A stretch of DNA of 64,000 nt from Bacillota bacterium (GTDB lineage Bacteria; Bacillota; Dethiobacteria; DTU022). A program made the translations under genes and the position numbers. The stretch lies in the NCBI GenBank assembly GCA_033549065.1, contig JAWSUE010000002.1:1-64000 (forward strand), in the 5' to 3' direction. Below are positions 1 to 64,000 of this stretch, in pieces. The notes beneath the pieces were generated by a model. It was not told the DNA's origin. It saw only the letters and a list, made by a program, of their open reading frames with translations, and searched no databases. Position 1 is the stretch's first letter. The number at the start of each line of letters is the position of its first letter.

Positions 1-1563
1 AGGTTCACTGACCGCTAAACCGATCGACATGCTAAAAGGTGGACCAGTGGTTTTTTGCCGGTTGTGTTCTTCAATTTTGTGATGTATTCTTTCAACCATC
101 CTCTGGCCTACCTCCAGTGTGGTGTTGGGTAAAACAACAGCGAATTCATCTCCACCGACCCGGGCCAGGATGTCTGAGGTGCGCAGGGCGCTTTTTAAGA
201 GTTCCGCCCCGGTTTTCAGGAAGTTGTCGCCCTCACTGTGGCCCAGGGTGTCGTTAATCAGCTTCAGTCCATCGATGTCGGCCGAGATAACCGCAATCGG
301 ATGCTCGCGCGAACTATCCAACCTTTTCAGCTCGTTTTCATAATAACGCCGGTTGTAGAGGCCGGTCAGCTGGTCGTGAAAACCGATATATTGCAGTATA
401 GCCTCGTGACTCTTTCGTTCCGTAACATCACGGACTATGGAGACTACTTCGATATCACCGATTGGTGCCAGGCGGGCTTCGAGGAACAGCTTAGATCCTT
501 TCGCTTCGTAACTGTATTCGAAAACCTGCATCTCGCCGCTATCAAGAGCTTTATTAATGCCTGCCATAAGCTTTTGGGCGATGGGTGTGGGCAGGGTTTC
601 GAACATAGTTTTACCGATCAGCCTGTTTTGCTGGTAAAGACTGTGTGATTTGGCATGCAGCATTGTTTCATCCTTGACAACTGCTTCGAGGTAAACCCCT
701 TTCCGGTTGAAGCGGAAAAGCAGGTCCGGAATCGCTTTGATCAGGGCTTGGCTGCGCATTTCACTTTCGCGCAAATCCTTTTCAACTTTCTTCTGTTCAC
801 TAATATCGCGGGTTATGCCCAGCAAACCGGTTATATTTCCAGCATCGTCTCTCAAAAAAGATATATGCATGGCCACCCAGATAATACTCCCGTCTGCCCT
901 GTAATGCTCTACTTCAATTAGACGGGACCGCTTCTTGTCGCTTGCCGGATTCGTTTCTTTTTCAATTTCTTCCTGCATTAATAAGATTACCTTTTCCAGA
1001 CTATCCGGTGTAAGTTTTTGGTCCAAGTTTTTACTCATATGCTCACTGGCCGATTCCCCTAGCATTATTTCAACCGATGGGCTTACGTATATTGTTTCCA
1101 GGTTCTTATCTGCAATCCAAATAACATCTGTGATATTTTCAAGTATTTGCCGGTAATTTTCCTCATTCTGCCTATGGATTTCTTCTGCTTGCTTGCACTC
1201 GGTGATGTCATGGAAGACGGTGGCAAAATAGCCGGTTTTAACGCTGTAGACACTCACGTCGTACCAGCGGTTGAGCGGTTCGGAGTAGTTCTCGAAGCTG
1301 GCAGGTTTACTGCTCAGAGCTAACTTGCCGTAGATGTCGATCAAGTCAAAGCCTGATTTTCTTATTTCCGGCAATACTTCAGTCATCTTTTTACCGATCA
1401 CTTTTTCTCTTTTTAGCCCGGTCATCTCTTCGAAGGCAGCATTGATCTTAAGAAAGATGTAGTCTATCGGGGCGCCTTCATTGTCTGTGACGACCTGGTG
1501 GTAGGCGAAGGCGTCAGGCAGGTTCTCAAGCAAAAGGCGATACTTCTCCTTATCCTGTTTCAT
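1..1563 (-). CDS. PAS-PAS-PAS-GGDEF diguanylate cyclase (3' end outside window)
   Basis: The reverse strand is open from an ATG at 1563 to the window edge (521 codons, no stop reached), so the C-terminus is missing. Three PAS-like sensor segments can be read (about residues 5-120, 130-250 and 260-375), each ending in a typical junction such as ITRDISEQKK or VRDVTERKSH. A GGDEF domain follows from about residue 380, with the literal GGDEF signature at residues 470-474 (142-156 in the DNA). An RTSD (RxxD) inhibitory site lies five residues upstream of it. No transmembrane segment is visible, so this is probably a cytosolic sensor that makes cyclic di-GMP, with product inhibition. A GGGAGA ribosome binding site precedes the ATG. 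An EAL or HD-GYP output domain could follow beyond the edge. The input signals are unknown. Confidence 0.9.
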   Translation of the reverse strand, partial: MKQDKEKYRLLLENLPDAFAYHQVVTDNEGAPIDYIFLKINAAFEEMTGLKREKVIGKKMTEVLPEIRKSGFDLIDIYGKLALSSKPASFENYSEPLNRWYDVSVYSVKTGYFATVFHDITECKQAEEIHRQNEENYRQILENITDVIWIADKNLETIYVSPSVEIMLGESASEHMSKNLDQKLTPDSLEKVILLMQEEIEKETNPASDKKRSRLIEVEHYRADGSIIWVAMHISFLRDDAGNITGLLGITRDISEQKKVEKDLRESEMRSQALIKAIPDLLFRFNRKGVYLEAVVKDETMLHAKSHSLYQQNRLIGKTMFETLPTPIAQKLMAGINKALDSGEMQVFEYSYEAKGSKLFLEARLAPIGDIEVVSIVRDVTERKSHEAILQYIGFHDQLTGLYNRRYYENELKRLDSSREHPIAVISADIDGLKLINDTLGHSEGDNFLKTGAELLKSALRTSDILARVGGDEFAVVLPNTTLEVGQRMVERIHHKIEEHNRQKTTGPPFSMSIGLAVSEP

Positions 1564-1972
1564 AAAAATCGTCTCCCGACCATTTAAAAATCTAAAGATG
1601 CAAAATTTGGCCTCACAAGGCGTTTAGGCAGACTATTTTGCAGCTTGCAGCGGTTTAATTTGTTTTGTTTAACCATTACGATTTTCAAAAACTAATTTAC
1701 TGTTGTATTACTGATCCCCCATAGATGGCCGCTGCTGATTCAATTGCAATGGCTTGTTCCCGTCAGACAGCATAATGGCAGCAAATAACATATAGTTTTA
1801 TGAGATTTATTCTTTAGGTATGTCACAAAATTACCTTAACATTTTACAGAATATTTTGCAAGAACGCTTCAGATGAAACGGTAAGACAATGAGATTAGAG
1901 ATGTAAATGTATCTATATTTGGAGTAAACATGGCAGGATAAGATTAAACTTTGTTGAATAACTACTTTCAGG
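1564..1972. other. gene-free intergenic stretch
   Basis: This AT-rich stretch separates the leftward PAS-GGDEF gene from the rightward M16 peptidase pair and must hold both promoters. No convincing coding frame was found. Several TATAAT-like and TTTACA-like hexamers occur, but none pair at good spacing, so no promoter is called. Confidence 0.5.
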
Positions 1973-2015
1973 CGTCCGGAGCCGGCCGGTCGGCTCCGCA
2001 GGACGTATTTTTATT
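1973..2015 (+). terminator. terminator-like hairpin in the leader of the M16 pair
   Basis: CGTCC (1973-1977) plus GGAGCCG (1978-1984) pair with CGGCTCC (1991-1997) and GGACG (2001-2005), leaving a six-base loop and a three-base bulge. TATTTTTATT follows. The shape is that of an intrinsic terminator, yet it ends directly at the ribosome binding site of the next gene and no + strand gene lies upstream. It is therefore either a leader attenuator or a structured 5' UTR. It also argues against translation starting upstream of it. Confidence 0.6.
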
Positions 2016-2031
2016 AAAGGGAGGTTTTTGT

Positions 2032-3327
2032 TTGCAGACAACATATTCATCTCACTTCTTGCCGAACGGAATCAGGCTTATCTTTATGCCGACAAGGAAA
2101 TTCAAGACTATCACGACTGGCCTCTTTTTGCACCAGGATCTAACTGCAGAAAATGCGGCCTATAATGCTTTGCTACCTGCTGTGCTTGAAAAAGGCTGCC
2201 GTTTATACCCTGATTTTTTAACCCTGCAGCGTGAACTCGAGAATTTATACGGTGCCGATCTCGATACTGATGTTATTAAAAGCGGAGAAAAGCATATATT
2301 ATCTTTTATGCTTGAATCTGCCCATGACCATTACCTGGGAGAAAATTTTGACCTGTTAAAAAAGGGGATGTCCCTTCTCGGTTCAGTTGTGGGCGATCCT
2401 TTAATCGTTGAGGAGGCTTTTCAGGCAGATATTGTCAAGCAGGAAAAGAACCAGCTGATTAAAGATATTAAAGCCCTGCTTAATGATAAAACCGCCTATG
2501 CAGTTGAACGCTGTCTCTCGCTTATGTGTGCTGAAGAGCGATTTGGCATATATAAACTGGGGCGGATTGAGGATTACAAAAACATCGACGGGGCAAATCT
2601 TTACCGTTATTACGGTGATTTATTATTTCGCAATCCCCTGGATCTCTATATTGTTGGTGATTTAGAGGAAGAGAGGGTTATCGATGTAGCGAGAGAAATC
2701 TTCAGCTTTCAGCGCAGTGAGGATATTGCAGAGATTCAGGATACTGAATTTAAATATTCTCCAAAAGAATTAAAAGTGCATGAGGAATCGATGAATGTTA
2801 ACCAGACAAAACTGGTCATCGGTTTCCGCACCGGTACCGGGTTCAGGGATGAACTTTACTGTCCTCTTCTGGTCTACAGTGGGATGCTCGGAGGATTCCC
2901 CCATTCCAAACTGTTCATGAAAGTGCGGGAAGAAGCAGGTCTTGCCTATTATATTCATACCCGTCTTGAACAGCATAAAGGATTGATGGTTATATCAGCC
3001 GGGATAAACTATGCTGATAAAGATAAGGCACAGGAAATCATAGATAAGCAGCTGGAAGACATGGTTAAAGGCAATATTACTGATGCTGAACTGAACAATA
3101 CCAAGCGGGGCCTTGTCAACCAGCTTTTGTCACGCCTGGACAGCCCGAACCAGCTAATCAGTATCCATTTTGACGGAGTTGTCGGGGGTCGGATCTATAT
3201 GATTGAAGAACTGATCCGGGGAATTGAGGCAGTTGTTCCGGAAGATATCATGGCGGTGGCAGAGAGAGTCAAACCCGAGTTGGTTTACCTGTTGAAGCCC
3301 CGGGAAGGAGAAGTAAATAATGGATAG
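2032..3327 (+). CDS. M16 peptidase-like protein, YmfF type (non-catalytic partner)
   Basis: This is a 431-residue protein of the M16 (pitrilysin/processing peptidase) fold. The start chosen is TTG at 2032, 8 bases after AAAGGGAGG (2016-2024). The in-frame TTG at 1951 would place coding sequence inside the hairpin at 1973-2015 and has no ribosome binding site. The N-terminal half reads as an M16 domain (HFLPNGIRLIFMPTRKFKT) but has no HxxEH zinc motif where one is expected (NAAYNALLPAVLEKG). The second half carries the typical C-terminal M16 features, such as GMLGGFPHSKLFMKVREEAG. It overlaps the next gene, which has the zinc motif, by 8 bases. In this family, catalytic and non-catalytic subunits commonly pair, so a heterodimeric protease is inferred. 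The substrate is unknown. Confidence 0.85.
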   Translation: MQTTYSSHFLPNGIRLIFMPTRKFKTITTGLFLHQDLTAENAAYNALLPAVLEKGCRLYPDFLTLQRELENLYGADLDTDVIKSGEKHILSFMLESAHDHYLGENFDLLKKGMSLLGSVVGDPLIVEEAFQADIVKQEKNQLIKDIKALLNDKTAYAVERCLSLMCAEERFGIYKLGRIEDYKNIDGANLYRYYGDLLFRNPLDLYIVGDLEEERVIDVAREIFSFQRSEDIAEIQDTEFKYSPKELKVHEESMNVNQTKLVIGFRTGTGFRDELYCPLLVYSGMLGGFPHSKLFMKVREEAGLAYYIHTRLEQHKGLMVISAGINYADKDKAQEIIDKQLEDMVKGNITDAELNNTKRGLVNQLLSRLDSPNQLISIHFDGVVGGRIYMIEELIRGIEAVVPEDIMAVAERVKPELVYLLKPREGEVNNG

Positions 3328-4621
3328 TTACAGGCTGATAGAAAACCGGGCGCTGAAGGAGACCCTGCATCATTACCGGGTTTACCCGGGGATGGATGTC
3401 TATGTTTTGCCCAGGCCCGGATATAATAAAAAGTATGCCATATTCTCAACCCGTTTTGGCTCTATTGATTACCGGTTCAGGGTGGAGCCGGAAGAAGAAA
3501 TCACCAGGGTGCCGGATGGTGTAGCCCATTTTTTGGAGCACAAACTTTTTGAAGATGAAGAGGGCAACGTTTTCGATCGCTTTGCTGCCCTTGGTGCTTC
3601 GGCCAACGCCTTTACATCATTTACCCAGACCACATATCTTTTTTCCTGTACCGCCAACTTTGAAGAAAACCTTCAACTCCTGCTCGACTTTGTGCAGGAA
3701 CCGTACTTTACCTATCAAACGGTACTAAAAGAACAGGCGATAATTGGCCAGGAGATCAAGATGTACAGAGATCACCCGCAATGGCGAGTCTATTTCAACC
3801 TCCTGGATGCCCTCTACAGCAAGCACCCCGTCCGTAAGGACATTGCCGGTACAGAAAAAAGCATTGCCAGGATAACCCCTGAGCTTCTTCACCGCTGCTA
3901 TAACACTTTTTATCATCCCAGTAATATGGCAGTTTTCGTCGTAGGAGATCTTGACCCCGAAGGAGTTGCCAAACAGGTTGAAGATAATCTTGCAGCTAGG
4001 AATTACGGGCAGATGGGTGCGATCGTCCGTTATTTTCCACGGGAGCCAAGACAGGTTAATAAAGAGAGGGTTGAACTTGAACTGGTTGTTTCCGAGCCAA
4101 TTCTCTATCTCGGTTATAAAGATATTGTTGCCGAAAAACTGCATGGAAGTGATCTGCTGCGGCGGGACATATTGATGGAACTTGTGCTTGACATATTATT
4201 CGGAACCAGTGAATCGCTGTACAATGAACTTTACCGGGAAGATTTGATCGATGAAAGTTTTGGAGCCGAATATACGGCCGAGAGCACCTATGGCTATACC
4301 ATGATCGGGGGAGAAACGAAAGACCCCGATCTTCTAATCCAGCGAATTCAAAATGCCATAGAAAAAGTCAGAAAAAACGGCATTACCGAAGAGCAGTTCG
4401 AACGACACCGCCGCAAAACACTCGGCGGCTATATCCGGCGCTTCAATTCCCTGGAATTCATCGCCAACAATTTTCTGGCTTACCTCTTCCGGGGCACCGA
4501 TCTATTTGAACTGCCCTTAATCCTGAATGAAGTGAGAATGGAAGAGGCGATGGCCCTGATCGAAGAAAACCTCGATCCATCCCGCTGCGCCACCTCAATA
4601 ATTTGGGGACACATTAGTTAA
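3320..4621 (+). CDS. M16 family zinc metallopeptidase, YmfH type (catalytic subunit)
   Basis: This 433-residue M16 peptidase has the inverted zinc motif HFLEH at residues 70-74 (H70, E73, H74) and a likely third ligand Glu near residue 145 in QEIKMYRDHP. The C-terminal half holds the second M16 domain. The ATG overlaps the 3' end of the preceding non-catalytic partner, which implies translational coupling. In Bacillus the equivalent pair is ymfF-ymfH; other relatives process peptides such as subtilosin (AlbE/AlbF), and no precursor peptide gene is visible here. The last eight codons and the stop lie within the left arm of the inverted-repeat element at 4597-4769, so the native C-terminus may have been altered by that insertion. 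Confidence 0.88.
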   Translation: MDSYRLIENRALKETLHHYRVYPGMDVYVLPRPGYNKKYAIFSTRFGSIDYRFRVEPEEEITRVPDGVAHFLEHKLFEDEEGNVFDRFAALGASANAFTSFTQTTYLFSCTANFEENLQLLLDFVQEPYFTYQTVLKEQAIIGQEIKMYRDHPQWRVYFNLLDALYSKHPVRKDIAGTEKSIARITPELLHRCYNTFYHPSNMAVFVVGDLDPEGVAKQVEDNLAARNYGQMGAIVRYFPREPRQVNKERVELELVVSEPILYLGYKDIVAEKLHGSDLLRRDILMELVLDILFGTSESLYNELYREDLIDESFGAEYTAESTYGYTMIGGETKDPDLLIQRIQNAIEKVRKNGITEEQFERHRRKTLGGYIRRFNSLEFIANNFLAYLFRGTDLFELPLILNEVRMEEAMALIEENLDPSRCATSIIWGHIS

Positions 4622-4769
4622 TTATATTTTCCAAAAATTTAAACCCTAATTTACCCTAATTGCCAAATAGCCCTGGCCTTTTATTGAGACTGGGGCTTAT
4701 TATTTTTGGGCAGAAAAGAGAGACTAATTGTCAGAAAATAAAATTAACTAATGTGTCCCGAAAATTATT
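4597..4769. repeat. MITE-like inverted-repeat element
   Basis: GGGACACATTAGTTAATT (4606-4623) recurs as its exact reverse complement at 4742-4759. With one gap and one mismatch the arms extend outward through AATAATTT (4597-4604) and AAAATTATT (4761-4769), giving arms of about 27 bases. Nested pairs lie inside: CCAAAAAT (4631-4638) with ATTTTTGG (4702-4709), and AGCCC (4669-4673) with GGGCT (4693-4697). The whole could fold into one long hairpin. It encodes nothing, has no U-tract at its end, and looks like a miniature inverted-repeat element rather than a terminator. Confidence 0.6.
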
Positions 4770-4775
4770 TTGAAG

Positions 4776-4804
4776 TTGATTTTTTTGGTGCGAGAGGTTA
4801 AAAT
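4776..4804 (+). promoter_or_regulatory. sigma-A-type promoter for the aminotransferase/reductase fusion gene
   Basis: TTGATT (4776-4781) and TAAAAT (4799-4804) are separated by exactly 17 bases. Transcription would start near 4811, just before the palindromes at 4816-4835. Confidence 0.65.
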
Positions 4805-4815
4805 AGGTCTATTGG

Positions 4816-4835
4816 TGTGCACATTATTGTGCACA
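4816..4835. promoter_or_regulatory. twin palindromic operator candidate
   Basis: Two copies of the self-complementary octamer TGTGCACA (4816-4823 and 4828-4835) are separated by TTAT, forming a 20-bp perfect palindrome. It lies between the predicted transcription start and the ribosome binding site (AGGAGG, 4843-4848), an ideal roadblock position for a dimeric repressor. The regulator is not identified; the TetR gene at 9624-10244 is one nearby candidate. Confidence 0.5.
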
Positions 4836-4855
4836 ATGCAACAGGAGGACTGACG

Positions 4856-7474
4856 ATGAATAAGTTTACACAATATGTTAACCCTTATTTGGGTGAGATG
4901 CTTGAAAACATCAAGCTCGATCAAAAATATGTCCGTGGTGAAGGTTGTTATCTCTATGATGATCTAGGTAACCGCTATCTCGACTGTATTGCTGCTTACG
5001 GGGCGCTGCCCTTCGGGCATAATCCCGAATTGATCTGGGAAGAGATCAATCGCTACCAGCAATCACAGGAGCCAAACTTTATCCAGCCTTCAGCTCTGGA
5101 TGCTGCCGGAGAGCTGGCCCGCAGGCTGGTTGAAGAGGCACCTGATGGGTTGGAATATGTTACTTTTACCAACAGTGGGACTGAAGCGGTGGAAGCGGCC
5201 ATAAAAATGTGCCGTTCCGCAAAGGGGCGCCCCGGGATCCTGGCTACAGAAAATAGTTTTCACGGTAAAACTTTCGGCGCTCTTTCAGCAACCGGTAATA
5301 AGGCTTACCAGTCCGTTTTCTATGCTCCTGCCGAGCATTTTCACCATATTCCCTATGGTGATATTGAAGCTCTGGAAAGTGAACTGTCTAAAAGAAAAGG
5401 TTATTACGCGGGCTTTTTGGTTGAACCGATCCAGGGCGAAGGCGGTATCATCGAACCTCCTGCCGGATATCTTCGAAAAGTTAAAGAAATATGTCAGGAT
5501 AATGGAGTCCTGGTTGTTTTTGATGAGATACAGACCGGTTTGGGTCGGACAGGAACTCTATTTGCCTGTGAACAGGAGGATATTGCTCCGGATGTAATGG
5601 TATTGGCCAAAGCATTGGGCGGTGGGCTTATCCCGATCGGCGCTTGTTTAAGCAGCGATAACGCCTATAACGAAGACTTTGCCCTGAAACATTCATCAAC
5701 TTTTGCCGGCAATTCTTTTGGCTGCCGGGTCGGTATAAAGGTGCTGGATATTCTCGATGCAAATAAAAAGCGCCTGCTTAAACAGGTCCGTGCGAATGGT
5801 CAGATATTTAAAGCAGGACTGGAAGATTTGAAAAATCAATATCCGCACTTGATCAAATCAATCCGTGGGCGCGGCCTGATGCTCGGGATCGAGTTCAACA
5901 TGGATCGGGAGCAATTTCCGGGCAGTCTGCTAGGTGTAATGGCTGAACAGGAGCTGCTTACACCGGCTATCTCGTCATATCTGCTTAATGTAGAGAAGGT
6001 AAGGGTAGCACCAACCCTGAACGGTAATGCTGTAATCCGCATCGAGCCGCCGCTAACCATTACGGAAGAACAATGTAAAGAAGCCTTGTCCGGTATAGCA
6101 TCCATGCTCAATATATTGAGTGAAAGGAATACGGCAAAATTTCTTGCTTACCTGGTTCGCCCGGAAGGCAAGGGTGATTTTGTTGAATTTACCCCATATC
6201 CGGCTCCTGATGTTGTTCCGAGCGGTAAACCTGATGAAGGGCGTTTTGCCTTCTTAATCCATGCCCTTGATCTGAAAAGCTACCCTCAGTTTGACAACAG
6301 CCTGAACTCATTCACCCAGCCTGAACTGGCCGATCTGACAGGACGGTTCAATGACCTGGTTGAACCATTCGTGGCCGGAAAAACCAGGATTCATTCAGCA
6401 TCAGGTAAGACTGCTTACGGAGAATTCATTGCCCTTTCAAGAACTACCGATGAATTTATTGATATGCCAAAAACCCAGGCAATGGCTGAACTGAAAGCTG
6501 CCGTAAAAATGGCCCGGGAAAGGGGAGCACAGATAGTAGGCCTCGGTGCTTTTACCGCCGTGGCCTCAATGGGTGGCCTTTACCTGAAGAATGAGGGTGT
6601 TCCGATCACTACCGGTAACAGTTATACAGTTGTTTCAGCAGTTGATGCGGTAAATACTGCCACGGAAAAACTGCAGATAGATCGATCCCAGACAACTGCA
6701 GCCATCGTCGGTGCAGCGGGGTCAATAGGCCGCGGGATATCCTTGCTTCTTTCAGAAACAGTACCGCGCCTGATTCTAATCGGTAACCCGAACAATCAGA
6801 CCTCCAGTGAGAGGCTCCACCTGGTTGCTGCAGAGATATACCGTTACCAGTCCGCTCTCCTTGAACAGGGACGGCCTCTGAAGCCCGGCAGTATGGGTCA
6901 ACTGCTGGCCGGATGTTCCGAATTGCCCAAACCAGATGCCCCGATGGATGCCTTCGAAGATTTTGTTGACGGCGAGGGAAACCGCCTGGGCTTGATCGAG
7001 TTCTCAACCGATATTGATGCGGTCCTGGCCCGGGCTGATATAGTTATCAGCGCCACAAGCGCGACTGAAAAAGTGATTCATGCCGGAAACCTGAAAACCG
7101 GAGCGATAGTCTGCGACATTTCCCGCCCGGCCAATGTCAGTGAAGAAGTCGACGCAGCCAGACCCGATGTCCTGGTTATCGACGGCGGGGTTGTCGAAGT
7201 GCCCGGTTTGCCATCATTCGGCTGGGATTTCGGTTTCGAACAGGGCTTGGCTTATGCCTGCATGGCTGAAACGATGATGCTTGCCCTGGAACAGCATTAC
7301 AAACACTATAGCCTCGGTTCATCAGGCGTAAATCTGGAGACAATCCTTCAAACCAGGTACTGGGCAACTGAACACGGTTTCAAACTGGCCAATTTCCGCA
7401 GTTTCAATCGTCCCTTGAGCGAAGATAGCTGGCAGACGCTGCTTAAAACACGTAAACAACTGGTCGCCCGATAA
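4856..7474 (+). CDS. fused class III aminotransferase / acyl-ACP-reductase-like dehydrogenase
   Basis: This 872-residue protein starts at ATG 4856, 7 bases after AGGAGG; the in-frame GTG at 4817 lies inside the operator palindrome. Residues about 1-420 are a complete class III PLP aminotransferase: SGTEAVEAAIKMCR for cofactor phosphate, FDEIQTGLGRTG with the PLP aspartate, and the Schiff-base lysine in LAKALGGG (Lys252). Residues about 440-870 resemble the long-chain acyl-ACP reductase of cyanobacteria: a GLGAFTAVASMGG segment, TTGNSYT, a Rossmann glycine motif AAIVGAAGSIGRG, GGVVEVPG, and ACMAETMML, whose Cys802 aligns by eye with the reductase's acyl-accepting cysteine. An acyl thioester could be reduced to an aldehyde and then transaminated to an amine, or the reverse. 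That coupling and the substrate are inference. Ornithine or 4-aminobutyrate aminotransferases are the alternative model for the first half. Confidence 0.82.
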   Translation: MNKFTQYVNPYLGEMLENIKLDQKYVRGEGCYLYDDLGNRYLDCIAAYGALPFGHNPELIWEEINRYQQSQEPNFIQPSALDAAGELARRLVEEAPDGLEYVTFTNSGTEAVEAAIKMCRSAKGRPGILATENSFHGKTFGALSATGNKAYQSVFYAPAEHFHHIPYGDIEALESELSKRKGYYAGFLVEPIQGEGGIIEPPAGYLRKVKEICQDNGVLVVFDEIQTGLGRTGTLFACEQEDIAPDVMVLAKALGGGLIPIGACLSSDNAYNEDFALKHSSTFAGNSFGCRVGIKVLDILDANKKRLLKQVRANGQIFKAGLEDLKNQYPHLIKSIRGRGLMLGIEFNMDREQFPGSLLGVMAEQELLTPAISSYLLNVEKVRVAPTLNGNAVIRIEPPLTITEEQCKEALSGIASMLNILSERNTAKFLAYLVRPEGKGDFVEFTPYPAPDVVPSGKPDEGRFAFLIHALDLKSYPQFDNSLNSFTQPELADLTGRFNDLVEPFVAGKTRIHSASGKTAYGEFIALSRTTDEFIDMPKTQAMAELKAAVKMARERGAQIVGLGAFTAVASMGGLYLKNEGVPITTGNSYTVVSAVDAVNTATEKLQIDRSQTTAAIVGAAGSIGRGISLLLSETVPRLILIGNPNNQTSSERLHLVAAEIYRYQSALLEQGRPLKPGSMGQLLAGCSELPKPDAPMDAFEDFVDGEGNRLGLIEFSTDIDAVLARADIVISATSATEKVIHAGNLKTGAIVCDISRPANVSEEVDAARPDVLVIDGGVVEVPGLPSFGWDFGFEQGLAYACMAETMMLALEQHYKHYSLGSSGVNLETILQTRYWATEHGFKLANFRSFNRPLSEDSWQTLLKTRKQLVAR

Positions 7475-7543
7475 AAATTATGTTAGAATAATCAGGTGCT
7501 GACCAATTATACTCGCTGATCAAGCTCTGAAGGGGTGGTTGTT

Positions 7544-9016
7544 GTGGAGAAAAAAGAAGGGCGCGAAAATAATGCCCGGGATAAGGATTTTGTAAAGGAA
7601 ATAACTCCAAAAGCTGTCGATTATTCCCAATGGTACATTGATGTAATCACAAAAACAAAAATGATGGACTATTCTCCGGTAAAGGGTTTCATGGCAATCC
7701 GTCCAGCTGGATATGCCATCTGGGAAAAGATCCAGGAACAGATGGACCGCCGATTCAAAGAAACCGGCCATCAGAATGCCTATTTCCCCCTGCTTATCCC
7801 CCAGAGCCTGCTGCAAAAGGAAGCCGAGCACGTCGAAGGGTTTGCGCCCGAAGTCGCCTGGGTTACAAAGGGAGGCGGCGAGGTGCTCACAGAGCCACTG
7901 CTTATTCGCCCCACTTCAGAGTCGATAATATGTGATTTCTACTCCCGCTGGGTTCAGTCATGGCGGGATCTGCCCATTCTGATCAACCAGTGGTGTAATG
8001 TTGTCCGCTGGGAGAAAGCTACCCGGCCATTCCTCCGCACTTCTGAATTTCTCTGGCAGGAAGGTCATACCTGCCATCGCACTGAAGAGGAAGCCGAGGC
8101 CGAAACCCTGCAGATGCTCAACGTCTATAAAGACTGTATAGAAGAGGAGATGGCCATCCCCGTTGTTGACGGCCGTAAAACGGAAAGAGAGAAATTCGCC
8201 GGTGCCCTGCGCACCTATTCCGTAGAAGCTCTGATGAGTGACGGGCGTGCGCTACAGGCCGGCACCTCGCACAACCTGGGACAGCATTTTGCAAAAGTAT
8301 TCGATATAACCTACCTTGACCAGGACGAACAGCTCAAATACGTATGGCAGACTTCCTGGGGTGTTTCAACCAGGTTGATCGGAGCCCTGATCATGGTTCA
8401 CGGTGATGACCGCGGACTTGTTCTGCCTCCACGATTGGCGCCGGTCCAGGTCGTAATTGTTCCCATCCTGACCAAGAAAGACCGTGAACGGGTTCTCGAG
8501 GCTGTTGTCAGACTTGAGGGTGAACTTAAGAAAAGTATCCGGGTTAAACTCGATGACCGGGAAGAGTATTCACCCGGCTGGAAGTATAATGAATGGGAAA
8601 TGAAGGGGGTTCCTCTCCGCATCGAAGTGGGTCCGAAAGATCTTGATAAAGGACACGTTGTTCTGGTCAGACGCGACACCGGTAAAAAAGAATTTGTTAA
8701 TCGGGAAGATCTGGCTGAATACCTACCCCGTTTACTGGAAGAGATTCAAAATGATATGCGCCAGAGAGCTCTTGATTTCCGTGAAGCAAATACTCGTAGC
8801 GGTGACGATTATGAAGAGTTTAAGCGGATCATGGAAGAGGAACGCGGTTTCTTTGTAGCATCCTGGTGCGGGGATGCGGAATGTGAGGAAAAGGTAAAAA
8901 TTGATACAAAAGCTACTATCCGTTGTCTTCCCTTCGGGATGAAACCGGAATATGATAAATGCATAGTCTGTGGAGAAAAAGCAGTCGAAGTAGCCTACTT
9001 TGCACGCGCCTATTAA
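7544..9016 (+). CDS. proS: prolyl-tRNA synthetase, short eukaryote/archaea-like form
   Basis: It charges tRNA-Pro with proline in the cytoplasm. It is 490 residues long from GTG 7544, which stands 8 bases after AAGGGG; the in-frame GTG at 7535 overlaps that ribosome binding site. Class II motifs are clear: motif 2 region RWEKATRPFLRTSEFLWQEG and motif 3 region HGDDRGLVLPPRLAP. The bacterial editing insertion is absent, and the C-terminal zinc-binding extension is present (SWCGDAECEEKV, then CLPFG and CIVCGEKAVEVAYFARAY at the end). This marks the eukaryote-like type found in a minority of bacteria, including several clostridia and Thermus. No T-box leader was seen in the 69 bases upstream. 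Confidence 0.95.
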   Translation: MEKKEGRENNARDKDFVKEITPKAVDYSQWYIDVITKTKMMDYSPVKGFMAIRPAGYAIWEKIQEQMDRRFKETGHQNAYFPLLIPQSLLQKEAEHVEGFAPEVAWVTKGGGEVLTEPLLIRPTSESIICDFYSRWVQSWRDLPILINQWCNVVRWEKATRPFLRTSEFLWQEGHTCHRTEEEAEAETLQMLNVYKDCIEEEMAIPVVDGRKTEREKFAGALRTYSVEALMSDGRALQAGTSHNLGQHFAKVFDITYLDQDEQLKYVWQTSWGVSTRLIGALIMVHGDDRGLVLPPRLAPVQVVIVPILTKKDRERVLEAVVRLEGELKKSIRVKLDDREEYSPGWKYNEWEMKGVPLRIEVGPKDLDKGHVVLVRRDTGKKEFVNREDLAEYLPRLLEEIQNDMRQRALDFREANTRSGDDYEEFKRIMEEERGFFVASWCGDAECEEKVKIDTKATIRCLPFGMKPEYDKCIVCGEKAVEVAYFARAY

Positions 9017-9033
9017 ATGAAGGAAGGACAATC

Positions 9034-9615
9034 ATGCAGCAGAAACGGGAATTACGGAAGCAGATAATCAAGATGCGCGATCAGTTGCCACCGGAAGCAA
9101 TCAATGAAAAAAGCCACAGGATAGCTGAAAAACTATATAGTTTGCCTATCTACCGTAATGCTCCGATTGTTATGTTTTTCCTCACTTTCGGTAGTGAAGT
9201 TAATACTCAGGAAATGGTTGAAGAAACTATCCGGAGAGAGAAAGTAGCACTGGCACCCAAGGCAATTCCTGCAGAAAAAGATATGATCCCCCTCAGGATT
9301 AATGACTGGGATCGTGATCTCAAGATCGGGGCATACAATATACCGGAGCCGAAGTTCAATAACTACCGTATTGTCGTGCCGGAAGCAATAACCCTGCTGA
9401 TCGTTCCCGGAGTTGCATTTGATCTAAAAGGAAACCGCCTAGGCTACGGAGGCGGTTATTATGATCGTTTTTTCTACAAGCTGGACAGCCATGTACCCCT
9501 GGTGGCGCTGGCGTTTGAGCTGCAGATAGTCCCGGAGGTTCCTGTCGACGAATGGGATCGTCCGGTAGATACGATTATTACTGAGGATAGAATTATCGAG
9601 ATAAATCCAACTTAA
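9034..9615 (+). CDS. 5-formyltetrahydrofolate cyclo-ligase
   Basis: This 193-residue protein converts 5-formyl-THF to 5,10-methenyl-THF using ATP, returning a dead-end folate to the one-carbon pool. ATG 9034 follows AAGGAAGG (9020-9027); an upstream in-frame start at 8959 would overlap proS and is rejected. The family signature is plain: an N-terminal KRELRKQIIKMRDQL helix, FFLTFGSEVNT, and the phosphate/ATP-binding stretch GVAFDLKGNRLGYGGGYYDR. It lies 17 bases after proS in the same direction. The gene ends only 8 bases from the convergent tetR stop. Confidence 0.93.
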   Translation: MQQKRELRKQIIKMRDQLPPEAINEKSHRIAEKLYSLPIYRNAPIVMFFLTFGSEVNTQEMVEETIRREKVALAPKAIPAEKDMIPLRINDWDRDLKIGAYNIPEPKFNNYRIVVPEAITLLIVPGVAFDLKGNRLGYGGGYYDRFFYKLDSHVPLVALAFELQIVPEVPVDEWDRPVDTIITEDRIIEINPT

Positions 9616-9623
9616 ATAAATTC

Positions 9624-10244
9624 TTAAGCTTCCGGTATGAAATAACCGAAGAAGAGCATTTCTACGATAGTCTCGGTAATATGTTCAAGGTTACTTTCCT
9701 TCTCCTCAACAACTTCCCAGATAAAGCGGTCTACCAGTAAAATGAATGCCTTTGCCACAGTTTGCATATCAAACTTTTTAGCCAAACCCTTCTCTTGTGC
9801 GTAGGCAAAGGAACTGGCTGCGCTTTTAATAAACTGATCTTTTATGTTATTCCAGTGAGCTGCAATGGAAGATGACTGTCCCAGAGCTTCCTGATAAACT
9901 CTCATGATCGGTCGATGCTGCTGTGAAAGCCTGAAAGAAGTTAAAATAAGTTCGAAATAAGCGCTTTTGGCTTCTCTAAGGGTGGCAGGAGAGAATGAAA
10001 CTTCAAGCAGGTTATAAAATTCGTCAAGAACATTATCGACAACCTTGTTCAGGATATCGTCTTTGCCTTTAAAATGGCTGTAAACGGTCCCGTACCCAAC
10101 CTTGGCCCGATCACTTATTTTTGCAATGGTGGTTTTTGCATAACCTTCATTGAGAAATACTTCAAGAGCGGTATCCAGAATCAGCTTGCGGGTAATACGG
10201 CTGCGCAGGTAACGACGTGGTCTTCTGGTGATTTGTTTTTCCAC
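9624..10244 (-). CDS. TetR/AcrR family transcriptional regulator
   Basis: It has 206 residues, from GTG 10244, with AAGGAGG (10256-10262) about 11 bases upstream. Residues about 20-64 form a standard TetR helix-turn-helix (ILDTALEVFLNEGY, then TTIAKISDRAKVGYGTVYSHF). The remaining all-helical part would bind the ligand and form the dimer. It is transcribed toward the folate gene and away from the metallophosphoesterase gene, with a strong promoter of its own at 10299-10327. The target is unknown. Self-regulation, or control of the aminotransferase/acyl-reductase gene through the palindrome at 4816, are untested possibilities. The last residues (FFGYFIPEA) show no truncation. Confidence 0.9.
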   Translation of the reverse strand: MEKQITRRPRRYLRSRITRKLILDTALEVFLNEGYAKTTIAKISDRAKVGYGTVYSHFKGKDDILNKVVDNVLDEFYNLLEVSFSPATLREAKSAYFELILTSFRLSQQHRPIMRVYQEALGQSSSIAAHWNNIKDQFIKSAASSFAYAQEKGLAKKFDMQTVAKAFILLVDRFIWEVVEEKESNLEHITETIVEMLFFGYFIPEA

Positions 10245-10298
10245 AGACAGGTGAGCCTCCTTGAACTTGTGATGATTATTAACTTAAGTGATGACGAC

Positions 10299-10327
10299 AT
10301 TATATCATTTTATTAAAATATTTGCAA
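10299..10327 (-). promoter_or_regulatory. promoter of the tetR-type gene
   Basis: On the minus strand, TTGCAA (10327-10322) and TATAAT (10304-10299) are spaced by exactly 17 bases. This gives a leader of roughly 50 bases before GTG 10244. The region between this gene and the rightward metallophosphoesterase gene (10245-10479) is AT-rich and otherwise empty. Confidence 0.65.
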
Positions 10328-10479
10328 AGCTTAATTGTAAAAAAAAATCGTTTTAATCAGCAGAAAAAATCTCCTTTTGCTCGGCACTCGCTAATTTAGT
10401 AATATATATATCATAATAAAGGAATTATAAGATTAGAAGGTAATTATTCGGATAGATAATAAGTTAAAAGGGGTGTCAA

Positions 10480-11172
10480 ATGGCAATCTATGCTATTGGT
10501 GATTTACATCTATCCCATAGCCAGGAAAAACCGATGCATATATTCGGACCTGACTGGACCGACCACGCCGCCAGAATTGAGTCAAACTGGAATGCTATGG
10601 TTGGTCCGGATGATTTCGTAATCGTCATTGGTGACATCTCCTGGGCAATGCATCTGAAGGATGCCCTTCCAGACCTTGAATGGCTTTCCGGATTGACTGG
10701 AACCAAACTCTTGATCAGGGGAAACCATGATTACTGGTGGTCATCTATCGGTAAGGTACGCAGCGAACTTCCTCCGGGTCTGCTGGCCCTGCAGAACGAT
10801 CATTATACCTGGGATGACTGGGCAATATGTGGCACACGGGGATGGGTCTGTCCCGGTGAAGATGGCTTTGACAACGAGCATGACCAGAAAATTTATTTGA
10901 GGGAAGCTCAACGGTTACAACTATCTTTGGAAAGCGCAAGAAAAAGCAGTTCATCACCGATCATTGCTGCCCTGCATTTTCCACCTTACAACCGTCAGGC
11001 TGAGCCAAGTGCCTTTACCAATCTTCTGGAGCAGTATGCAGTTGAAATTTGTGTTTTCGGACATATCCATGATCCCGGCCGGGATTTTATCCACCAGGGC
11101 GTCCTGAACGGTGTTGATTATCGTTTCGCAGCAGCAGATGGAATAAATTTTACACCGCTCAAACTGACCTGA
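10480..11172 (+). CDS. calcineurin-like metallophosphoesterase
   Basis: This 230-residue predicted cytosolic phosphoesterase has the dinuclear-metal motifs in order: IGDLHLS (DxH) near residue 7, IGDISWAM (GDxx) near residue 50, RGNHDYWW (GNHD) near residue 76, LHFPP near residue 168, and FGHIHDPG (GHxH) near residue 196. There is no signal peptide. AAAAGGGG precedes ATG 10480. It belongs to a widespread stand-alone family of unknown substrate, and its neighbours do not suggest one. It diverges from the TetR gene, so the two may share a control region. Confidence 0.88.
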   Translation: MAIYAIGDLHLSHSQEKPMHIFGPDWTDHAARIESNWNAMVGPDDFVIVIGDISWAMHLKDALPDLEWLSGLTGTKLLIRGNHDYWWSSIGKVRSELPPGLLALQNDHYTWDDWAICGTRGWVCPGEDGFDNEHDQKIYLREAQRLQLSLESARKSSSSPIIAALHFPPYNRQAEPSAFTNLLEQYAVEICVFGHIHDPGRDFIHQGVLNGVDYRFAAADGINFTPLKLT

Positions 11173-11288
11173 TCTTTTTTTATCTCAGGCAGGATTGAGA
11201 TGTTTAATTGGTTAATTATATATAGTTGAGATTTGTAATGAGTAGGCATCTGCTGATAGCAATGTCCGGTGACAGGAGGTAAAAATAT

Positions 11289-11777
11289 TTGAACAAATCA
11301 AACGAAGAAATGGATATCCAGGCGGTTGATTTAGAAGCTATTGACAAGATTGTAGAGCCTTACCTTGGCAAGAAAGAGATGGTTATCCCGGTCCTGCAAA
11401 AAGTCCAGGAACACTATGGTTATCTTCCCCGGCCTGCAATGGAAAAGGTTTCCAGATTAATGAGGATCCCCTTAAGCCGCCTCTATGGTGTGGCCACATT
11501 TTATGCCCAGTTCAAGATGAAACCCCGGGGCAGATACATTATCAGGGTTTGCAAGGGGACGGCTTGTCATATTCAGGGCAGCCCGAAAATTGCCGAACGG
11601 ATTGAAAAAACCCTTGATGTTAATAGTGGTGAAACAACCGATGACCTGCGTTTTACCTTGGAAGAAGTTGCCTGTATCGGTGCCTGTGCCCTGGCACCGG
11701 TTATCATGATTAACGATGACCCCCATGGGCGATTAACCCCGGACAAGGTAAAAGAAATTCTTAACAGCTATGAATAA
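11289..11777 (+). CDS. NuoE/HndA-like [2Fe-2S] subunit of NAD-dependent formate dehydrogenase
   Basis: This 162-residue thioredoxin-fold subunit carries one [2Fe-2S] cluster. Ligands are visible as C88 and C93 (CKGTAC) and C129 and C133 (CIGAC). The N-terminal four-helix part includes VIPVLQKVQEHYGYLP, typical of the 24-kDa NADH dehydrogenase/hydrogenase subunit. TTG 11289 stands 8 bases after GGAGGT. It opens the cluster NuoE / 59-residue Cys-rich protein / NuoF / NuoG-like formate dehydrogenase. The complex would pass electrons between formate, NAD(H) and possibly ferredoxin; hydrogenases use the same NuoE/NuoF pair, but the catalytic subunit here is formate dehydrogenase-like. Confidence 0.92.
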   Translation: MNKSNEEMDIQAVDLEAIDKIVEPYLGKKEMVIPVLQKVQEHYGYLPRPAMEKVSRLMRIPLSRLYGVATFYAQFKMKPRGRYIIRVCKGTACHIQGSPKIAERIEKTLDVNSGETTDDLRFTLEEVACIGACALAPVIMINDDPHGRLTPDKVKEILNSYE

Positions 11778-11791
11778 GAGGAGGAATCGTT

Positions 11792-11971
11792 GTGGAAAGA
11801 TTTATCGATCACTGTTGTGAGAAATGTACCCATTCAAAGACAACCCCATGCAAGGATTTCATAAAGTGCTGTGTTGAGGGTCCCATCTGCCATGAAGATC
11901 CGGTTTGTGCGGAACAGCGCAAGGCCATAATGGATAAAGTCGCCTTGAATGAACAGTTTGTTGTCTGCTGA
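11792..11971 (+). CDS. small Cys-rich protein (59 aa) inside the formate dehydrogenase operon
   Basis: GTG 11792 follows AGAGGAGG (11777-11784) at ideal spacing and opens a 59-codon frame ending in TGA at 11969-11971. The product has ten cysteines, in order MERFIDHCCEKC, TTPC, KCC, GPIC, DPVC and a C-terminal FVVC. It also has two histidines close to cysteines. It lies between the NuoE and NuoF genes, 14 bases after the first and 54 before the second. I do not recognise a family. The composition suggests a metal site or Fe-S cluster (a small electron carrier, assembly factor or Zn knuckle). It is too short to match the 80-120 residue ferredoxin-like HndB subunit of related hydrogenases. Confidence 0.75.
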   Translation: MERFIDHCCEKCTHSKTTPCKDFIKCCVEGPICHEDPVCAEQRKAIMDKVALNEQFVVC

Positions 11972-12025
11972 CTGAAAGCTCCATTGTCAGTGCCCTAAAT
12001 GTATTTACCGAGGGAGGTAACAATA

Positions 12026-13843
12026 TTGTATGAAAAACACCTGATGATCTGTGGTGCCACGGGGTGTATATCTTCAGGCTCACAGTCAGTTGAGCAGGCT
12101 TTAATTGAAGAACTTGAGAAAAAGGGAATTAGAGATAAATATCGCATCGTTATGGGCGGTTGCCCCGGGTTTTGTGAAGTAGGGCCGATTATCGTTATTT
12201 ACCCCGATGAAGTTTTTTACTGCCGTCTGAAACCGGGCGACATGGCGGAAATTGTTGAACAGCATCTTATCGGCGGTGAGATCGTCGAGAAATTTCTCTA
12301 CAAAGGACCGGATGTTGATCTTCCCTCCCGTTTTTATGATACCATTCCGTTTTATGCAAAACAGAAATTCAATGTCCTGCGTAATAGTGGAATAATTGAT
12401 CCGGAAAATATTGATGAATATATTATGCGCGGTGGTTACCGGGCCTTTACCCGGGCACTTGAAATGGATCCGGCCGCTATTTGTGAAGAAGTCAAACAGT
12501 CCGGTTTGCGCGGACGGGGTGGGGCCGGATTTTCCACCGGTCTGAAATGGGAGTTTACCAACAAAGCGCCTGGTGATAAAAAGTATGTAGTCTGTAATGC
12601 TGACGAAGGTGACCCGGGTGCATTCATGGATCGCAGCATTCTCGAAGGAGACCCTCATGCCATCCTGGAGGGGATGCTCATCTGCGGACGGGCCATAGGT
12701 GCCAACGAGGGATATATCTACTGCCGGGCTGAATATCCTCTGGCCATCAAGCGGCTTAAGATTGCCATTAAGCAGGCGGAAGAATATGGACTGCTCGGTG
12801 AAAATATTCTCGGTTATGAGTTTGATTTCAAGATTAACATCAAAGAGGGGGCAGGCGCTTTTGTCTGTGGTGAAGAGACCGCCCTGCTTGCTTCAATCGA
12901 GGGGAAAAGGGGTATGCCCCGACCCCGGCCGCCATTCCCCGCCCAGTCCGGACTCTTCGGCAAACCGACAACCATTAACAATGTTGAAACCCTGGCCAAT
13001 ATTCCCCTGATTGTTAAGGAGGGCGGCGCTGCTGAATTTGCATCTATAGGTACTGAAGGCAGCAAGGGAACTAAAGTTTTCGCTCTCGCCGGGAAAATCC
13101 GTAACACCGGACTCTGTGAGGTTCCCATGGGGATCACGATCAGAGAAATAATTTTTGATGTTGGCGGTGGCATTAAAGGTGGCCGGGAATTTAAAGCTGT
13201 ACAGGCCGGGGGACCTTCCGGTGGCTGCATTCCGGCTGAACAGCTGGATCTCCCCATAGATTATGATTCGCTGAACAAAGCAGGCGCGATTATGGGGTCG
13301 GGTGGCCTGGTTGTCATGGATGACCGGACCTGCATGGTTGACCTGGCGCGTTACTTTTTAAGTTTCACCCAGAAAGAATCCTGCGGCAAGTGTACTCCCT
13401 GCCGTGAGGGAACAAAAAGAATGTTGGAAATACTAACCCGCATCTCCGAGGGTCTGGGCAAGCCCGAAGACCTTGAAACCCTGGACTCAATGGCCTACAG
13501 CATTAAAGACAGCGCTCTCTGCGGTCTGGGCCAAACCTGTCCGAACCCGGTCCTCAGCACGATCCGTTACTTTCGGCACGAATACGAGGAGCATATTAAC
13601 GATAAATTCTGCCGAGCCGGGGTCTGTAAAGCGCTCTTCCATTACATAATTGATCCCGAAAAATGTACCGGCTGCAGAGCCTGTGTCCGTGCCTGCCCGG
13701 TTGATGCGATCCGGGGAGAGAAAAAAGAAGCGCACGAGATTCTTCAGGATCTCTGCACCCGCTGCGGAAGTTGCGTTGAAAAATGCCGCCAGGAATGTAT
13801 CCTGGTTGCACCAGTTGGGAGGGAAGCTGATGTCAGCAATTAA
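12026..13843 (+). CDS. NuoF/HndC-like NADH-binding flavoprotein subunit
   Basis: This 605-residue subunit would exchange electrons with NAD(H) through FMN. TTG 12026 is preferred because AGGGAGGT (12011-12018) stands 8 bases before it; the ATG at 11999 has no ribosome binding site. Domains in order are: an N-terminal thioredoxin-like [2Fe-2S] domain (CGATGC and GGCPGFC, residues about 8-50); the FMN/NADH domain with GLRGRGGAGFSTGLKWEF (about 155-175); an SLBB segment; the N3-type [4Fe-4S] site ESCGKCTPCREGT; and a C-terminal two-cluster ferredoxin domain (CTGCRACVRACP, CTRCGSCVEKC). The thioredoxin-like and ferredoxin extensions are typical of electron-bifurcating hydrogenase and formate dehydrogenase complexes. 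It overlaps the catalytic subunit gene by 14 bases. Confidence 0.95.
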   Translation: MYEKHLMICGATGCISSGSQSVEQALIEELEKKGIRDKYRIVMGGCPGFCEVGPIIVIYPDEVFYCRLKPGDMAEIVEQHLIGGEIVEKFLYKGPDVDLPSRFYDTIPFYAKQKFNVLRNSGIIDPENIDEYIMRGGYRAFTRALEMDPAAICEEVKQSGLRGRGGAGFSTGLKWEFTNKAPGDKKYVVCNADEGDPGAFMDRSILEGDPHAILEGMLICGRAIGANEGYIYCRAEYPLAIKRLKIAIKQAEEYGLLGENILGYEFDFKINIKEGAGAFVCGEETALLASIEGKRGMPRPRPPFPAQSGLFGKPTTINNVETLANIPLIVKEGGAAEFASIGTEGSKGTKVFALAGKIRNTGLCEVPMGITIREIIFDVGGGIKGGREFKAVQAGGPSGGCIPAEQLDLPIDYDSLNKAGAIMGSGGLVVMDDRTCMVDLARYFLSFTQKESCGKCTPCREGTKRMLEILTRISEGLGKPEDLETLDSMAYSIKDSALCGLGQTCPNPVLSTIRYFRHEYEEHINDKFCRAGVCKALFHYIIDPEKCTGCRACVRACPVDAIRGEKKEAHEILQDLCTRCGSCVEKCRQECILVAPVGREADVSN

Positions 13844-16268
13844 TTTAACAATCGACGGAATCAATATCGAAGTCCCCCCGGGAACAACTATCCTGCAGGC
13901 TGCCCGTCAGCTGGGTATTGATATCCCCACATTTTGTTACGACAAAGAACTCTCGGCAAACGGGGCCTGCCGGATTTGTGTTGTAGAGGTTGAAAACGCC
14001 AGAGCCCTGGTTGCATCCTGTGTTGCACCGGTCGGACCGGGAATGATTATTCACACCGAATCAGAAAGAGTGATCAATGCCCGAAAATCTATTCTCAGCC
14101 TGTTGATTGCCAATCATCCCCTGGTTTGTATCACCTGTGAAAAAACCGGTGAATGCAAGCTGCAGGATTACTGTTACCGTTACGGCATTACTGACAGCGA
14201 GTTTGTCGGCGAAGTGAAGGAACTTAGCCTGGACGATACGAATGAATTCTTTGTCAGGGATATGAATAAATGCATACTATGTGGTATCTGTGTTGGCAAA
14301 TGCCAGGATGTCGTGGGAGCAGGAGCCATAGATTTCACCAGCAGGGGTTTTGTGACTAACGTGGGCCCCGCTTTTGAAGACAGAATAGAAGATTCCACCT
14401 GTGTTTTCTGCGGGCTCTGTATCGACAGCTGTCCGGTTGGCGCCCTTACTCCGAAATCCAAGCTGGGACAGGGACGTCCCTGGCAGGTTGAATTGGTTAA
14501 AACAATTTGCCCTTACTGCAGTCTCGGCTGCGGAATCAACCTGCAGGTTAAAGATAATAAACCGATTGGGGTAACTCCCGTCACAGAGAGCCCGGTTAAT
14601 CGCGGACATCTTTGTATCAAAGGCAAGTTTGGCTGGGATTACCTGAACAGTGAAGACCGTTTGACTACCCCTCTGATCAAATCCAATGGTGTCTTTATAG
14701 AGGTCAGCTGGGAAGAGGCCCTCAGCTATATAGTCGATAATCTTGATGATATTAAAACCCGCTACGGTGCAGATGCCCTGATGGGTTTATGTTCACCGAA
14801 AACTGGCAACGAAGAAAGCTATCTATTTCAAAAATTCATCCGCTCCATGGGCACCAATAACGTGGACAGCTATACCAGACACTGCCATGCACCGTCGGTT
14901 GATGGACTGATGAAAGCCTTTGGTAGCGCGGCCCTGACAAATAGTATTGAAGAGATAGCCTCGGCTAAAACAATATTTGTTATTGAAGCAGACCCTCTGG
15001 AAAGCCATCCCATCCTGGGCTACCGGATTCGCGAGGCAGTAAGGAAGGGCGGTCAGTTGATCCTGGCCAATCACGGACATGCCGGTTTAACTGAACTGGC
15101 CAACCAGTATCTTCAGTTCAAACCGGGTACAGCTGTTGCCCTGGTCAATGCCATGGCCCAGGTAATAATTGAAGAGGGGTTGACTGATAAGGCCTTCATC
15201 GGGAAACGCACTGAAGGTTTTGATGCATTCACCGGGCATATTGCCCGCTATACCCCTGCATATGCGGCGAAGATAACCGGTCTTACCGAGGAAGAGATTA
15301 AAACTGCTGCCCGTGCTTATGCCGGCGCGGAAACCGCAGCAATTGTCTCCAAAGCAGGTGCTACAGAATCCGGTGGAGGAACCGACCTGGTTCTGGCCCT
15401 GGCCAACCTGGCCCTGCTTACCGGTAACCTTGGTAAGGAATCAACCGGGCTTTACTTGCCCTATGGGGAGAATAACCTGCAGGGATGTGCCGATATGGGA
15501 GGTCTGCCGGCGGTTCTTCCCGGTTACCAGACGATCAGGGAAAAATCGATCAGGGATAAATTCTCCCGTTCCTGGGGGGTTCAGATCAGTGACAAACCAG
15601 GTTTATCAGCGGCGGAAATGTTTGAAAATCCTGAACAGAGCGGGATTAAAGCCCTCTACATTATGGGTGAAAACCCTGTTTCCTGTCGACATGAAGACCA
15701 AAAAATGGTCAATTTCCTTAAAGAACTTGAATTCCTGGTAGTTCAGGATATCTTCATGACCGAAACTGCTTCCCTGGCGGATGTTATTCTGCCTGCAGCG
15801 GCCTATGGAGAGAAAACCGTAACCTATACCAATACGGAACGAAGAGTTCAGATCAGCAATGCAGCAGTAGAACCTCCCGGAGAAGCACACCCCGACTGGG
15901 CAATTATAGCTGAGCTGGCTGGCTGGCTCGGTTTTGAATGGGAATATGGGGGACCTGAAGAAATTATGGCGGAAATTGCATCACTGGTACCCCAGTATGC
16001 GGGAATTTCCTATGAGCGGTTGATTGATCATGGTCTGCAGTGGCCCTGCCCTACTCCCGGGCATTCCGGGACCAAATACCTTTACGAAGGGCGTTTTGGT
16101 CGCGGCCTGGGGCTTTTTAGCCCGGTAGATTTTAAACCATATGTTGAAGAGGCTGTCGGGAGCGAAGTTTACACAGAAGAGAATGGAGAGCATCCCTGCA
16201 GCTGCCTGAGTGAAAGCATGACCAGGCGTTCTGTAATCAGCGTTTTTAAAGACAGCTGTAACTGTTGA
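13830..16268 (+). CDS. formate dehydrogenase catalytic subunit with NuoG-like N-terminus, C-terminally short
   Basis: This 812-residue protein starts at ATG 13830, behind GGGAGGG. Domains: a [2Fe-2S] domain with C36, C47, C50 and C64; a His/Cys cluster segment (NHPLVCITC to CKLQDYC); two [4Fe-4S] motifs (CILCGICVGKC and CVFCGLCIDSCP); then the molybdopterin oxidoreductase core opening with CPYCSLGC. The active-site position reads TRHCHAPSV, so Cys352 stands where formate dehydrogenases have selenocysteine or cysteine followed by His. The last domain is missing: about 38 residues after PVDFKPYVEEA the protein ends in a Cys-rich tail (HPCSCLSES, MTRRS, DSCNC). Full-length relatives carry roughly 100 more residues (the cofactor-capping domain IV). 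No continuation was found in other frames before the next gene at 16306, so this looks like a deletion, not a frameshift. Confidence 0.9.
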   Translation: MSAINLTIDGINIEVPPGTTILQAARQLGIDIPTFCYDKELSANGACRICVVEVENARALVASCVAPVGPGMIIHTESERVINARKSILSLLIANHPLVCITCEKTGECKLQDYCYRYGITDSEFVGEVKELSLDDTNEFFVRDMNKCILCGICVGKCQDVVGAGAIDFTSRGFVTNVGPAFEDRIEDSTCVFCGLCIDSCPVGALTPKSKLGQGRPWQVELVKTICPYCSLGCGINLQVKDNKPIGVTPVTESPVNRGHLCIKGKFGWDYLNSEDRLTTPLIKSNGVFIEVSWEEALSYIVDNLDDIKTRYGADALMGLCSPKTGNEESYLFQKFIRSMGTNNVDSYTRHCHAPSVDGLMKAFGSAALTNSIEEIASAKTIFVIEADPLESHPILGYRIREAVRKGGQLILANHGHAGLTELANQYLQFKPGTAVALVNAMAQVIIEEGLTDKAFIGKRTEGFDAFTGHIARYTPAYAAKITGLTEEEIKTAARAYAGAETAAIVSKAGATESGGGTDLVLALANLALLTGNLGKESTGLYLPYGENNLQGCADMGGLPAVLPGYQTIREKSIRDKFSRSWGVQISDKPGLSAAEMFENPEQSGIKALYIMGENPVSCRHEDQKMVNFLKELEFLVVQDIFMTETASLADVILPAAAYGEKTVTYTNTERRVQISNAAVEPPGEAHPDWAIIAELAGWLGFEWEYGGPEEIMAEIASLVPQYAGISYERLIDHGLQWPCPTPGHSGTKYLYEGRFGRGLGLFSPVDFKPYVEEAVGSEVYTEENGEHPCSCLSESMTRRSVISVFKDSCNC

Positions 16269-16305
16269 TCTTAAATATTCTATTCTGTATTGGAGGCGGA
16301 ATATC

Positions 16306-17655
16306 TTGACCCCTTCTTTATTCCCGGATGGATTTCTTTGGGGGACGGCGACGGCTTCCTACCAAATTGAGGGTTCACCATCTGCTGATGGTAAGGGAGA
16401 GTCGATCTGGGACAGATTTTCCCATACTCAGGGAAACATCTGGAATGGTGATACCGGTGATGTTGCCTGCGATCATTACCGGCGTTTTGAAGAAGATGTC
16501 AAATTGATGGCTGATCTTGGCCTTAACGCTTATCGTTTCTCTCTTTCCTGGCCCAGGATCTTTCCTTCCGGTTTCGGTAAACCGAACGAAAAGGGGCTAG
16601 ATTTCTACCGCCGGCTGGTTGATCAGCTTCACTCAAGAAGAATTAAACCGGCCATCACCCTCTATCACTGGGACCTCCCCCAGGCTCTGCAGGATCGGGG
16701 AGGTTGGAATAACCGCGATACGGCAAGGTACTTTGCCGACTACGCCACCCATATGTTTAATCGTCTTGATCTGCCGGTTGATTTATGGATAACCTTGAAC
16801 GAACCCTGGGTAGTGGCCGTGCTGGGCAATGCGTTCGGTATACATGCTCCCGGAAATAATGATTTTAACCTTGCACTGCAGGCAGCCCATAATCTTCTTA
16901 TAGGTCACGGGCTGGCCGTCAAAAATTTCAGGGAAGCTGATCGGGGAAAAGAAGAGATCGGGATCACTTTGAGCCTGCAACCGGTCCATCCCGCGACGGA
17001 TTCCGAAGCCGATCTTGAAGCTGCCCGTATCTCGGATGGTTTCATGAACCGCTGGTTTTTAGATCCCCTGTTTAAGGGTTCGTACCCCCGGGATCTTTTT
17101 GATATTTTCTCCAGGCTTTACACTTTGCCTGAAACTGTTGAAAAAGATGCCGCAATCATTGCCGAACCCATCGATTTTCTTGGAATCAACAATTACACAA
17201 GAGTGATCGTGCAGTCCAGCGGAGTCGAAGATTCATTTATGGGTAACCCTGTTAACCCTCCGGATTCCGAGTATACCGATATGGGCTGGGAAGTTTATCC
17301 ACGCGGTCTTTATGAGTTGATGACCAGAATTCACCGTGAATACGGGCCCTTACCGCTCTACATAACCGAGAATGGAGCCGCATTTCCTGATGAAATAGGT
17401 AAAGACGGAACTATTGGCGATCAGCGCAGGATTGACTTTCTTAAAAAATACCTTCAGGAATGCTGGAATGCCATCGAAGAAGGTGTGCCTCTCAAAGGCT
17501 ATTTTGTATGGACCCTGCTGGATAACTTTGAATGGGCTTACGGCTACAGTAAACATTTCGGCATTATTCACGTTGACCTGGAGACCCAGAAGCGAACTCT
17601 TAAAAACAGTGCAATGTGGTACAAAGATGTGATCAGCCGCAACGGACTGGAGTAA
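16306..17655 (+). CDS. glycoside hydrolase family 1 beta-glucosidase
   Basis: This complete 449-residue family 1 enzyme hydrolyses beta-glucosides or related beta-glycosides in the cytoplasm; there is no signal peptide. The acid/base is Glu166 in TLNEPW and the nucleophile is Glu355 in YITENG. The N-terminal FLWGTATASYQIEG and the C-terminal GYFVWTLLDNFEWAYGY are signature stretches. 6-phospho-beta-glucosidases have different loop residues, but phosphorylation preference cannot be settled by eye. TTG 16306 follows GGAGGCGG. The gene sits between the shortened formate dehydrogenase gene and fdhD, with no sugar transporter or regulator nearby, so it looks out of context and may be a later insertion. 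Confidence 0.93.
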   Translation: MTPSLFPDGFLWGTATASYQIEGSPSADGKGESIWDRFSHTQGNIWNGDTGDVACDHYRRFEEDVKLMADLGLNAYRFSLSWPRIFPSGFGKPNEKGLDFYRRLVDQLHSRRIKPAITLYHWDLPQALQDRGGWNNRDTARYFADYATHMFNRLDLPVDLWITLNEPWVVAVLGNAFGIHAPGNNDFNLALQAAHNLLIGHGLAVKNFREADRGKEEIGITLSLQPVHPATDSEADLEAARISDGFMNRWFLDPLFKGSYPRDLFDIFSRLYTLPETVEKDAAIIAEPIDFLGINNYTRVIVQSSGVEDSFMGNPVNPPDSEYTDMGWEVYPRGLYELMTRIHREYGPLPLYITENGAAFPDEIGKDGTIGDQRRIDFLKKYLQECWNAIEEGVPLKGYFVWTLLDNFEWAYGYSKHFGIIHVDLETQKRTLKNSAMWYKDVISRNGLE

Positions 17656-17809
17656 CTGGCATAAGATATTTTATGTATTCAGATAGAAAGATTAGAAAAC
17701 ATTAGACTATCTTTAAGAATAATCACCTCCATGGAATAAAGGAATGCCCCGTACCTCTGGCGAATCCTGGTATACACTGGGATCAATAATCCGTAAAGGA
17801 AGGTTCGGG

Positions 17810-18601
17810 GTGAGCACAAAGAAGGCAGTTTATAGAGAAATAACCATAATTCGTGACGACGAAAGGGAAGTAACGGAAGATCTTATTGCTGTAGAAAAAC
17901 CGGTAACTATATATCTTAATGGTCAGGAACTTGTTACCTTACTCTGTACCCCTGAAAAAATCGACCGTCTTGCCCTCGGCTTTTTATGCTCGGAGGGCTT
18001 ACTTATAGCGGCAGATGAAGTCGATTCTCTCCGGGTTCTCGATGAGGAAGGACGGGTTGAGGTTGAGCTGAAAAATGATTCCGGTCTTGCCGGGACTTTG
18101 TTTGGAAAGAGAACGATCACATCAGGCTGTGGGAAGGGAACAATCTTTTACAATGTTCTCGATTCTCTTCGAAGCAGCCCGATAACCGGGAAAATGCAGG
18201 TAACCCCAAGACAGCTTCTATCACTTGTCGGGAAACTTCAAACCAGGGCTGAACTGTTCAGGACTACCGGGGGAGTTCACAGCGCTGCACTTGCTGATGG
18301 AAAAGATATTATAATTTTCTTTGAAGATATCGGCCGTCATAACGCCATCGACAAGATTATCGGAGAAGCACTTCTGACCGGGATGCCCACTGAAGATAAA
18401 ATCTTTGTATCCAGCGGGCGTTTAAGCTCCGAAATACTGCTCAAAGCAGCAAAAATGAAGATTCAGCTGCTTCTTTCCAGGGCTGCACCCACTTCGCTCT
18501 GCATAGAACTTGCTGAAAACCTTAACATTACCCTTGCCGGCTTTGCCCGGGGTAAAAGGGTAAACATCTATACACACCGGTGGAGGGTGTTGGATAGCTA
18601 G
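17810..18601 (+). CDS. fdhD: formate dehydrogenase accessory sulfurtransferase FdhD
   Basis: FdhD delivers sulfur from the cysteine desulfurase to the molybdenum or tungsten cofactor of formate dehydrogenase, which it needs for activity. GTG 17810 follows AAAGGAAGG (17795-17803) and gives 263 residues, near the usual length; an ATG at 17744 is possible but has poor spacing. Recognisable stretches are EKPVTIYLNGQELVTLLCTP, TGGVHSAALAD, EDIGRHNAIDKIIGEAL, FVSSGRLSSEILLKAA and GFARGKRVNIYTH. The flexible loop reads SGCGKGT, with only one cysteine, whereas E. coli FdhD has a CxxC there. Its position next to the formate dehydrogenase cluster fits its role. It ends 6 bases from the convergent gene. 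Confidence 0.93.
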   Translation: MSTKKAVYREITIIRDDEREVTEDLIAVEKPVTIYLNGQELVTLLCTPEKIDRLALGFLCSEGLLIAADEVDSLRVLDEEGRVEVELKNDSGLAGTLFGKRTITSGCGKGTIFYNVLDSLRSSPITGKMQVTPRQLLSLVGKLQTRAELFRTTGGVHSAALADGKDIIIFFEDIGRHNAIDKIIGEALLTGMPTEDKIFVSSGRLSSEILLKAAKMKIQLLLSRAAPTSLCIELAENLNITLAGFARGKRVNIYTHRWRVLDS

Positions 18602-18607
18602 CAGCAT

Positions 18608-19489
18608 TTATTGCGAAGTAATCTTTTTCCGCAGTGATTTCTTGTCCTTGCATTCTTCTTCTTCAATAAAGATCTTTTTTGCTTTAACATTAACCTCGTT
18701 CAGGTAAAACCCTGTCTGAAATTCTATTTCTTCCTTCAGGGTTCTCTGGACATCACGAAGTAGGGTATCGATCCGCATATCAGGAACCTTCGTCAGGGCG
18801 ATGGCAAGATCCACATTTAGAATAGCTTTACTGCTTCCGTTTTGCAGGTCTATGATGATCGCTTTGTGCACCCCGGGAAAGCGGGAAATAATATGTTCAA
18901 CCAGTTCGTTTACAACATGTTCAGAAATAAAGAAACCGCCCAGGGTACTGTATACCGGTCGGACCACAGATCTTTCCATCGGTATACCCGCCGGCATGGC
19001 TGTGGGAAAGCTGAAGAATGAACGCAGCGGATCGATGATGTAACCCGGAAATTCTTTCTTGATGGCAAAGGTAGGCAGAGGTATAACATGCCGGTTTTCC
19101 TTGGCCCTGACAGTGAGGGCAGTCTGTATCGATTCAGAGTCGGTTACTTCTTCAATGTTGTAATAGTAAGCCGGTTTTTGAAGCCCAAGGTTTTCGGCAA
19201 TTACATTAGTCATCTTTCTTGAAGTGCCAAGGATTAACAGCCTTCCGGGTTTGATTTCAGAAAGCTTCTCTTTAACCTGCTGGGCATGCTCGGGATCTTT
19301 AAATAAAGCCCGTTTGATAGCCCCGTAGCGAGTATTTTCCCTTTTTGCTGAACGTCCGGCTAAGGCGACGCTACCTTTGATTAAAAGGCCGTCATCAATA
19401 ATATATTCAATACTGTACTGCTTGGCTATTACCGGAGCCTGGTGGCTTTTACCTGTTCCGCTGTGACCGATTAGAGCATATATTTCCAT
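18608..19489 (-). CDS. P-loop NTPase fused to an Asp23/Gls24-like domain
   Basis: This 293-residue protein is read from ATG 19489 (GGAAGTGG upstream); GTG 19531 is a possible longer start. A Walker A motif, GHSGTGKS, lies at residues 8-15, and LLILGTSRKM may be the Walker B-like strand. From about residue 180 the C-terminal part matches the Asp23/Gls24 fold: GGFFISEHVVNELVEHI, FPGV, an AILNVDLAIALTKVPDM strand pair, VQRTLKEEIEFQTG and LNEVNVKAKKIFI. Asp23 proteins are linked to envelope stress and membrane-associated scaffolds in Firmicutes; the nucleotide-binding part has no obvious characterised relative. It is convergent with fdhD and divergent from aroA. No function is assigned. Confidence 0.75.
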   Translation of the reverse strand: MEIYALIGHSGTGKSHQAPVIAKQYSIEYIIDDGLLIKGSVALAGRSAKRENTRYGAIKRALFKDPEHAQQVKEKLSEIKPGRLLILGTSRKMTNVIAENLGLQKPAYYYNIEEVTDSESIQTALTVRAKENRHVIPLPTFAIKKEFPGYIIDPLRSFFSFPTAMPAGIPMERSVVRPVYSTLGGFFISEHVVNELVEHIISRFPGVHKAIIIDLQNGSSKAILNVDLAIALTKVPDMRIDTLLRDVQRTLKEEIEFQTGFYLNEVNVKAKKIFIEEEECKDKKSLRKKITSQ

Positions 19490-19605
19490 TTGACCACTTC
19501 CATGTCCGTTATTATTTGTTTTTCCTTGCACATTGTTGTAAAACTGTTTTATTATTATACCATACTTGCATACCGGTTCATTCCGGTTGGCTGGGAGCGA
19601 ACACT

Positions 19606-20886
19606 TTGATAATTATTACATCCCCTCCTGAAAAATTTGCCGGGGAACTGGTCATGCCCGGTGATAAATCGATCACCCACCGGGCGCTGCTGCTTGGTGC
19701 CATTGCCCGGGGAGTAACCGAAATCAAAGGTTACCTGGAGGCTGGTGATTCTATTTCAACGGCAGCCTGCCTCAGGGCGCTCGGGGTTAAAATCAGCAAA
19801 AGACCTGATCGCCTGCTGGTTGAAGGCAGTGATATGGTTTTAAAAAGACCGGAGGAATCCCTGTATGCAGGTAACTCTGGTACAACTGCCAGGCTTCTGC
19901 TCGGTATTTTAGCCGGACAGAATTTTTCTGCCACGCTTACAGGAGATAGCTCTCTTCAGAAGCGGCCTATGAAAAGGGTAATCGAACCCCTTTCCCTGAT
20001 GGGCGCTGAATTCAACAGTAATAATGATCATTTGCCGCTCACTATCCAGGGGGGAAGTCTGAAGCCGATCTCTTATCAAAGTCCCCGGTCCAGCGCTCAG
20101 GTTAAATCTTCTGTACTACTGGCCGGGTTATATGCGGATGGAGAGACGGTGGTAGAAGAACCTTATCAAAGCCGCAACCATACGGAACTGATGCTTCAGC
20201 TCTTTGGCGCTGATCTGCAAGTTGACGGCTGCCGGATTTCTGTAAGAGGTCCTTCCAGGCTTAGAGGCACCCAGGTCAGGGTTCCGGCTGACATCTCGGC
20301 TGCAGCTTTTTTCATGATAGCGGCGGCAATAGTGCCCGATTCGGAAGTGCTCTTAAAAAATATCGGTATTAATCCTTCACGCAGCGGCATTGTAGAGGTC
20401 CTTCTTGAAATGGGAGCAGATCTTGAATTGCTCAATAAACGGATTTGGGGGAATGAACCTGTTGCCGATATCCGGGTCAGGGGAAATAGAAAGTTAAAGG
20501 GAATTACTATCGGCGGTGAGATGATTCCCCGGTTAATCGATGAAATTCCGGTATTAGCTGTTGCAGCTGCACTGGCAGAGGGTAAAACAGTTGTTAAAGA
20601 TGCTGCCGAGTTAAGGGTTAAAGAATCAGACAGGATAACGGCGCTTTGTATGCAGTTGAATGCTCTTGGCAGCGGGATTACGGAAAAAGAAGATGGATTT
20701 GAGATAACCGGTGGAGCTAAACTTAAGGGGGCAAAGGTAAGCAGCTGCGACGATCATCGCATCGCCATGGCGTTAGCTGTGGCCGGACTGGCTGCTGAAG
20801 GCGAAACTGTTGTGGAAGGTGCGGAGGCAATCGGGATCTCCTTCCCCGGATTTATGGCTGCCCTTCGAACTCTTGTAACTAAATAG
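19606..20886 (+). CDS. aroA: 3-phosphoshikimate 1-carboxyvinyltransferase (EPSP synthase)
   Basis: It joins shikimate-3-phosphate and phosphoenolpyruvate, the sixth step of the shikimate pathway. TTG 19606, 8 bases after GGGAG, gives 426 residues, matching the family; an upstream frame from 19516 would add 30 unlike residues. Motifs seen: PGDKSITHRALLLGA near residue 20, LYAGNSGTTARLLLGIL (the NAGTA-type PEP site, here GNSGTTAR) near residue 87, SSAQVKSSVLLAGLYADG, and the C-terminal DDHRIAMALAVAGLAAEG. The order GNSGTTAR suggests the class II type. It is followed by hisD, which has its own promoter; aroC and aroB lie a few genes downstream. Confidence 0.95.
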   Translation: MIIITSPPEKFAGELVMPGDKSITHRALLLGAIARGVTEIKGYLEAGDSISTAACLRALGVKISKRPDRLLVEGSDMVLKRPEESLYAGNSGTTARLLLGILAGQNFSATLTGDSSLQKRPMKRVIEPLSLMGAEFNSNNDHLPLTIQGGSLKPISYQSPRSSAQVKSSVLLAGLYADGETVVEEPYQSRNHTELMLQLFGADLQVDGCRISVRGPSRLRGTQVRVPADISAAAFFMIAAAIVPDSEVLLKNIGINPSRSGIVEVLLEMGADLELLNKRIWGNEPVADIRVRGNRKLKGITIGGEMIPRLIDEIPVLAVAAALAEGKTVVKDAAELRVKESDRITALCMQLNALGSGITEKEDGFEITGGAKLKGAKVSSCDDHRIAMALAVAGLAAEGETVVEGAEAIGISFPGFMAALRTLVTK

Positions 20887-20895
20887 TTGCTTAAA

Positions 20896-20924
20896 TTGAC
20901 GCTTGCCGAACGATATGTTAAAAT
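20896..20924 (+). promoter_or_regulatory. promoter upstream of hisD
   Basis: TTGACG (20896-20901) and TAAAAT (20919-20924) are separated by 17 bases, placing a start near 20931 and a leader of about 55 bases before hisD. No T-box or attenuator structure was seen in that leader. Confidence 0.65.
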
Positions 20925-20984
20925 ATGGTTGTTCTTTCCAGCCATTTTACTTCATTTTAAACATGGCAGATTAGGAGAAATTTT

Positions 20985-22274
20985 ATGCCGTTGTCAGTTA
21001 CTACATATGGACATTATAAGAAAAATAACCCTGTGAAAGAGTTCAATTCATACCGGGAAGAGCGTCAGACTGTTCTCTCTGTTATAGAAGAAGTAAGGAC
21101 AGGTGGAGATGAAGCCCTTTTTAAATTAACCAGGAAGTTTGATCAGGCAGAGCTTGACAACCTGGTAGTATCAAAAGAAGAAATTGCAGATGCCCTGAAG
21201 GTGATTGAACATGATTTACTGGCCGTGATCAGGGAAGCGAAAGATAACATCGAAAGATTTCATCGCCGACAGCTCCAGGAAACCTGGTGGGATGAGGATA
21301 CCGGCTGGAAAATCGGCCAGCGTGTTCAAGCGCTGCAGTCTGTCGGAGCCTATGTACCAGGAGGCACTGCAGCATATCCTTCATCCGTGCTGATGACGGT
21401 TATTCCGGCGAAAGTCGCCGGTGTGAATAAGATATATATCTGTACCCCTCCGGATAAAGACGGTCGGGTGAATCCTTTAACCCTGGTAGCCGCAAACGAA
21501 GCAGGCGCGGATGCAATTTTTAAGATCGGCGGTGCGCAGGCGGTGGCAGCTCTTGCTTTTGGCACCGAAACGATCCCTGCTGTCCAGAAAATAGTCGGCC
21601 CGGGCAATATTTATGTAACCCTGGCCAAGAAAGAAGTATACGGCCAGGTGGGTATCGACATGCTGGCCGGGCCCAGCGAAATTGTTATAATCGCCGATGA
21701 TGCAGCCAATCCGGTTTTTATTGCTGCCGATCTTCTATCGCAGGCCGAACATGATCCGCTGTCCCGTTCCATATTGATTACCACTTCCGAAGAACTGGCT
21801 CTTTCTGTTTCGGGAGAAGTGACAAAACAGCTGGCAGCTCTACCAAGAAAAGAGATTGCTGAAAAAGCGATCCGGGAAAAAGGGGCGGTTATACTCGTTG
21901 AGCATCTTGGCGAAGCCTGGTCCGTGGTAAATGAACTGGCTCCTGAACATCTCGAACTGCACGTCCGGAATGCCTGGGATTATTTGGATAAAGTAAAGAA
22001 TGCCGGAGCAATCTTTATCGGGCCATTTTCTCCGGAATCTTTAGGTGACTATTGGGCAGGTTCAAATCATGTGCTTCCTACCGGAACTGCAGCCAGGTAT
22101 GCCTCGGCGCTGGGAGTGGCCGATTTTATCAAACATACAAATGTCCTTTATTATACAGAAGAAGCGCTGATGAAATCGGCGCCAAAGATTGCCGCAATTG
22201 CCAGGGCGGAGGGCCTTGAAGCTCATGCCCGGGCAGTACTGATAAGGAGGCAGGAAAATGGATCGACGAAGTAG
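20985..22274 (+). CDS. hisD: histidinol dehydrogenase
   Basis: It oxidises L-histidinol to L-histidine in two NAD-dependent steps with a zinc ion. It is 429 residues long, from ATG 20985 with TAGGAGAAA upstream. Typical stretches: GQRVQALQSVGAYVPGGTAAYPSSVLM, KIGGAQAVAALAFGTETIP, KIVGPGNIYVTLAKK, DMLAGPSEIVIIADD, LLSQAEHDPLSRSIL (zinc/catalytic region), ELAPEHLELHV and YWAGSNHVLPTGTAARY. It opens the histidine gene run and overlaps hisB by 17 bases. Confidence 0.96.
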   Translation: MPLSVTTYGHYKKNNPVKEFNSYREERQTVLSVIEEVRTGGDEALFKLTRKFDQAELDNLVVSKEEIADALKVIEHDLLAVIREAKDNIERFHRRQLQETWWDEDTGWKIGQRVQALQSVGAYVPGGTAAYPSSVLMTVIPAKVAGVNKIYICTPPDKDGRVNPLTLVAANEAGADAIFKIGGAQAVAALAFGTETIPAVQKIVGPGNIYVTLAKKEVYGQVGIDMLAGPSEIVIIADDAANPVFIAADLLSQAEHDPLSRSILITTSEELALSVSGEVTKQLAALPRKEIAEKAIREKGAVILVEHLGEAWSVVNELAPEHLELHVRNAWDYLDKVKNAGAIFIGPFSPESLGDYWAGSNHVLPTGTAARYASALGVADFIKHTNVLYYTEEALMKSAPKIAAIARAEGLEAHARAVLIRRQENGSTK

Positions 22275-22848
22275 GGTTGAACGTAAAACGGCAGAGACTG
22301 TTATAGAGCTTGAGCTGAATATTGATGGCAGTGGAAAGGCAGAGTTGAAAACAGGATTACCCTTTTTTGAACACATGCTTAACCTCTTTTGCCGTCATGG
22401 ATTCTTCGATTTACATCTCAGGGCAGAAGGAGATATTGACGTCGATCCTCACCATCTTGTCGAAGATATCGGGATCTGTCTCGGCCGGGCCTGGCATGAG
22501 GCATTGGGTGATAAAAAGGGTATCAGACGTTACGGATTCAGCTCCGTACCAATGGATGAAGCACTGGTAACTGCTGTGGTTGATCTATCTGGCAGACCAT
22601 GTTTACACTATCAGTTTGATATGCCGCAGGGTAGGGTTGGTAAGATGGATCTGGAGCTCTTTCGTGAGTTCTGGCAGGCTCTGATCAATGAAGGTCGGTT
22701 CAACCTGCACATGACGCTAAATCACGGTATTAACAAGCATCATATAATTGAAGCCTCGTTTAAAGCAGCTTCGCGGGCTTTGAATGAAGCTTCATCTTTG
22801 ATCGAGGGTCTCGATACGGTCCTCTCGTCAAAGGGGAAATTGGAGTGA
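22258..22848 (+). CDS. hisB: imidazoleglycerol-phosphate dehydratase
   Basis: This 196-residue enzyme dehydrates imidazole glycerol phosphate to imidazole acetol phosphate, using two manganese ions. Signatures are LPFFEHMLNLFCRHGFFDL, DVDPHHLVEDIGICLG (the metal-binding HHxxED), and the second copy LNHGINKHHIIEASFKA. It lacks the histidinol-phosphatase domain found in E. coli HisB, which fits a separate PHP phosphatase gene at 23988. The ATG lies within hisD, behind AAGGAGG. Confidence 0.96.
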   Translation: MDRRSRVERKTAETVIELELNIDGSGKAELKTGLPFFEHMLNLFCRHGFFDLHLRAEGDIDVDPHHLVEDIGICLGRAWHEALGDKKGIRRYGFSSVPMDEALVTAVVDLSGRPCLHYQFDMPQGRVGKMDLELFREFWQALINEGRFNLHMTLNHGINKHHIIEASFKAASRALNEASSLIEGLDTVLSSKGKLE

Positions 22849-22858
22849 GGTGAGCAGT

Positions 22859-23578
22859 GTGCTGGTCATACCTGCTATCGATATGCGCAGAGGTAGATGT
22901 GTCCGGCTCTATCAGGGCAACCCCGATCGGGAAACTGTTTACGGCGATAATCCGGTTGAGGTAGCCCGTCAATGGGAACAGCTGGGTGCAAAAATGCTCC
23001 ACCTGGTTGATCTCGACGGAGCTTTTACCGGCATGTCCCAGAATGCCAGGATAATCTGTTCCATCGGTGAAACGGTCCATATTCCGCTTCAACTTGGGGG
23101 TGGGATCAGGACCAGGGAGGCCGTGGAAAAAGCGCTTTCGGCAGGTATCTCCAGGGTAATCCTGGGGACGATGATCGTTGAAACCCCGGGCCTGGCCAGA
23201 GAGTTGGTTGAAGAATATGATGAGAGTATCATTGCCGGTATAGATGCTCGGGATGGTGTAGTGGCTGTTAAAGGCTGGACGGAAGCTTCAGCCGAGCGGG
23301 TCCTGGATCTTGCAGCCAGGGTGGAACAGTGGGGTATTAAAGAGATTGTTTATACCGATATTCACAGGGATGGCACACTTTGTGGGCCGGATCTTTCCGG
23401 GCTTGAAGCCATCATTAAGAGCACTTCACTGCAGGTAATAATGTCAGGAGGGATTTCATCCTTAGATGATCTACAGGCTTTAAAACCTTACAGCAGCAGG
23501 GTAAAAGGGGTCATTATCGGTAAGGCTCTCTATTCAAACCAGATCACCCTGCATGATGCCATGGCTGTATTCGAATAA
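22859..23578 (+). CDS. hisA: ProFAR isomerase
   Basis: It isomerises the ProFAR intermediate to PRFAR, using a (beta/alpha)8 barrel. GTG 22859 gives 239 residues starting LVIPAIDMRRGRCVRLYQG, the normal HisA start, with GAGG 8 bases upstream; GTG 22850 is an alternative. The catalytic Asp8-equivalent is in PAIDM, and the second catalytic Asp lies in VYTDIHRDGTLCGPD. The two half-barrel phosphate sites are QLGGGIRTREAV and IMSGGISSLDDL. HisF has the same fold, but the N-terminal PAIDM and the DIHRDGT motif identify HisA. No hisF or hisH follows, which is unusual for this operon. Confidence 0.94.
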   Translation: MLVIPAIDMRRGRCVRLYQGNPDRETVYGDNPVEVARQWEQLGAKMLHLVDLDGAFTGMSQNARIICSIGETVHIPLQLGGGIRTREAVEKALSAGISRVILGTMIVETPGLARELVEEYDESIIAGIDARDGVVAVKGWTEASAERVLDLAARVEQWGIKEIVYTDIHRDGTLCGPDLSGLEAIIKSTSLQVIMSGGISSLDDLQALKPYSSRVKGVIIGKALYSNQITLHDAMAVFE

Positions 23579-23599
23579 ATAACAGATTACGGAGGCACA

Positions 23600-23995
23600 A
23601 TGGTGGGAGCAAACATCAACAACGAAAATGAACTGCGACCTTTGAAGACGGGGGAGCTTAAATATGACCGGCAGGGATTAATCCCGGCAGTTATCCAGGA
23701 TGAACGGAATAATGAAATATTGATGGTCGGCTACATGAATGAAGAAGCGCTGAAAAGAACCTTGAAAGAGGGTAGGGTCTGCTTCTGGAGCCGCAGCCGT
23801 CAGAAATATTGGGTGAAAGGCGAAACCTCAGGAAACTATTTTGAGTTAAAATCGATTATGGCCGATTGTGATGCAGATACCCTTTTATTGAAAGTAATTC
23901 CCCTGGGACCGGGAAAAGCCTGTCATACTGGCCGTTATTCATGCTTTTTCAATACTTTGGCCGGCTTCAAACAGCGGGAGGAACGCAATGATTGA
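23600..23995 (+). CDS. hisI: phosphoribosyl-AMP cyclohydrolase
   Basis: This 131-residue enzyme opens the purine ring of phosphoribosyl-AMP. It has the family motifs LMVGYMNEEALKRTLKEGRV, FWSRSRQKYWVKGETSGN, the metal-binding DCDADTLLLKV, and CHTGRYSCFF at the end. The hisE pyrophosphohydrolase domain, often fused here, is absent. ATG 23600 follows ACGGAGG. The last 8 bases overlap the phosphatase gene. Confidence 0.95.
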   Translation: MVGANINNENELRPLKTGELKYDRQGLIPAVIQDERNNEILMVGYMNEEALKRTLKEGRVCFWSRSRQKYWVKGETSGNYFELKSIMADCDADTLLLKVIPLGPGKACHTGRYSCFFNTLAGFKQREERND

Positions 23996-24785
23996 TTATC
24001 ATCTGCATACCAGCCGCTGCTGCCATGCTTCTGGCACACTGGTGGAATATCTTGAGACTGCCCGGAAAATAAATCTGAAAGAGATCGGTTTTGCCGATCA
24101 TTTTCCCCTTGATTTACTTGAATACACTCCGCGAGCACAGGTTACGATGAAAGGCGATGAGCTGGCAGAGTATATGTCGCAGGTAAACTCTCTGAAAAAT
24201 AGCCCTGATGGTGTTATTATAAAACTGGGCATCGAGATTGATTATATCCCGGAAAAAGAAAGCAAGATTGCTGAAGTGATCGGTCAATATCAATTTGATT
24301 ACATAATCGGTTCGATTCACTTCATGGACGGCTGGGATTTTACCCATCCCCGGTATGCCGATGATTACGCGGCTCGCGATATCGCCGGACTGTACCGCAC
24401 CTATTTTGAGTTGGTTTGGGCTGCCTGCGGGTCAAGGTTATTTGATATTATTGGTCATCTTGATGTTATCAAGAAATTCGGCTACCGGCCGGATGAAGAT
24501 CTTGAACCTTACTGGGTTAAAACTGCACAAATCCTAAAAGAAACGGACACCTGCCTTGAGTTAAATACAGCAGGAAGGGATGTACCTGTTGGAGAATTTT
24601 ATCCCGACCGGAGAATGCTGGAAATCTGTTCTGCCGAAGGAGTACCGCTAACGGTCGGTTCTGATGCCCACAGTCCCGAACAGGTTGGTCGTTATTTTGA
24701 TCAGGCCGAAGATCTTCTAAGGGAAGTCGGGTACAAGGAGCTGGCTGTTTTCGAGAAGAGGATCCGCAGGAGTATTCCGCTGTAA
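23988..24785 (+). CDS. hisK: histidinol-phosphatase, PHP family
   Basis: It hydrolyses L-histidinol phosphate, the penultimate step of histidine synthesis. This 265-residue protein has the PHP metal sites: DYHLHTSRCCHASG at residues 3-16, GFADHFP near 37-43, GIEIDYIPEKE near 83, GSIHFMDGWDF near 107, GHLDVIKKFG near 158 and VGSDAHSPEQVG near 230. Those match the HisK type rather than the HAD-type phosphatase. Translational coupling to hisI (8-base overlap) supports the assignment. Other PHP phosphoesterases are possible but less likely here. Confidence 0.93.
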   Translation: MIDYHLHTSRCCHASGTLVEYLETARKINLKEIGFADHFPLDLLEYTPRAQVTMKGDELAEYMSQVNSLKNSPDGVIIKLGIEIDYIPEKESKIAEVIGQYQFDYIIGSIHFMDGWDFTHPRYADDYAARDIAGLYRTYFELVWAACGSRLFDIIGHLDVIKKFGYRPDEDLEPYWVKTAQILKETDTCLELNTAGRDVPVGEFYPDRRMLEICSAEGVPLTVGSDAHSPEQVGRYFDQAEDLLREVGYKELAVFEKRIRRSIPL

Positions 24786-24816
24786 AAGGACGTTGTCATA
24801 GATAAGGGGTGTAAAG

Positions 24817-25302
24817 ATGAATCAGTTATATATGGATCAAATTGATACGCCCAAGGGCGTTTTTTTGATCGTTTTCAGTGAATCGGGTATTTATGAACTT
24901 TTATTTCCGGGATCCGAACTTGATATTGAATACCCACAGCGCGATAATCCGTGGCCGGAGTTAAAGGATGATCTGGAGAACTATTTCAAAGGGGAGAAAG
25001 TGGATTGGAACAGGTATCCGCTGGACTGCAGCGGCTATCCCCCGTTTTTTGAATCTGTCCTTGAACATGTTCGCCAAATACCGAGCGGAGAAGTGATTAC
25101 CTACAAAAAAGTGGCGGAGTTGGCTGGTTCACCAAAAGCGGCCAGGGCGGCCGGTCAAGCCCTGAAATCGAACCGTCATCCCATTATCGTTCCATGCCAC
25201 CGTGTGGTTGGCAGCAGCGGAAAACTTGGGGGTTTTAGCGGTCCGGAAGGTTGGAAAAAGATGCTCCTTGATCTGGAAAAGTCTGGGTACGGCTGCCTTT
25301 GA
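24817..25302 (+). CDS. ogt: methylated-DNA--protein-cysteine methyltransferase
   Basis: This 161-residue suicide enzyme removes alkyl groups from O6-alkylguanine in DNA. The acceptor cysteine is in IIVPCHRVVGSSGKLGGFSG. The DNA-binding part includes IPSGEVITYKKVAELAGSPKAARAAGQAL, with the arginine finger. The short N-terminal domain, without an Ada regulatory part, indicates the Ogt/MGMT type. ATG 24817 follows AAGGGGTG. It sits between the histidine genes and aroC with no obvious functional tie. Confidence 0.95.
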   Translation: MNQLYMDQIDTPKGVFLIVFSESGIYELLFPGSELDIEYPQRDNPWPELKDDLENYFKGEKVDWNRYPLDCSGYPPFFESVLEHVRQIPSGEVITYKKVAELAGSPKAARAAGQALKSNRHPIIVPCHRVVGSSGKLGGFSGPEGWKKMLLDLEKSGYGCL

Positions 25303-25334
25303 TATTCGGCAGTTAGAGTATGGAGGTGTCGGTA

Positions 25335-26507
25335 ATGCGTTATCTCAGCGGTGGAGAGTCTCATGGGCCATGCCTGACTGGAATTGTTGAAGGTCTGCCA
25401 TCGGGACTGATCATTAAACTGGAAGAAATCAATCACCAGCTTTCGCGGCGGCAGCAGGGATACGGACGGGGTGGACGGATGTCCATTGAAAAGGACCGGG
25501 TAGAAGTAATTTCCGGTCTCCGCTTTAACCGGACCATCGGCAGCCCCCTGACCTTGCAGATACAAAACCGCGACTGGGAGAACTGGAAGCACCTGATGGG
25601 GATAGAAGGGGAAATACCTCCGGATTTGACCCTGCTGACACGTCCAAGACCGGGGCATGCCGATCTGGCTGGCGGGCTAAAGTATAATCATGATGATTTA
25701 CGGCTGGTTCTGGAGCGTTCGAGCGCCCGGGAAACGGCGATGCGCGTGGCAGTGGGAACTATCGGGCGCATACTAATTGAAAAATATGGTATCCGAATCT
25801 ACAGCCATGTCGCCAGGATAGGGTCGGTAGCTTCTGATGTTGACCAGGCAAAAATGGTGACCCTTTATGATGATATTGAAAAATCACCGGTTCGCTGTGC
25901 CGATCCGTCTGTCGAAGGAAAAATGATCGAAGCCATAGAACTGGCCAGAAGCGAGGGTGACACGCTCGGAGGTATCATTGAGCTGCAGGTTACAAATATA
26001 CCGCCCGGCCTGGGCAGTCATGTCCACTGGGACAGAAAGATAGATGGCCGGTTAGCCGGCGCGCTTTGCAGTATACAGGGAGTAAAGGGAGTTGAATTCG
26101 GAATTGGTTTTGCGGGTTCTTCCAGAAGAGGGTCAGAGGTACATGATCCGCTGATGTCTCAACCCTTCAAAGGTATTGTCAGGCCATCTAACCGGGCCGG
26201 GGGAATAGAAGGTGGAATAACTAACGGGCAGAACCTGGTGATCAGGATTGCGATGAAGCCGATTCCCACACTGACCGAACCGCTGCCCAGTGTTGACTGG
26301 TTAACAGGCGAAGAGAGCCGGGGATCAACTGAAAGATCAGATGTTTGTGCAGTTCCAGCTGCCTCAGTTGTCGCCGAAGCTGTGATTGCCTGGGAACTGG
26401 CTGTTGCTTTTCGCGAAAAGTTTGCCGGTGATTTTATTGAAGAAGTAGACAGCGCTTATACATTTTATCTTAACCAGGTAAACAAACGCTTACGTAGGGG
26501 TAGCTGA
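25335..26507 (+). CDS. aroC: chorismate synthase
   Basis: It makes chorismate from EPSP with reduced FMN, the last common step of aromatic synthesis. ATG 25335, behind GGAGGT (25322-25327), gives 390 residues beginning MRYLSGGESHGPCLTGIVEGLP, an unmistakable family start. Other signatures are RRQQGYGRGGRMSIEKDRVEV, ARPGHADLAGGLKYNH (here RPRPGHADLAGG), ERSSARETAMRVAVG and SNRAGGIEGGITNGQNLV. No flavin reductase domain is fused. aroB follows 44 bases downstream. Confidence 0.97.
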   Translation: MRYLSGGESHGPCLTGIVEGLPSGLIIKLEEINHQLSRRQQGYGRGGRMSIEKDRVEVISGLRFNRTIGSPLTLQIQNRDWENWKHLMGIEGEIPPDLTLLTRPRPGHADLAGGLKYNHDDLRLVLERSSARETAMRVAVGTIGRILIEKYGIRIYSHVARIGSVASDVDQAKMVTLYDDIEKSPVRCADPSVEGKMIEAIELARSEGDTLGGIIELQVTNIPPGLGSHVHWDRKIDGRLAGALCSIQGVKGVEFGIGFAGSSRRGSEVHDPLMSQPFKGIVRPSNRAGGIEGGITNGQNLVIRIAMKPIPTLTEPLPSVDWLTGEESRGSTERSDVCAVPAASVVAEAVIAWELAVAFREKFAGDFIEEVDSAYTFYLNQVNKRLRRGS

Positions 26508-26551
26508 CGGATATTCAGAATCGATATTTTCAATGCAGGTGGGGTGTTGAA

Positions 26552-27649
26552 ATGAGTAAGAGGCAGATCCAGGTCAGAACCAGTAATTTTTCTTACCGGG
26601 TAGTGATCGAAGAAGGGTCACTTTCGGTGCTCGGCAAAGCAATGCGCCTGCTCTTCCCTTCCGAGCAGGCTCTTCTAGTAAGCGATAACAGGGTATTTTC
26701 CCTTTATGGAGACCGGACAATCTATTCCCTGGAAGAGGAAGGATGGAAAGTCAAAACGGCGCTGATCAGCCCCGGTGAAAGATCAAAAACGCTGAGGGGC
26801 GCTTCCCGTTTATATGACCGTGCCCTGGATAGTGGCCTGGATCGAAACTCACCGATTATTGCTCTTGGTGGCGGTGTTGTTGGAGATCTGGCTGGTTTTG
26901 TGGCTTCCACTTATTTACGGGGTGTGCCTCTTGTCATGGTTCCCACCTCCCTGCTGGCCCAGGTTGACAGCAGTGTGGGTGGCAAGGTAGCTGTCAATCA
27001 TCCCCGGGGGAAAAATTTGATCGGCTCCATATACCCTCCACGGTTGGTTTTAATTGACCCTCGGCTGCTCGATTCGCTGCCCGGCCGTCAGATAAAAGCA
27101 GGGCTGGCGGAGGTTGTTAAATATGGTATTATATACGACAGTGCCTTTTTTAATTATTGTGAGGAAGAACTGGAAAACCTGCTAAGGAGAAAAAGTTCCT
27201 CTCTGGCCGAGGCAGTTGCCCGATCAGTTCAAATCAAGGCCAATGTTGTTGAAGAAGACGAATTTGAAAAGGATTATAGAAGGATACTTAATTTCGGACA
27301 CACAATTGGTCATGCTTTGGAAGCGGCAACCGCTTATAAATATTACCTGCATGGTGAAGCTGTCCTGATCGGGATGGCTGCTGCAACCGGGATCGCCGCG
27401 TCTATGGAGAAGATCGATACCCACCTGGCAGAAAGAATTATTAATCTTCTGCAAAAAATCGGGCTGAAAAAGCCACCGATGGGCTTGACCACCGAGATGG
27501 TAATCGATAAACTAAGGCAGGATAAAAAAAGGCGTGATGGAAAAATTGTTTTGATATTACCCGTGGGGATCGGATCTGTTGCCGTGTCTGAAATAGACAG
27601 TGAAGATTTAATCAGAGGGGAAATCGATAAATACTTAAGGGTTGTTTGA
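26552..27649 (+). CDS. aroB: 3-dehydroquinate synthase
   Basis: It cyclises DAHP to 3-dehydroquinate with NAD and a divalent metal, the second shikimate step. It has 365 residues. Motifs: NAD site IIALGGGVVGDLAGFVASTYLRG, PTSLLAQVDSSVGGKVAVNHPRGKNLIG, AGLAEVVKYG, the metal-binding NFGHTIGHALEA and YYLHGEAVLIGM. ATG 26552 has a GGTGGGG element upstream. With aroA and aroC in the same stretch, much of the pathway is local; aroD, aroE, aroK and the DAHP synthase are not in the window. Confidence 0.96.
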   Translation: MSKRQIQVRTSNFSYRVVIEEGSLSVLGKAMRLLFPSEQALLVSDNRVFSLYGDRTIYSLEEEGWKVKTALISPGERSKTLRGASRLYDRALDSGLDRNSPIIALGGGVVGDLAGFVASTYLRGVPLVMVPTSLLAQVDSSVGGKVAVNHPRGKNLIGSIYPPRLVLIDPRLLDSLPGRQIKAGLAEVVKYGIIYDSAFFNYCEEELENLLRRKSSSLAEAVARSVQIKANVVEEDEFEKDYRRILNFGHTIGHALEAATAYKYYLHGEAVLIGMAAATGIAASMEKIDTHLAERIINLLQKIGLKKPPMGLTTEMVIDKLRQDKKRRDGKIVLILPVGIGSVAVSEIDSEDLIRGEIDKYLRVV

Positions 27650-27673
27650 TTTTTTGGGAAAGGATCAATCTGG

Positions 27674-28339
27674 ATGAGTATGGTTACTTTAAAAATGGTT
27701 CAGGAAAATCCTCAGGTCAAAACTTTGATTCAAAAGGCAGATGAAAGCCTGGGGACTTTGGGATATACCGAACATGGTTTTCGTCACTGCCGGTTAACCG
27801 GCAAGGCAGCTAAAAGGGTTATTATTGAGCTCGGTGGTGATATAAGGGAAGCAGAACTGGCCGGAATAGCCGGGTATTTACATGATATCGGGAATGTTAT
27901 GGGCCGCCGTGAACATGATGTAGCGGGGGCTATTATGGCACTGAAGATTCTGCAGGAAATGGATATGCCCCTGGAAGAAGCTGTCGACGTGTCGGCTGCC
28001 ATCGGGAATCATGATGAAGAGGAAGGCAGGGTTGTTAACCGGGTTACTGCTGCCCTGATCCTTGCCGATAAATCTGATGTTCACCGCAGCAGGGTCCGCA
28101 ACCGTGATATAGCCACTTTTGATATTCACGACCGGGTAAACTATGCGGTTAAAGAATCAAGACTGAATATCGATTCGGAAAACAGGGTGATCAGCCTTGA
28201 CCTGACCATTGACACAAGCATAAGCCAGGTTATGGAGTACTTTGAGATATTTTTAACCCGAATGGTGATGTGCCGCAGGGCGGCATCATTTCTTGAAGCC
28301 CGTTTTGCCCTGACCATAAACGAAGTTGAACTGCTTTAA
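27674..28339 (+). CDS. HD-domain phosphohydrolase of unknown substrate
   Basis: This 221-residue protein has an HD metal-binding domain: GFRHCRLTGKAAKR (first His, residues about 35-48), GYLHDIGNVMGRREHD (the HD pair near residues 74-75) and AAIGNHDEEEG, followed by LILADKSDVHRSRVRN with the distal Asp. A C-terminal alpha/beta tail is unassigned. There is no membrane segment. It may hydrolyse a nucleotide, but nothing shows which. It sits between aroB and secD in a tightly packed same-strand run. Confidence 0.82.
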   Translation: MSMVTLKMVQENPQVKTLIQKADESLGTLGYTEHGFRHCRLTGKAAKRVIIELGGDIREAELAGIAGYLHDIGNVMGRREHDVAGAIMALKILQEMDMPLEEAVDVSAAIGNHDEEEGRVVNRVTAALILADKSDVHRSRVRNRDIATFDIHDRVNYAVKESRLNIDSENRVISLDLTIDTSISQVMEYFEIFLTRMVMCRRAASFLEARFALTINEVELL

Positions 28340-28367
28340 CTGTAGAATTGAATGGAGTGTGGTGTAG

Positions 28368-29606
28368 ATGAAACCAGAGATTAAACCAGGACGCGTTGTG
28401 ATCCTAATTGTGCTTTCTCTGCTGATCATTGTTTCAGGCTACTGGGCCTTTGTAAACGCAGCAGACCGGGAACATGGTATTAAACGCGGCCTCGATATCG
28501 CCGGAGGACTTTACGTTCTTCTCGAAGCTGTTGAAACCGGCGATCAGGAACTAGATGCAGACGCCATCGAAAGAGCGATAACTGTAATCAGGATGAGGGT
28601 TGACGAGCTTGGTGTTGCCGAGCCGATTATTGCGGCCCAGGGGGACAACAGGATCCGGATAGAACTTCCGGACCTGGATGATGTGGAACAGGCCAGAAAT
28701 ATTATCGGGCGGACAGCCATGCTCAGGTTCATCGGTCCTGACGGGGTGGAAATTGTAACCGGGGCTCACCTGATTTCAGCCCGGGCGGAAAGAGCACCCG
28801 AGTTTACTCCCTACCCGTTTGTGAGCATAGAGTTTGACCAGGAGGGAGCAAGGCTGTTTGCCGAAGCAACAGGCAAGTTTTTAAATCAGCCGATTGCGAT
28901 AGTTCTTGATGACGAGCTGATATCCCAGCCTACAGTCCGGGCGGTGATAACTGACGGAAAGGCCACTATTGAGGGGACATTTGGAATAGAGGAAGCGGCA
29001 AACCTCGCTCTTCTTCTGCGTAGTGGCTCGCTGCCGGTCGAACTGCGGGAACTGGAATCGCGTCTGATCGGACCGACACTGGGACAGCGGACGGAAGAGA
29101 TAGCAGTTTATGCTGCCGGTATTGGATTGATTTTGGTTCTTCTCTTTATGGTCATCTATTACCGGGGTGCCGGTTTGATTGCCGGTGTAGCCCTTATATT
29201 CTATTTATCACTGGTGCTCTGGGCCTTGAATTATCTGCCGACCACTTTAACCCTGCCCGGTATTGCCGGCCTCATCTTATCGATTGGTATGGCAGTTGAT
29301 GCAAACGTGATTATTTTTGAAAGGATTAAAGACGAACTCCGATCGGGGCGGACTCCGAGAAGCGCCATGGAGAGTGGTTTTCAACGTGCTTTCAGGGCTA
29401 TTCTGGATGCCAATGTAACCACCCTGATTGTAACGATCGTTCTATTCAGCCTGGCCAGCGGTCCGGTCAGGGGTTTTGCAGTAACCCTCTTTATCGGGAT
29501 CATCTGCAGTATGTTTACAGCAATTGTCTTGACCCGCTTGCTCATGCGGCTTGCCTTTAAGGCGGGAATGATTAACAGCGGGGCATATGTGGGGGTGAAA
29601 GGATAA
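28368..29606 (+). CDS. secD: protein translocase subunit SecD
   Basis: This membrane protein works with SecF to pull translocating proteins across the membrane using the proton gradient. It has 412 residues: a first transmembrane helix at about 10-30, the large extracytoplasmic P1 region with GIKRGLDIAGGLYVLLEAV, and five C-terminal transmembrane helices including GLILSIGMAVDANVIIFERIKDEL (the TM4 D...N motif) and DANVTTLIVTIVLF. Its length is typical for Firmicutes. Its stop overlaps the secF start. Confidence 0.96.
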   Translation: MKPEIKPGRVVILIVLSLLIIVSGYWAFVNAADREHGIKRGLDIAGGLYVLLEAVETGDQELDADAIERAITVIRMRVDELGVAEPIIAAQGDNRIRIELPDLDDVEQARNIIGRTAMLRFIGPDGVEIVTGAHLISARAERAPEFTPYPFVSIEFDQEGARLFAEATGKFLNQPIAIVLDDELISQPTVRAVITDGKATIEGTFGIEEAANLALLLRSGSLPVELRELESRLIGPTLGQRTEEIAVYAAGIGLILVLLFMVIYYRGAGLIAGVALIFYLSLVLWALNYLPTTLTLPGIAGLILSIGMAVDANVIIFERIKDELRSGRTPRSAMESGFQRAFRAILDANVTTLIVTIVLFSLASGPVRGFAVTLFIGIICSMFTAIVLTRLLMRLAFKAGMINSGAYVGVKG

Positions 29607-30529
29607 TGATTGATTTTATCGGAAACCGCAGGAAAGCTTACTTGTTGTCCCTGGTTCTGGTTGTTGCCGGCCTGATTTCACTTTCGATTTTCGGGCTAAA
29701 CCTGGGCATCGATTTTACCGGCGGAACAGTCCTCCATCTTAACCTTGGGGAGGATTTCTCGATCGAAGAAGTTCAGGAGGTCATTGCACCTTTCGAAGAA
29801 CTTGAGGGCGCAGCTATTCAGGTTGTTCAGGGGCGCGATCTCGATGGCGATCTATCTGATGAAGGATTGGTTATTAAAGCACAGTATATAGAAGAAGCCA
29901 GAAGAGATGCCCTGATGGACACATTAAGAAACAGATGGCCACAACTTGATCCAGCTGACCTGCGCATAGAAAGTGTTGGAGCGGTTGTTGGCAGTGAATT
30001 GGCCCGTCAGGCTCTGCTTTCCCTGGCTGTTGCGGTCGCCCTGATGGTGGTATATATAACAATTCGGTTTGAATTCAAATTTGCCGTGGCGACCATTGCT
30101 TCACTTCTGCACAATGTCCTGATTGTGATCGGGATCTTTTCGATCCTGCGAATGGAGATAAATGTACCCTTTGTTGCGGCGATCCTAACCGTATTTGGTT
30201 ACTCGGTAAATGATACTATCGTGATTTTCGACAGAATCCGTGAAAATACCAAGCATAAGCGAAAAAGTGAATATGCTGCAGTTGTTAATGAAAGTATCAA
30301 TCAAAACCTGATGCGTTCCATAAACACTTCATTGACAACGCTCTTTGTTCTGATTGCCCTGCTCTTCGGTTTCCACTATTATATTGGCAGTTTAGATCTG
30401 ATTGTTTTTGTGGTTGCCCTGATTCTAGGAGTTTTTATCGGCACCTATTCATCAATATTTATAGCCAGCCCGTTGTGGATTAACCTGCAGAGCGTACAGT
30501 TCGGCAAAAAGAGGAAAAAAGCTGCCTGA
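29606..30529 (+). CDS. secF: protein translocase subunit SecF
   Basis: This 307-residue partner of SecD has the expected parts: an N-terminal helix, the extracytoplasmic LGIDFTGGTVLHLNL element, and the C-terminal transmembrane bundle with FGYSVNDTIVIFDRIREN and SINTSLTTLFVLIALLFGF. Translation is coupled to secD by an overlapping TAATG junction. Confidence 0.96.
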   Translation: MIDFIGNRRKAYLLSLVLVVAGLISLSIFGLNLGIDFTGGTVLHLNLGEDFSIEEVQEVIAPFEELEGAAIQVVQGRDLDGDLSDEGLVIKAQYIEEARRDALMDTLRNRWPQLDPADLRIESVGAVVGSELARQALLSLAVAVALMVVYITIRFEFKFAVATIASLLHNVLIVIGIFSILRMEINVPFVAAILTVFGYSVNDTIVIFDRIRENTKHKRKSEYAAVVNESINQNLMRSINTSLTTLFVLIALLFGFHYYIGSLDLIVFVVALILGVFIGTYSSIFIASPLWINLQSVQFGKKRKKAA

Positions 30530-30582
30530 TTGGGGTTTTCTCAGGAATTTGAAATACTTGATTGATCATTGGGGGGTTGAAG

Positions 30583-31002
30583 ATGGGTTCATTTTACCTG
30601 ATTTTGGGCTTGATTTTCAGTTTGCTCATCGCCATAGTTGCCCTGGCCAATAACGAAACCGTAACTGTCAGCTATATTTTCGGCCGTGCCGAGGTGTCCC
30701 TCATCCTGCTCATTTTAGGTTCTGCAGTGGTGGGTGCACTGGCAATGGGCCTTTTCAGCCTGTTTCGCAGCATCCGCAGTGCTCTTGCTTTTCGTCAGTT
30801 ACGACATCAGCAGGAAGAACTGCAGAAAAATATCAAGAATCTGGAAGAAGAAAAAATATTTTTGATAGCCGAGTTAAATAAACATGTCTCGGTGGCTGAG
30901 GAGAACCTGGAAGCCGAAAATACCGAAAACGCCGAAGAAAAAATTGAACAGCAGGATGAAGAAGCTGTTGGAGATGATGAGGTCAAAGAGGAATCTTCAT
31001 GA
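30583..31002 (+). CDS. LapA-like two-helix membrane protein
   Basis: It has 139 residues from ATG 30583, which follows GGGGGG at good spacing; a TTG at 30562 would be upstream of that site. Two transmembrane helices are visible (residues about 3-22 and 38-60) with the NNETVTVSYIFG turn typical of the LapA domain. A charged, coiled-coil-like tail follows (RHQQEELQKNIKNLEEEKIF, then a very acidic end rich in Glu). Such proteins are linked in E. coli to lipopolysaccharide assembly and heat shock. In a Gram-positive-type cell the role is unknown. It overlaps recJ by 4 bases. Confidence 0.82.
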   Translation: MGSFYLILGLIFSLLIAIVALANNETVTVSYIFGRAEVSLILLILGSAVVGALAMGLFSLFRSIRSALAFRQLRHQQEELQKNIKNLEEEKIFLIAELNKHVSVAEENLEAENTENAEEKIEQQDEEAVGDDEVKEESS

Positions 31003-33428
31003 GTTTTAGTGGTAAAGATTGGATCTGGTTGGAACAGAAAAATGATCAGGCAGTAAATCTTGCTGAAGCAATAAATGTGCCGGTCACCCTGGCCAGGTTG
31101 CTTATTAACCGTGGGATAATCGATCCCGAGCAGGCCGGGGTTTTTTTATATCCTTCCATCGATCATCTTCATGATCCCTGGCTGATGAAGGGTATGGAAG
31201 ATGCAGTAACCAGCTTGCTAAAAGCGGTTGAGAAGGATCAAAAAATAGTTGTTCACGGAGATTATGATGCAGACGGGATTACGGCAACTGTTATCCTGGT
31301 TGAAGCGCTGCGCAGGATCGGGGGTAAGGTTGATTACTTCCTGCCGAGCCGGTTTGAAGAAGGATACGGATTACATGTCGAATCTTTAAACCAGATTAAA
31401 GAATCAGGTGCCGGACTGGTTATAACAGTTGATTGCGGGATCAATGCTCTTCATGAGGTCGAACATGCATTATCAATCGGTCTTGATATAATCATCACCG
31501 ATCATCACCAACCTCTTGTGCCTATTCGAGGCGCTTTAGCTGTTGTTAATCCCCTGCAGGATGGCTGTTCCTACCCCTTTAAAGAGCTGTCGGGATCCGG
31601 AGTTTCTTTTAAACTGGCGCAGGCCTTAATGGAGAGAGCAGGCTTGCCCTTTCCGGAAAGATTCATTGATCTTGCCGCCCTGGGAACTGCTGCAGATGTG
31701 GTGCCGCTACTGGGAGAAAACAGAATCATTGTAGCAAAAGGCGTGGAAGAAATAGGTCGTCTAAACAGGCTTGGGTTTAGAGCGTTACTCGAAGCCGTCA
31801 GCCTGGATAAAAACCGGATATCGGGTACTTCACTCGCTTTTATTCTTGCACCTGCAGTCAATGCTGCCGGTAGAATGGGTGAAGCTTACCCATCAGCAGA
31901 ACTATTCCTTACAGGTGACCCTTCCCGGGCAGCCGAGCTGGCCGGACAACTGCATAGGGTAAACCTTTTGCGCCGTGATACAGAACAGAAGATCCTCGCT
32001 GAAGCTGAAGAAATATTGAGTGGAATTTCCGGGCAGGTGGCGGAAAACAAGATAATTGTCCTTTCCGGTGACAATTGGCATCATGGTGTGATCGGAATTG
32101 TTGCTTCAAGGCTGGTTGACAAATATAACCTGCCGGTAGCCCTTATCGCTGTTGAGAACGGTGAAGGGCGGGGTTCTGCGAGAAGCGTTCCCGGTTATAA
32201 CATAACAGCTGCCCTGGCCGAAAATGAAGATCTGCTGGTTAAATTCGGCGGACACGAACAGGCGGCAGGCTTTACAGTTAAAGCTGATAAAATAAAATCC
32301 CTGGAAAGAAACCTGAGCCTGCATGCTCAAAAAAATCTGGATGAAAAACAGCTCAGCGCTAAGCTATACCTGGAAGCGGATTTAAATGAAGAAGATTTTG
32401 ATTTAAGCCTCACGGAGTATCTTGAACTTCTTCAGCCATTTGGGCCGGCAAACAGGTCCCCCGTTTTTGGCAGCAGAGAATGGGAAATTATATCATGGCG
32501 GTTGGTTGGTTCTGGACATGCTCATCTTAAGCTTACTGTTCAAAAAAACGGACGGGTAATTAACCCTATTTTCTTTTCCGGAGCTCGGTTTGAATCTGAT
32601 CTGCAGAAAGGACGTTTGGTTGATCTTGCTTTCAGGCTGAAAGATGGCTTTTTCAGGGATCAAAAAACGCTTGAGGTCGAAATTAGAGATCTCGGTTACA
32701 GTGATACTCTGAAAATGAGAAACCTGGAAATTATAGACCGAAGGCACTGCCGGAAAAGGTTCGATTGTTTGTTGGAAATACTGAAAACCGAATCAGGCCG
32801 GACTGTTGTTTATACTACAACCGGTTCAAAGGCGGAAAAAATCATTGATAATATTCCTTCAGCCAGCACCCCCTGTTTTGTTAACGGTAGCATATTGAAC
32901 GGCAATACCGATCTGCCTGAAAAGATTGATACTTTGATCATATATGATTTACCAGTACATGACGGTTTAAAAGCAACGCTTCTGCAGGAGGAGCGGATCT
33001 CCGGGTACCTGAAAGTCTACCTTCTTTTCAACGAAGAGGATCTTAAACAGAATAAGATACTTACCGATCTATCATTGCCATCGGATAAGATATTGAAGAA
33101 AATAGTGGATGCAATGGTGGAAACCTCAGAAAATGCAGGTAGTATTTCGGTTAATGAACTGCAAAACATGAAGATCGGTATGAAACCGTCAGTCACTTTT
33201 TGGGAACGGGTGGAGAAGATATTTATAGAAATTGGTGTATTAAAAGATGGCTTTGTTAACCCCGACCCGGCTGGCCTATTGACCGGACTGTCTGAAAAAC
33301 TCAAAGACTCTCCAACCTACCTGTCCACAGAAGAGCTTCGAAAGGAATGCCGCAGATTCCAGGATGTCCTGCTCAACGGATCTCTGAAAGAAGCAGCCTC
33401 AGTTTTGAGTTTACCTTACAAGAAATAA
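30999..33428 (+). CDS. recJ: single-stranded-DNA-specific exonuclease RecJ
   Basis: This 809-residue 5'-3' exonuclease acts in recombination and repair. DHH-family motifs are present: VVHGDYDADGITATVIL near residue 88, TVDCGINAL near 143, the DHH signature TDHHQPLVP near 167, and the DHHA1 motif FGGHEQAAGFT near 417. An OB-like nucleic acid binding region and a long C-terminal extension of about 240 residues follow, as in Bacillus RecJ. It starts in an ATGA overlap with the LapA-like gene. recJ lies immediately upstream of relA, as in Bacillus, though apt, which often lies between them, is absent. Confidence 0.95.
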   Translation: MSFSGKDWIWLEQKNDQAVNLAEAINVPVTLARLLINRGIIDPEQAGVFLYPSIDHLHDPWLMKGMEDAVTSLLKAVEKDQKIVVHGDYDADGITATVILVEALRRIGGKVDYFLPSRFEEGYGLHVESLNQIKESGAGLVITVDCGINALHEVEHALSIGLDIIITDHHQPLVPIRGALAVVNPLQDGCSYPFKELSGSGVSFKLAQALMERAGLPFPERFIDLAALGTAADVVPLLGENRIIVAKGVEEIGRLNRLGFRALLEAVSLDKNRISGTSLAFILAPAVNAAGRMGEAYPSAELFLTGDPSRAAELAGQLHRVNLLRRDTEQKILAEAEEILSGISGQVAENKIIVLSGDNWHHGVIGIVASRLVDKYNLPVALIAVENGEGRGSARSVPGYNITAALAENEDLLVKFGGHEQAAGFTVKADKIKSLERNLSLHAQKNLDEKQLSAKLYLEADLNEEDFDLSLTEYLELLQPFGPANRSPVFGSREWEIISWRLVGSGHAHLKLTVQKNGRVINPIFFSGARFESDLQKGRLVDLAFRLKDGFFRDQKTLEVEIRDLGYSDTLKMRNLEIIDRRHCRKRFDCLLEILKTESGRTVVYTTTGSKAEKIIDNIPSASTPCFVNGSILNGNTDLPEKIDTLIIYDLPVHDGLKATLLQEERISGYLKVYLLFNEEDLKQNKILTDLSLPSDKILKKIVDAMVETSENAGSISVNELQNMKIGMKPSVTFWERVEKIFIEIGVLKDGFVNPDPAGLLTGLSEKLKDSPTYLSTEELRKECRRFQDVLLNGSLKEAASVLSLPYKK

Positions 33429-33552
33429 GTATCTAACAGTAGAATTTACAGTATCTTTTTAGTATGATAGTTAATAATTGCAGCCAAGAACAGCTGTAAA
33501 CTCTGACTGGTGTCAGTTCGGGTTGTATTATTATTCCGGGGATTGATCGTTA

Positions 33553-35739
33553 ATGGTAGTAAAGGAAAAAAAATTAGGAGATCTAAAAAAACTATTCCAG
33601 AAATATTATCCCAGGATGGAAGACTGGTCTCTGGTTGAAAAGGCTTATCACTATTCGGTGCAGGCTCACTCCGGGCAGCTGCGCGAATCAGGCGAGTCCT
33701 ACATCAGCCATCCTCTGGGGGTAGTAATGATTCTGGCTGAATTGGAACTGGACCTGGTAACGATCATTGCCGGACTGCTTCACGATGTGGTCGAAGATAC
33801 GGAAATAACACTGGATGATATTCTACAGGAGTTTGGCGAAGAAGTTGCCTCATTGGTGGATGGAGTAACCAAGTTAAGCAGACTGGAATTTACCTCTAAA
33901 GAAGAACAGCAAGCAGAGACCCTCCGTAAAATGTTCATCGCCATGGCCCGTGATATCCGGGTGGTCCTGATCAAACTGGCCGATAGAACGCATAATCTTA
34001 GAACACTTCGCTATCTTAATACTCACAAGCAAAAGGAAATAGCCCGGGAAACCCTTGAGATTTATGCCCCGCTGGCCCACCGCCTGGGAATATACATGAT
34101 CAAGTGGGAATTAGAAGATCTTGCTTTTCGTTACCTGCAGCCGACCGAGTATTTTAACCTGGTTGACCGACTAGCCAAGAAACGAAAGGAACGCGAGAAT
34201 TTTATTAACAGAATTATCGTAATCCTGCAGGATCATCTCGAAGATGCCTCGATCAAAGCAGAGATTCAGGGCCGTCCAAAACACCTCTACAGCATATACA
34301 ATAAAATGAAAACACAGGGTAAGGATTTAAATGAGATCTATGACCTCACGGCTGTCCGGATTATTGTCGATTCGGTTAAGGACTGCTATCATACCCTGGG
34401 GATAGTCCATACAATCTGGAAACCGATTCCCGGTCGTTTTAAAGATTTTATCGCCATGCCGAAACCGAATATGTACCAGTCTCTTCATACAACTGTATTT
34501 GCCGCTCAGAATGAACTGGCTGAAATTCAGATCCGAACCTGGGATATGCACCGGACAGCTGAATACGGGATTGCCGCCCACTGGCGCTATAAGGAGAAAA
34601 TAAAGGATTCCGGCGAGCTGGATGAAAAGCTAACCTGGCTACGCCAGCTCTTGGAATGGCAGCACGACTACCGGGATGCCCGTGACTTCATCAAAGATCT
34701 AAAAGGTGATCTCTATTCGGAAGAGGTATTTGTATTCACACCCAAAGGTGATGTAATTGACCTGCCCACCGGTTCGGTTACGCTCGATTTTGCTTATAAA
34801 ATTCACACCGATATCGGTAACCGCTGTACAGGTGCCAGGGTAAACGGACGGCTTGTCCCACTTGACTACCAGTTAAAAACCGGTGACATGGTTGAAGTCG
34901 TTACTTCCAAGCATGGATCACCGAGCCGGGATTGGCTCAACCTGGTCAAAACATCACATGCAAAAAATAAAATCCGCAACTGGTTCAAAAAGGAGCGGCG
35001 CGAAGAAAATGTTGAAAAAGGCCGGGAAATGCTCGAAAGGGAGATCCGGCGGGTAAACGTTGAACAGCGCCTGTTGTTAAAGAGTGATCTTCTTGAGGAT
35101 GTTGGTAAAATGTTCAATATCCTTTCGGCCGAGGACCTCTATGCGGCGATCGGTTACGGAGGAGTTTCCCTGAACCAGGTAATCAGCCGCCTGCGTGAAG
35201 AGTACAATAAGCGAAATGTTGAAAAAGGCAAAGATCTGCCGCTTCCCGAATTGAAGCCTGTAAAGCATTTGAAACAATCATCTCCAGGAGTAACCATCCA
35301 GGGTGTTGATAATCTTCTGGTCAGGGTTGCCCGCTGCTGCAACCCGGTTCCCGGTGATGATATAGTTGGTTTCATTACCCGCGGCCGCGGTGTATCTGTT
35401 CATCGCCGTGATTGTCCGAACCTTGCCCAGCATAGCCATGAAGGCGACCGTTTCCTTGAGGCATCCTGGGAAGGAGAGAGAAGTGCTTCTTATCCGGTGG
35501 AAATAGAAATTACCGCGAATGACCGGAAAAATCTTCTGGCTGATGTGATGACGGCAGTGAATGAAAGCAAGGTGGATATTACGGCCGTGACAGCCCGTGC
35601 CGATAAATCACAGACGGCGACGATACACCTGACCATGGTAGTCAGAGATCAGGTTCACCTGGATCAGATCATGAGTAAAATAAAGAAACTGAAAGATATA
35701 TATACAGTCCGCCGATATGTTTACGGTTCAGGTCACTAA
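33553..35739 (+). CDS. relA: bifunctional (p)ppGpp synthetase/hydrolase (Rel/SpoT)
   Basis: It makes and degrades the stringent-response alarmone. The 728 residues read as: an HD hydrolase domain ([35 protein letters not shown]) at about 25-190; a synthetase domain ([40 protein letters not shown]) at about 240-370; TGS ([20 protein letters not shown]) near 395; a zinc-finger region ([18 protein letters not shown]) near 590; and a C-terminal ACT domain. Hydrolase and synthetase residues both look intact, as expected for a single Rel enzyme in Firmicutes. About 120 bases of leader precede it. Confidence 0.96.
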
Positions 35740-35756
35740 TTTTTCGGAGGTTTACA

Positions 35757-36206
35757 ATGCGAGCAGTTGTTCAGCGGGCCGTTGGGGCCAGTGTAACGGT
35801 TAAAGGTATGATAGTCGGCACAATCGGAGCCGGCCTTGTTGTTTTCCTCGGTGTTGGAAATGATGACTCGGCAGCGGATGCTGATTACCTGGCAAATAAA
35901 ATTGCCGGGCTGCGTATTTTCGAGGATGAAAAAGGGCTGATGAACCTTTCAGTGCAGGATATCGCCGGAGGGATTTTAGCAATATCTCAGTTCACTCTCT
36001 ACGGTGATTGCCGCAAAGGCAGGCGCCCCGGTTTTTCCGATGCCGCGCCGCCGCAGATGGCAGAAGAACTATATGATTATTTCTGGAAAAGGCTGGTTGA
36101 CTTCGGTATACCTGTTGAAACCGGCCAATTCCAGGCGGAAATGAAGATCCTGGTCGAAAATGACGGGCCGGTTACCATATTACTCGACAGTAAAAAGTTA
36201 TTCTGA
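35757..36206 (+). CDS. dtd: D-aminoacyl-tRNA deacylase
   Basis: This 149-residue proofreading enzyme removes D-amino acids and glycine from mischarged tRNAs. It has the family start [15 protein letters not shown], the [17 protein letters not shown] motif near residue 80, and the [15 protein letters not shown] end with the cross-subunit Gly-Pro motif. It stands 17 bases after relA, the common gene order, and precedes the tRNA synthetase fusion gene. Confidence 0.96.
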
Positions 36207-36287
36207 TAAAATTTGATAATTACCAGAGCTATGAAGTAAGATGGCCCATAAGATACTGATCGGTTCGCACCGGAGAGGAGTTAGGAA

Positions 36288-39200
36288 ATGAAGTATAAAG
36301 CACCACGCGGCACTCGCGACATACTACCCGAAGAGGCAAAAAATTGGCAGTATCTCGAGACCAGATTCAGGGAATTTTGTGATCTATATGGTTTCGGTGA
36401 GATAAGAACACCCATATTCGAACAGACGGAACTGTTTGCCCGCAGTGTGGGTGAAGAGAGCGATATAGTATCAAAGGAAATGTATTCATTCAAAGATCGC
36501 AGCGGAAGGGAGTTAACCCTTCGTCCGGAACTTACGGCTGCTGTAGCCAGAGCTTACCTTGAGCATAATCTGAAAGAGGTTCCTCAGCCGGTAAAACTAT
36601 ATTATTACGGACCCATGTTCCGTTATGACCGTCCCCAGGCGGGCAGGTACCGGCAGTTTCACCAGTTTGGTCTGGAAATATTTGGAGCTGCCCATGCTGC
36701 TGCCGATACCGAGATTATTACATTCTGCTACAATTTATTTAAATCCCTGCAGATTGAACATCTGTCGATAGAACTGAACAGCGTCGGATGTCCCGTATGC
36801 CGGCCCGGTTACCGTGAAGTTCTGGTACCTTACCTGGAAAAACTGGAAGAGGGATTATGTAGTGACTGCCGCCGCAGGTATAAAGTAAATCCCATGCGTG
36901 TTCTAGACTGCAAGGAAGAAAGCTGCCAAACCCGCGTCAATGATGCCCCACGCATGATCGATCATCTTTGTGAAGAGTGTGATAGCCATTTTAAAACCCT
37001 CCGGGCCCTCCTTGATAAACTCCAGGTTCCCTACAACCTTAATACAAGCCTTGTTCGTGGACTGGATTACTACACCCGCACGGCTTTTGAAATAACAGCC
37101 GGTGGCATGGGTGCCCAGGCTTCACTTTGCGGTGGGGGACGTTATGATTACCTGGTCGAACACCTGGGTGGCCCTGCTACCCCTGGGGTTGGAGTTGCTT
37201 TCGGTGTTGAAAGAATTTTAATGGCTATGAACTGGGATAAAAACCAACCTGCAATCGGCGAACATCTCTTTATTGCAACAGCCGGAGAAAACCTTGAAGG
37301 AGAAGCACTCCTTTTGGCCGGAGAGGTTCGCAGCCGGGGGATAGCCGCCGAAACTGATCTTCTGGAAAGAAGCCTGAAAGCCCAGATGAAGCTGGCCGGG
37401 AAGCAGGGCTTTGGCAGAGTAATCATAATCGGTGAAAATGAGATAAATAAAGGCAGGGTTACTCTTCGTGACATGGATAGCGGTGAGCAGAAAGAGATTG
37501 ACCGCAATGCTCTGCCTGGCAACCTATCGGGTGAAAGCGAACAATCTGCCACCACATTGAAGCGGCAGGGGAGCGCTGAAGTTTCCTTGCCTTCACCGGG
37601 TCTTAACACAACAAAAACTCATTACTGCGGTTTTCTCTCAAAAGAGCATGTCGGCCTGGCTGTTAAGTTAACCGGATGGGTTGGTCGCAGAAGAGATCAT
37701 GGTGGCCTTATCTTCATTGACTTAAGAGATCGCAGTGGAGTTGTCCAGCTGGTTTTTGACCAGCAGATGGGGACAGAAATATTTAACAAAGTTGAGAGCT
37801 TACGTGGAGAATTTGTCGTGGCCGTCGATGGCGAAGTAATCATGCGAACAGAGGAAAATATCAATCCTGCCCTGCCTACCGGAGAAATTGAGGTACATGT
37901 TAGTAGGATGGATATTCTCAACGCATCTAAAACACCGCCATTTTATATCGAAAATGACCTAAATGTCGATGAAAATCTGCGCCTTCGTTATCGTTACCTT
38001 GACCTGCGCAGACCGGAGATGTTTAAAAGACTGGAGCTTCGACACAGGGCTGTCAAGCTGGTCAGGGAATATCTGGATAAATTTGATTTTCTGGAAATAG
38101 AAACTCCTATGTTAACCCGCAGTACACCTGAGGGGGCCAGGGATTTTCTCGTGCCCAGCCGCCTGCAGCCAGGAGCTTTTTATGCCCTGCCGCAGTCACC
38201 GCAGCTTTTCAAACAGCTTTTGATGGTCAGCGGGGTGGAAAGGTATTTTCAGGTTGTCCGCTGTTTTCGTGATGAGGATTTAAGGGCTGATCGCCAGCCT
38301 GAATTTACCCAGATTGACATTGAAACTTCTTTTTTCGGCAGTGAAAACCTCTTTGCTCTCATTGAGGGAATGATCTCCTTACTCTGGAAAGAAATACTTG
38401 GTGTAGAAGTACCGAGACCCTTCATGAGGATACCTTATACCGAAGCCATGAACAGGTTTGGTTCAGATAAGCCGGACCTGCGTTTTGGCATGGAGTTAAC
38501 CGATATCAATGATCTGGCAGCTGAAAGCGATTTCAAAGTTTTTAAGTCAGCTCTGGAAGACGGAGGATCGGTGAAAGGACTTTGTGTTCCTGAATCAAAA
38601 CAATTTAGTCGTAAAGATTTGGACGATCTGACTCTACTGGCCAGGCAGCTTGGAGCAAAAGGCCTGGCCTGGGTATTTGTTGGTGAAGAAGGCTGGCGTT
38701 CGCCGATCAGCAAATTCTTTAGTGATCAGTTGATGAGCCAAATTACTGAAGCAATGAAAGCAAAGCCGGGTGATCTGCTTCTATTTGTAGCAGATCAGTG
38801 GGAAACATGTTGTGAGGTTTTGGGACAGCTTCGCAACAGGCTTTCTCCAAAGGAGAAGCCTGGAGAGCCACATTTCCTTTGGGTCGTCGATTTTCCGCTG
38901 TTCCATTACAACGATGATGAAGAACGTTACGATTCGGCACATCATCCCTTTACTGCCCCGCAGGCTGATGATCTTGATCTTCTGGATAGAGATCCTCTGG
39001 CGGTTAAAGCCCAGGCTTACGATCTTGTTTTAAACGGAGTAGAAATTGGAGGGGGCAGCACCAGGATTCACAATAATGTTGTACAATCAAAAATATTTAA
39101 GCTTCTCGGGCTTTCAGAAAAAGAAAGTGTTGAGAAATTTGGCTTTTTACTTGAAGCGCTGTCTTATGGCGCCCCACCACACGGAGGGATTGCTCTTGGC

Positions 39201-39371
39201 CTGGACCGAATGATTTCGCTGCTCACCGGAGACGATTCGATACGCCAGGTTATTCCATTTCCCAAGACGGCAACAGCGAGCTGTCTGATGACTGGAGCTC
39301 CGTCACCTGTTGCCGAGGATCAGCTTGAAGAGCTCAAAATTGCCCTTCAGCCCGAGGATGAAGAGGAATAG
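36288..39371 (+). CDS. histidyl-tRNA synthetase fused in frame to aspartyl-tRNA synthetase
   Basis: One uninterrupted reading frame encodes 1027 residues. Residues 1-410 are a complete class II HisRS: PRGTRDILPEEAKNWQYLE, LTLRPELTAAVARAYLE, MFRYDRPQAGRYRQFHQFG (motif 2), LVRGLDYYTRTAFEI and the C-terminal anticodon domain ending near VTLRDMDSGEQKEID. A linker of about 32 residues rich in Ser, Gly and Thr follows (411-442). From residue 443 a complete bacterial AspRS begins: KTHYCGFLSKEHVGL, the OB fold RRRDHGGLIFIDLRD, FLEIETPMLTRSTPEGARDF, QSPQLFKQLLMVSGVERYFQ, FRDEDLRADRQPEFTQIDIE, a GAD insertion, and GGIALGLDRMISLL near the end. hisS and aspS are normally separate neighbours. A weak internal start (TTG 37587 behind AGGGGAG) might also yield AspRS alone. 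No T-box was found upstream. Confidence 0.93.
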   Translation: MKYKAPRGTRDILPEEAKNWQYLETRFREFCDLYGFGEIRTPIFEQTELFARSVGEESDIVSKEMYSFKDRSGRELTLRPELTAAVARAYLEHNLKEVPQPVKLYYYGPMFRYDRPQAGRYRQFHQFGLEIFGAAHAAADTEIITFCYNLFKSLQIEHLSIELNSVGCPVCRPGYREVLVPYLEKLEEGLCSDCRRRYKVNPMRVLDCKEESCQTRVNDAPRMIDHLCEECDSHFKTLRALLDKLQVPYNLNTSLVRGLDYYTRTAFEITAGGMGAQASLCGGGRYDYLVEHLGGPATPGVGVAFGVERILMAMNWDKNQPAIGEHLFIATAGENLEGEALLLAGEVRSRGIAAETDLLERSLKAQMKLAGKQGFGRVIIIGENEINKGRVTLRDMDSGEQKEIDRNALPGNLSGESEQSATTLKRQGSAEVSLPSPGLNTTKTHYCGFLSKEHVGLAVKLTGWVGRRRDHGGLIFIDLRDRSGVVQLVFDQQMGTEIFNKVESLRGEFVVAVDGEVIMRTEENINPALPTGEIEVHVSRMDILNASKTPPFYIENDLNVDENLRLRYRYLDLRRPEMFKRLELRHRAVKLVREYLDKFDFLEIETPMLTRSTPEGARDFLVPSRLQPGAFYALPQSPQLFKQLLMVSGVERYFQVVRCFRDEDLRADRQPEFTQIDIETSFFGSENLFALIEGMISLLWKEILGVEVPRPFMRIPYTEAMNRFGSDKPDLRFGMELTDINDLAAESDFKVFKSALEDGGSVKGLCVPESKQFSRKDLDDLTLLARQLGAKGLAWVFVGEEGWRSPISKFFSDQLMSQITEAMKAKPGDLLLFVADQWETCCEVLGQLRNRLSPKEKPGEPHFLWVVDFPLFHYNDDEERYDSAHHPFTAPQADDLDLLDRDPLAVKAQAYDLVLNGVEIGGGSTRIHNNVVQSKIFKLLGLSEKESVEKFGFLLEALSYGAPPHGGIALGLDRMISLLTGDDSIRQVIPFPKTATASCLMTGAPSPVAEDQLEELKIALQPEDEEE

Positions 39372-39435
39372 CTGTCTTGCGAAATGGCTGTTTTTGTGGT
39401 ATTATTTTTATGGAAAAACCTAGTTATTTTAAAAA

Positions 39436-39609
39436 GTACCCTGCTGTGTTCGTGACACCCGATAAAGTTTTGAGCTAACACTTTTACAATGGGAGCCTGG
39501 GCTCCGGCTGCAGCGCAGCAGCCTTTGCAAAGAGGACCTGTTAAGCAGTCGGGAGGGCACCCACCTTTCGGGGGAACAGTTCAAAACAACGGCCCACGGC
39601 ATGGCGGGG
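39436..39609 (+). ncRNA. ssrS: 6S RNA (global regulator of RNA polymerase)
   Basis: The 312-base gap between the AspRS part and mgtE holds a structured RNA of about 175 nt. Its 5' end CCCTGCTGTG (39439-39448) pairs over ten positions, counting G-U pairs, with the 3' end CATGGCGGGG (39600-39609). TGTGTTCGTGACAC just inside the 5' stem matches the conserved 6S start. A run of six T's follows at 39610. In Bacillus subtilis a 6S RNA gene (bsrA) also lies directly downstream of aspS, so position, size and ends agree. 6S RNA imitates an open promoter and holds the housekeeping RNA polymerase. The exact 5' end and promoter were not resolved. Confidence 0.8.
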
Positions 39610-39615
39610 TTTTTT
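39600..39615 (+). terminator. 3' end of the 6S RNA and terminator U-tract
   Basis: The GC-rich right arm of the 6S closing stem is followed at once by TTTTTT (39610-39615), a rho-independent stop shared with the RNA structure. Confidence 0.6.
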
Positions 39616-39683
39616 GGTGTTTTTTGGCGTGTTTTCATCATGATTGTTGGCTAAATTATCCTGATAATCCGGGGGTGAACGCA

Positions 39684-41006
39684 ATGCCACTAGATAATAT
39701 CAAGCTTTTGATCAGCCGCGAGCTGAAATCTGGAACCCACCCCGGCGACCTCCACGATTTAATTGAAGAGCTTAGTCTGGAAGAAAAAGTTGAACTGATC
39801 AGAGAACTTTCTGATCAGGATGCTGTTTTAATATTTCAGGAAATGGAAGATTATGAGCAGGCTGATATCCTGCGTCTTCTTGATGATGAAGATACAAAGA
39901 ACATTCTTCGTAATCTTTCTTCTGATGATGCTGCCGATCTGATCGGAGAACTCACCCCAGAGGAAGTCCACGATGTGCTTGAACTGGTCAGCGACGAAGA
40001 AACGATTGACTTTGGCGAACTGCTGAAATACCCTGAGGAAAGTGCCGGCGGGATCATGACTACCGAGTATATCTCGCTGCCTGCTGATATTCCTGTAGAG
40101 GATGCCATTGCCCGTTTAAGAGAGATCGCTCCCCAGGCTGAAACTATTTATTATGTGTATGTTGTTGATCACGAAGGACGTCTGATTGGAGTTCTTTCCC
40201 TTCGCGATCTGATTGCTTCGTCAGATGGGTCCATACTCAGGGAAATAATGCGGCGCAATGTAATCAGCGTTAATGCCGGGGTTGACCAGGAAGAAGTAGC
40301 CAGAATTGTATCCAAGTATGATCTGCTGGCTATTCCGGTTGTGGATGAACAGGATCGTTTGCTCGGGATTATTACGGTAGACGATGTTATAGATGTACTC
40401 GAACAGGAAGCTACCGAGGATATCTACCATTTGGCCGGAGCAAGGGAGATCGAAGGGGTAGATCTGACCAAGGCGCCTGTTTTGAAAGTTGTCCGCCTTC
40501 GACTGCCCTGGCTGCTGATAGCCATGGCCGGCGGTATTGTGTCAGGTAGTGTCATTGGAGCATACAGAAATACTCTGGAAGCGATCGTGATGCTGGCTGT
40601 TTTTATCCCCGTGATCATGGGAATGGGCGGTAATGTGGGAACTCAATCCTCCACAATATTTGTTCGCGGTCTGGCCACCGGTGAAATTGACCGGACAGAG
40701 GTTTGGTCATATTTCTTCCGGGAAATCAGGATCGGCCTGTCGATGGGAGTAATCTGCGGTCTTTTGATTACGATTACCGCCCTGCTCTGGCAGGGGAATC
40801 CTTATCTCGGGGTTGTGGTTGGCATATCAATGTTTGTCACATTAAGTGTGGCAACCCTGATCGGCACCTTGGTACCCCTTTTGTTGAATTTAGCTCATAT
40901 CGATCCGGCCATTACAGCCGGGCCGTTTGTTACAACGATCAAAGATTTTACAGGCCTGCTTATCTACTTTGTCATTGCTTCATTATTCCTCGAATACCTG
41001 CGTTAA
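39684..41006 (+). CDS. mgtE: MgtE family magnesium channel, copy 1
   Basis: This 440-residue magnesium channel runs from ATG 39684 behind GGGGGTG (39671-39677). A longer frame from 39489 would run through the 6S RNA and is rejected. Domains: the N-terminal superhelical MgtE_N domain with EMEDYEQADILRLLDDEDT and SSDDAADLIGELTPEE; two CBS domains that sense intracellular magnesium (ETIYYVYVVDHEGRLIGVLS, YDLLAIPVVDEQDRLLGII); and five C-terminal transmembrane helices containing GMGGNVGTQSSTIFVRGLA, the pore-lining signature. No M-box magnesium riboswitch was seen upstream. A second copy follows 118 bases downstream. Confidence 0.95.
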   Translation: MPLDNIKLLISRELKSGTHPGDLHDLIEELSLEEKVELIRELSDQDAVLIFQEMEDYEQADILRLLDDEDTKNILRNLSSDDAADLIGELTPEEVHDVLELVSDEETIDFGELLKYPEESAGGIMTTEYISLPADIPVEDAIARLREIAPQAETIYYVYVVDHEGRLIGVLSLRDLIASSDGSILREIMRRNVISVNAGVDQEEVARIVSKYDLLAIPVVDEQDRLLGIITVDDVIDVLEQEATEDIYHLAGAREIEGVDLTKAPVLKVVRLRLPWLLIAMAGGIVSGSVIGAYRNTLEAIVMLAVFIPVIMGMGGNVGTQSSTIFVRGLATGEIDRTEVWSYFFREIRIGLSMGVICGLLITITALLWQGNPYLGVVVGISMFVTLSVATLIGTLVPLLLNLAHIDPAITAGPFVTTIKDFTGLLIYFVIASLFLEYLR

Positions 41007-41050
41007 TTTATTTTAAACTTTTAATAAAAAGTTATAGTATGCTTTATTCT

Positions 41051-41079
41051 TTAAACCACTAAAATCCCCGTGTTATAAT
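41051..41079 (+). promoter_or_regulatory. possible promoter of mgtE copy 2
   Basis: TTAAAC (41051-41056) and TATAAT (41074-41079) are 17 bases apart. The -10 matches consensus; the -35 is weak. It would give the second mgtE its own transcript. Confidence 0.45.
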
Positions 41080-41124
41080 AGGTGTTGTCTTTTATATACA
41101 GCTATTTGATCAGGGGAGGTGAAA

Positions 41125-42450
41125 ATGATTCCTGTTGAGCATATCCTGCAGCAGATCAACCGCGAATTAAAGAGAGGTGCCCATCCGGGGGATCTTCTTG
41201 ATCTGATTGATGAACTGGAAACCAGTGAGAAAGCAGAACTGATCCAGAAGCTCTCTGTCGAAGATGCGGCACTTATTTTCCAGGAGATGGAAGACTTTGA
41301 ACAGGCTGAGATCATTCCACTCCTCGATCATGAAAGAACCAGGGAAATCATGCTGAATCTTGCCTCCGATGATGCTGCTGACCTGATCGGAGAACTTTCT
41401 CCGGAAGAAGCAAAAGATGTTCTGGAGACAATCAGTGAAGAAGAGTTAATTGATTTTGGCGATCTGCTGAAATACCCCGAAGACACAGCGGGGGGGATCA
41501 TGACCACAGAATTCATTTCTCTTCCTGCTGATATTCCCGTTGAAGAGGCAATAGTCCGGTTAAGAGAAATAGCTCCTGAAGCAGAAACTATCTATTATGT
41601 ATATATTGTGGATCAGGAAGGGCGTTTGATCGGGGTTATATCTCTCCGTGACCTTATTGCTTCTTCTGATGGCACGATCCTGAAAGATATTATGAAGCAG
41701 AATGTAATTAACGTTAATGCCGGCCTTGACCAGGAAGAAGTAGCCAGAATCGTTTCCAAGTACGACCTTCTGGCCATACCGGTCGTGGACGACCAGCATT
41801 ACCTGCTCGGTATTATCACCGTTGATGATGTTATCGATGTTTTGGAAGAAGAAGCAACAGAAGATATCTATTTAATGGCTGGTGCCGGTGAGGTCGAGGG
41901 TATGGAACTCACCGAGGCTTCGGTTGGAAAGATTGTCCGCTTACGCCTGCCCTGGCTTTTAATCAGTATGATCGGTGGAATTATATCGGGCAGTATTATC
42001 GGCGTTTATGAAGATACTCTTCATGCCATAGTCATGCTGGCAGTTTTCATTCCGGTGATCATGGATATGGGGGGGAATGTAGGAACCCAGTCATCAACAA
42101 TTTTTGTTCGTGGCGTGGCCACCGGAGATATTGAAGCAGATGAAGTCTGGGCTTATTTCTTCCGGGAAATCCGGATCGGGGTTGTTATGGGCCTGATCTG
42201 CGGTATACTTATTTCGATAGCTGCTTATATCTGGCAGGGCAATCCCTATCTCGGCCTGGTGGTAGGTATTTCAATGACAGCCACCATCAGCGTGGCTGCC
42301 CTGATCGGAACCCTCATCCCACTTCTCTGCAACATGGTTAAAATTGATCCGGCTATTACCGCCGGACCATTTGTAACTACCATCAAAGATGTTACCGGAC
42401 TGCTTATTTACTTTATAATCGCCTCCGCTTTCCTCGAACACCTCCGCTAA
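41125..42450 (+). CDS. mgtE: MgtE family magnesium channel, copy 2
   Basis: This 441-residue paralogue of the preceding gene is collinear with it over its whole length and clearly a close tandem duplicate. It has the same MgtE_N, double CBS and five-helix channel layout, with IMDMGGNVGTQSSTIFVRGVA as pore signature. In this copy the residue before MGGN is Asp where copy 1 has Gly, and the N-terminal acidic domain differs at scattered positions (ETSEKAELIQKLSVEDAALI). ATG 41125 follows GGGGAGGT. Divergence in the cytosolic sensor half could give the two copies different magnesium set-points (inference). The left end of the transposase element begins 4 bases after its stop. Confidence 0.95.
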   Translation: MIPVEHILQQINRELKRGAHPGDLLDLIDELETSEKAELIQKLSVEDAALIFQEMEDFEQAEIIPLLDHERTREIMLNLASDDAADLIGELSPEEAKDVLETISEEELIDFGDLLKYPEDTAGGIMTTEFISLPADIPVEEAIVRLREIAPEAETIYYVYIVDQEGRLIGVISLRDLIASSDGTILKDIMKQNVINVNAGLDQEEVARIVSKYDLLAIPVVDDQHYLLGIITVDDVIDVLEEEATEDIYLMAGAGEVEGMELTEASVGKIVRLRLPWLLISMIGGIISGSIIGVYEDTLHAIVMLAVFIPVIMDMGGNVGTQSSTIFVRGVATGDIEADEVWAYFFREIRIGVVMGLICGILISIAAYIWQGNPYLGLVVGISMTATISVAALIGTLIPLLCNMVKIDPAITAGPFVTTIKDVTGLLIYFIIASAFLEHLR

Positions 42451-42453
42451 ATA

Positions 42454-43301
42454 TGTCAGGGGGACGGGGTTGTTGACAACTTTTTTATAAAAATTTTATG
42501 CAAGGGTGGTTAAAGTGCCAAGAAAAGCTCGACAAATGAGTAAAAGTGATATCTACCATATTATCATGCGAGGAATTAACAGGCAGAAAATATTTATCGA
42601 AGATGAAGATCGCTACAGGTTTATGCAAACAATTAAATTCTATAAAGATAAATCAGATTACCAAATATTTGCTTATTGCTTAATGGATAATCATATCCAT
42701 TTACTCTTAAAAGTGGGCTCAGAACCGTTAAGCCAGATAATGCGTAGGGTTTGTGGAAAATTTGTTTATTGGTATAACCTTAAATATGACCGGACAGGGT
42801 ATCTCTTCCAAGATCGGTTCAAGAGTGAGCCGGTAGAAGACGATACATATTTTCTTACAGTAGTCAGGTATATACATCAAAATCCTTTAAAAGCTGGTAT
42901 TGTTAAAGATATAGAACGTTATAAGTGGAGCAGTTATAATTCTTACTTTGAAAGAGATAGTATCATCGATACAGAATTTGTATTAAATATATTTAGCAGA
43001 AACCGCGATATCGCTTTAACAGAGTTTGCTAAGTTCAATAAACTTCATAATGACGATCACTGTCTGGATATAGAAAAGAATAAAAGAATTACTGAAAAGG
43101 AAGCTAAATCGATTGTTGAAAAAACCTGTTTAAAATCGCAAGTTACAGATATAAGGAAAGCTGATAAAAGGCTGCGCGATGAAATATTAGAAGAATTAAA
43201 GGAAGCGGGATTGTCTATAAGACAGATTGAGAAGCTGACAGGTATTAATAGAGGTGTGGTGTTAAAGGCATAAAGTTGTCAATAACCCCGTCCCCTTGAC
43301 A
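42454..43301 (+). mobile_element. REP-associated tyrosine transposase element with terminal inverted repeats
   Basis: The left end (42454-42484) and the reverse complement of the right end (43301-43271) match at 28 of 31 positions. Both hold the core GGGGACGGGGTT and a TGTCA...TGACA inner pair that could form a REP-like hairpin. The arms enclose a single gene, the Y1 transposase at 42515-43273, whose stop codon touches the right arm. The element has inserted between mgtE copy 2 and the division gene cluster. Both ends being present suggests a complete element. Confidence 0.75.
42515..43273 (+). CDS. REP-associated tyrosine transposase (TnpA_REP, IS200-like)
   Basis: This 252-residue HUH single-strand transposase starts at GTG 42515 (protein PRKARQMSKSDIYHIIMRG), behind AAGGG; GTG 42506 is an alternative. 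The HUH metal motif is NHIHLLLK near residue 65, with YCLMD before it. The catalytic tyrosine is probably in DDTYFLTVVRYIHQNPLKAG near residue 110. The C-terminal 100 residues include a helix-turn-helix-like RQIEKLTGINRGVV end, typical of RAYTs, which recognise REP hairpins. Base composition is noticeably more AT-rich than the neighbours, fitting mobile origin. Confidence 0.92.
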   Translation: MPRKARQMSKSDIYHIIMRGINRQKIFIEDEDRYRFMQTIKFYKDKSDYQIFAYCLMDNHIHLLLKVGSEPLSQIMRRVCGKFVYWYNLKYDRTGYLFQDRFKSEPVEDDTYFLTVVRYIHQNPLKAGIVKDIERYKWSSYNSYFERDSIIDTEFVLNIFSRNRDIALTEFAKFNKLHNDDHCLDIEKNKRITEKEAKSIVEKTCLKSQVTDIRKADKRLRDEILEELKEAGLSIRQIEKLTGINRGVVLKA

Positions 43302-43329
43302 ATAAAAATGGAAAATTATAGGATAGTTT

Positions 43330-43362
43330 TGAGGAAAATATTAAAAATTTCCTCATTTTTTT
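43330..43362 (+). terminator. intrinsic terminator between the transposase element and mraZ
   Basis: TGAGGAAA (43330-43337) pairs with TTTCCTCA (43348-43355) across a ten-base loop and is followed by seven T's. It would isolate the division cluster from upstream transcription. Confidence 0.7.
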
Positions 43363-43403
43363 ATATTTTTTTAAAAAATATGGCAGGAAATTATAAAAAG
43401 GGG

Positions 43404-43444
43404 TTGAAATTTAGAGAAAAGTGGTGTAAAGTGGTGAAAAGTGG
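43404..43444 (+). promoter_or_regulatory. mraZ promoter overlapped by three MraZ boxes
   Basis: TTGAAA (43404-43409) and TAAAGT (43427-43432) are 17 bases apart. AAAGTGG occurs three times at exact 10-base steps (43418-43424, 43428-43434, 43438-43444), running over the -10 element and the start point. Direct AAAGTG/GTGG-type repeats upstream of mraZ are the known binding sites of the MraZ repressor, so autoregulation of the division cluster is expected. Confidence 0.75.
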
Positions 43445-43473
43445 TTGTAATCTACCCATACGGGGGCGAACAC

Positions 43474-43905
43474 ATGTTCACAGGCGAATTTCAGCATACG
43501 CTTGATGTCAAGGGAAGGGTAATAATTCCTTCGCGTCTTCGTGATGGACTGGGTGACCGTTTTGTGGTGACCCGGGGACTCGATCACTGTCTTTTTGTCT
43601 ATCCCCCGTCTGAATGGTCCCGCCTCGAACAAAAACTTAAGCAGTTGCCCTTTACCAAAAGTGATTCCCGAGCTTTTATGCGTCTTTTCTTTTCCGGTGC
43701 TATGGAAGTGGAAGCAGACAAACAGGGCCGGGTGCTGATCCCACAAAATTTACGCGACTATGCAGGTATAGAGAAGGATGTCATGATCATCGGTGTTTCC
43801 AACAGGGTTGAAATATGGAACGAAAAATCCTGGAAAGATTATTTCGGCAACGCTGATGACAACTTTGAAGAACTGGCTGAAAAGCTGGTTGATTTTGATC
43901 TTTAA
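43474..43905 (+). CDS. mraZ: MraZ transcriptional regulator of the division and cell wall cluster
   Basis: This 143-residue protein has two SpoVT/AbrB-like halves forming a ring-shaped DNA-binding protein. Signatures are [24 protein letters not shown] at the start (ATG 43474 behind GGGGGCG), a second copy [21 protein letters not shown] near residue 80, and [13 protein letters not shown]. Upstream frames to 43441 lack a ribosome binding site. Three AAAGTGG repeats just upstream are its likely own operator. Confidence 0.95.
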
Positions 43906-43920
43906 AAGTGGTGTCTTGTT

Positions 43921-44883
43921 ATGGTCGAATTACACCTGCCGGTTATGGAGAGGGAAGTTTTGGACTATCTTGCCTGCAGGGGCGACGGTATTTATGTAGA
44001 TGCCACCCTTGGGGATGGAGGCCATGCGGAAGCTATATGCCGCCGTTTGTCGCCATCAGGTCGTTTAATCGGTATCGACTGGGATGAAGCAGCGCTTGAA
44101 AGGGCAAAGAAAAGACTCGCAGATTATATGGAACAGGTTATTCTGGTCCACGCCGATTATACAAAATTAGAGCAGGTTCTGAAGGAGAAAGGTTACCCTC
44201 TGGTAGATGGAATTTTGATCGATTTGGGAGCCTCAACCCTTCAATTAATGGATGCAGAGCGCGGTTTCTCCTTTCACCGGGAAGGTGAACTGGATATGAG
44301 AATGGACCGCCGACGTTCTTTGACAGCTAAAGAGATTGTTAATGAATACAGCGCCGATGAACTGGCCGAAATCTTTTTTCAGTATGGCGAGGAGCGCTGG
44401 TCCAGAAGAATTGCTGCGGCAATAGTGCGCAGTAGAAATCACGGTAAGCCGATTACCGATAGCCGGCAACTCGCAGAAATTGTTAAAGAAGCGGTTCCGG
44501 CCCGCTACCGGCGGCAGGGAGGACATCCTTCCCGTAAAGTATTTCAGGCGCTTCGCCTGGCTGTTAACCGTGAACTGGACAATATCAAAGCTTTTCTGCC
44601 ACAGGCAGTCAGCTGTCTGGCTCCTTCGGGAAGGCTTTGTGTTATCGCCTATCATTCCCTGGAAGATCGTATAGTTAAAAACTTCTTCAGGGAAGAATCG
44701 AAAAACTGCACCTGTCCGCCATACAGGCCGTGTATTTGTAAGGGAGAAGCAAGTTTAAATATTTTGACAACCAAAGCTGTGAAACCGACAGAATCTGAAA
44801 TAAACAGTAATCCCCGGGCACGCAGTGCCCGCCTGAGAGTAGCAGAGAAAAAGAAAATAGCAGGGGAGAAAGAGAGTGAGTAA
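43921..44883 (+). CDS. rsmH: 16S rRNA (cytosine(1402)-N(4))-methyltransferase
   Basis: This 320-residue SAM-dependent enzyme methylates C1402 in the ribosomal P site. The SAM site is YVDATLGDGGHAEAICRRL near residue 25. Other family stretches are DGILIDLGASTLQLMDAERGFSF, LDMRMDRR, FQALRLAVNRELDNIKAFL and the C-terminal IAYHSLEDRIVKNFF. It occupies its standard place after mraZ and overlaps ftsL by 8 bases. Confidence 0.96.
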   Translation: MVELHLPVMEREVLDYLACRGDGIYVDATLGDGGHAEAICRRLSPSGRLIGIDWDEAALERAKKRLADYMEQVILVHADYTKLEQVLKEKGYPLVDGILIDLGASTLQLMDAERGFSFHREGELDMRMDRRRSLTAKEIVNEYSADELAEIFFQYGEERWSRRIAAAIVRSRNHGKPITDSRQLAEIVKEAVPARYRRQGGHPSRKVFQALRLAVNRELDNIKAFLPQAVSCLAPSGRLCVIAYHSLEDRIVKNFFREESKNCTCPPYRPCICKGEASLNILTTKAVKPTESEINSNPRARSARLRVAEKKKIAGEKESE

Positions 44884-45274
44884 AATGCAGCACGCAAGAC
44901 AGTTGTCAACAGGAATCAGAACCGTTTCCCCGGCTAAACAGACCAGGGATCCGGTCATCAGGTCGCAAAGTGGCCGAAGAATAAAGAAAGTTAAACTAAC
45001 TTTGATTTTATTAACCTGTTTTCTGCTTAGCCTGGTAGTGGTTGCACAATATTCGTCGCTGGTTATCCTCAATTACAGGCTCAGCACCGCACGAACAGAA
45101 TTATCAGCGATTCAGCAGGCAACAAAATTGCTTGAATACGAAGTAGCACAGCTGAGTTCAATCGCCCGCATAGAACAGATAGCTAAAGAAGAGCTGGGAA
45201 TGGTTGAACCCGAAATAGATCAGCTGAGAGTGGTAGCTGCCAGTCAGGGAGAAGGAATTAGACTGGGAGAGTGA
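44876..45274 (+). CDS. ftsL: cell division protein FtsL
   Basis: This 132-residue protein has one transmembrane helix (LTLILLTCFLLSLVVVAQYS, residues about 41-60), a basic cytosolic N-terminus of about 40 residues, and an extracytoplasmic heptad-rich coiled coil (LSTARTELSAIQQATKLLEY, then VAQLSSIARIEQIAKEELGM). The layout and position between rsmH and a penicillin-binding protein gene identify it as FtsL, which joins FtsB/DivIC and FtsQ/DivIB in the divisome; sequence identity in this family is low. GTG 44876 follows GGGGAGA. Confidence 0.85.
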   Translation: MSKMQHARQLSTGIRTVSPAKQTRDPVIRSQSGRRIKKVKLTLILLTCFLLSLVVVAQYSSLVILNYRLSTARTELSAIQQATKLLEYEVAQLSSIARIEQIAKEELGMVEPEIDQLRVVAASQGEGIRLGE

Positions 45275-45279
45275 AGTAA

Positions 45280-47037
45280 ATGGGTGATTTTGCAGTAAGC
45301 CGGACTACTGTGAGGAGGAGACTAATCACTGTATTTGCCCTGACCGTATTGATCACATTTTTGCTGATCGGTCGGTTGGCCTGGATTCAGATAGTTCGTG
45401 CTGATGAACTTTATGAACAGGCCTGGAAACAGTGGAATCACAGTATTCCGGTGCAAACCGCCCGCGGTTCAATTTATGACCATCAGGAAAGACTGCTGGT
45501 TGGCAATACTTCAGCACAGACTGTGGCAGCTATACCTTCGCAGCTTGGCGATCCTGAAAATGTTGCCGACGCCTTATCCCCGATATTGGGTATGACTCCG
45601 GAAAACATCCTGGAACTGATATCCGTGGATCTCAGTGCGGTCTACATCAAGAGAAAAGTTGATCCGGAAGTTTCAGAAATCATCAGGGAGATGAACATAC
45701 CGGGGATCGTCTTCTTTAATGAAGATAAAAGGTATTACCCCAACGACACACTGGCATCACAGCTGCTTGGGTTTGTCGGTATGGACCAGGGCTGGGCCGG
45801 CCTGGAGGTATATTATGAAGATTACCTCAGCGGGAAAAATGGCAGAATGCTTTATCCGGCCGATGCAAGAGGCAGACAGATGCCACATGAATTTGACCGT
45901 TTTGTGATGCCTCAGCAGGGTTTAGATCTTTACCTGACAATTGATGAAACGATCCAGCATATTGTCGAGAGAGAACTTGACAGGGTTATGCAGGAGACAG
46001 CACCGGTGCAGGCCATGGCTATTGCAGTTGATCCTTATACCGGAGCGGTTTTGGCCGCCGCATCCAGCCCCGATTTTGAACCTGAAGAATACGATTCATA
46101 TGATTCTAAATTGTGGGCTCTTTCTCCGATTACGTCATCATTTGAGCCCGGTTCAACTTTTAAAATGGTTACCCTGGCAGCAGTCGTGGAAGAAGGTCTT
46201 TTCAATCCAGATGAACATTTCTTCTGCTCGGGTCATGTAACCATCAGTGGTCAGCAAATCAATTGCTGGACAGCGGACAGGGGAGGTCATGGTGATCTTA
46301 CCTTTTACCAATCGGTGGGAGTTTCATGTAACCCCGCATTTATCGAGCTGGGCAGGCGTTTGGGGAAAGAAAAATTTTATGAATATATCAGCGCCTTTGG
46401 ATATGGGAAGTTAACCGGTATCGATTATCCGGGAGAGAGCAGCGGCCTTGTTTTTGATCCTGATAATTTTGGTCCGCTCGAACTGGCAACATCATCGTTC
46501 GGGCAGGGGATTTCAGTAACACCCATTCAGCAGGTAATGGCGACTGCAGCCATGATTAATGGAGGCTATCTATACAAGCCATACCTTGTGGAATCGATTA
46601 AAAATGCCGAGGGAGATATTATTTTACACCGCGAGCCGGAGATGATCCGGCAGGTAATATCAGAAGAGACTTCAGACCTTTTGGTCGATATGATGGAGAG
46701 TGTAATCATTGACGGTACAGGCAAGGCGGCAGCAATAGAAGGGTACAGGATAGCCGGGAAAACAGGCACGGCAGAAAAACTGGGAACGAACAACATGTAT
46801 ATGACTGATCAGTATATTTACTCCCTGGTAGGTTTTGCACCGGTAGACGATCCCAGAATACTACTCTATGTAGCTGTAGATGGGGTAACCATCGGTCCCA
46901 GGCTTGGGGTGTATACAAGCGCACCACTCTTTAAAAAGATTATGGAAGACGTGTTAAATTATCTGCAGGTTACACCGTCGGAATTAACACCTTTATCGCC
47001 GGTTCTGGATAACAGCAGCAATGATTCAGACAGATAG
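45280..47037 (+). CDS. class B penicillin-binding protein (FtsI/SpoVD-like transpeptidase)
   Basis: This 585-residue cross-linking enzyme acts at the septum. One N-terminal membrane anchor (residues about 17-37) is followed by the pedestal domain (QTARGSIYDHQERLL) and the transpeptidase. Active-site motifs are Ser292 in SFEPGSTFKMV (SxxK), SVGVSCNPAF (SxN) near residue 345 and AGKTGTAEK (KTG) near residue 490. No C-terminal PASTA domains are present, unlike Bacillus PBP2B and SpoVD. A division role is inferred from its place after ftsL. In this cluster murE would normally follow but murF comes next. Confidence 0.93.
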   Translation: MGDFAVSRTTVRRRLITVFALTVLITFLLIGRLAWIQIVRADELYEQAWKQWNHSIPVQTARGSIYDHQERLLVGNTSAQTVAAIPSQLGDPENVADALSPILGMTPENILELISVDLSAVYIKRKVDPEVSEIIREMNIPGIVFFNEDKRYYPNDTLASQLLGFVGMDQGWAGLEVYYEDYLSGKNGRMLYPADARGRQMPHEFDRFVMPQQGLDLYLTIDETIQHIVERELDRVMQETAPVQAMAIAVDPYTGAVLAAASSPDFEPEEYDSYDSKLWALSPITSSFEPGSTFKMVTLAAVVEEGLFNPDEHFFCSGHVTISGQQINCWTADRGGHGDLTFYQSVGVSCNPAFIELGRRLGKEKFYEYISAFGYGKLTGIDYPGESSGLVFDPDNFGPLELATSSFGQGISVTPIQQVMATAAMINGGYLYKPYLVESIKNAEGDIILHREPEMIRQVISEETSDLLVDMMESVIIDGTGKAAAIEGYRIAGKTGTAEKLGTNNMYMTDQYIYSLVGFAPVDDPRILLYVAVDGVTIGPRLGVYTSAPLFKKIMEDVLNYLQVTPSELTPLSPVLDNSSNDSDR

Positions 47038-47059
47038 CATTAGTAAGGAGTAAAAGGTT

Positions 47060-48454
47060 ATGCGGATGACGGGAAACGAAATAATCGAAGTTGTAGGCGG
47101 AAAACTGCTTCAGGGCAACCCTGAACAGCAGATTTCAGGCTTTGCCATCGATTCAAGAGATGTCAGGGCAGGAGATTTTTTCGTTCCTTTCAGAGGTGAA
47201 AAAACGGATGGTCACAAATATATTGCAGATGCATCCGAAAAAGACGCAGTTGGTGCTTTTCATGAACTTTCTCAATCAAAGGATCCAACAATTACCGGAG
47301 ATTTTCTGTTAATCGGGGTAGAAAGTTCTCTTGATGCCCTGCAGAAACTTGCAGCTGAATACAGAAAGCGCTTTAATCTACCGGTTATTGGTGTTACCGG
47401 CAGCAGTGGTAAAACGACTACCAAGGACCTGATTGCCGGAGTGCTGTCGGCGAAATATAAAGTATTGAAAACAACGGGTAACCTCAACAATGAAATCGGG
47501 TTGCCGTTGACCATATTGCAGTTGGAAGAAAGTCACCAGGTGGCGGTCCTGGAAATGGGAATGAGCGCGCCTGGCGAGATATCAACCCTGTGTGAAATAG
47601 CTCAGCCGTCAATCGGAGTGATCACCAACATCGGTGAAGCACATATCGAGCTTCTGGGTTCGGTTGATGCTATTGAACGGGCGAAAGGAGAACTGTTAGA
47701 TTACCTCGGCTCAGGCGGGGTAGCTGTCTTGAACGGCGATGATCCCCGCCTCCTAAAGATTGGGAGACGCTTCCCGGGAAAAGTATTTTACTATGGCTTT
47801 AACCAGGGCGATATAAAAGGCTTAAAGTTGTCTCAACGGGGAGAAAATAACTTTTTCCGGGTGCGTTTTCCAAATAGATTGGAAGAGTGGTTTCAGACTC
47901 CTCTTCCTGGACGGGAGTCGGCCAGCAATGCCCTGGCGGCTCTCACCGTCGGTTATATCCTGGAGCTTAACCTGGCAGAAATGGCTGAAGGTTTGCAATC
48001 AAGCCAAACTACGGCAGGACGGCTTCAGGTTTTTCATAATGAAGGCATGCCCAGTGTTATAGATGATACTTATAATGCCAATCCCGATTCGGTCAGGGCA
48101 GCATTGAATGTTTTATCCGATCTTGGTGAAGAAAAAACAATTGCCGTGCTAGGCGATATGCTTGAACTGGGGCAATATGCGGAAGAAGCCCACCGTTCGA
48201 TTGGCCGTTATATGGCAGAGAAATCGATCGGGTCCCTGGTAACTGTTGGTGAATTGGCCGGTTTCATTGCAGAAGAAGCAGGTAAGCTCGGTATTGATGT
48301 TTATCCCTGTTCAGATCATCAAGGAGCGCTCAGGGTCCTGAAGCGACTTAACCCGGATAGTGGATGGGTTATCCTGGTCAAGGGCTCAAGAGGGATGCAG
48401 ATGGAGATTATTGTCCAGGGGCTACTGGGACAGGAAGGAGCGGGGAGTCAATGA
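47060..48454 (+). CDS. murF: UDP-N-acetylmuramoyl-tripeptide--D-Ala-D-Ala ligase
   Basis: It adds D-Ala-D-Ala to the muramoyl tripeptide. The 464-residue Mur ligase has the ATP loop GVTGSSGKTTTKDLIAGVLS near residue 112, VLEMGMSAPGEI, TNIGEAHIELLGS, VIDDTYNANPDSVRAAL and VLGDMLELGQYAEEAH, the last two being MurF-specific. The N-terminal ISGFAIDSRDVRAGDFFVPF is the usual uracil-binding domain. MurE lacks the NANPDS signature in this form, so this is not murE. It overlaps mraY by 4 bases. Confidence 0.95.
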   Translation: MRMTGNEIIEVVGGKLLQGNPEQQISGFAIDSRDVRAGDFFVPFRGEKTDGHKYIADASEKDAVGAFHELSQSKDPTITGDFLLIGVESSLDALQKLAAEYRKRFNLPVIGVTGSSGKTTTKDLIAGVLSAKYKVLKTTGNLNNEIGLPLTILQLEESHQVAVLEMGMSAPGEISTLCEIAQPSIGVITNIGEAHIELLGSVDAIERAKGELLDYLGSGGVAVLNGDDPRLLKIGRRFPGKVFYYGFNQGDIKGLKLSQRGENNFFRVRFPNRLEEWFQTPLPGRESASNALAALTVGYILELNLAEMAEGLQSSQTTAGRLQVFHNEGMPSVIDDTYNANPDSVRAALNVLSDLGEEKTIAVLGDMLELGQYAEEAHRSIGRYMAEKSIGSLVTVGELAGFIAEEAGKLGIDVYPCSDHQGALRVLKRLNPDSGWVILVKGSRGMQMEIIVQGLLGQEGAGSQ

Positions 48455-49419
48455 TCACAGCCAGACTAGTTGCGGCATTCATTTTATCTTTATTAGCGAC
48501 CCTCATCCTTTTTCCGGTCTTTATAAAAAAGATGCAAACATTACAGTATGGGCAGCAAATCAGGGAAGATGGCCCGTCGAGGCATCTTGCAAAGAAAGGC
48601 ACACCGACGATGGGCGGTGTTATTATCATGCTGACAGCCGCCATTGTTTCACTTATTTTAGCCGGTTTTTCCATAACTTTAATCGCTGCTGTTGCTGTTT
48701 TTGCCGGTTGTGGATCGATTGGCTTCATGGATGATTATCTTAAGGTGGTAAAAAACCGTTCGTTAGGTTTGAGGGCACGTTCGAAGCTTGCAGGAGAACT
48801 TATCGTTGCCCTGATTCTGATCATACTGGTTTTCGCAGCCGGCGTATATAACCCGGAACTGACAATACCCTTTACCGGGGCAACCATTAAATTGGGCATG
48901 CTTTATCCGTTATTTATTCTCGTTATAGTTTTCTCTGCAACCAATGCAGTTAACCTGACAGATGGAATTGACGGCCTGGCCGGTGGGCTTTCGGTAATTG
49001 CCTTTACGGCTTTTTCCTATATTGCCTATCGCTACGGGTCAATTGAGTTGGCACTGTTTTGTGCTACTCTTGCCGGCTCGTGCCTGGGATTTCTTTTCTA
49101 TAACCATCACCCTGCCCGGATTTTTATGGGTGATGCCGGTTCGCTTGCCCTGGGTGGAGCTTTTGCCGCAGTTGCTGTCTTAACCAAAACTGAACTTTTG
49201 TTGATTGTAATCGGCGGTGTTTTTGTCCTGGAAACTCTTTCGGTAATTTTGCAGGTTATTTTCTTTCATTTAACCGGCAAACGAGTATTATTAATGGCCC
49301 CCCTGCATCACCATTTTGAATTAAAGGGTTGGTCAGAACAAAAAGTTGTCAGGGTATTTTGGAGTGCCGGAATTGCATTTGCTTTTGCCGGGGTAATCGC
49401 CTCTGGTAGGATTCTATAA
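48451..49419 (+). CDS. mraY: phospho-N-acetylmuramoyl-pentapeptide-transferase
   Basis: This 322-residue polytopic membrane enzyme makes lipid I from UDP-MurNAc-pentapeptide and undecaprenyl phosphate. ATG 48451 overlaps the murF stop (ATGA) and follows AGCGGGGAG; a longer frame from 48364 lies in murF and is rejected. Signatures: HLAKKGTPTMGGVIIML near residue 45, GSIGFMDDYLKVVKNRSLGL with the catalytic aspartates, NAVNLTDGIDGLAGGL, FMGDAGSLALGG and the MAPLHHHFELKGW loop near residue 290. About ten membrane helices. Confidence 0.96.
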   Translation: MITARLVAAFILSLLATLILFPVFIKKMQTLQYGQQIREDGPSRHLAKKGTPTMGGVIIMLTAAIVSLILAGFSITLIAAVAVFAGCGSIGFMDDYLKVVKNRSLGLRARSKLAGELIVALILIILVFAAGVYNPELTIPFTGATIKLGMLYPLFILVIVFSATNAVNLTDGIDGLAGGLSVIAFTAFSYIAYRYGSIELALFCATLAGSCLGFLFYNHHPARIFMGDAGSLALGGAFAAVAVLTKTELLLIVIGGVFVLETLSVILQVIFFHLTGKRVLLMAPLHHHFELKGWSEQKVVRVFWSAGIAFAFAGVIASGRIL

Positions 49420-49436
49420 GGATGAGGTAAAACGTT

Positions 49437-50849
49437 GTGATTGACCTGATCAAAAACAAAGAGATACTGGTAGTCGGGATGGCTCGCAGTGGTTTGGCTG
49501 CTGTGGAGCTGATTTCGCAGTATGATGCTGCCAGGATCACGGTCAGCGACAGCAAGAAGCCTGCTGATTTGAAATCAGAACTTTCACAGCTAAAACGTTA
49601 TCAAAATGTGGATATAGCAGCTGGCAGTAATTCGCCGGAGCTGGTTACCGAAAACTTATCTTTTATTGTAAAAAGTCCCGGTGTACCGCCCCACATAGAT
49701 ATTTTTAAAAAGGCATCTGAAGTGGGCATACCGGTCATTTCAGAAATTGAGCTGGCCTATGCATTTATAAAGGCACCAATAATCGGCGTTACCGGCACTA
49801 ACGGAAAGACAACAACAACAGCCCTGATCACAGCTATGCTTGAAGAGTCCCGGTTCGAACCGGTAATCTCGGCAGGGAATATCGGCAATCCGCTTTCCGG
49901 GCTTGCCGGTAAATTCAGCCCCCAGGGGATTATCGTTGCCGAGTTGAGCAGCTTTCAACTGGAAGATATTAAGTTATTCAGGCCCTTTGTCGCCGTGTTT
50001 CTCAATTTTGCCGAGGATCACCTTGATTATCACGGGTCAATTGAGAAATATTTTAAGGCAAAAGTACGCATTCTGGAAAATCAGTCTGCAGGTGATTATG
50101 CAGTTTTGAATGCCGGAGACCGGGCAGTAGCTTCCTTGCAGGAGAAATCCAGGGGCAGGGTTCTCTGGTTTGATCGTTCACCGGTGCACGTTGGTGTCGG
50201 TCTTGAGGATGGTTGGATCACTCTGTACAATCCTGGAAGTGAACCAAGGAAAATTTGTCCGCGGTATGAGGTTGCCCTGCCCGGTGATCATAATCTGGAA
50301 AATGCGCTGGCTGCTTCAACGGCAGCCTGGGCTGCGGGAGCAGATCCGGAGGCAATAGGCAGAACACTGGGCAGTTTTCGTGGTATTGAGCATCGTCTTG
50401 AGTATGTCCGGACAGTTAATGGAATAGATTTTATCAACGATTCAAAAGGAACCAATCCGGGAGCGACAATTAAAGCCCTTGAATCCTTTCCCGGTCGCAA
50501 TAAAGTTCTTATTGCCGGGGGAAAAGACAAGGGCAGCGACTTTGCAGAACTGGCCAAAATAATAAAATCAGAAGTCCGAAAGCTGATTCTCCTGGGTGAA
50601 ACGAAGGACAAGCTGGCAGAGGCTGTGGATAAAACTGATTTCAGTGAATACCTGTTGGTTGCCGATTTAAAAGAAGCTGTTTCAGCTGCTTTTAAGGAGG
50701 CACAGCCGGGGGATTTGATTCTCTTATCACCAGCCTGTGCCAGCTGGGATATGTTTAATAATTATGAAGAACGGGGCGAACTCTTTAAAGAGTTGGTCAG
50801 TTACCTGCCAGCAGAATTTAAGGGAAAGGAGAAAATAACAAATGGCTGA
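49437..50849 (+). CDS. murD: UDP-N-acetylmuramoylalanine--D-glutamate ligase
   Basis: It adds D-glutamate to UDP-MurNAc-L-Ala. The 470-residue protein has an N-terminal Rossmann domain (ILVVGMARSGLAAVELIS), the ATP loop IIGVTGTNGKTTTTALITAML near residue 115, FLNFAEDHLDYHGS, the FINDSKGTNPGATIKAL segment that marks MurD, IAGGKDKGSDF, and LLSPACASWDMFNNYEERGELF at the end. GTG 49437 follows AAGGATGAGG. It overlaps ftsW by 8 bases. Confidence 0.96.
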   Translation: MIDLIKNKEILVVGMARSGLAAVELISQYDAARITVSDSKKPADLKSELSQLKRYQNVDIAAGSNSPELVTENLSFIVKSPGVPPHIDIFKKASEVGIPVISEIELAYAFIKAPIIGVTGTNGKTTTTALITAMLEESRFEPVISAGNIGNPLSGLAGKFSPQGIIVAELSSFQLEDIKLFRPFVAVFLNFAEDHLDYHGSIEKYFKAKVRILENQSAGDYAVLNAGDRAVASLQEKSRGRVLWFDRSPVHVGVGLEDGWITLYNPGSEPRKICPRYEVALPGDHNLENALAASTAAWAAGADPEAIGRTLGSFRGIEHRLEYVRTVNGIDFINDSKGTNPGATIKALESFPGRNKVLIAGGKDKGSDFAELAKIIKSEVRKLILLGETKDKLAEAVDKTDFSEYLLVADLKEAVSAAFKEAQPGDLILLSPACASWDMFNNYEERGELFKELVSYLPAEFKGKEKITNG

Positions 50850-51978
50850 AAAAAAAGATAAAAATCAACTTGATCGAACTCTGTTATTTGTTACAATCCT
50901 TCTCCTTGGAATCGGCCTGGTCATGGTCTTCAGCGCCAGCTTCGTTGTTGCTGAAGAAAATATGGGAGACCCTTATCATTTCCTTAAACGCCAGGCGTTA
51001 TGGATTTCGATAGGGCTGCTGGTTATGTTCATACTGACCAAGGTAAATTACAAAATTTATAAGCGCCTTTCACTGCTTATATTACTTATAAATTTCGTTT
51101 TACTTGCTCTTGTTTTTACCGGGTTCGGCACTGAGTTGGGAACTGAAGCCCGGCGCTGGCTGATGTTTGGACCTGTAATACTTCAGCCGGCGGAATTCAG
51201 CAAGCTTGCCTTTGTCATATTCACTGCAGCTTATATGAGCAGCCGCAGGATAAATCTAAGGCATTTCTGGACGGCAACCGCTATACCTCTAATCCTGGTA
51301 GGGCTGGCTTTTTTCATAATCCAGATGCAGCCTGACCTGGGTACTGCCCTGGTGGTTTTTGCCGGTAGTGCCCTGGTTATCGTCTTTGCCGGAATGCCTA
51401 TGTCTCAGTTGGCCGGACTGACCCTGTTGTGCTTGCCGCCAGTCGCCTATTTTACTTTAAAAGAAGAGTATCGCATGCAGAGAGTTTTCTCCTTTCTTGA
51501 TCCCTGGTCAGAGCCAACCGGTTCAGGTTACCAGGTTATTCAATCACTGTATGCCCTGGGTCCCGGACATCTATTTGGTACCGGGTTGGGAAGAAGCAGG
51601 CAAAAACTATTTTATCTGCCCGAACCACAAAATGACTTTATCTTTGCTGTAATCGGCGAAGAGCTGGGATTTGTCGGTGGGGTAGCTATCCTGCTCCTGT
51701 TTTTAATCCTGTTCTGGCGCGGTTTTCAGATTGCCCTGAAAGCCCCGGACCTCTTTGGCAGTCTGCTGGCAGCTGGAATTACATTTGTTATTGCTGCGCA
51801 GGTTATCATCAATGTCGCAGTCGTAACAGGGACTTTACCGGTAACCGGTATAAATCTCCCGCTGATCAGCGCCGGTGGAAGTTCTGTGTTATTTACACTG
51901 ATTGGAATCGGTATACTTTTGAATATATCTCGTTATAAGCAGGAAAATCAAAAAAGCCTGAAGGAGCAAGCGCGATGA
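50842..51978 (+). CDS. ftsW: SEDS-family peptidoglycan glycosyltransferase FtsW
   Basis: This 378-residue membrane protein of about ten helices polymerises glycan strands at the septum. Signatures are GIGLVMVFSASF near residue 25, GTEARRWLMFGPVILQPAEF with the catalytic-site Asp-region counterpart further on, PDLGTALVVFAGSALVIVFA near residue 170, GPGHLFGTGLGRSRQKLFYL, PEPQNDFIFAVIGEELGFVG, and PLISAGGSSVLFTLIGIGIL near the end. The location between murD and murG indicates FtsW; the sporulation paralogue SpoVE has the same motifs and cannot be excluded. Confidence 0.93.
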   Translation: MAEKKDKNQLDRTLLFVTILLLGIGLVMVFSASFVVAEENMGDPYHFLKRQALWISIGLLVMFILTKVNYKIYKRLSLLILLINFVLLALVFTGFGTELGTEARRWLMFGPVILQPAEFSKLAFVIFTAAYMSSRRINLRHFWTATAIPLILVGLAFFIIQMQPDLGTALVVFAGSALVIVFAGMPMSQLAGLTLLCLPPVAYFTLKEEYRMQRVFSFLDPWSEPTGSGYQVIQSLYALGPGHLFGTGLGRSRQKLFYLPEPQNDFIFAVIGEELGFVGGVAILLLFLILFWRGFQIALKAPDLFGSLLAAGITFVIAAQVIINVAVVTGTLPVTGINLPLISAGGSSVLFTLIGIGILLNISRYKQENQKSLKEQAR

Positions 51979-53063
51979 AAGTATTAATTGGTGGAGGAGG
52001 AACGGGAGGCCATATCTACCCGGCACTGGCATTGGCCAGATATGCAATGGCAGTTGATCAGGGCAATTCTGTACTCTTTATCGGTAGCGCAAATGGCCTG
52101 GAAAGTAAAATTGTTCCTTCTGCAGGTTTTGATATTCAGATCATCCCTGCTCGTGGGCTGCAGCGTAATTTCAAAGGTTTCTTTTCTGTAGTTAAAGATT
52201 TATTCGGAGGAATTAGGCAATCAGGCAAGGTAATCAAAAGCTTCCGTCCCAATGTGGTTCTTGGTACAGGTGGATATGTTGCTGCACCGGTTGTGCTTTC
52301 AGCCTTGTTAAAACGTTATCCCGTTGTGCTGCATGAACAAAATGCCCTGCCCGGGTTGACCAACCGGTGGCTGGCGCCCTTTGTTAAAAAAGTTTGTCTC
52401 TCCTTTAAGGAAACTGAGAAAAAGATGCCTCGTTTCAGTCGTACTGCCTATACCGGTAACCCAAGGGCCAGTGAGGTCCTCTCACTGACCAGGGAAGAAG
52501 GGATCCGTTTCTTTAATCTCAACCCGGACCGGAAAACTCTTTTAATTTACGGCGGCAGCCGCGGGGCTATGAAATTAAACCAGGTAGTTTCTGATTATCT
52601 TAATGACGGTATGCATCCTGAAAGTCTCAACCTGATCTATGTATCGGGAGAAATCTATTACAGGGACATTTCTGAAAAAATCGGAGTGCTGCCGCAGAAT
52701 GTAAGGCTATTCCCTTACCTGGAACAGATGCCCGAAGCGCTTGCCGCAGCGGATTTGGCTATTACCCGCAGTGGAGCGACGACCCTGGCTGAAATTACAG
52801 CTTTGGGGTTACCGGCAATATTGATTCCGTCTCCGAACGTAGTTAACAATCACCAGTATTTTAACGCCCGGCTCCTATCTGATGTTGGGGCTGCCGTTTT
52901 AATAGAAGAGAAGGACTTTGACAGTAATCGTCTGCAGTTCGAAATAAATCGTCTCTTTGATCAGCCCGATTTACTTGAAGAGATGAGTAGACAAAGTAAA
53001 ATCCTAGGTATACCGGACGCCGCTGAAAGGTTATATGGCTGCCTTCAGGAGGTAGCATCATGA
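51975..53063 (+). CDS. murG: UDP-GlcNAc--lipid I N-acetylglucosaminyltransferase
   Basis: This 362-residue GT-B enzyme converts lipid I to lipid II at the inner membrane face. Motifs: GGGGTGGHIYPALALA at residues 6-21, IIPARGLQRN, VVLGTGGYVAAPVVLSAL, VVLHEQNALPGLTNRWL, YGGSRGAMKLNQ near 195 and TRSGATTLAEITALGLPAILIP near 263. Its ATG overlaps the ftsW stop and its stop overlaps murB. Confidence 0.96.
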   Translation: MKVLIGGGGTGGHIYPALALARYAMAVDQGNSVLFIGSANGLESKIVPSAGFDIQIIPARGLQRNFKGFFSVVKDLFGGIRQSGKVIKSFRPNVVLGTGGYVAAPVVLSALLKRYPVVLHEQNALPGLTNRWLAPFVKKVCLSFKETEKKMPRFSRTAYTGNPRASEVLSLTREEGIRFFNLNPDRKTLLIYGGSRGAMKLNQVVSDYLNDGMHPESLNLIYVSGEIYYRDISEKIGVLPQNVRLFPYLEQMPEALAAADLAITRSGATTLAEITALGLPAILIPSPNVVNNHQYFNARLLSDVGAAVLIEEKDFDSNRLQFEINRLFDQPDLLEEMSRQSKILGIPDAAERLYGCLQEVAS

Positions 53064-53959
53064 ATATTGAACAGGAACTGAGCCGCAGGATAAAAACAAA
53101 AGTTTTGGTCAACGAACCCATGGCCCTGCATACCTCCTGGCAGGTTGGAGGACCGGCAGACTATTATCTATCACCGGACAGTGTTGATGAACTGGTTGAA
53201 ATCATAAAATTTACAGCAAGTAATAATGTGCCTCTCTTCATTATGGGTAATGGAACAAACCTGCTTGTTCGTGATGGGGGTATCAGGGGTGTTGTTGTAA
53301 ATATCGGGGAGGCATTTTCATATATTAAACCTACTTCGGGTGGCCTGGTGGCAGGAGCGGGAACCTCGATGACGCTTCTCGCCCGCACATCGGCAAGTTA
53401 TGGGTTTGGAGGACTTGAATTCGCGGTAGGTATTCCCGGGTCCCTTGGTGGAGCGGTTATCATGAATGCCGGGGCCTTTGGGGGATATATTGGAGAAAGG
53501 GTTCAGTCGGTTAATCTGATCAATCTGGCTGGTGAAATATCTACCTTGACTGACGATGAACTGCAATTTGGTTACCGGACCAGCAACCTTGTCGGAAAAG
53601 GGATAATTTATGAAATCAATCTGAATCTTAAAAAGGGTGAAAAAACTGAATCGGAAAAAATGATGCGTTATTTTCTTGCAGAAAGACATCGCCGTCATCC
53701 CAACCTGCCCAGCGCCGGTTCTGTATTTAGAAATCTCCCGGATCAACCGGCAGGACGGATTGTTGAAAGTGCGGGAGGTAAGGGGATGCGAATCGGTGGT
53801 GCGGAAGTATCCGAACAGCATGCTAATTTTATTGTAAATATTGGTGATGCAACTGCTTCGGATATCCTGGCTTTAATAGTTGCTGTCCAGAAGCTGGTTA
53901 AAGATAAATTTGCTATAGATTTGAAACCCGAAGTGAAGATTGTTGGCGAGGAGCGCTAA
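53060..53959 (+). CDS. murB: UDP-N-acetylenolpyruvoylglucosamine reductase
   Basis: This FAD enzyme of 299 residues makes UDP-MurNAc. Signatures are TSWQVGGPADYYLSP, FIMGNGTNLLVRDGGIRGVV, FAVGIPGSLGGAVIMNAGAFGG, FGYRTS, HPNLPSAGSVFRNLPD (the proton-donating serine in SAGSVF) and RIVESAGGKGMRIGGAEVS. The short form without the extra tyrosine loop is the type IIb enzyme usual in Firmicutes. Its ATG lies in the murG stop region, showing coupling. Confidence 0.96.
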   Translation: MNIEQELSRRIKTKVLVNEPMALHTSWQVGGPADYYLSPDSVDELVEIIKFTASNNVPLFIMGNGTNLLVRDGGIRGVVVNIGEAFSYIKPTSGGLVAGAGTSMTLLARTSASYGFGGLEFAVGIPGSLGGAVIMNAGAFGGYIGERVQSVNLINLAGEISTLTDDELQFGYRTSNLVGKGIIYEINLNLKKGEKTESEKMMRYFLAERHRRHPNLPSAGSVFRNLPDQPAGRIVESAGGKGMRIGGAEVSEQHANFIVNIGDATASDILALIVAVQKLVKDKFAIDLKPEVKIVGEER

Positions 53960-53962
53960 GGG

Positions 53963-54754
53963 ATGAAGCGGAAAAAGGATCACCTCAAGCTGGTAAACGA
54001 AAAAAAACCCAGAGCGGGCTGGAAAAAGCTTTTTAGGTTCTTCTTCCGGTTGGCCATTCTCGCTACCATTGTTTTTTTGCTCGGGTATGCCGAAACATTT
54101 TTCCGGGTGGTGGAAATCAATGTTGAAGGAGCTGAAAAGCAAAGTGCGGCAGAGATAATTACTGCCGGAAAGATTAAAAAAGGAATGAGCATCTTTCTTT
54201 TACAGGAAAAGAAAATAGAGGATCTGATTACCGAACGCTATCCCGGTATTAAAAATATTGAATTGATCCGGCAGCTGCCCGATCTGGTAACGCTCAAAGT
54301 CGTTGAAAGGATCCCGGCCGGTTATGTGATGACAGCTGATGGTTACTGGATAATCGATCGTGACGCCGTTTGCTATGAATATGCAGAAGCACCCCAGGAT
54401 GATTATCCTGTAATCTCAGGGATTGACGGTTTATCAGTAATTCCAGGAGCGCCGCTCGGTTGTCCGGAACGAAGCAGGCTGTTAAAGAGATTTTTTTCCA
54501 TATATTCCAGTTCGGATTTACTACCGGTCAGGCAGCTCGATGTGACTGATAATTATAATCTTGTTGTTTATATCGATGACAGCTTGGAACTCTGGTTAGG
54601 AGATGGCAGTAATCTGGAACAAAAGCTTTATCTGGTCCGGGAAGCTATTCCGTACATTGAATTAAACGGGCAAACCCGCCTGGATGTACGCTCCGGAAAC
54701 CGCCTTGTTGTTTCCAGCAGTTCCATAATTTCGGAGGAGGAGGTGGAGCCATAA
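53963..54754 (+). CDS. ftsQ: cell division protein FtsQ/DivIB
   Basis: This 263-residue bitopic protein has a basic cytosolic tail (RKKDHLKLVNEKKPRAGWKK), one membrane helix at about residues 31-50, and a POTRA domain opening with FFRVVEINVEGAEKQSAAEI. The FtsQ core (GVKNIELIRQLPDLVTLKVVER-like, here PGIKNIELIRQLPDLVTLKV) follows. It bridges early and late divisome proteins. ATG 53963 stands 3 bases after murB. The family is weakly conserved, so the call leans on layout and gene order. Confidence 0.9.
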   Translation: MKRKKDHLKLVNEKKPRAGWKKLFRFFFRLAILATIVFLLGYAETFFRVVEINVEGAEKQSAAEIITAGKIKKGMSIFLLQEKKIEDLITERYPGIKNIELIRQLPDLVTLKVVERIPAGYVMTADGYWIIDRDAVCYEYAEAPQDDYPVISGIDGLSVIPGAPLGCPERSRLLKRFFSIYSSSDLLPVRQLDVTDNYNLVVYIDDSLELWLGDGSNLEQKLYLVREAIPYIELNGQTRLDVRSGNRLVVSSSSIISEEEVEP

Positions 54755-54840
54755 TAAATTAAAAAAAGGAAATAGTGGAAAAGTGTAGAATTATTTTTTC
54801 AGTACTTGCACCATACAGGGAAGGGTAAGGGGGTAACTAG

Positions 54841-56073
54841 GTGAGTAAAATAAACTATATTGTCGGTATAGATGTTGGCACAGCTGAGATAAGAGTTGGG
54901 CTCGGTGAACCCCGTCCCGACGGCACAGTTAACATTATCGGTTTAGGTCTGAGCCCTTCCGATGGTGTGCGTAAAGGGGTTATTATAGACCTTGAGAAGA
55001 CTGTTGAATCAATTGCCAGTGCAGTTGAAGAAGCCGAGAGGATGGCCGGATTGAAAATTGAGTCGGCCTATGTAGCTCTGAAGGGTCTCAACGTTGAACT
55101 GATCAATAATCGCGGAGTGGTAGCCGTAACTGCCGAAGATCGGGAGATTCGCGAAGATGACCTCGAGCGGGTAATCCAGGCTGCCAAAGTGGTAGCTCTG
55201 CCTATGGACCGAGAGATAGTTGACATCATCCCCCGCGAATATATTGTTGATGGATTTGATGGTATCAGGGATCCGGTAGGAATGTTGGGTGTCAGGTTGG
55301 AGGTAGATGCGCTGGTAGTAACCAGTGTAATAACCTCGCTGCACAACCTTTTACGTTGCATCAATCGGGCCGGAATCAGTATCAGGGGTTTGGTCCTCCA
55401 GGCAATGGCTAATTCAGAGATATCTCTTTCCCCGGACGAAAGAGAGTTAGGAGTTTTCCTCATCGATATCGGTGGAGGAACCACTGAAATAGCCCTGTTC
55501 CAACACGGTAAGCTGCAAAAGATGGCAGTTGTCCCTATCGGTGGTGACCACATAACCACTGATCTGGCTGCCGGTTTAAGGATAAACCACTTCGCAGCAG
55601 AAGAACTGAAAAAAGAGTACGGTTCAGCTTTACAGTCGGTTGCCGATAACGAACCGAAAATTGAAATTAAAGCTGTAGGCAGCAATGAGCTCAGGCTGGT
55701 GTCGGAAAGAGAGTTCGCAGGATTTATCGAGCCGAGGGTACAGGAAATTTTTCAAATAGTAAAGGAAGAAATGATTAAAATGGGTTGGCCCTACCTGCCG
55801 CCTGCCGGAGTTGTTTTAAGGGGCGGGGTTTCTTCAATGAAAGGACTTGTTGAAGTAACCCGGCAGTTCTTTGAAAGCGACCAGATCAGGTTGGCGCAAT
55901 TTAACGTATCCGGAATTCAAAATCCGGCGTATTCAACCGTGGTTGGTTTACTCAACTATGTTCAGCGTTACCAGCCAAGGTTATTTGTCCAGGAAAGGGA
56001 CAAGCCGATGAAAAAGCGTGGTCCCGGGTTCTGGCAGAGAATTAAAGATTGGATGTCCGACATTATTGATTAA
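54841..56073 (+). CDS. ftsA: cell division protein FtsA
   Basis: This 410-residue actin-like ATPase tethers FtsZ to the membrane. Phosphate 1 is IVGIDVGTAEIRVGLGEP near residue 8, the 1C/SHS2 region includes SAYVALKGLNVELINNRG, phosphate 2 is VFLIDIGGGTTEIALFQHG near residue 205, and the adenosine site is PAGVVLRGGVSSMKGL near residue 330. The C-terminus ends in an amphipathic membrane-targeting helix (GFWQRIKDWMSDII). GTG 54841 follows AAGGGGGTAA. Confidence 0.95.
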   Translation: MSKINYIVGIDVGTAEIRVGLGEPRPDGTVNIIGLGLSPSDGVRKGVIIDLEKTVESIASAVEEAERMAGLKIESAYVALKGLNVELINNRGVVAVTAEDREIREDDLERVIQAAKVVALPMDREIVDIIPREYIVDGFDGIRDPVGMLGVRLEVDALVVTSVITSLHNLLRCINRAGISIRGLVLQAMANSEISLSPDERELGVFLIDIGGGTTEIALFQHGKLQKMAVVPIGGDHITTDLAAGLRINHFAAEELKKEYGSALQSVADNEPKIEIKAVGSNELRLVSEREFAGFIEPRVQEIFQIVKEEMIKMGWPYLPPAGVVLRGGVSSMKGLVEVTRQFFESDQIRLAQFNVSGIQNPAYSTVVGLLNYVQRYQPRLFVQERDKPMKKRGPGFWQRIKDWMSDIID

Positions 56074-56103
56074 AAGAGCATACCAATTCAGGAGGTGCTT
56101 TTA

Positions 56104-57177
56104 ATGATTGAGTTTGATGTTGAAATGGAACAGTATGCGTCGATAAAAGTTGTAGGTATAGGTGGAGGCGGCAGTAATGCTGTTAACCGAATGATTGCCG
56201 CCGGCCTGCAGGGAGTTGAATTTTGTGCTGTAAATACAGACGCCCAGGCCCTTTTCCTGGCGAATGCTACAACCAAGCTGCAGATTGGAGAGCAGCTAAC
56301 CAAGGGTCTCGGTGCTGGAGCCAACCCGGGAATCGGCCAGAAGGCCGCAGAAGAAAGTCGTAACGATATAGAAGCAATGCTCAAGGGCGCGGATATGGTA
56401 TTTATTACTGCCGGAATGGGCGGGGGCACTGGAACAGGTGCAGCACCGGTTATTGCGGAGATTGCCCAGAAAGTCGGCTCACTGACAGTAGGTGTTGTTA
56501 CAAAACCATTCTCATTTGAAGGCAGGAAGCGCAAACAGCAGGCTGATGAAGGAATTGCTGCCCTTAAAGAAAAAGTAGATACCCTGATTACAATACCCAA
56601 TGATCGCCTACTGCAGATTGTAGAGAAGAAGACTCCCATTCTGGAAGCTTTCAGGGTAGCTGACGATGTTCTCCGCCAGGGAGTTCAGGGTATATCAGAC
56701 CTGATTGCAATTCCAGGTTTGATCAACCTTGACTTTGCTGATGTGCGGACTATCATGTCAGAAACAGGGCCTGCCCTGATGGGTGTGGGGCAGGGCAGCG
56801 GTGAAAACCGGACTCTTGAGGCAGCCAAAGCGGCTACCAGCAGCCCGCTGCTTGAGACATCCATCCAGGGTGCCAAGGGCGTTTTGATCAATGTTACCGG
56901 CGGAAATGATCTAAGCCTCTATGAAGTTAATGAAGCTGCAGATATCGTAGCCGGTTATGCAGACCCGGAAGCCAACATAATCTTCGGTGCGGTTATCGAT
57001 GAAAACTGCAAAGATCAGGTTAGGGTTACAGTAATCGCCACAGGGTTTGCCGCAGCACAGCAGGGTTTCAAACCGAGGCTCGCTGCGGTGGGAGGCAGCG
57101 CACTTGCCCGGGGGGAGAACATTGACGCTCCTACCTGGTCCCGGTGGCAGGAACAAAGTAAAATAGTAAACGAGTAA
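56104..57177 (+). CDS. ftsZ: cell division protein FtsZ
   Basis: This 357-residue tubulin-like GTPase forms the Z ring. ATG 56104 stands 7 bases after AGGAGGT (56090-56096); GTG 56095 overlaps that site and is rejected. The GTP signature is [15 protein letters not shown] near residue 103; the N-terminal [17 protein letters not shown] and the NTDAQAL strand are intact. The end reads [21 protein letters not shown]: a very short linker and a divergent version of the usual DIPTFLR-like tail that binds FtsA and other partners. A terminator follows. Confidence 0.97.
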
Positions 57178-57211
57178 ACTGAATTTAAAATATTAAGCAA
57201 GATTATTTTAG

Positions 57212-57247
57212 ACCCGGTAACCTTATAAAAGGTGCCGGGCTTTTTTT
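57212..57247 (+). terminator. rho-independent terminator after ftsZ
   Basis: CCCGG(TA)ACCTT (57213-57224) pairs with AAGGT(G)CCGGG (57229-57239), followed by CTTTTTTT. It closes the division cluster. Confidence 0.85.
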
Positions 57248-57337
57248 ATTTATTTTTGGAAAAGTTTTTGGTTTGAAGGAATCAAGGTTTAACTGTTGAA
57301 GGTAAATATTAATAATATTGAAAAGGGGGAAACGGTT

Positions 57338-58144
57338 TTGAAAAGGACAATACTGCTTCTTACAGCCGTTTTAACCCTGGTAATGATCTTACTTGCCGTT
57401 GGTTGTGGTGATACCGGGGTATCTGAAGATGTAAATGGCCAGCAAGAGGAGCAGACTGAAGCTGAAGTTATACCTGATGAGACAGCACCTGACAAGGATG
57501 AAACGGCAGGAGAACCAGGGACAGTTGAAGATGAGTTGATTGCTCTGGATGAGTGGAAGGCACCGCTTACCCTTCAGGAACTGGTGGCAACTTTTAGCGA
57601 AATTCGTCATACCGTACTGCAGAACGGGGTTGCGGTGGCTGAGGTTCACTATCTCCTGGAAGGCAGTGAAACGGTAGATGGGGTTCAAACCGATAAAATC
57701 TCAACTACCATAACTGATGAAACCTTTACCGTATGGATTGATGGGGGAGGAGAAATTCGAAAGACCGAGATTGGAGGCGAAGAGATATCGCTTCAAATGG
57801 CTTCCATGCTTGCTGAACCGATCCTGATGAACATCCTGATGCCATTTCAACTGATGGGTGAATGGCAGGTGCGTGATATTCTGGCCGTCTCACAGACTGA
57901 ACCGGGGGTCACGATTCACAGGGTCAGCTCCGGACAGGAAAAGATCGGTGATCTCAATGCAACAGTCCATACCTTCGATGTCGAAGTTGAGCCGCCTGCT
58001 GTTCCTGCCGGACAGGGAGGACGGATGCAGTGGCGTGTTGCCGATTTTGGATCATTCCAAACGATCATTGGCTGGGAAGTTCTGGAAGGTGCCGGTGAAG
58101 ATATGAACATTGAATTCAGGATAGACAAAGTGGTCCTCAGGTAA
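57338..58144 (+). CDS. putative lipoprotein of unknown function
   Basis: This 268-residue protein runs from TTG 57338, behind AAGGGGGAAA; the GTG 12 to 14 codons upstream is less likely. A signal peptide (KRTILLLTAVLTLVMILL) ends in AVGC, an acceptable lipobox. A low-complexity acidic linker of about 45 residues rich in Glu, Asp, Thr and Pro follows, then a globular part of mainly beta character with LNATVHTFDVEVEPP and a C-terminal FRIDKVVLR. It would be a lipid-anchored surface protein. I do not recognise a family; the beta-rich ligand-free fold recalls LolA/LppX-like carriers, but that is only an impression. It lies alone between ftsZ and nrdR. Confidence 0.75.
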   Translation: MKRTILLLTAVLTLVMILLAVGCGDTGVSEDVNGQQEEQTEAEVIPDETAPDKDETAGEPGTVEDELIALDEWKAPLTLQELVATFSEIRHTVLQNGVAVAEVHYLLEGSETVDGVQTDKISTTITDETFTVWIDGGGEIRKTEIGGEEISLQMASMLAEPILMNILMPFQLMGEWQVRDILAVSQTEPGVTIHRVSSGQEKIGDLNATVHTFDVEVEPPAVPAGQGGRMQWRVADFGSFQTIIGWEVLEGAGEDMNIEFRIDKVVLR

Positions 58145-58177
58145 AATATAAAATTCATTAAATCCCTTAAAAAGCTC

Positions 58178-58229
58178 TTTACACACAATATATTGTGTTT
58201 TATAATATAAAAAATGCAATATATTGAGG
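58178..58229 (+). promoter_or_regulatory. nrd promoter with two NrdR boxes
   Basis: TTTACA (58178-58183) and TATAAT (58201-58206) are spaced by 17 bases. A perfect NrdR box, ACACAATATATTGTGT (58183-58198), fills the spacer, and a second, weaker box, ATGCAATATATTGAGG, lies at 58214-58229. Their starts are 31 bases apart, three helical turns, as NrdR requires. The operon should be repressed when dNTPs are plentiful. Confidence 0.85.
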
Positions 58230-58243
58230 GGAGAGCTTTTTTT

Positions 58244-58726
58244 ATGAAATGCCCCTACTGCGGTGAACCAGATACCCGGGTCCTCGATTCCCGGGCTACA
58301 CAGGAATCCTCTGCAATCAGACGAAGGCGTCAATGTGTAAGCTGCAATAACCGATTTACAACCATGGAAAAAATGGAAGCAGAACAGATTGTTGTCATTA
58401 AACGCGACGGGCGCCGGGAAATCTTTGATCCTGCCAAAATTCTGAAAGGTCTTCTACTGGCAGGACAGAAGAGAAATATTCCCCTGTCATGCTGGGAAGA
58501 TGTTGTTGAAAACCTTGAGCAGGAGCTGCGCAGTAGTTATATCAAAGAAGTTACAACTGATCAGATTGGCGATTTGGTCCTTGCCAAGCTGCGAATAATC
58601 GATGAGGTGGCCTACGTCCGTTTTGCATCGGTTTACAGACAATTTCCGGATGTTGAAACTTTTAAAGCCGAGTTGGAAAATATGCTGAATGAAAAGAAAA
58701 AAGAAAAAACCGGGGAGGCGTATTGA
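58244..58726 (+). CDS. nrdR: transcriptional repressor NrdR
   Basis: This 160-residue repressor of ribonucleotide reductase genes has an N-terminal zinc ribbon (MKCPYCGEPDTRVLDSR, then RRQCVSCNNRFTTME) and an ATP cone (VVIKRDGRREIFDPAKILKG) that senses dATP/ATP. ATG 58244 follows AGGGGAGAG; the longer frame to 58214 would start inside the second NrdR box. It leads an operon with nrdD and nrdG, controlled by its own boxes. Confidence 0.96.
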   Translation: MKCPYCGEPDTRVLDSRATQESSAIRRRRQCVSCNNRFTTMEKMEAEQIVVIKRDGRREIFDPAKILKGLLLAGQKRNIPLSCWEDVVENLEQELRSSYIKEVTTDQIGDLVLAKLRIIDEVAYVRFASVYRQFPDVETFKAELENMLNEKKKEKTGEAY

Positions 58727-60820
58727 GTGGCCGAAAATATTGCAGCAAAAAAAGAGGTTGGTGAGGACCGGGTGAATAATTTCAGAGAAATCCGTAAACG
58801 TGATGGACGGGTTGTCCCCTTTGATGCAGAAAAAATTACAGATGCTATTTTCAAGGCGGCCAAAGCTGTCGGCGGAAGTGATCGCGGAATTGCTGAAAGC
58901 CTGACGAAGCAAATTATTAAGATCTTACAGGAAAAGACACCTTCGGGGGTAATCCCCACAGTTGAGGAAGTGCAGGATACTGTTGAAATCGCCCTGATTG
59001 AAAACGGCCATGCCCGGACTGCCAAAGCGTATATTTTATATCGTGACCGCCGGACACGAATCCGTGAAGGAAAATCGGAACTGATGGATGTTGTTAAGGA
59101 AATATTGGTCGAAACCAGCCGGGAGAACGCTAATGTTAATAATTCTCCATCAGCCAAAATGCTGCAGATCGCCAGTGCAGCCAGTAAACAGTACTATCTC
59201 AGTAACCTGTTGCCCGAAGAATATACAAGAGCCCACGAAGAAGGGGCCTTTCACATTCACGATCTCGATTACTATAGCAAAACTTTAAACTGTTTGCAGA
59301 TTGATTTAAACAAACTGCTTCAAGGCGGTTTCAATACAGGTTACGGCTATATCCGTCCTCCCAAAAGAATTGCTTCTGCAGCTGCCCAGGCGGCAATAAT
59401 AATTCAAAGCAACCAGAATGATATGTTCGGCGGGCAGAGCTTCCCCCACTTCGATCGCAGCATGGGAGAAGTAATTAGAGGCTTCAAAGAGAAACCGGAT
59501 TATGAGGAGATCTTCCAGGCCATGGAAGGATTTATATATAACCTGAATTCAATGCACAGCCGCGCGGGATCTCAAACTCCATTCAGTTCAATTAACTTTG
59601 GAACTGATACCACTGATGAGGGACGAATGGTTTCAAAGGCAATTCTCGAAGCCTTCAAAAGGGGCCTGGGCCAGGGAGAAACTCCAATATTCCCCAATCT
59701 GGTCTTCAGGGTCAAAGACGGTGTTAACTACACTCCGGAGGATCCGAATTACGATCTTCTCCGATTGGCCATGCAGGTTGCTTCCAGGAGAATGAACCCC
59801 ACTTTTAGTTTTATGGATACCACTTTTAACCGGCAATATGGAGAAGAAGTCTCTTACATGGGCTGCCGGACCAGGGTAATTGCCAACCGCCATGGACAGG
59901 AGATATCCGCCGGCAGAGGCAATATCGCACCGGTGACCCTCAATCTACCGCGAGTCGCTTTTGAATGCCGTGGTCAGCAGGATCTCTTTTTTGTCCAACT
60001 CGATCGTTTAATGCGCAGCGCTTCGCGCCAGCTTCTGCATCGATTCGAGGTGCTCTCGAGATTGAAAGTGCGTGATTTGCCATTTTTAATGGGTCAAAAA
60101 CTCTATATGGGTTCGGAGAACCTGGTTGCGGAAGATACAATCCGCGAAGTAATCAAAAACGGTACCCTGGCTATCGGCTTTATCGGACTGGCGGAAACGG
60201 TCCATCTGCTGCTTGGAAAGCACCACGGAGAAGACGCTGAAGCTCTTGATCTCGGCTTTAAGATCATCGATCATATGCGGCGGCGGACCGACAGCTATGC
60301 CGATGAATACGATCTGAATATAGTTCTGGTTGCAACTCCCGCTGAAGGATTGGCCGGCCGCTTTGTAGCCATGGACCGCAAGCAATATGGAACCATACCG
60401 GGAGTTACCGATAAAGATTACTATACAAATTCATTTCATATTCCAGTCTACTACGCCATGTCCATGTTTGATAAACTCACTGCTGAAGGTCGTTTCCACC
60501 AACTTTGTAATGCCGGCCATATCAGCTATACCGAGTTGGAAGCACCTCCGATTCATAATATAGAAGCCGTGGAGCGGATCGTTCGCCATATGCATGCCTC
60601 CGATATTGGTTATGGCGGTATCAACTACCCCATCGATGAATGCAGAAGCTGTTCGGGCAGCGGGGTCTTTAACCTGGAATGTCCGCACTGCGGAAGCAGC
60701 GATATCAGGAGAATCCGGCGAATAACCGGCTATCTGTCAACTGATGAAAGGTTTAACGAAGCAAAACTGAGCGAGTTGAAAGATAGAAGAGTTCACTTCA
60801 TTCCCGGTGATCAAAAATGA
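58727..60820 (+). CDS. nrdD: anaerobic ribonucleoside-triphosphate reductase (class III)
   Basis: This 697-residue glycyl-radical enzyme makes dNTPs from NTPs without oxygen. It has an N-terminal ATP cone (RKRDGRVVPFDAEKITDAIF, residues about 21-110), the core with HIHDLDYYSKTLNCLQIDL, NSMHSRAGSQTPFSSINFGT (thiyl-site region), and NPTFSFMD. The C-terminal zinc site is CRSCSGSGVFNLECPHCG, and the radical glycine lies in RRITGYLST near residue 672. GTG 58727 immediately follows the nrdR stop, behind GGGGAGG. Its activase gene overlaps its end. Confidence 0.96.
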   Translation: MAENIAAKKEVGEDRVNNFREIRKRDGRVVPFDAEKITDAIFKAAKAVGGSDRGIAESLTKQIIKILQEKTPSGVIPTVEEVQDTVEIALIENGHARTAKAYILYRDRRTRIREGKSELMDVVKEILVETSRENANVNNSPSAKMLQIASAASKQYYLSNLLPEEYTRAHEEGAFHIHDLDYYSKTLNCLQIDLNKLLQGGFNTGYGYIRPPKRIASAAAQAAIIIQSNQNDMFGGQSFPHFDRSMGEVIRGFKEKPDYEEIFQAMEGFIYNLNSMHSRAGSQTPFSSINFGTDTTDEGRMVSKAILEAFKRGLGQGETPIFPNLVFRVKDGVNYTPEDPNYDLLRLAMQVASRRMNPTFSFMDTTFNRQYGEEVSYMGCRTRVIANRHGQEISAGRGNIAPVTLNLPRVAFECRGQQDLFFVQLDRLMRSASRQLLHRFEVLSRLKVRDLPFLMGQKLYMGSENLVAEDTIREVIKNGTLAIGFIGLAETVHLLLGKHHGEDAEALDLGFKIIDHMRRRTDSYADEYDLNIVLVATPAEGLAGRFVAMDRKQYGTIPGVTDKDYYTNSFHIPVYYAMSMFDKLTAEGRFHQLCNAGHISYTELEAPPIHNIEAVERIVRHMHASDIGYGGINYPIDECRSCSGSGVFNLECPHCGSSDIRRIRRITGYLSTDERFNEAKLSELKDRRVHFIPGDQK

Positions 60821-61338
60821 ATCTCAGGGTGGCGGGATTACAAAAGGAGAGCATTGTCGACGGCCCGGGAGTGCGTATGACTATCTTCTTCCAGGGTTGC
60901 TCCCACCGCTGTCCAGGATGCCATAATCCTGAAACTCACGATTCCGGTGGCGGCACGAAGATCTCTGTTCACCAGCTGCTCAAGCAGATAAAAGTTCTCG
61001 AATCCATTGATGGCATCACCCTTTCAGGGGGTGAACCCTTTGAACAGCCGGAAGCAGCAGCTGCCCTGGCTTCCGGTATTGTTTCTTTTGGGATGAATCT
61101 CGTTATCTACAGCGGTTATACTTTTGAACAGCTAATCTCAGGATGCAAAGAAAATCCTCCTGTTCGCCGGCTGCTTGAACTGGGGTGGCTGCTGATCGAC
61201 GGACCTTTCCTCGAAGCCCAGCAAGACCTTTGCCTGCCTTTCAGAGGCTCCCGCAACCAACGCATTATTGATCTTTCCCGTTCAATGAAAAGCGAAGCCC
61301 CTGTCGAGTGGGCGGTATATGAACAAACGGTTTATTGA
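60817..61338 (+). CDS. nrdG: anaerobic ribonucleotide reductase activating protein
   Basis: This 173-residue radical SAM activase generates the glycyl radical on NrdD. The cluster motif is FFQGCSHRCPGCHNPETHD (CxxxCxxC) near residue 28, preceded by ESIVDGPGVRMT, and LSGGEPFEQPEAA near residue 69 is the SAM-binding GGE motif. The ATG overlaps the nrdD stop (ATGA). The adjacent gene pair leaves little doubt. Confidence 0.95.
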   Translation: MNLRVAGLQKESIVDGPGVRMTIFFQGCSHRCPGCHNPETHDSGGGTKISVHQLLKQIKVLESIDGITLSGGEPFEQPEAAAALASGIVSFGMNLVIYSGYTFEQLISGCKENPPVRRLLELGWLLIDGPFLEAQQDLCLPFRGSRNQRIIDLSRSMKSEAPVEWAVYEQTVY

Positions 61339-61760
61339 TTTTCTATGCTAAATTCAACTTTTGGTTTATCAATCCCGAAGCTGTAAACCCTGGCTCACGT
61401 AAGCTCGCAGAGAATTGCTGCGGCTCAACTGCAGCCTTTCAAGAGAAACCTCGACAGTTGACACCTAAGTCTTCCGGTCTCGGTCCGGCCTTTATAAAAG
61501 CTGAAGCAGAATTTATTATTTTTAAAGGCCGGATCTCTCTCCAGTCTTTGTTTCGCCGGCAATTCTAGGCCACTCGCTTAATGATTCGCTGCATGTTTAC
61601 AGCGTCGGGTTATACCAGTTGTATATTCGTAATATGCAAAGCTTTAGTATGATCGTTTCAGATTAGAGGTAAAAAGGTGATTAATATGGAACTATTTTCT
61701 TGGAAGGATAGGGTATAATAACCAGTATGGTTAATAAACAAGGGACTCCCGGGAAGCTAA
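61339..61760. other. gene-free stretch with a strong hairpin
   Basis: No convincing gene lies in these 422 bases; a 77-codon frame at 61335 looks random. TCCGGCCTTTA (61484-61494) and TAAAGGCCGGA (61523-61533) form an 11-bp perfect inverted repeat around a 28-base AT-rich loop, and the flanks are also GC-rich with short self-complementary parts. There is no U-tract, so it is not an ordinary terminator. A consensus -10 TATAAT lies at 61714-61719 before the next gene, without a clear -35. Confidence 0.5.
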
Positions 61761-62579
61761 ATGAAGACGAAGTTTGAGCTGATCAGAGATGGCCGGATGG
61801 CCTACCTTCAATCACCTCTGCTCAAATTAAGCGGTTTGGTGGACCATGCCTTTTCAACCAGGCTGGGCGGATGCAGTAAAGGATATTTGGCTTCTTTGAA
61901 TACTGCTTACCACACCGGTGATCAAAAAGAAAATGTTTTGGAAAACAGGAAGCGCTTCTTCAACTATTTTGGATATAATTATCTCGAACTGGTATCATCG
62001 ATCCAGGTTCATGGAACTGATATAGAAACATTTACAGGCAGCAACAGAGGTGAAGGAGCACTTCCCGGATCTGCCCGCAGCAGGTGCGACGGCCTGATTA
62101 CAACTGAACCCAGGCTGGTATTAGCCGCCTATTCGGCAGATTGCCTCCTCATTTTTTTTACTGCCAGGTCGAAAAAACTTGTAGCCCTGGCTCATGCCGG
62201 ATGGCGGGGTACTCTTGGAGGGATTACCTCCAAAATGGTGGACAGGCTATCTGCCGATTTTAATTTAAAACCTGGAGAACTGCTGGTCGGTTTAAGCCCT
62301 GCAATTTGCAAAAACTGCTATAGTGTGGATGAGCAAACTGCCCGGCAGTTTCAGAATAAAGGTTGGGATGATCCCAGGTACTTGTTACAGCAGGAAAATG
62401 ACAGATGGAGTATCGACATGACAGCAATTAATATTCGGCAGCTAACAAAAGCCGGCATCCCTTTTGAGAACATATCCGGAGGAGGTTGGTGTTCATCCTG
62501 CAGCCCTGAACTTTTCTATTCATACCGGAGAAATAAAGGGGAAACGGGAAGAATGATCGGGTTTATTGCTATCAGATAA
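61761..62579 (+). CDS. pgeF: multicopper-oxidase-fold protein of the YfiH/YlmD family (PgeF)
   Basis: This 272-residue laccase-fold protein is related to E. coli YfiH/PgeF, reported to edit peptidoglycan precursors or act as a purine nucleoside phosphorylase. Conserved stretches are HAFSTRLGGCSKG, SIQVHGTDI, CDGLITTEPRLVLAAYSADCL, LVALAHAGWRGTLGGI (metal-binding His), GLSPAICKNCYSVDE and GWCSSCSPELFYSYRRNKGETGRM. In Bacillus it is ylmD, next to ylmE and the division genes, exactly as here. Confidence 0.92.
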   Translation: MKTKFELIRDGRMAYLQSPLLKLSGLVDHAFSTRLGGCSKGYLASLNTAYHTGDQKENVLENRKRFFNYFGYNYLELVSSIQVHGTDIETFTGSNRGEGALPGSARSRCDGLITTEPRLVLAAYSADCLLIFFTARSKKLVALAHAGWRGTLGGITSKMVDRLSADFNLKPGELLVGLSPAICKNCYSVDEQTARQFQNKGWDDPRYLLQQENDRWSIDMTAINIRQLTKAGIPFENISGGGWCSSCSPELFYSYRRNKGETGRMIGFIAIR

Positions 62580-62598
62580 TATACAGGGAGATTAGAAT

Positions 62599-63684
62599 TT
62601 GAAAAATAAACACTCCAGACAAAAGAGGCAGCAGTTTGAGGTTATCCGCGGAGAGGGTAAAAGGTTTAGTTTTATCAATTTCAAAAGGGCTTTCGTTTTT
62701 TATGTTTTACTTCTGATTGCCTTCATAATAATTATTCAGTTGGGCTATCACTGGTTGGGCAACCAGTTTTTATCCTGGCGTCTGCAGATAATTTCTGCCG
62801 AAATGGGTGTTATGGAGTCCAGACAGGATGCCGCCGGTTTGATCACCCGCGAAGAAGAGATTATAGTATCCCCTTCGCCCGGAGTTGTTCTGGAACTTGC
62901 TCCTGCCGGTGGGAGAGTATCGGCAGATTCAGAACTGGCCTCGATAGGCGTTATATCAAGAGCCCAGTGGTTGGCTCTGCAGGAGCCGGAAAATGAAGAG
63001 GATGAGGAAGCGATGGAAGAGCGGGTTCCCATCGATCCCATGTCGCTTAATTTCCAGGAAGTTATAACACTCACTACGGAACACCCGGGTTTTTTATCTC
63101 ACTATATCGACGGATGGGAACATTACAGCGAACCATTTTATATTACCGCCGACCAGTACGAAATCATCAAGCCTGAGGGACGATATACAGTCCGGGGAGA
63201 CCTGGTAGATAGCGGACAGGCGGTTATGAAAGTCGTTAACAACTGGCGATGGTATTACAGCATTATTATTCCACTTCATCCGGGGCGCATTATAGCTGAA
63301 CAGCGGAATGTTGAGTTGGAATTTGACTTTGCACCGGAAGAGATGGTCAGAGCGGTTCTTATTGAATATGCAATTGATCAAGAAAATCAAATTGTGCGCC
63401 TGGCCTACGAAATACAGCAGCAGGTTGTCGGTTTTGAGCAAACCAGGTGGGCAGAAGCTTCTTTGCTCTATTCCAGGCAGCAGGGTATAATTATTCCAGC
63501 GGAAGCTGTATTTGAATACGACAACAGTTACGGGGTTTTTATCAACCAGGGCGGGAAAGTGGTTTTTCAGCCGCTGACAATTGTTGAAAGGCGTGATGAC
63601 CAAATTATGGTCGAGGGGCTCCCTGCCCAGAGTATGATCATAACCCGGCCTGAACATGTTGTGGAAGGACAGCGGTTGTATTAA
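62599..63684 (+). CDS. HlyD-like membrane fusion protein of the ylm region
   Basis: This 361-residue protein has a basic N-terminus, one transmembrane helix (YVLLLIAFIIIIQLGYHW, residues about 35-52), and an extracytoplasmic beta-rich part. The segment VSPSPGVVLELAPAGGRVSADSEL looks like a split barrel-sandwich (lipoyl-like) hairpin of HlyD adaptors. A C-terminal region contains IIPAEAVFEYDNSYGVFINQ and IVERRDDQIMVEGLPAQSMII, typical of membrane fusion proteins. TTG 62599 follows AGGGAGA. The same gene is often found between ylmD and ylmE in clostridia. No transporter gene accompanies it, so an envelope or division role is possible. Confidence 0.78.
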   Translation: MKNKHSRQKRQQFEVIRGEGKRFSFINFKRAFVFYVLLLIAFIIIIQLGYHWLGNQFLSWRLQIISAEMGVMESRQDAAGLITREEEIIVSPSPGVVLELAPAGGRVSADSELASIGVISRAQWLALQEPENEEDEEAMEERVPIDPMSLNFQEVITLTTEHPGFLSHYIDGWEHYSEPFYITADQYEIIKPEGRYTVRGDLVDSGQAVMKVVNNWRWYYSIIIPLHPGRIIAEQRNVELEFDFAPEEMVRAVLIEYAIDQENQIVRLAYEIQQQVVGFEQTRWAEASLLYSRQQGIIIPAEAVFEYDNSYGVFINQGGKVVFQPLTIVERRDDQIMVEGLPAQSMIITRPEHVVEGQRLY

Positions 63685-63737
63685 TTATTTAAGTAACCGG
63701 CTGTAACAGATTAAATACAGAGGTGAGTTTCCTCTAC

Positions 63738-64000
63738 ATGCTGGCAGAAAACTATAGAGAAGTTTTGAAAAATATCGAAGAGGCTGCGCTAAAAGCGGGG
63801 CGGAATCCGGAAAATATCAAGCTTATAGCTGTAACAAAAACAGTAGGTATTGATGAAGTCCGGCAGGCTGCCAACCTGGGCATGAAAGATTTCGGGGAAA
63901 ACAGGGTTCAGGATGCAGCTGAAAAGGTCATCAGCTTGCCCGATCTAAACTGGCACTTTATCGGTCATCTCCAGTCGAACAAGGTTAAGGATGTCCTGCC
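63738..64000 (+). CDS. YggS/YlmE family PLP-binding protein (5' part)
   Basis: The frame from ATG 63738 (GAGGTGAG 10 bases upstream) runs off the window after 87 residues. The start LAENYREVLKNIEEAALKAG, IKLIAVTKTVGIDEVRQAA (with the PLP lysine in VTKT), DFGENRVQDAAEKV and WHFIGHLQSNKVKDVL are diagnostic of the pyridoxal-phosphate homeostasis protein. It has the alanine racemase-like barrel but no known enzyme activity. In Firmicutes it precedes sepF in the ylm operon. Confidence 0.93.
   Translation, partial: MLAENYREVLKNIEEAALKAGRNPENIKLIAVTKTVGIDEVRQAANLGMKDFGENRVQDAAEKVISLPDLNWHFIGHLQSNKVKDVL

Follow-up and report, generated by a model that had tools for sequence, protein, structure and literature searches.

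The window analysed here, a stretch of 64,000 nucleotides, encodes between its nuoE and nuoF genes a 59-residue, cysteine-rich protein that is the separate form of a domain found mostly at the N-terminus of NuoF. We consider it likely that in Bfu-type complexes this protein serves NuoF as a detached accessory subunit and binds metal, probably zinc.

Identification of a small gene between nuoE and nuoF

The small gene begins with a GTG codon 14 bp past the NuoE stop and yields the product MERFIDHCCEKCTHSKTTPCKDFIKCCVEGPICHEDPVCAEQRKAIMDKVALNEQFVVC; its position and those of the surrounding features are given in Table 1. The initial annotation had placed a protein with a good ribosome binding site here, and its coordinates proved exact, with a good Shine-Dalgarno sequence just upstream, while the cysteines, which it had put at ten, number nine.

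Table 1. Features of the window and of other loci named in the text
Feature	Sequence	Positions	Strand	Basis or remark
885-aa ORF	Window	4817-7474		Class-III aminotransferase, N-terminal
NuoE/HydC/BfuC-like, 162 aa, thioredoxin-like [2Fe-2S]	Window	11289-11777	+	PF01257 1.3e-55; NF005722 NuoE above cut-off
Shine-Dalgarno of small gene, AGAGGAGG	Window	11778-11787	+	Read directly in the sequence
CCxxC protein, 59 aa, 9 Cys	Window	11792-11971	+	Stand-alone NuoF prefix domain; NF040902, 53 relatives, dN/dS
NuoF/HydB/BfuB-like, 605 aa	Window	12026-13843	+	PF01512, PF10589, Fer4; Cys positions
FdhA/NuoG-like molybdopterin subunit, 812 aa	Window	13830-16268	+	PF00384 7e-73; motifs; RcFDH alignment
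GH1 glycosidase	Window	16306-17655	+	PF00232 1.5e-171; synteny with large subunit in 8 distinct relatives
FdhD sulfurtransferase	Window	17744-18601	+	TIGR00129 211.7 bits (cut-off 140.9); PF02634
Second NuoE-CCxxC-NuoF-FdhA operon	L034 (own genome, contig C8)	4407-9605		Canonical FDH motifs
NuoE/NuoF-type locus	L154 (own genome)	808-6604		Partner of 1141 aa
NuoE/NuoF-type locus	L155 (own genome)	4630-11121		Partner of 1318 aa
NuoE/NuoF-type locus	L156 (own genome)	4632-7743		Partner of 219 aa
Fused domain with missing ligands	L132	4195-6201		Single exception to the ligand pattern

We compared the gene with 53 stand-alone relatives from named genomes, and all 54 sequences are 59 residues long. 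The relatives start with ATG, GTG or, once, TTG, in most cases behind a purine-rich Shine-Dalgarno stretch. Within the close set of these genes, variable sites fell mostly at the third codon position (35, 26 and 58 sites at positions 1, 2 and 3), the median dN/dS was 0.10 (82 pairs unsaturated at synonymous sites) and stops interrupted both alternative frames in nearly all sequences. The chance expectation for such a frame was obtained from 40 random 64-kb windows generated with a first-order Markov model, in which stop-free stretches with 9 cysteines in 59 codons occurred at a mean of 0.05 per window. A random open reading frame or an overlap artefact is ruled out by the frame, length and cysteines kept in the relatives together with a dN/dS of about 0.1, and the frame is a real gene under strong purifying selection. 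The initial annotation had made metal binding depend on conservation of the frame and cysteines in relatives; since both are kept in the 53 named relatives, that idea survives. A scan of positions 10000-19000 against Rfam gave no match, and a pattern scan of positions 11000-12200 found no promoter or terminator.

Assignment to the NF040902 family

Although the initial annotation had presented the protein as unrecognised and possibly new, it matches the NCBIfam model NF040902 (NuoF_pre_CCxxC) with an E-value of 2.4e-19 and 69 bits, against a curated cut-off of 45 bits, over profile positions 1-51 of 53. This model describes a "CCxxC motif-containing NuoF prefix domain", with which the protein agrees in score, in its CCxxC motif (C8, C9, two residues, C12; invariant in an alignment of 32 sequences) and in its place next to NuoF. 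Family members mostly form the N-terminus of NuoF, whereas the window version is a separate gene. The protein thus belongs to an already catalogued family, for which a literature search with the model name and the motif found no function, structure or paper; a Pfam search gave no match, and sequence and profile searches of the PDB matched no chain, those of the solved HydB and BfuB chains included.

Conserved ligands and predicted fold

Across 32 diverse sequences, C8, C9, C12, C20, C26, G30, P31, C33, H34 and C39 are invariant; C27 and C59 of the window protein are not conserved. The resulting pattern, CC-x2-C-x7-C-x5-C-x6-CH-x4-C, fits the cysteine spacing of all but one of 103 distinct domains, and each of the 102 that fit also has H34; as the spacing filter itself demands the cysteines, the informative figure is the single exception. 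In this sequence (L132, a fused form) H34, C39 and one cysteine of the CC pair are all missing together, which suggests that these three ligate the same metal site, as far as one sequence can tell. The seven cysteines and one histidine fit the ligand count for two tetrahedral sites of four ligands each, and would hold two metal ions, most likely zinc. A twin-CxnC disulfide protein (C20-x5-C26 and C33-x5-C39) was considered and set aside: the complex is a cytoplasmic one of anaerobes, and the CC and CH pairs would suit metal better.

The AlphaFold model of the stand-alone protein was moderately confident (pLDDT 77.6, pTM 0.54) and has helices at residues 23-29 and 37-51. Essentially the same helices (23-29 and 37-50) appeared in the model of a fused NuoF (pTM 0.88; pLDDT 88-92 for residues 1-50). 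Searches with the stand-alone model in Foldseek and VIA-align matched no solved fold; given a small and moderately confident model, this is no sign of a new fold. The fused model aligned with T. maritima HydB, T. kivui HydB and the B chain of a tungsten aldehyde oxidoreductase from residue 6-15 on, so in these solved chains, as well, the [2Fe-2S] domain is preceded by further residues, as judged from the first and last aligned residues. The two-helix knuckle would be expected to sit on NuoF, ahead of its N-terminal [2Fe-2S] domain.

Distribution and history of the domain

In an even sample of the window's phylum the domain was found in 37 of 398 genomes, and in most of them it makes up the N-terminal ~50 residues of a ~650-residue NuoF; none of 14 control genomes carried it. 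Within the window's class, where the domain is a separate gene, it occurred in 54 of 98 genomes, and every match except one had an open frame, of 59-91 codons. Matches in Ignavibacteria and Bacteroidota are fused in frame to the N-terminus of NuoF, and the fused partner in the phylum sample and in Ignavibacteria is NuoF/HydB. Separate genes were found in named loci of Syntrophomonadaceae-labelled MAGs, other Bacillota MAGs and DTU022. As far as the contigs reach, the domain is either fused to NuoF or encoded directly upstream of it in the loci examined, and stand-alone copies in the named loci keep the order nuoE - CCxxC - nuoF. The window protein would thus be the detached form of the domain that makes up the first ~50 residues of NuoF/HydB elsewhere.

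A NuoF tree of 98 rows requires 1 change for the stand-alone form, 7 for the fused form (at least 4 of them forced by starred branches) and 8 for absence; support for the stand-alone branch is weak (53). The simplest reading would be one split in the window's class and repeated losses elsewhere. NuoF proteins ~65-69% identical to that of the window occur in formate dehydrogenase operons devoid of any such domain, so its role is dispensable and not essential to the enzyme class.

The window's own genome encodes a paralogue on contig C8 (50% identity; 52.2 bits against NF040902), in a second operon of the same order whose FdhA gene has an in-frame TGA at the selenocysteine position. The small protein is absent from three other NuoF-type loci of this genome (L154, L155 and L156), which pair NuoE and NuoF with unusual large partners; in one of the three, NuoE is fused to NuoF. 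In Haloacetibacter carboxydivorans, a published cluster of molybdopterin oxidoreductase, NuoF and NuoE skips one locus tag between NuoF (01205) and NuoE (01215) (PMC12835891, Table 2), and the gene of the skipped tag could be a further CCxxC protein.

Neighbouring subunits of the operon

The window NuoF starts with TTG behind GGGAGGT and matches HydB of a bifurcating hydrogenase with an E-value of 3e-258. Its ligands comprise C9, C14, C46 and C50 for the N-terminal [2Fe-2S] cluster, residues 453, 456, 459 and 499 for a [4Fe-4S] cluster and those for two C-terminal [4Fe-4S] clusters; of a Zn-type site, one histidine with C529 and C534 was seen, invariant in alignment A3. We found in the operon the features that define BfuABC, namely a BfuB with N-terminal [2Fe-2S], FMN domain, [4Fe-4S] and two C-terminal [4Fe-4S] clusters, together with BfuC and BfuA subunits. 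As a whole, the complex shares its cofactor ligands with the HydABC-like BfuABC family. Predicted formate dehydrogenases are among the members of this family (PMC9304861), and its characteristic activity is coupled NAD(H)/ferredoxin bifurcation. Upstream in the window, the 885-aa frame listed in Table 1 has a short C-terminal stretch that matches Shikimate_DH, an unusual fusion.

In such surroundings the small protein might itself hold one or two Fe-S clusters and add a redox site, such as a contact for ferredoxin or an electron branch close to the N-terminal [2Fe-2S] cluster of NuoF. Its invariant ligands and richness in cysteine, a complex full of Fe-S clusters and the full bifurcating-type ligand set of the window NuoF speak for this; however, its cysteine pattern matches no Pfam Fe-S family, and the domain is also kept on hydrogenase-type NuoFs that do not have the usual first cysteine of the N-terminal domain. 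Many close NuoF homologues, moreover, do without the domain, so no necessary electron path would run through it, which favours zinc. We regard Fe-S clusters as unlikely.

Zinc in a subunit of the NuoF/HydB type has a precedent, as T. maritima HydB carries a zinc site of three cysteines and one histidine (PMC9499530). This too is a tetrahedral Cys/His site, in the same type of subunit as the partner of the small protein, but it is located where the C-terminal bridge domain has its hinge, whereas the CCxxC domain is N-terminal, and we do not claim homology. Another known system with a small extra subunit in an NAD-linked formate dehydrogenase is FdsD, the fourth subunit of the Rhodobacter capsulatus enzyme, which is found beside the point where substrate enters the catalytic subunit FdsA (PMC7171172). 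The CCxxC protein would likewise be a small extra subunit of a formate dehydrogenase-like complex, but it is tied to NuoF and has no Pfam match; with a different partner, it is not a subunit of the FdsD type.

The large subunit and the linked glycosidase

An alignment to the Rhodobacter capsulatus enzyme (RcFDH) shows that the Mo-ligand cysteine and the histidine after it are conserved in the large subunit of the window (Cys352 and His353, for RcFDH Cys386 and His387). The arginine that positions formate (RcFDH Arg587; PMC7171172), in the motif NPLRGQNN, is replaced by Tyr545 (LPYGENN), and SYTRH-C-H stands where the formate dehydrogenase motif is HCARL-U/C-H. All 15 aligned sequences of the clade that extend over this site have the tyrosine, while the selenocysteine-containing paralogue in the same genome keeps the arginine. 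This clade (the window gene and those of L069, L070, L072, L073, L075, L076, L078, L079, L082, L085, L088-L090 and L092) has DSYTRHCH as its Sec/Cys motif; in L089, a serine takes the place of the Mo-ligand cysteine. Its members are probably not ordinary formate dehydrogenases.

A GH1 gene directly follows the large-subunit gene in the window and in 8 distinct relatives, all with the tyrosine (L069, L070, L072, L073, L078, L079, L082 and L085). It lies between the large-subunit gene and fdhD, with a spacing that ranges from a 4 bp overlap to a 37 bp gap, and its motifs TLNEP and ITENG are intact in the window. Glycosidase and redox complex have no obvious link. With the formate-binding arginine replaced, the cysteine motif altered and a GH1 gene linked, the name formate dehydrogenase is unsafe for the window complex. 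The link that the initial annotation drew to this enzyme is loose, since the domain also occurs with [FeFe]-hydrogenases and the window's own large subunit lacks the formate-binding arginine. The lost arginine and the linked GH1 gene would also accommodate a reading in which the complex is an undescribed non-formate Mo/W oxidoreductase and the small protein alters electron bifurcation in NuoF-type complexes as an additional redox or ferredoxin-docking site, a combination that we find decidedly unlikely.

Proposed role of the small protein in the NuoEF module

Among the loci, the large partner varies between selenocysteine- and cysteine-type formate dehydrogenases, [FeFe]-hydrogenases and the Tyr-type subunit of the window, while NuoE-CCxxC-NuoF stays constant; most likely, therefore, the protein serves the NuoEF electron module instead of formate chemistry. 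The same constancy bears on a maturation or assembly factor that would deliver Fe-S, FMN or metal to NuoF or to the large subunit and not remain as a subunit, one of the roles offered by the initial annotation. The small size, the cysteines, the position in the operon and the downstream FdhD, a genuine maturation factor, would suit it; yet the type of large subunit switches while the small protein stays, and in many lineages the domain is permanently joined to NuoF, at a 1:1 stoichiometry that a catalytic factor does not need, which makes such a factor very doubtful. A switch of the complex that responds to redox state or metal, through thiol oxidation or release of zinc under stress, would draw on the many thiols and on the optional occurrence across relatives. 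Its ligand set, however, is invariant in fused and separate forms alike and nothing speaks specifically for such a switch, which we hold to be extremely improbable.

Of the alternatives in the initial annotation, a metal-binding accessory subunit is thus the one favoured by the invariant seven cysteines and histidine, the fixed place between nuoE and nuoF and the fusions to NuoF. As such, the protein would belong to a NuoE-NuoF-(FdhA-like) complex of the NAD(H)/ferredoxin type as a small accessory subunit, and may stabilise or orient the NuoE-NuoF electron module of that complex; we infer that it binds NuoF, that its metal is zinc and that its role is structural rather than redox.

As no solved structure was found to contain the domain, existing structural models of such complexes are silent on the prefix. 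Separate subunit, fused domain and absence form a natural series for a conserved metal-ligand domain in the HydB/NuoF subunits of bifurcating-type hydrogenases and formate dehydrogenases, and the role of the prefix is thereby made testable with the domain supplied in trans.
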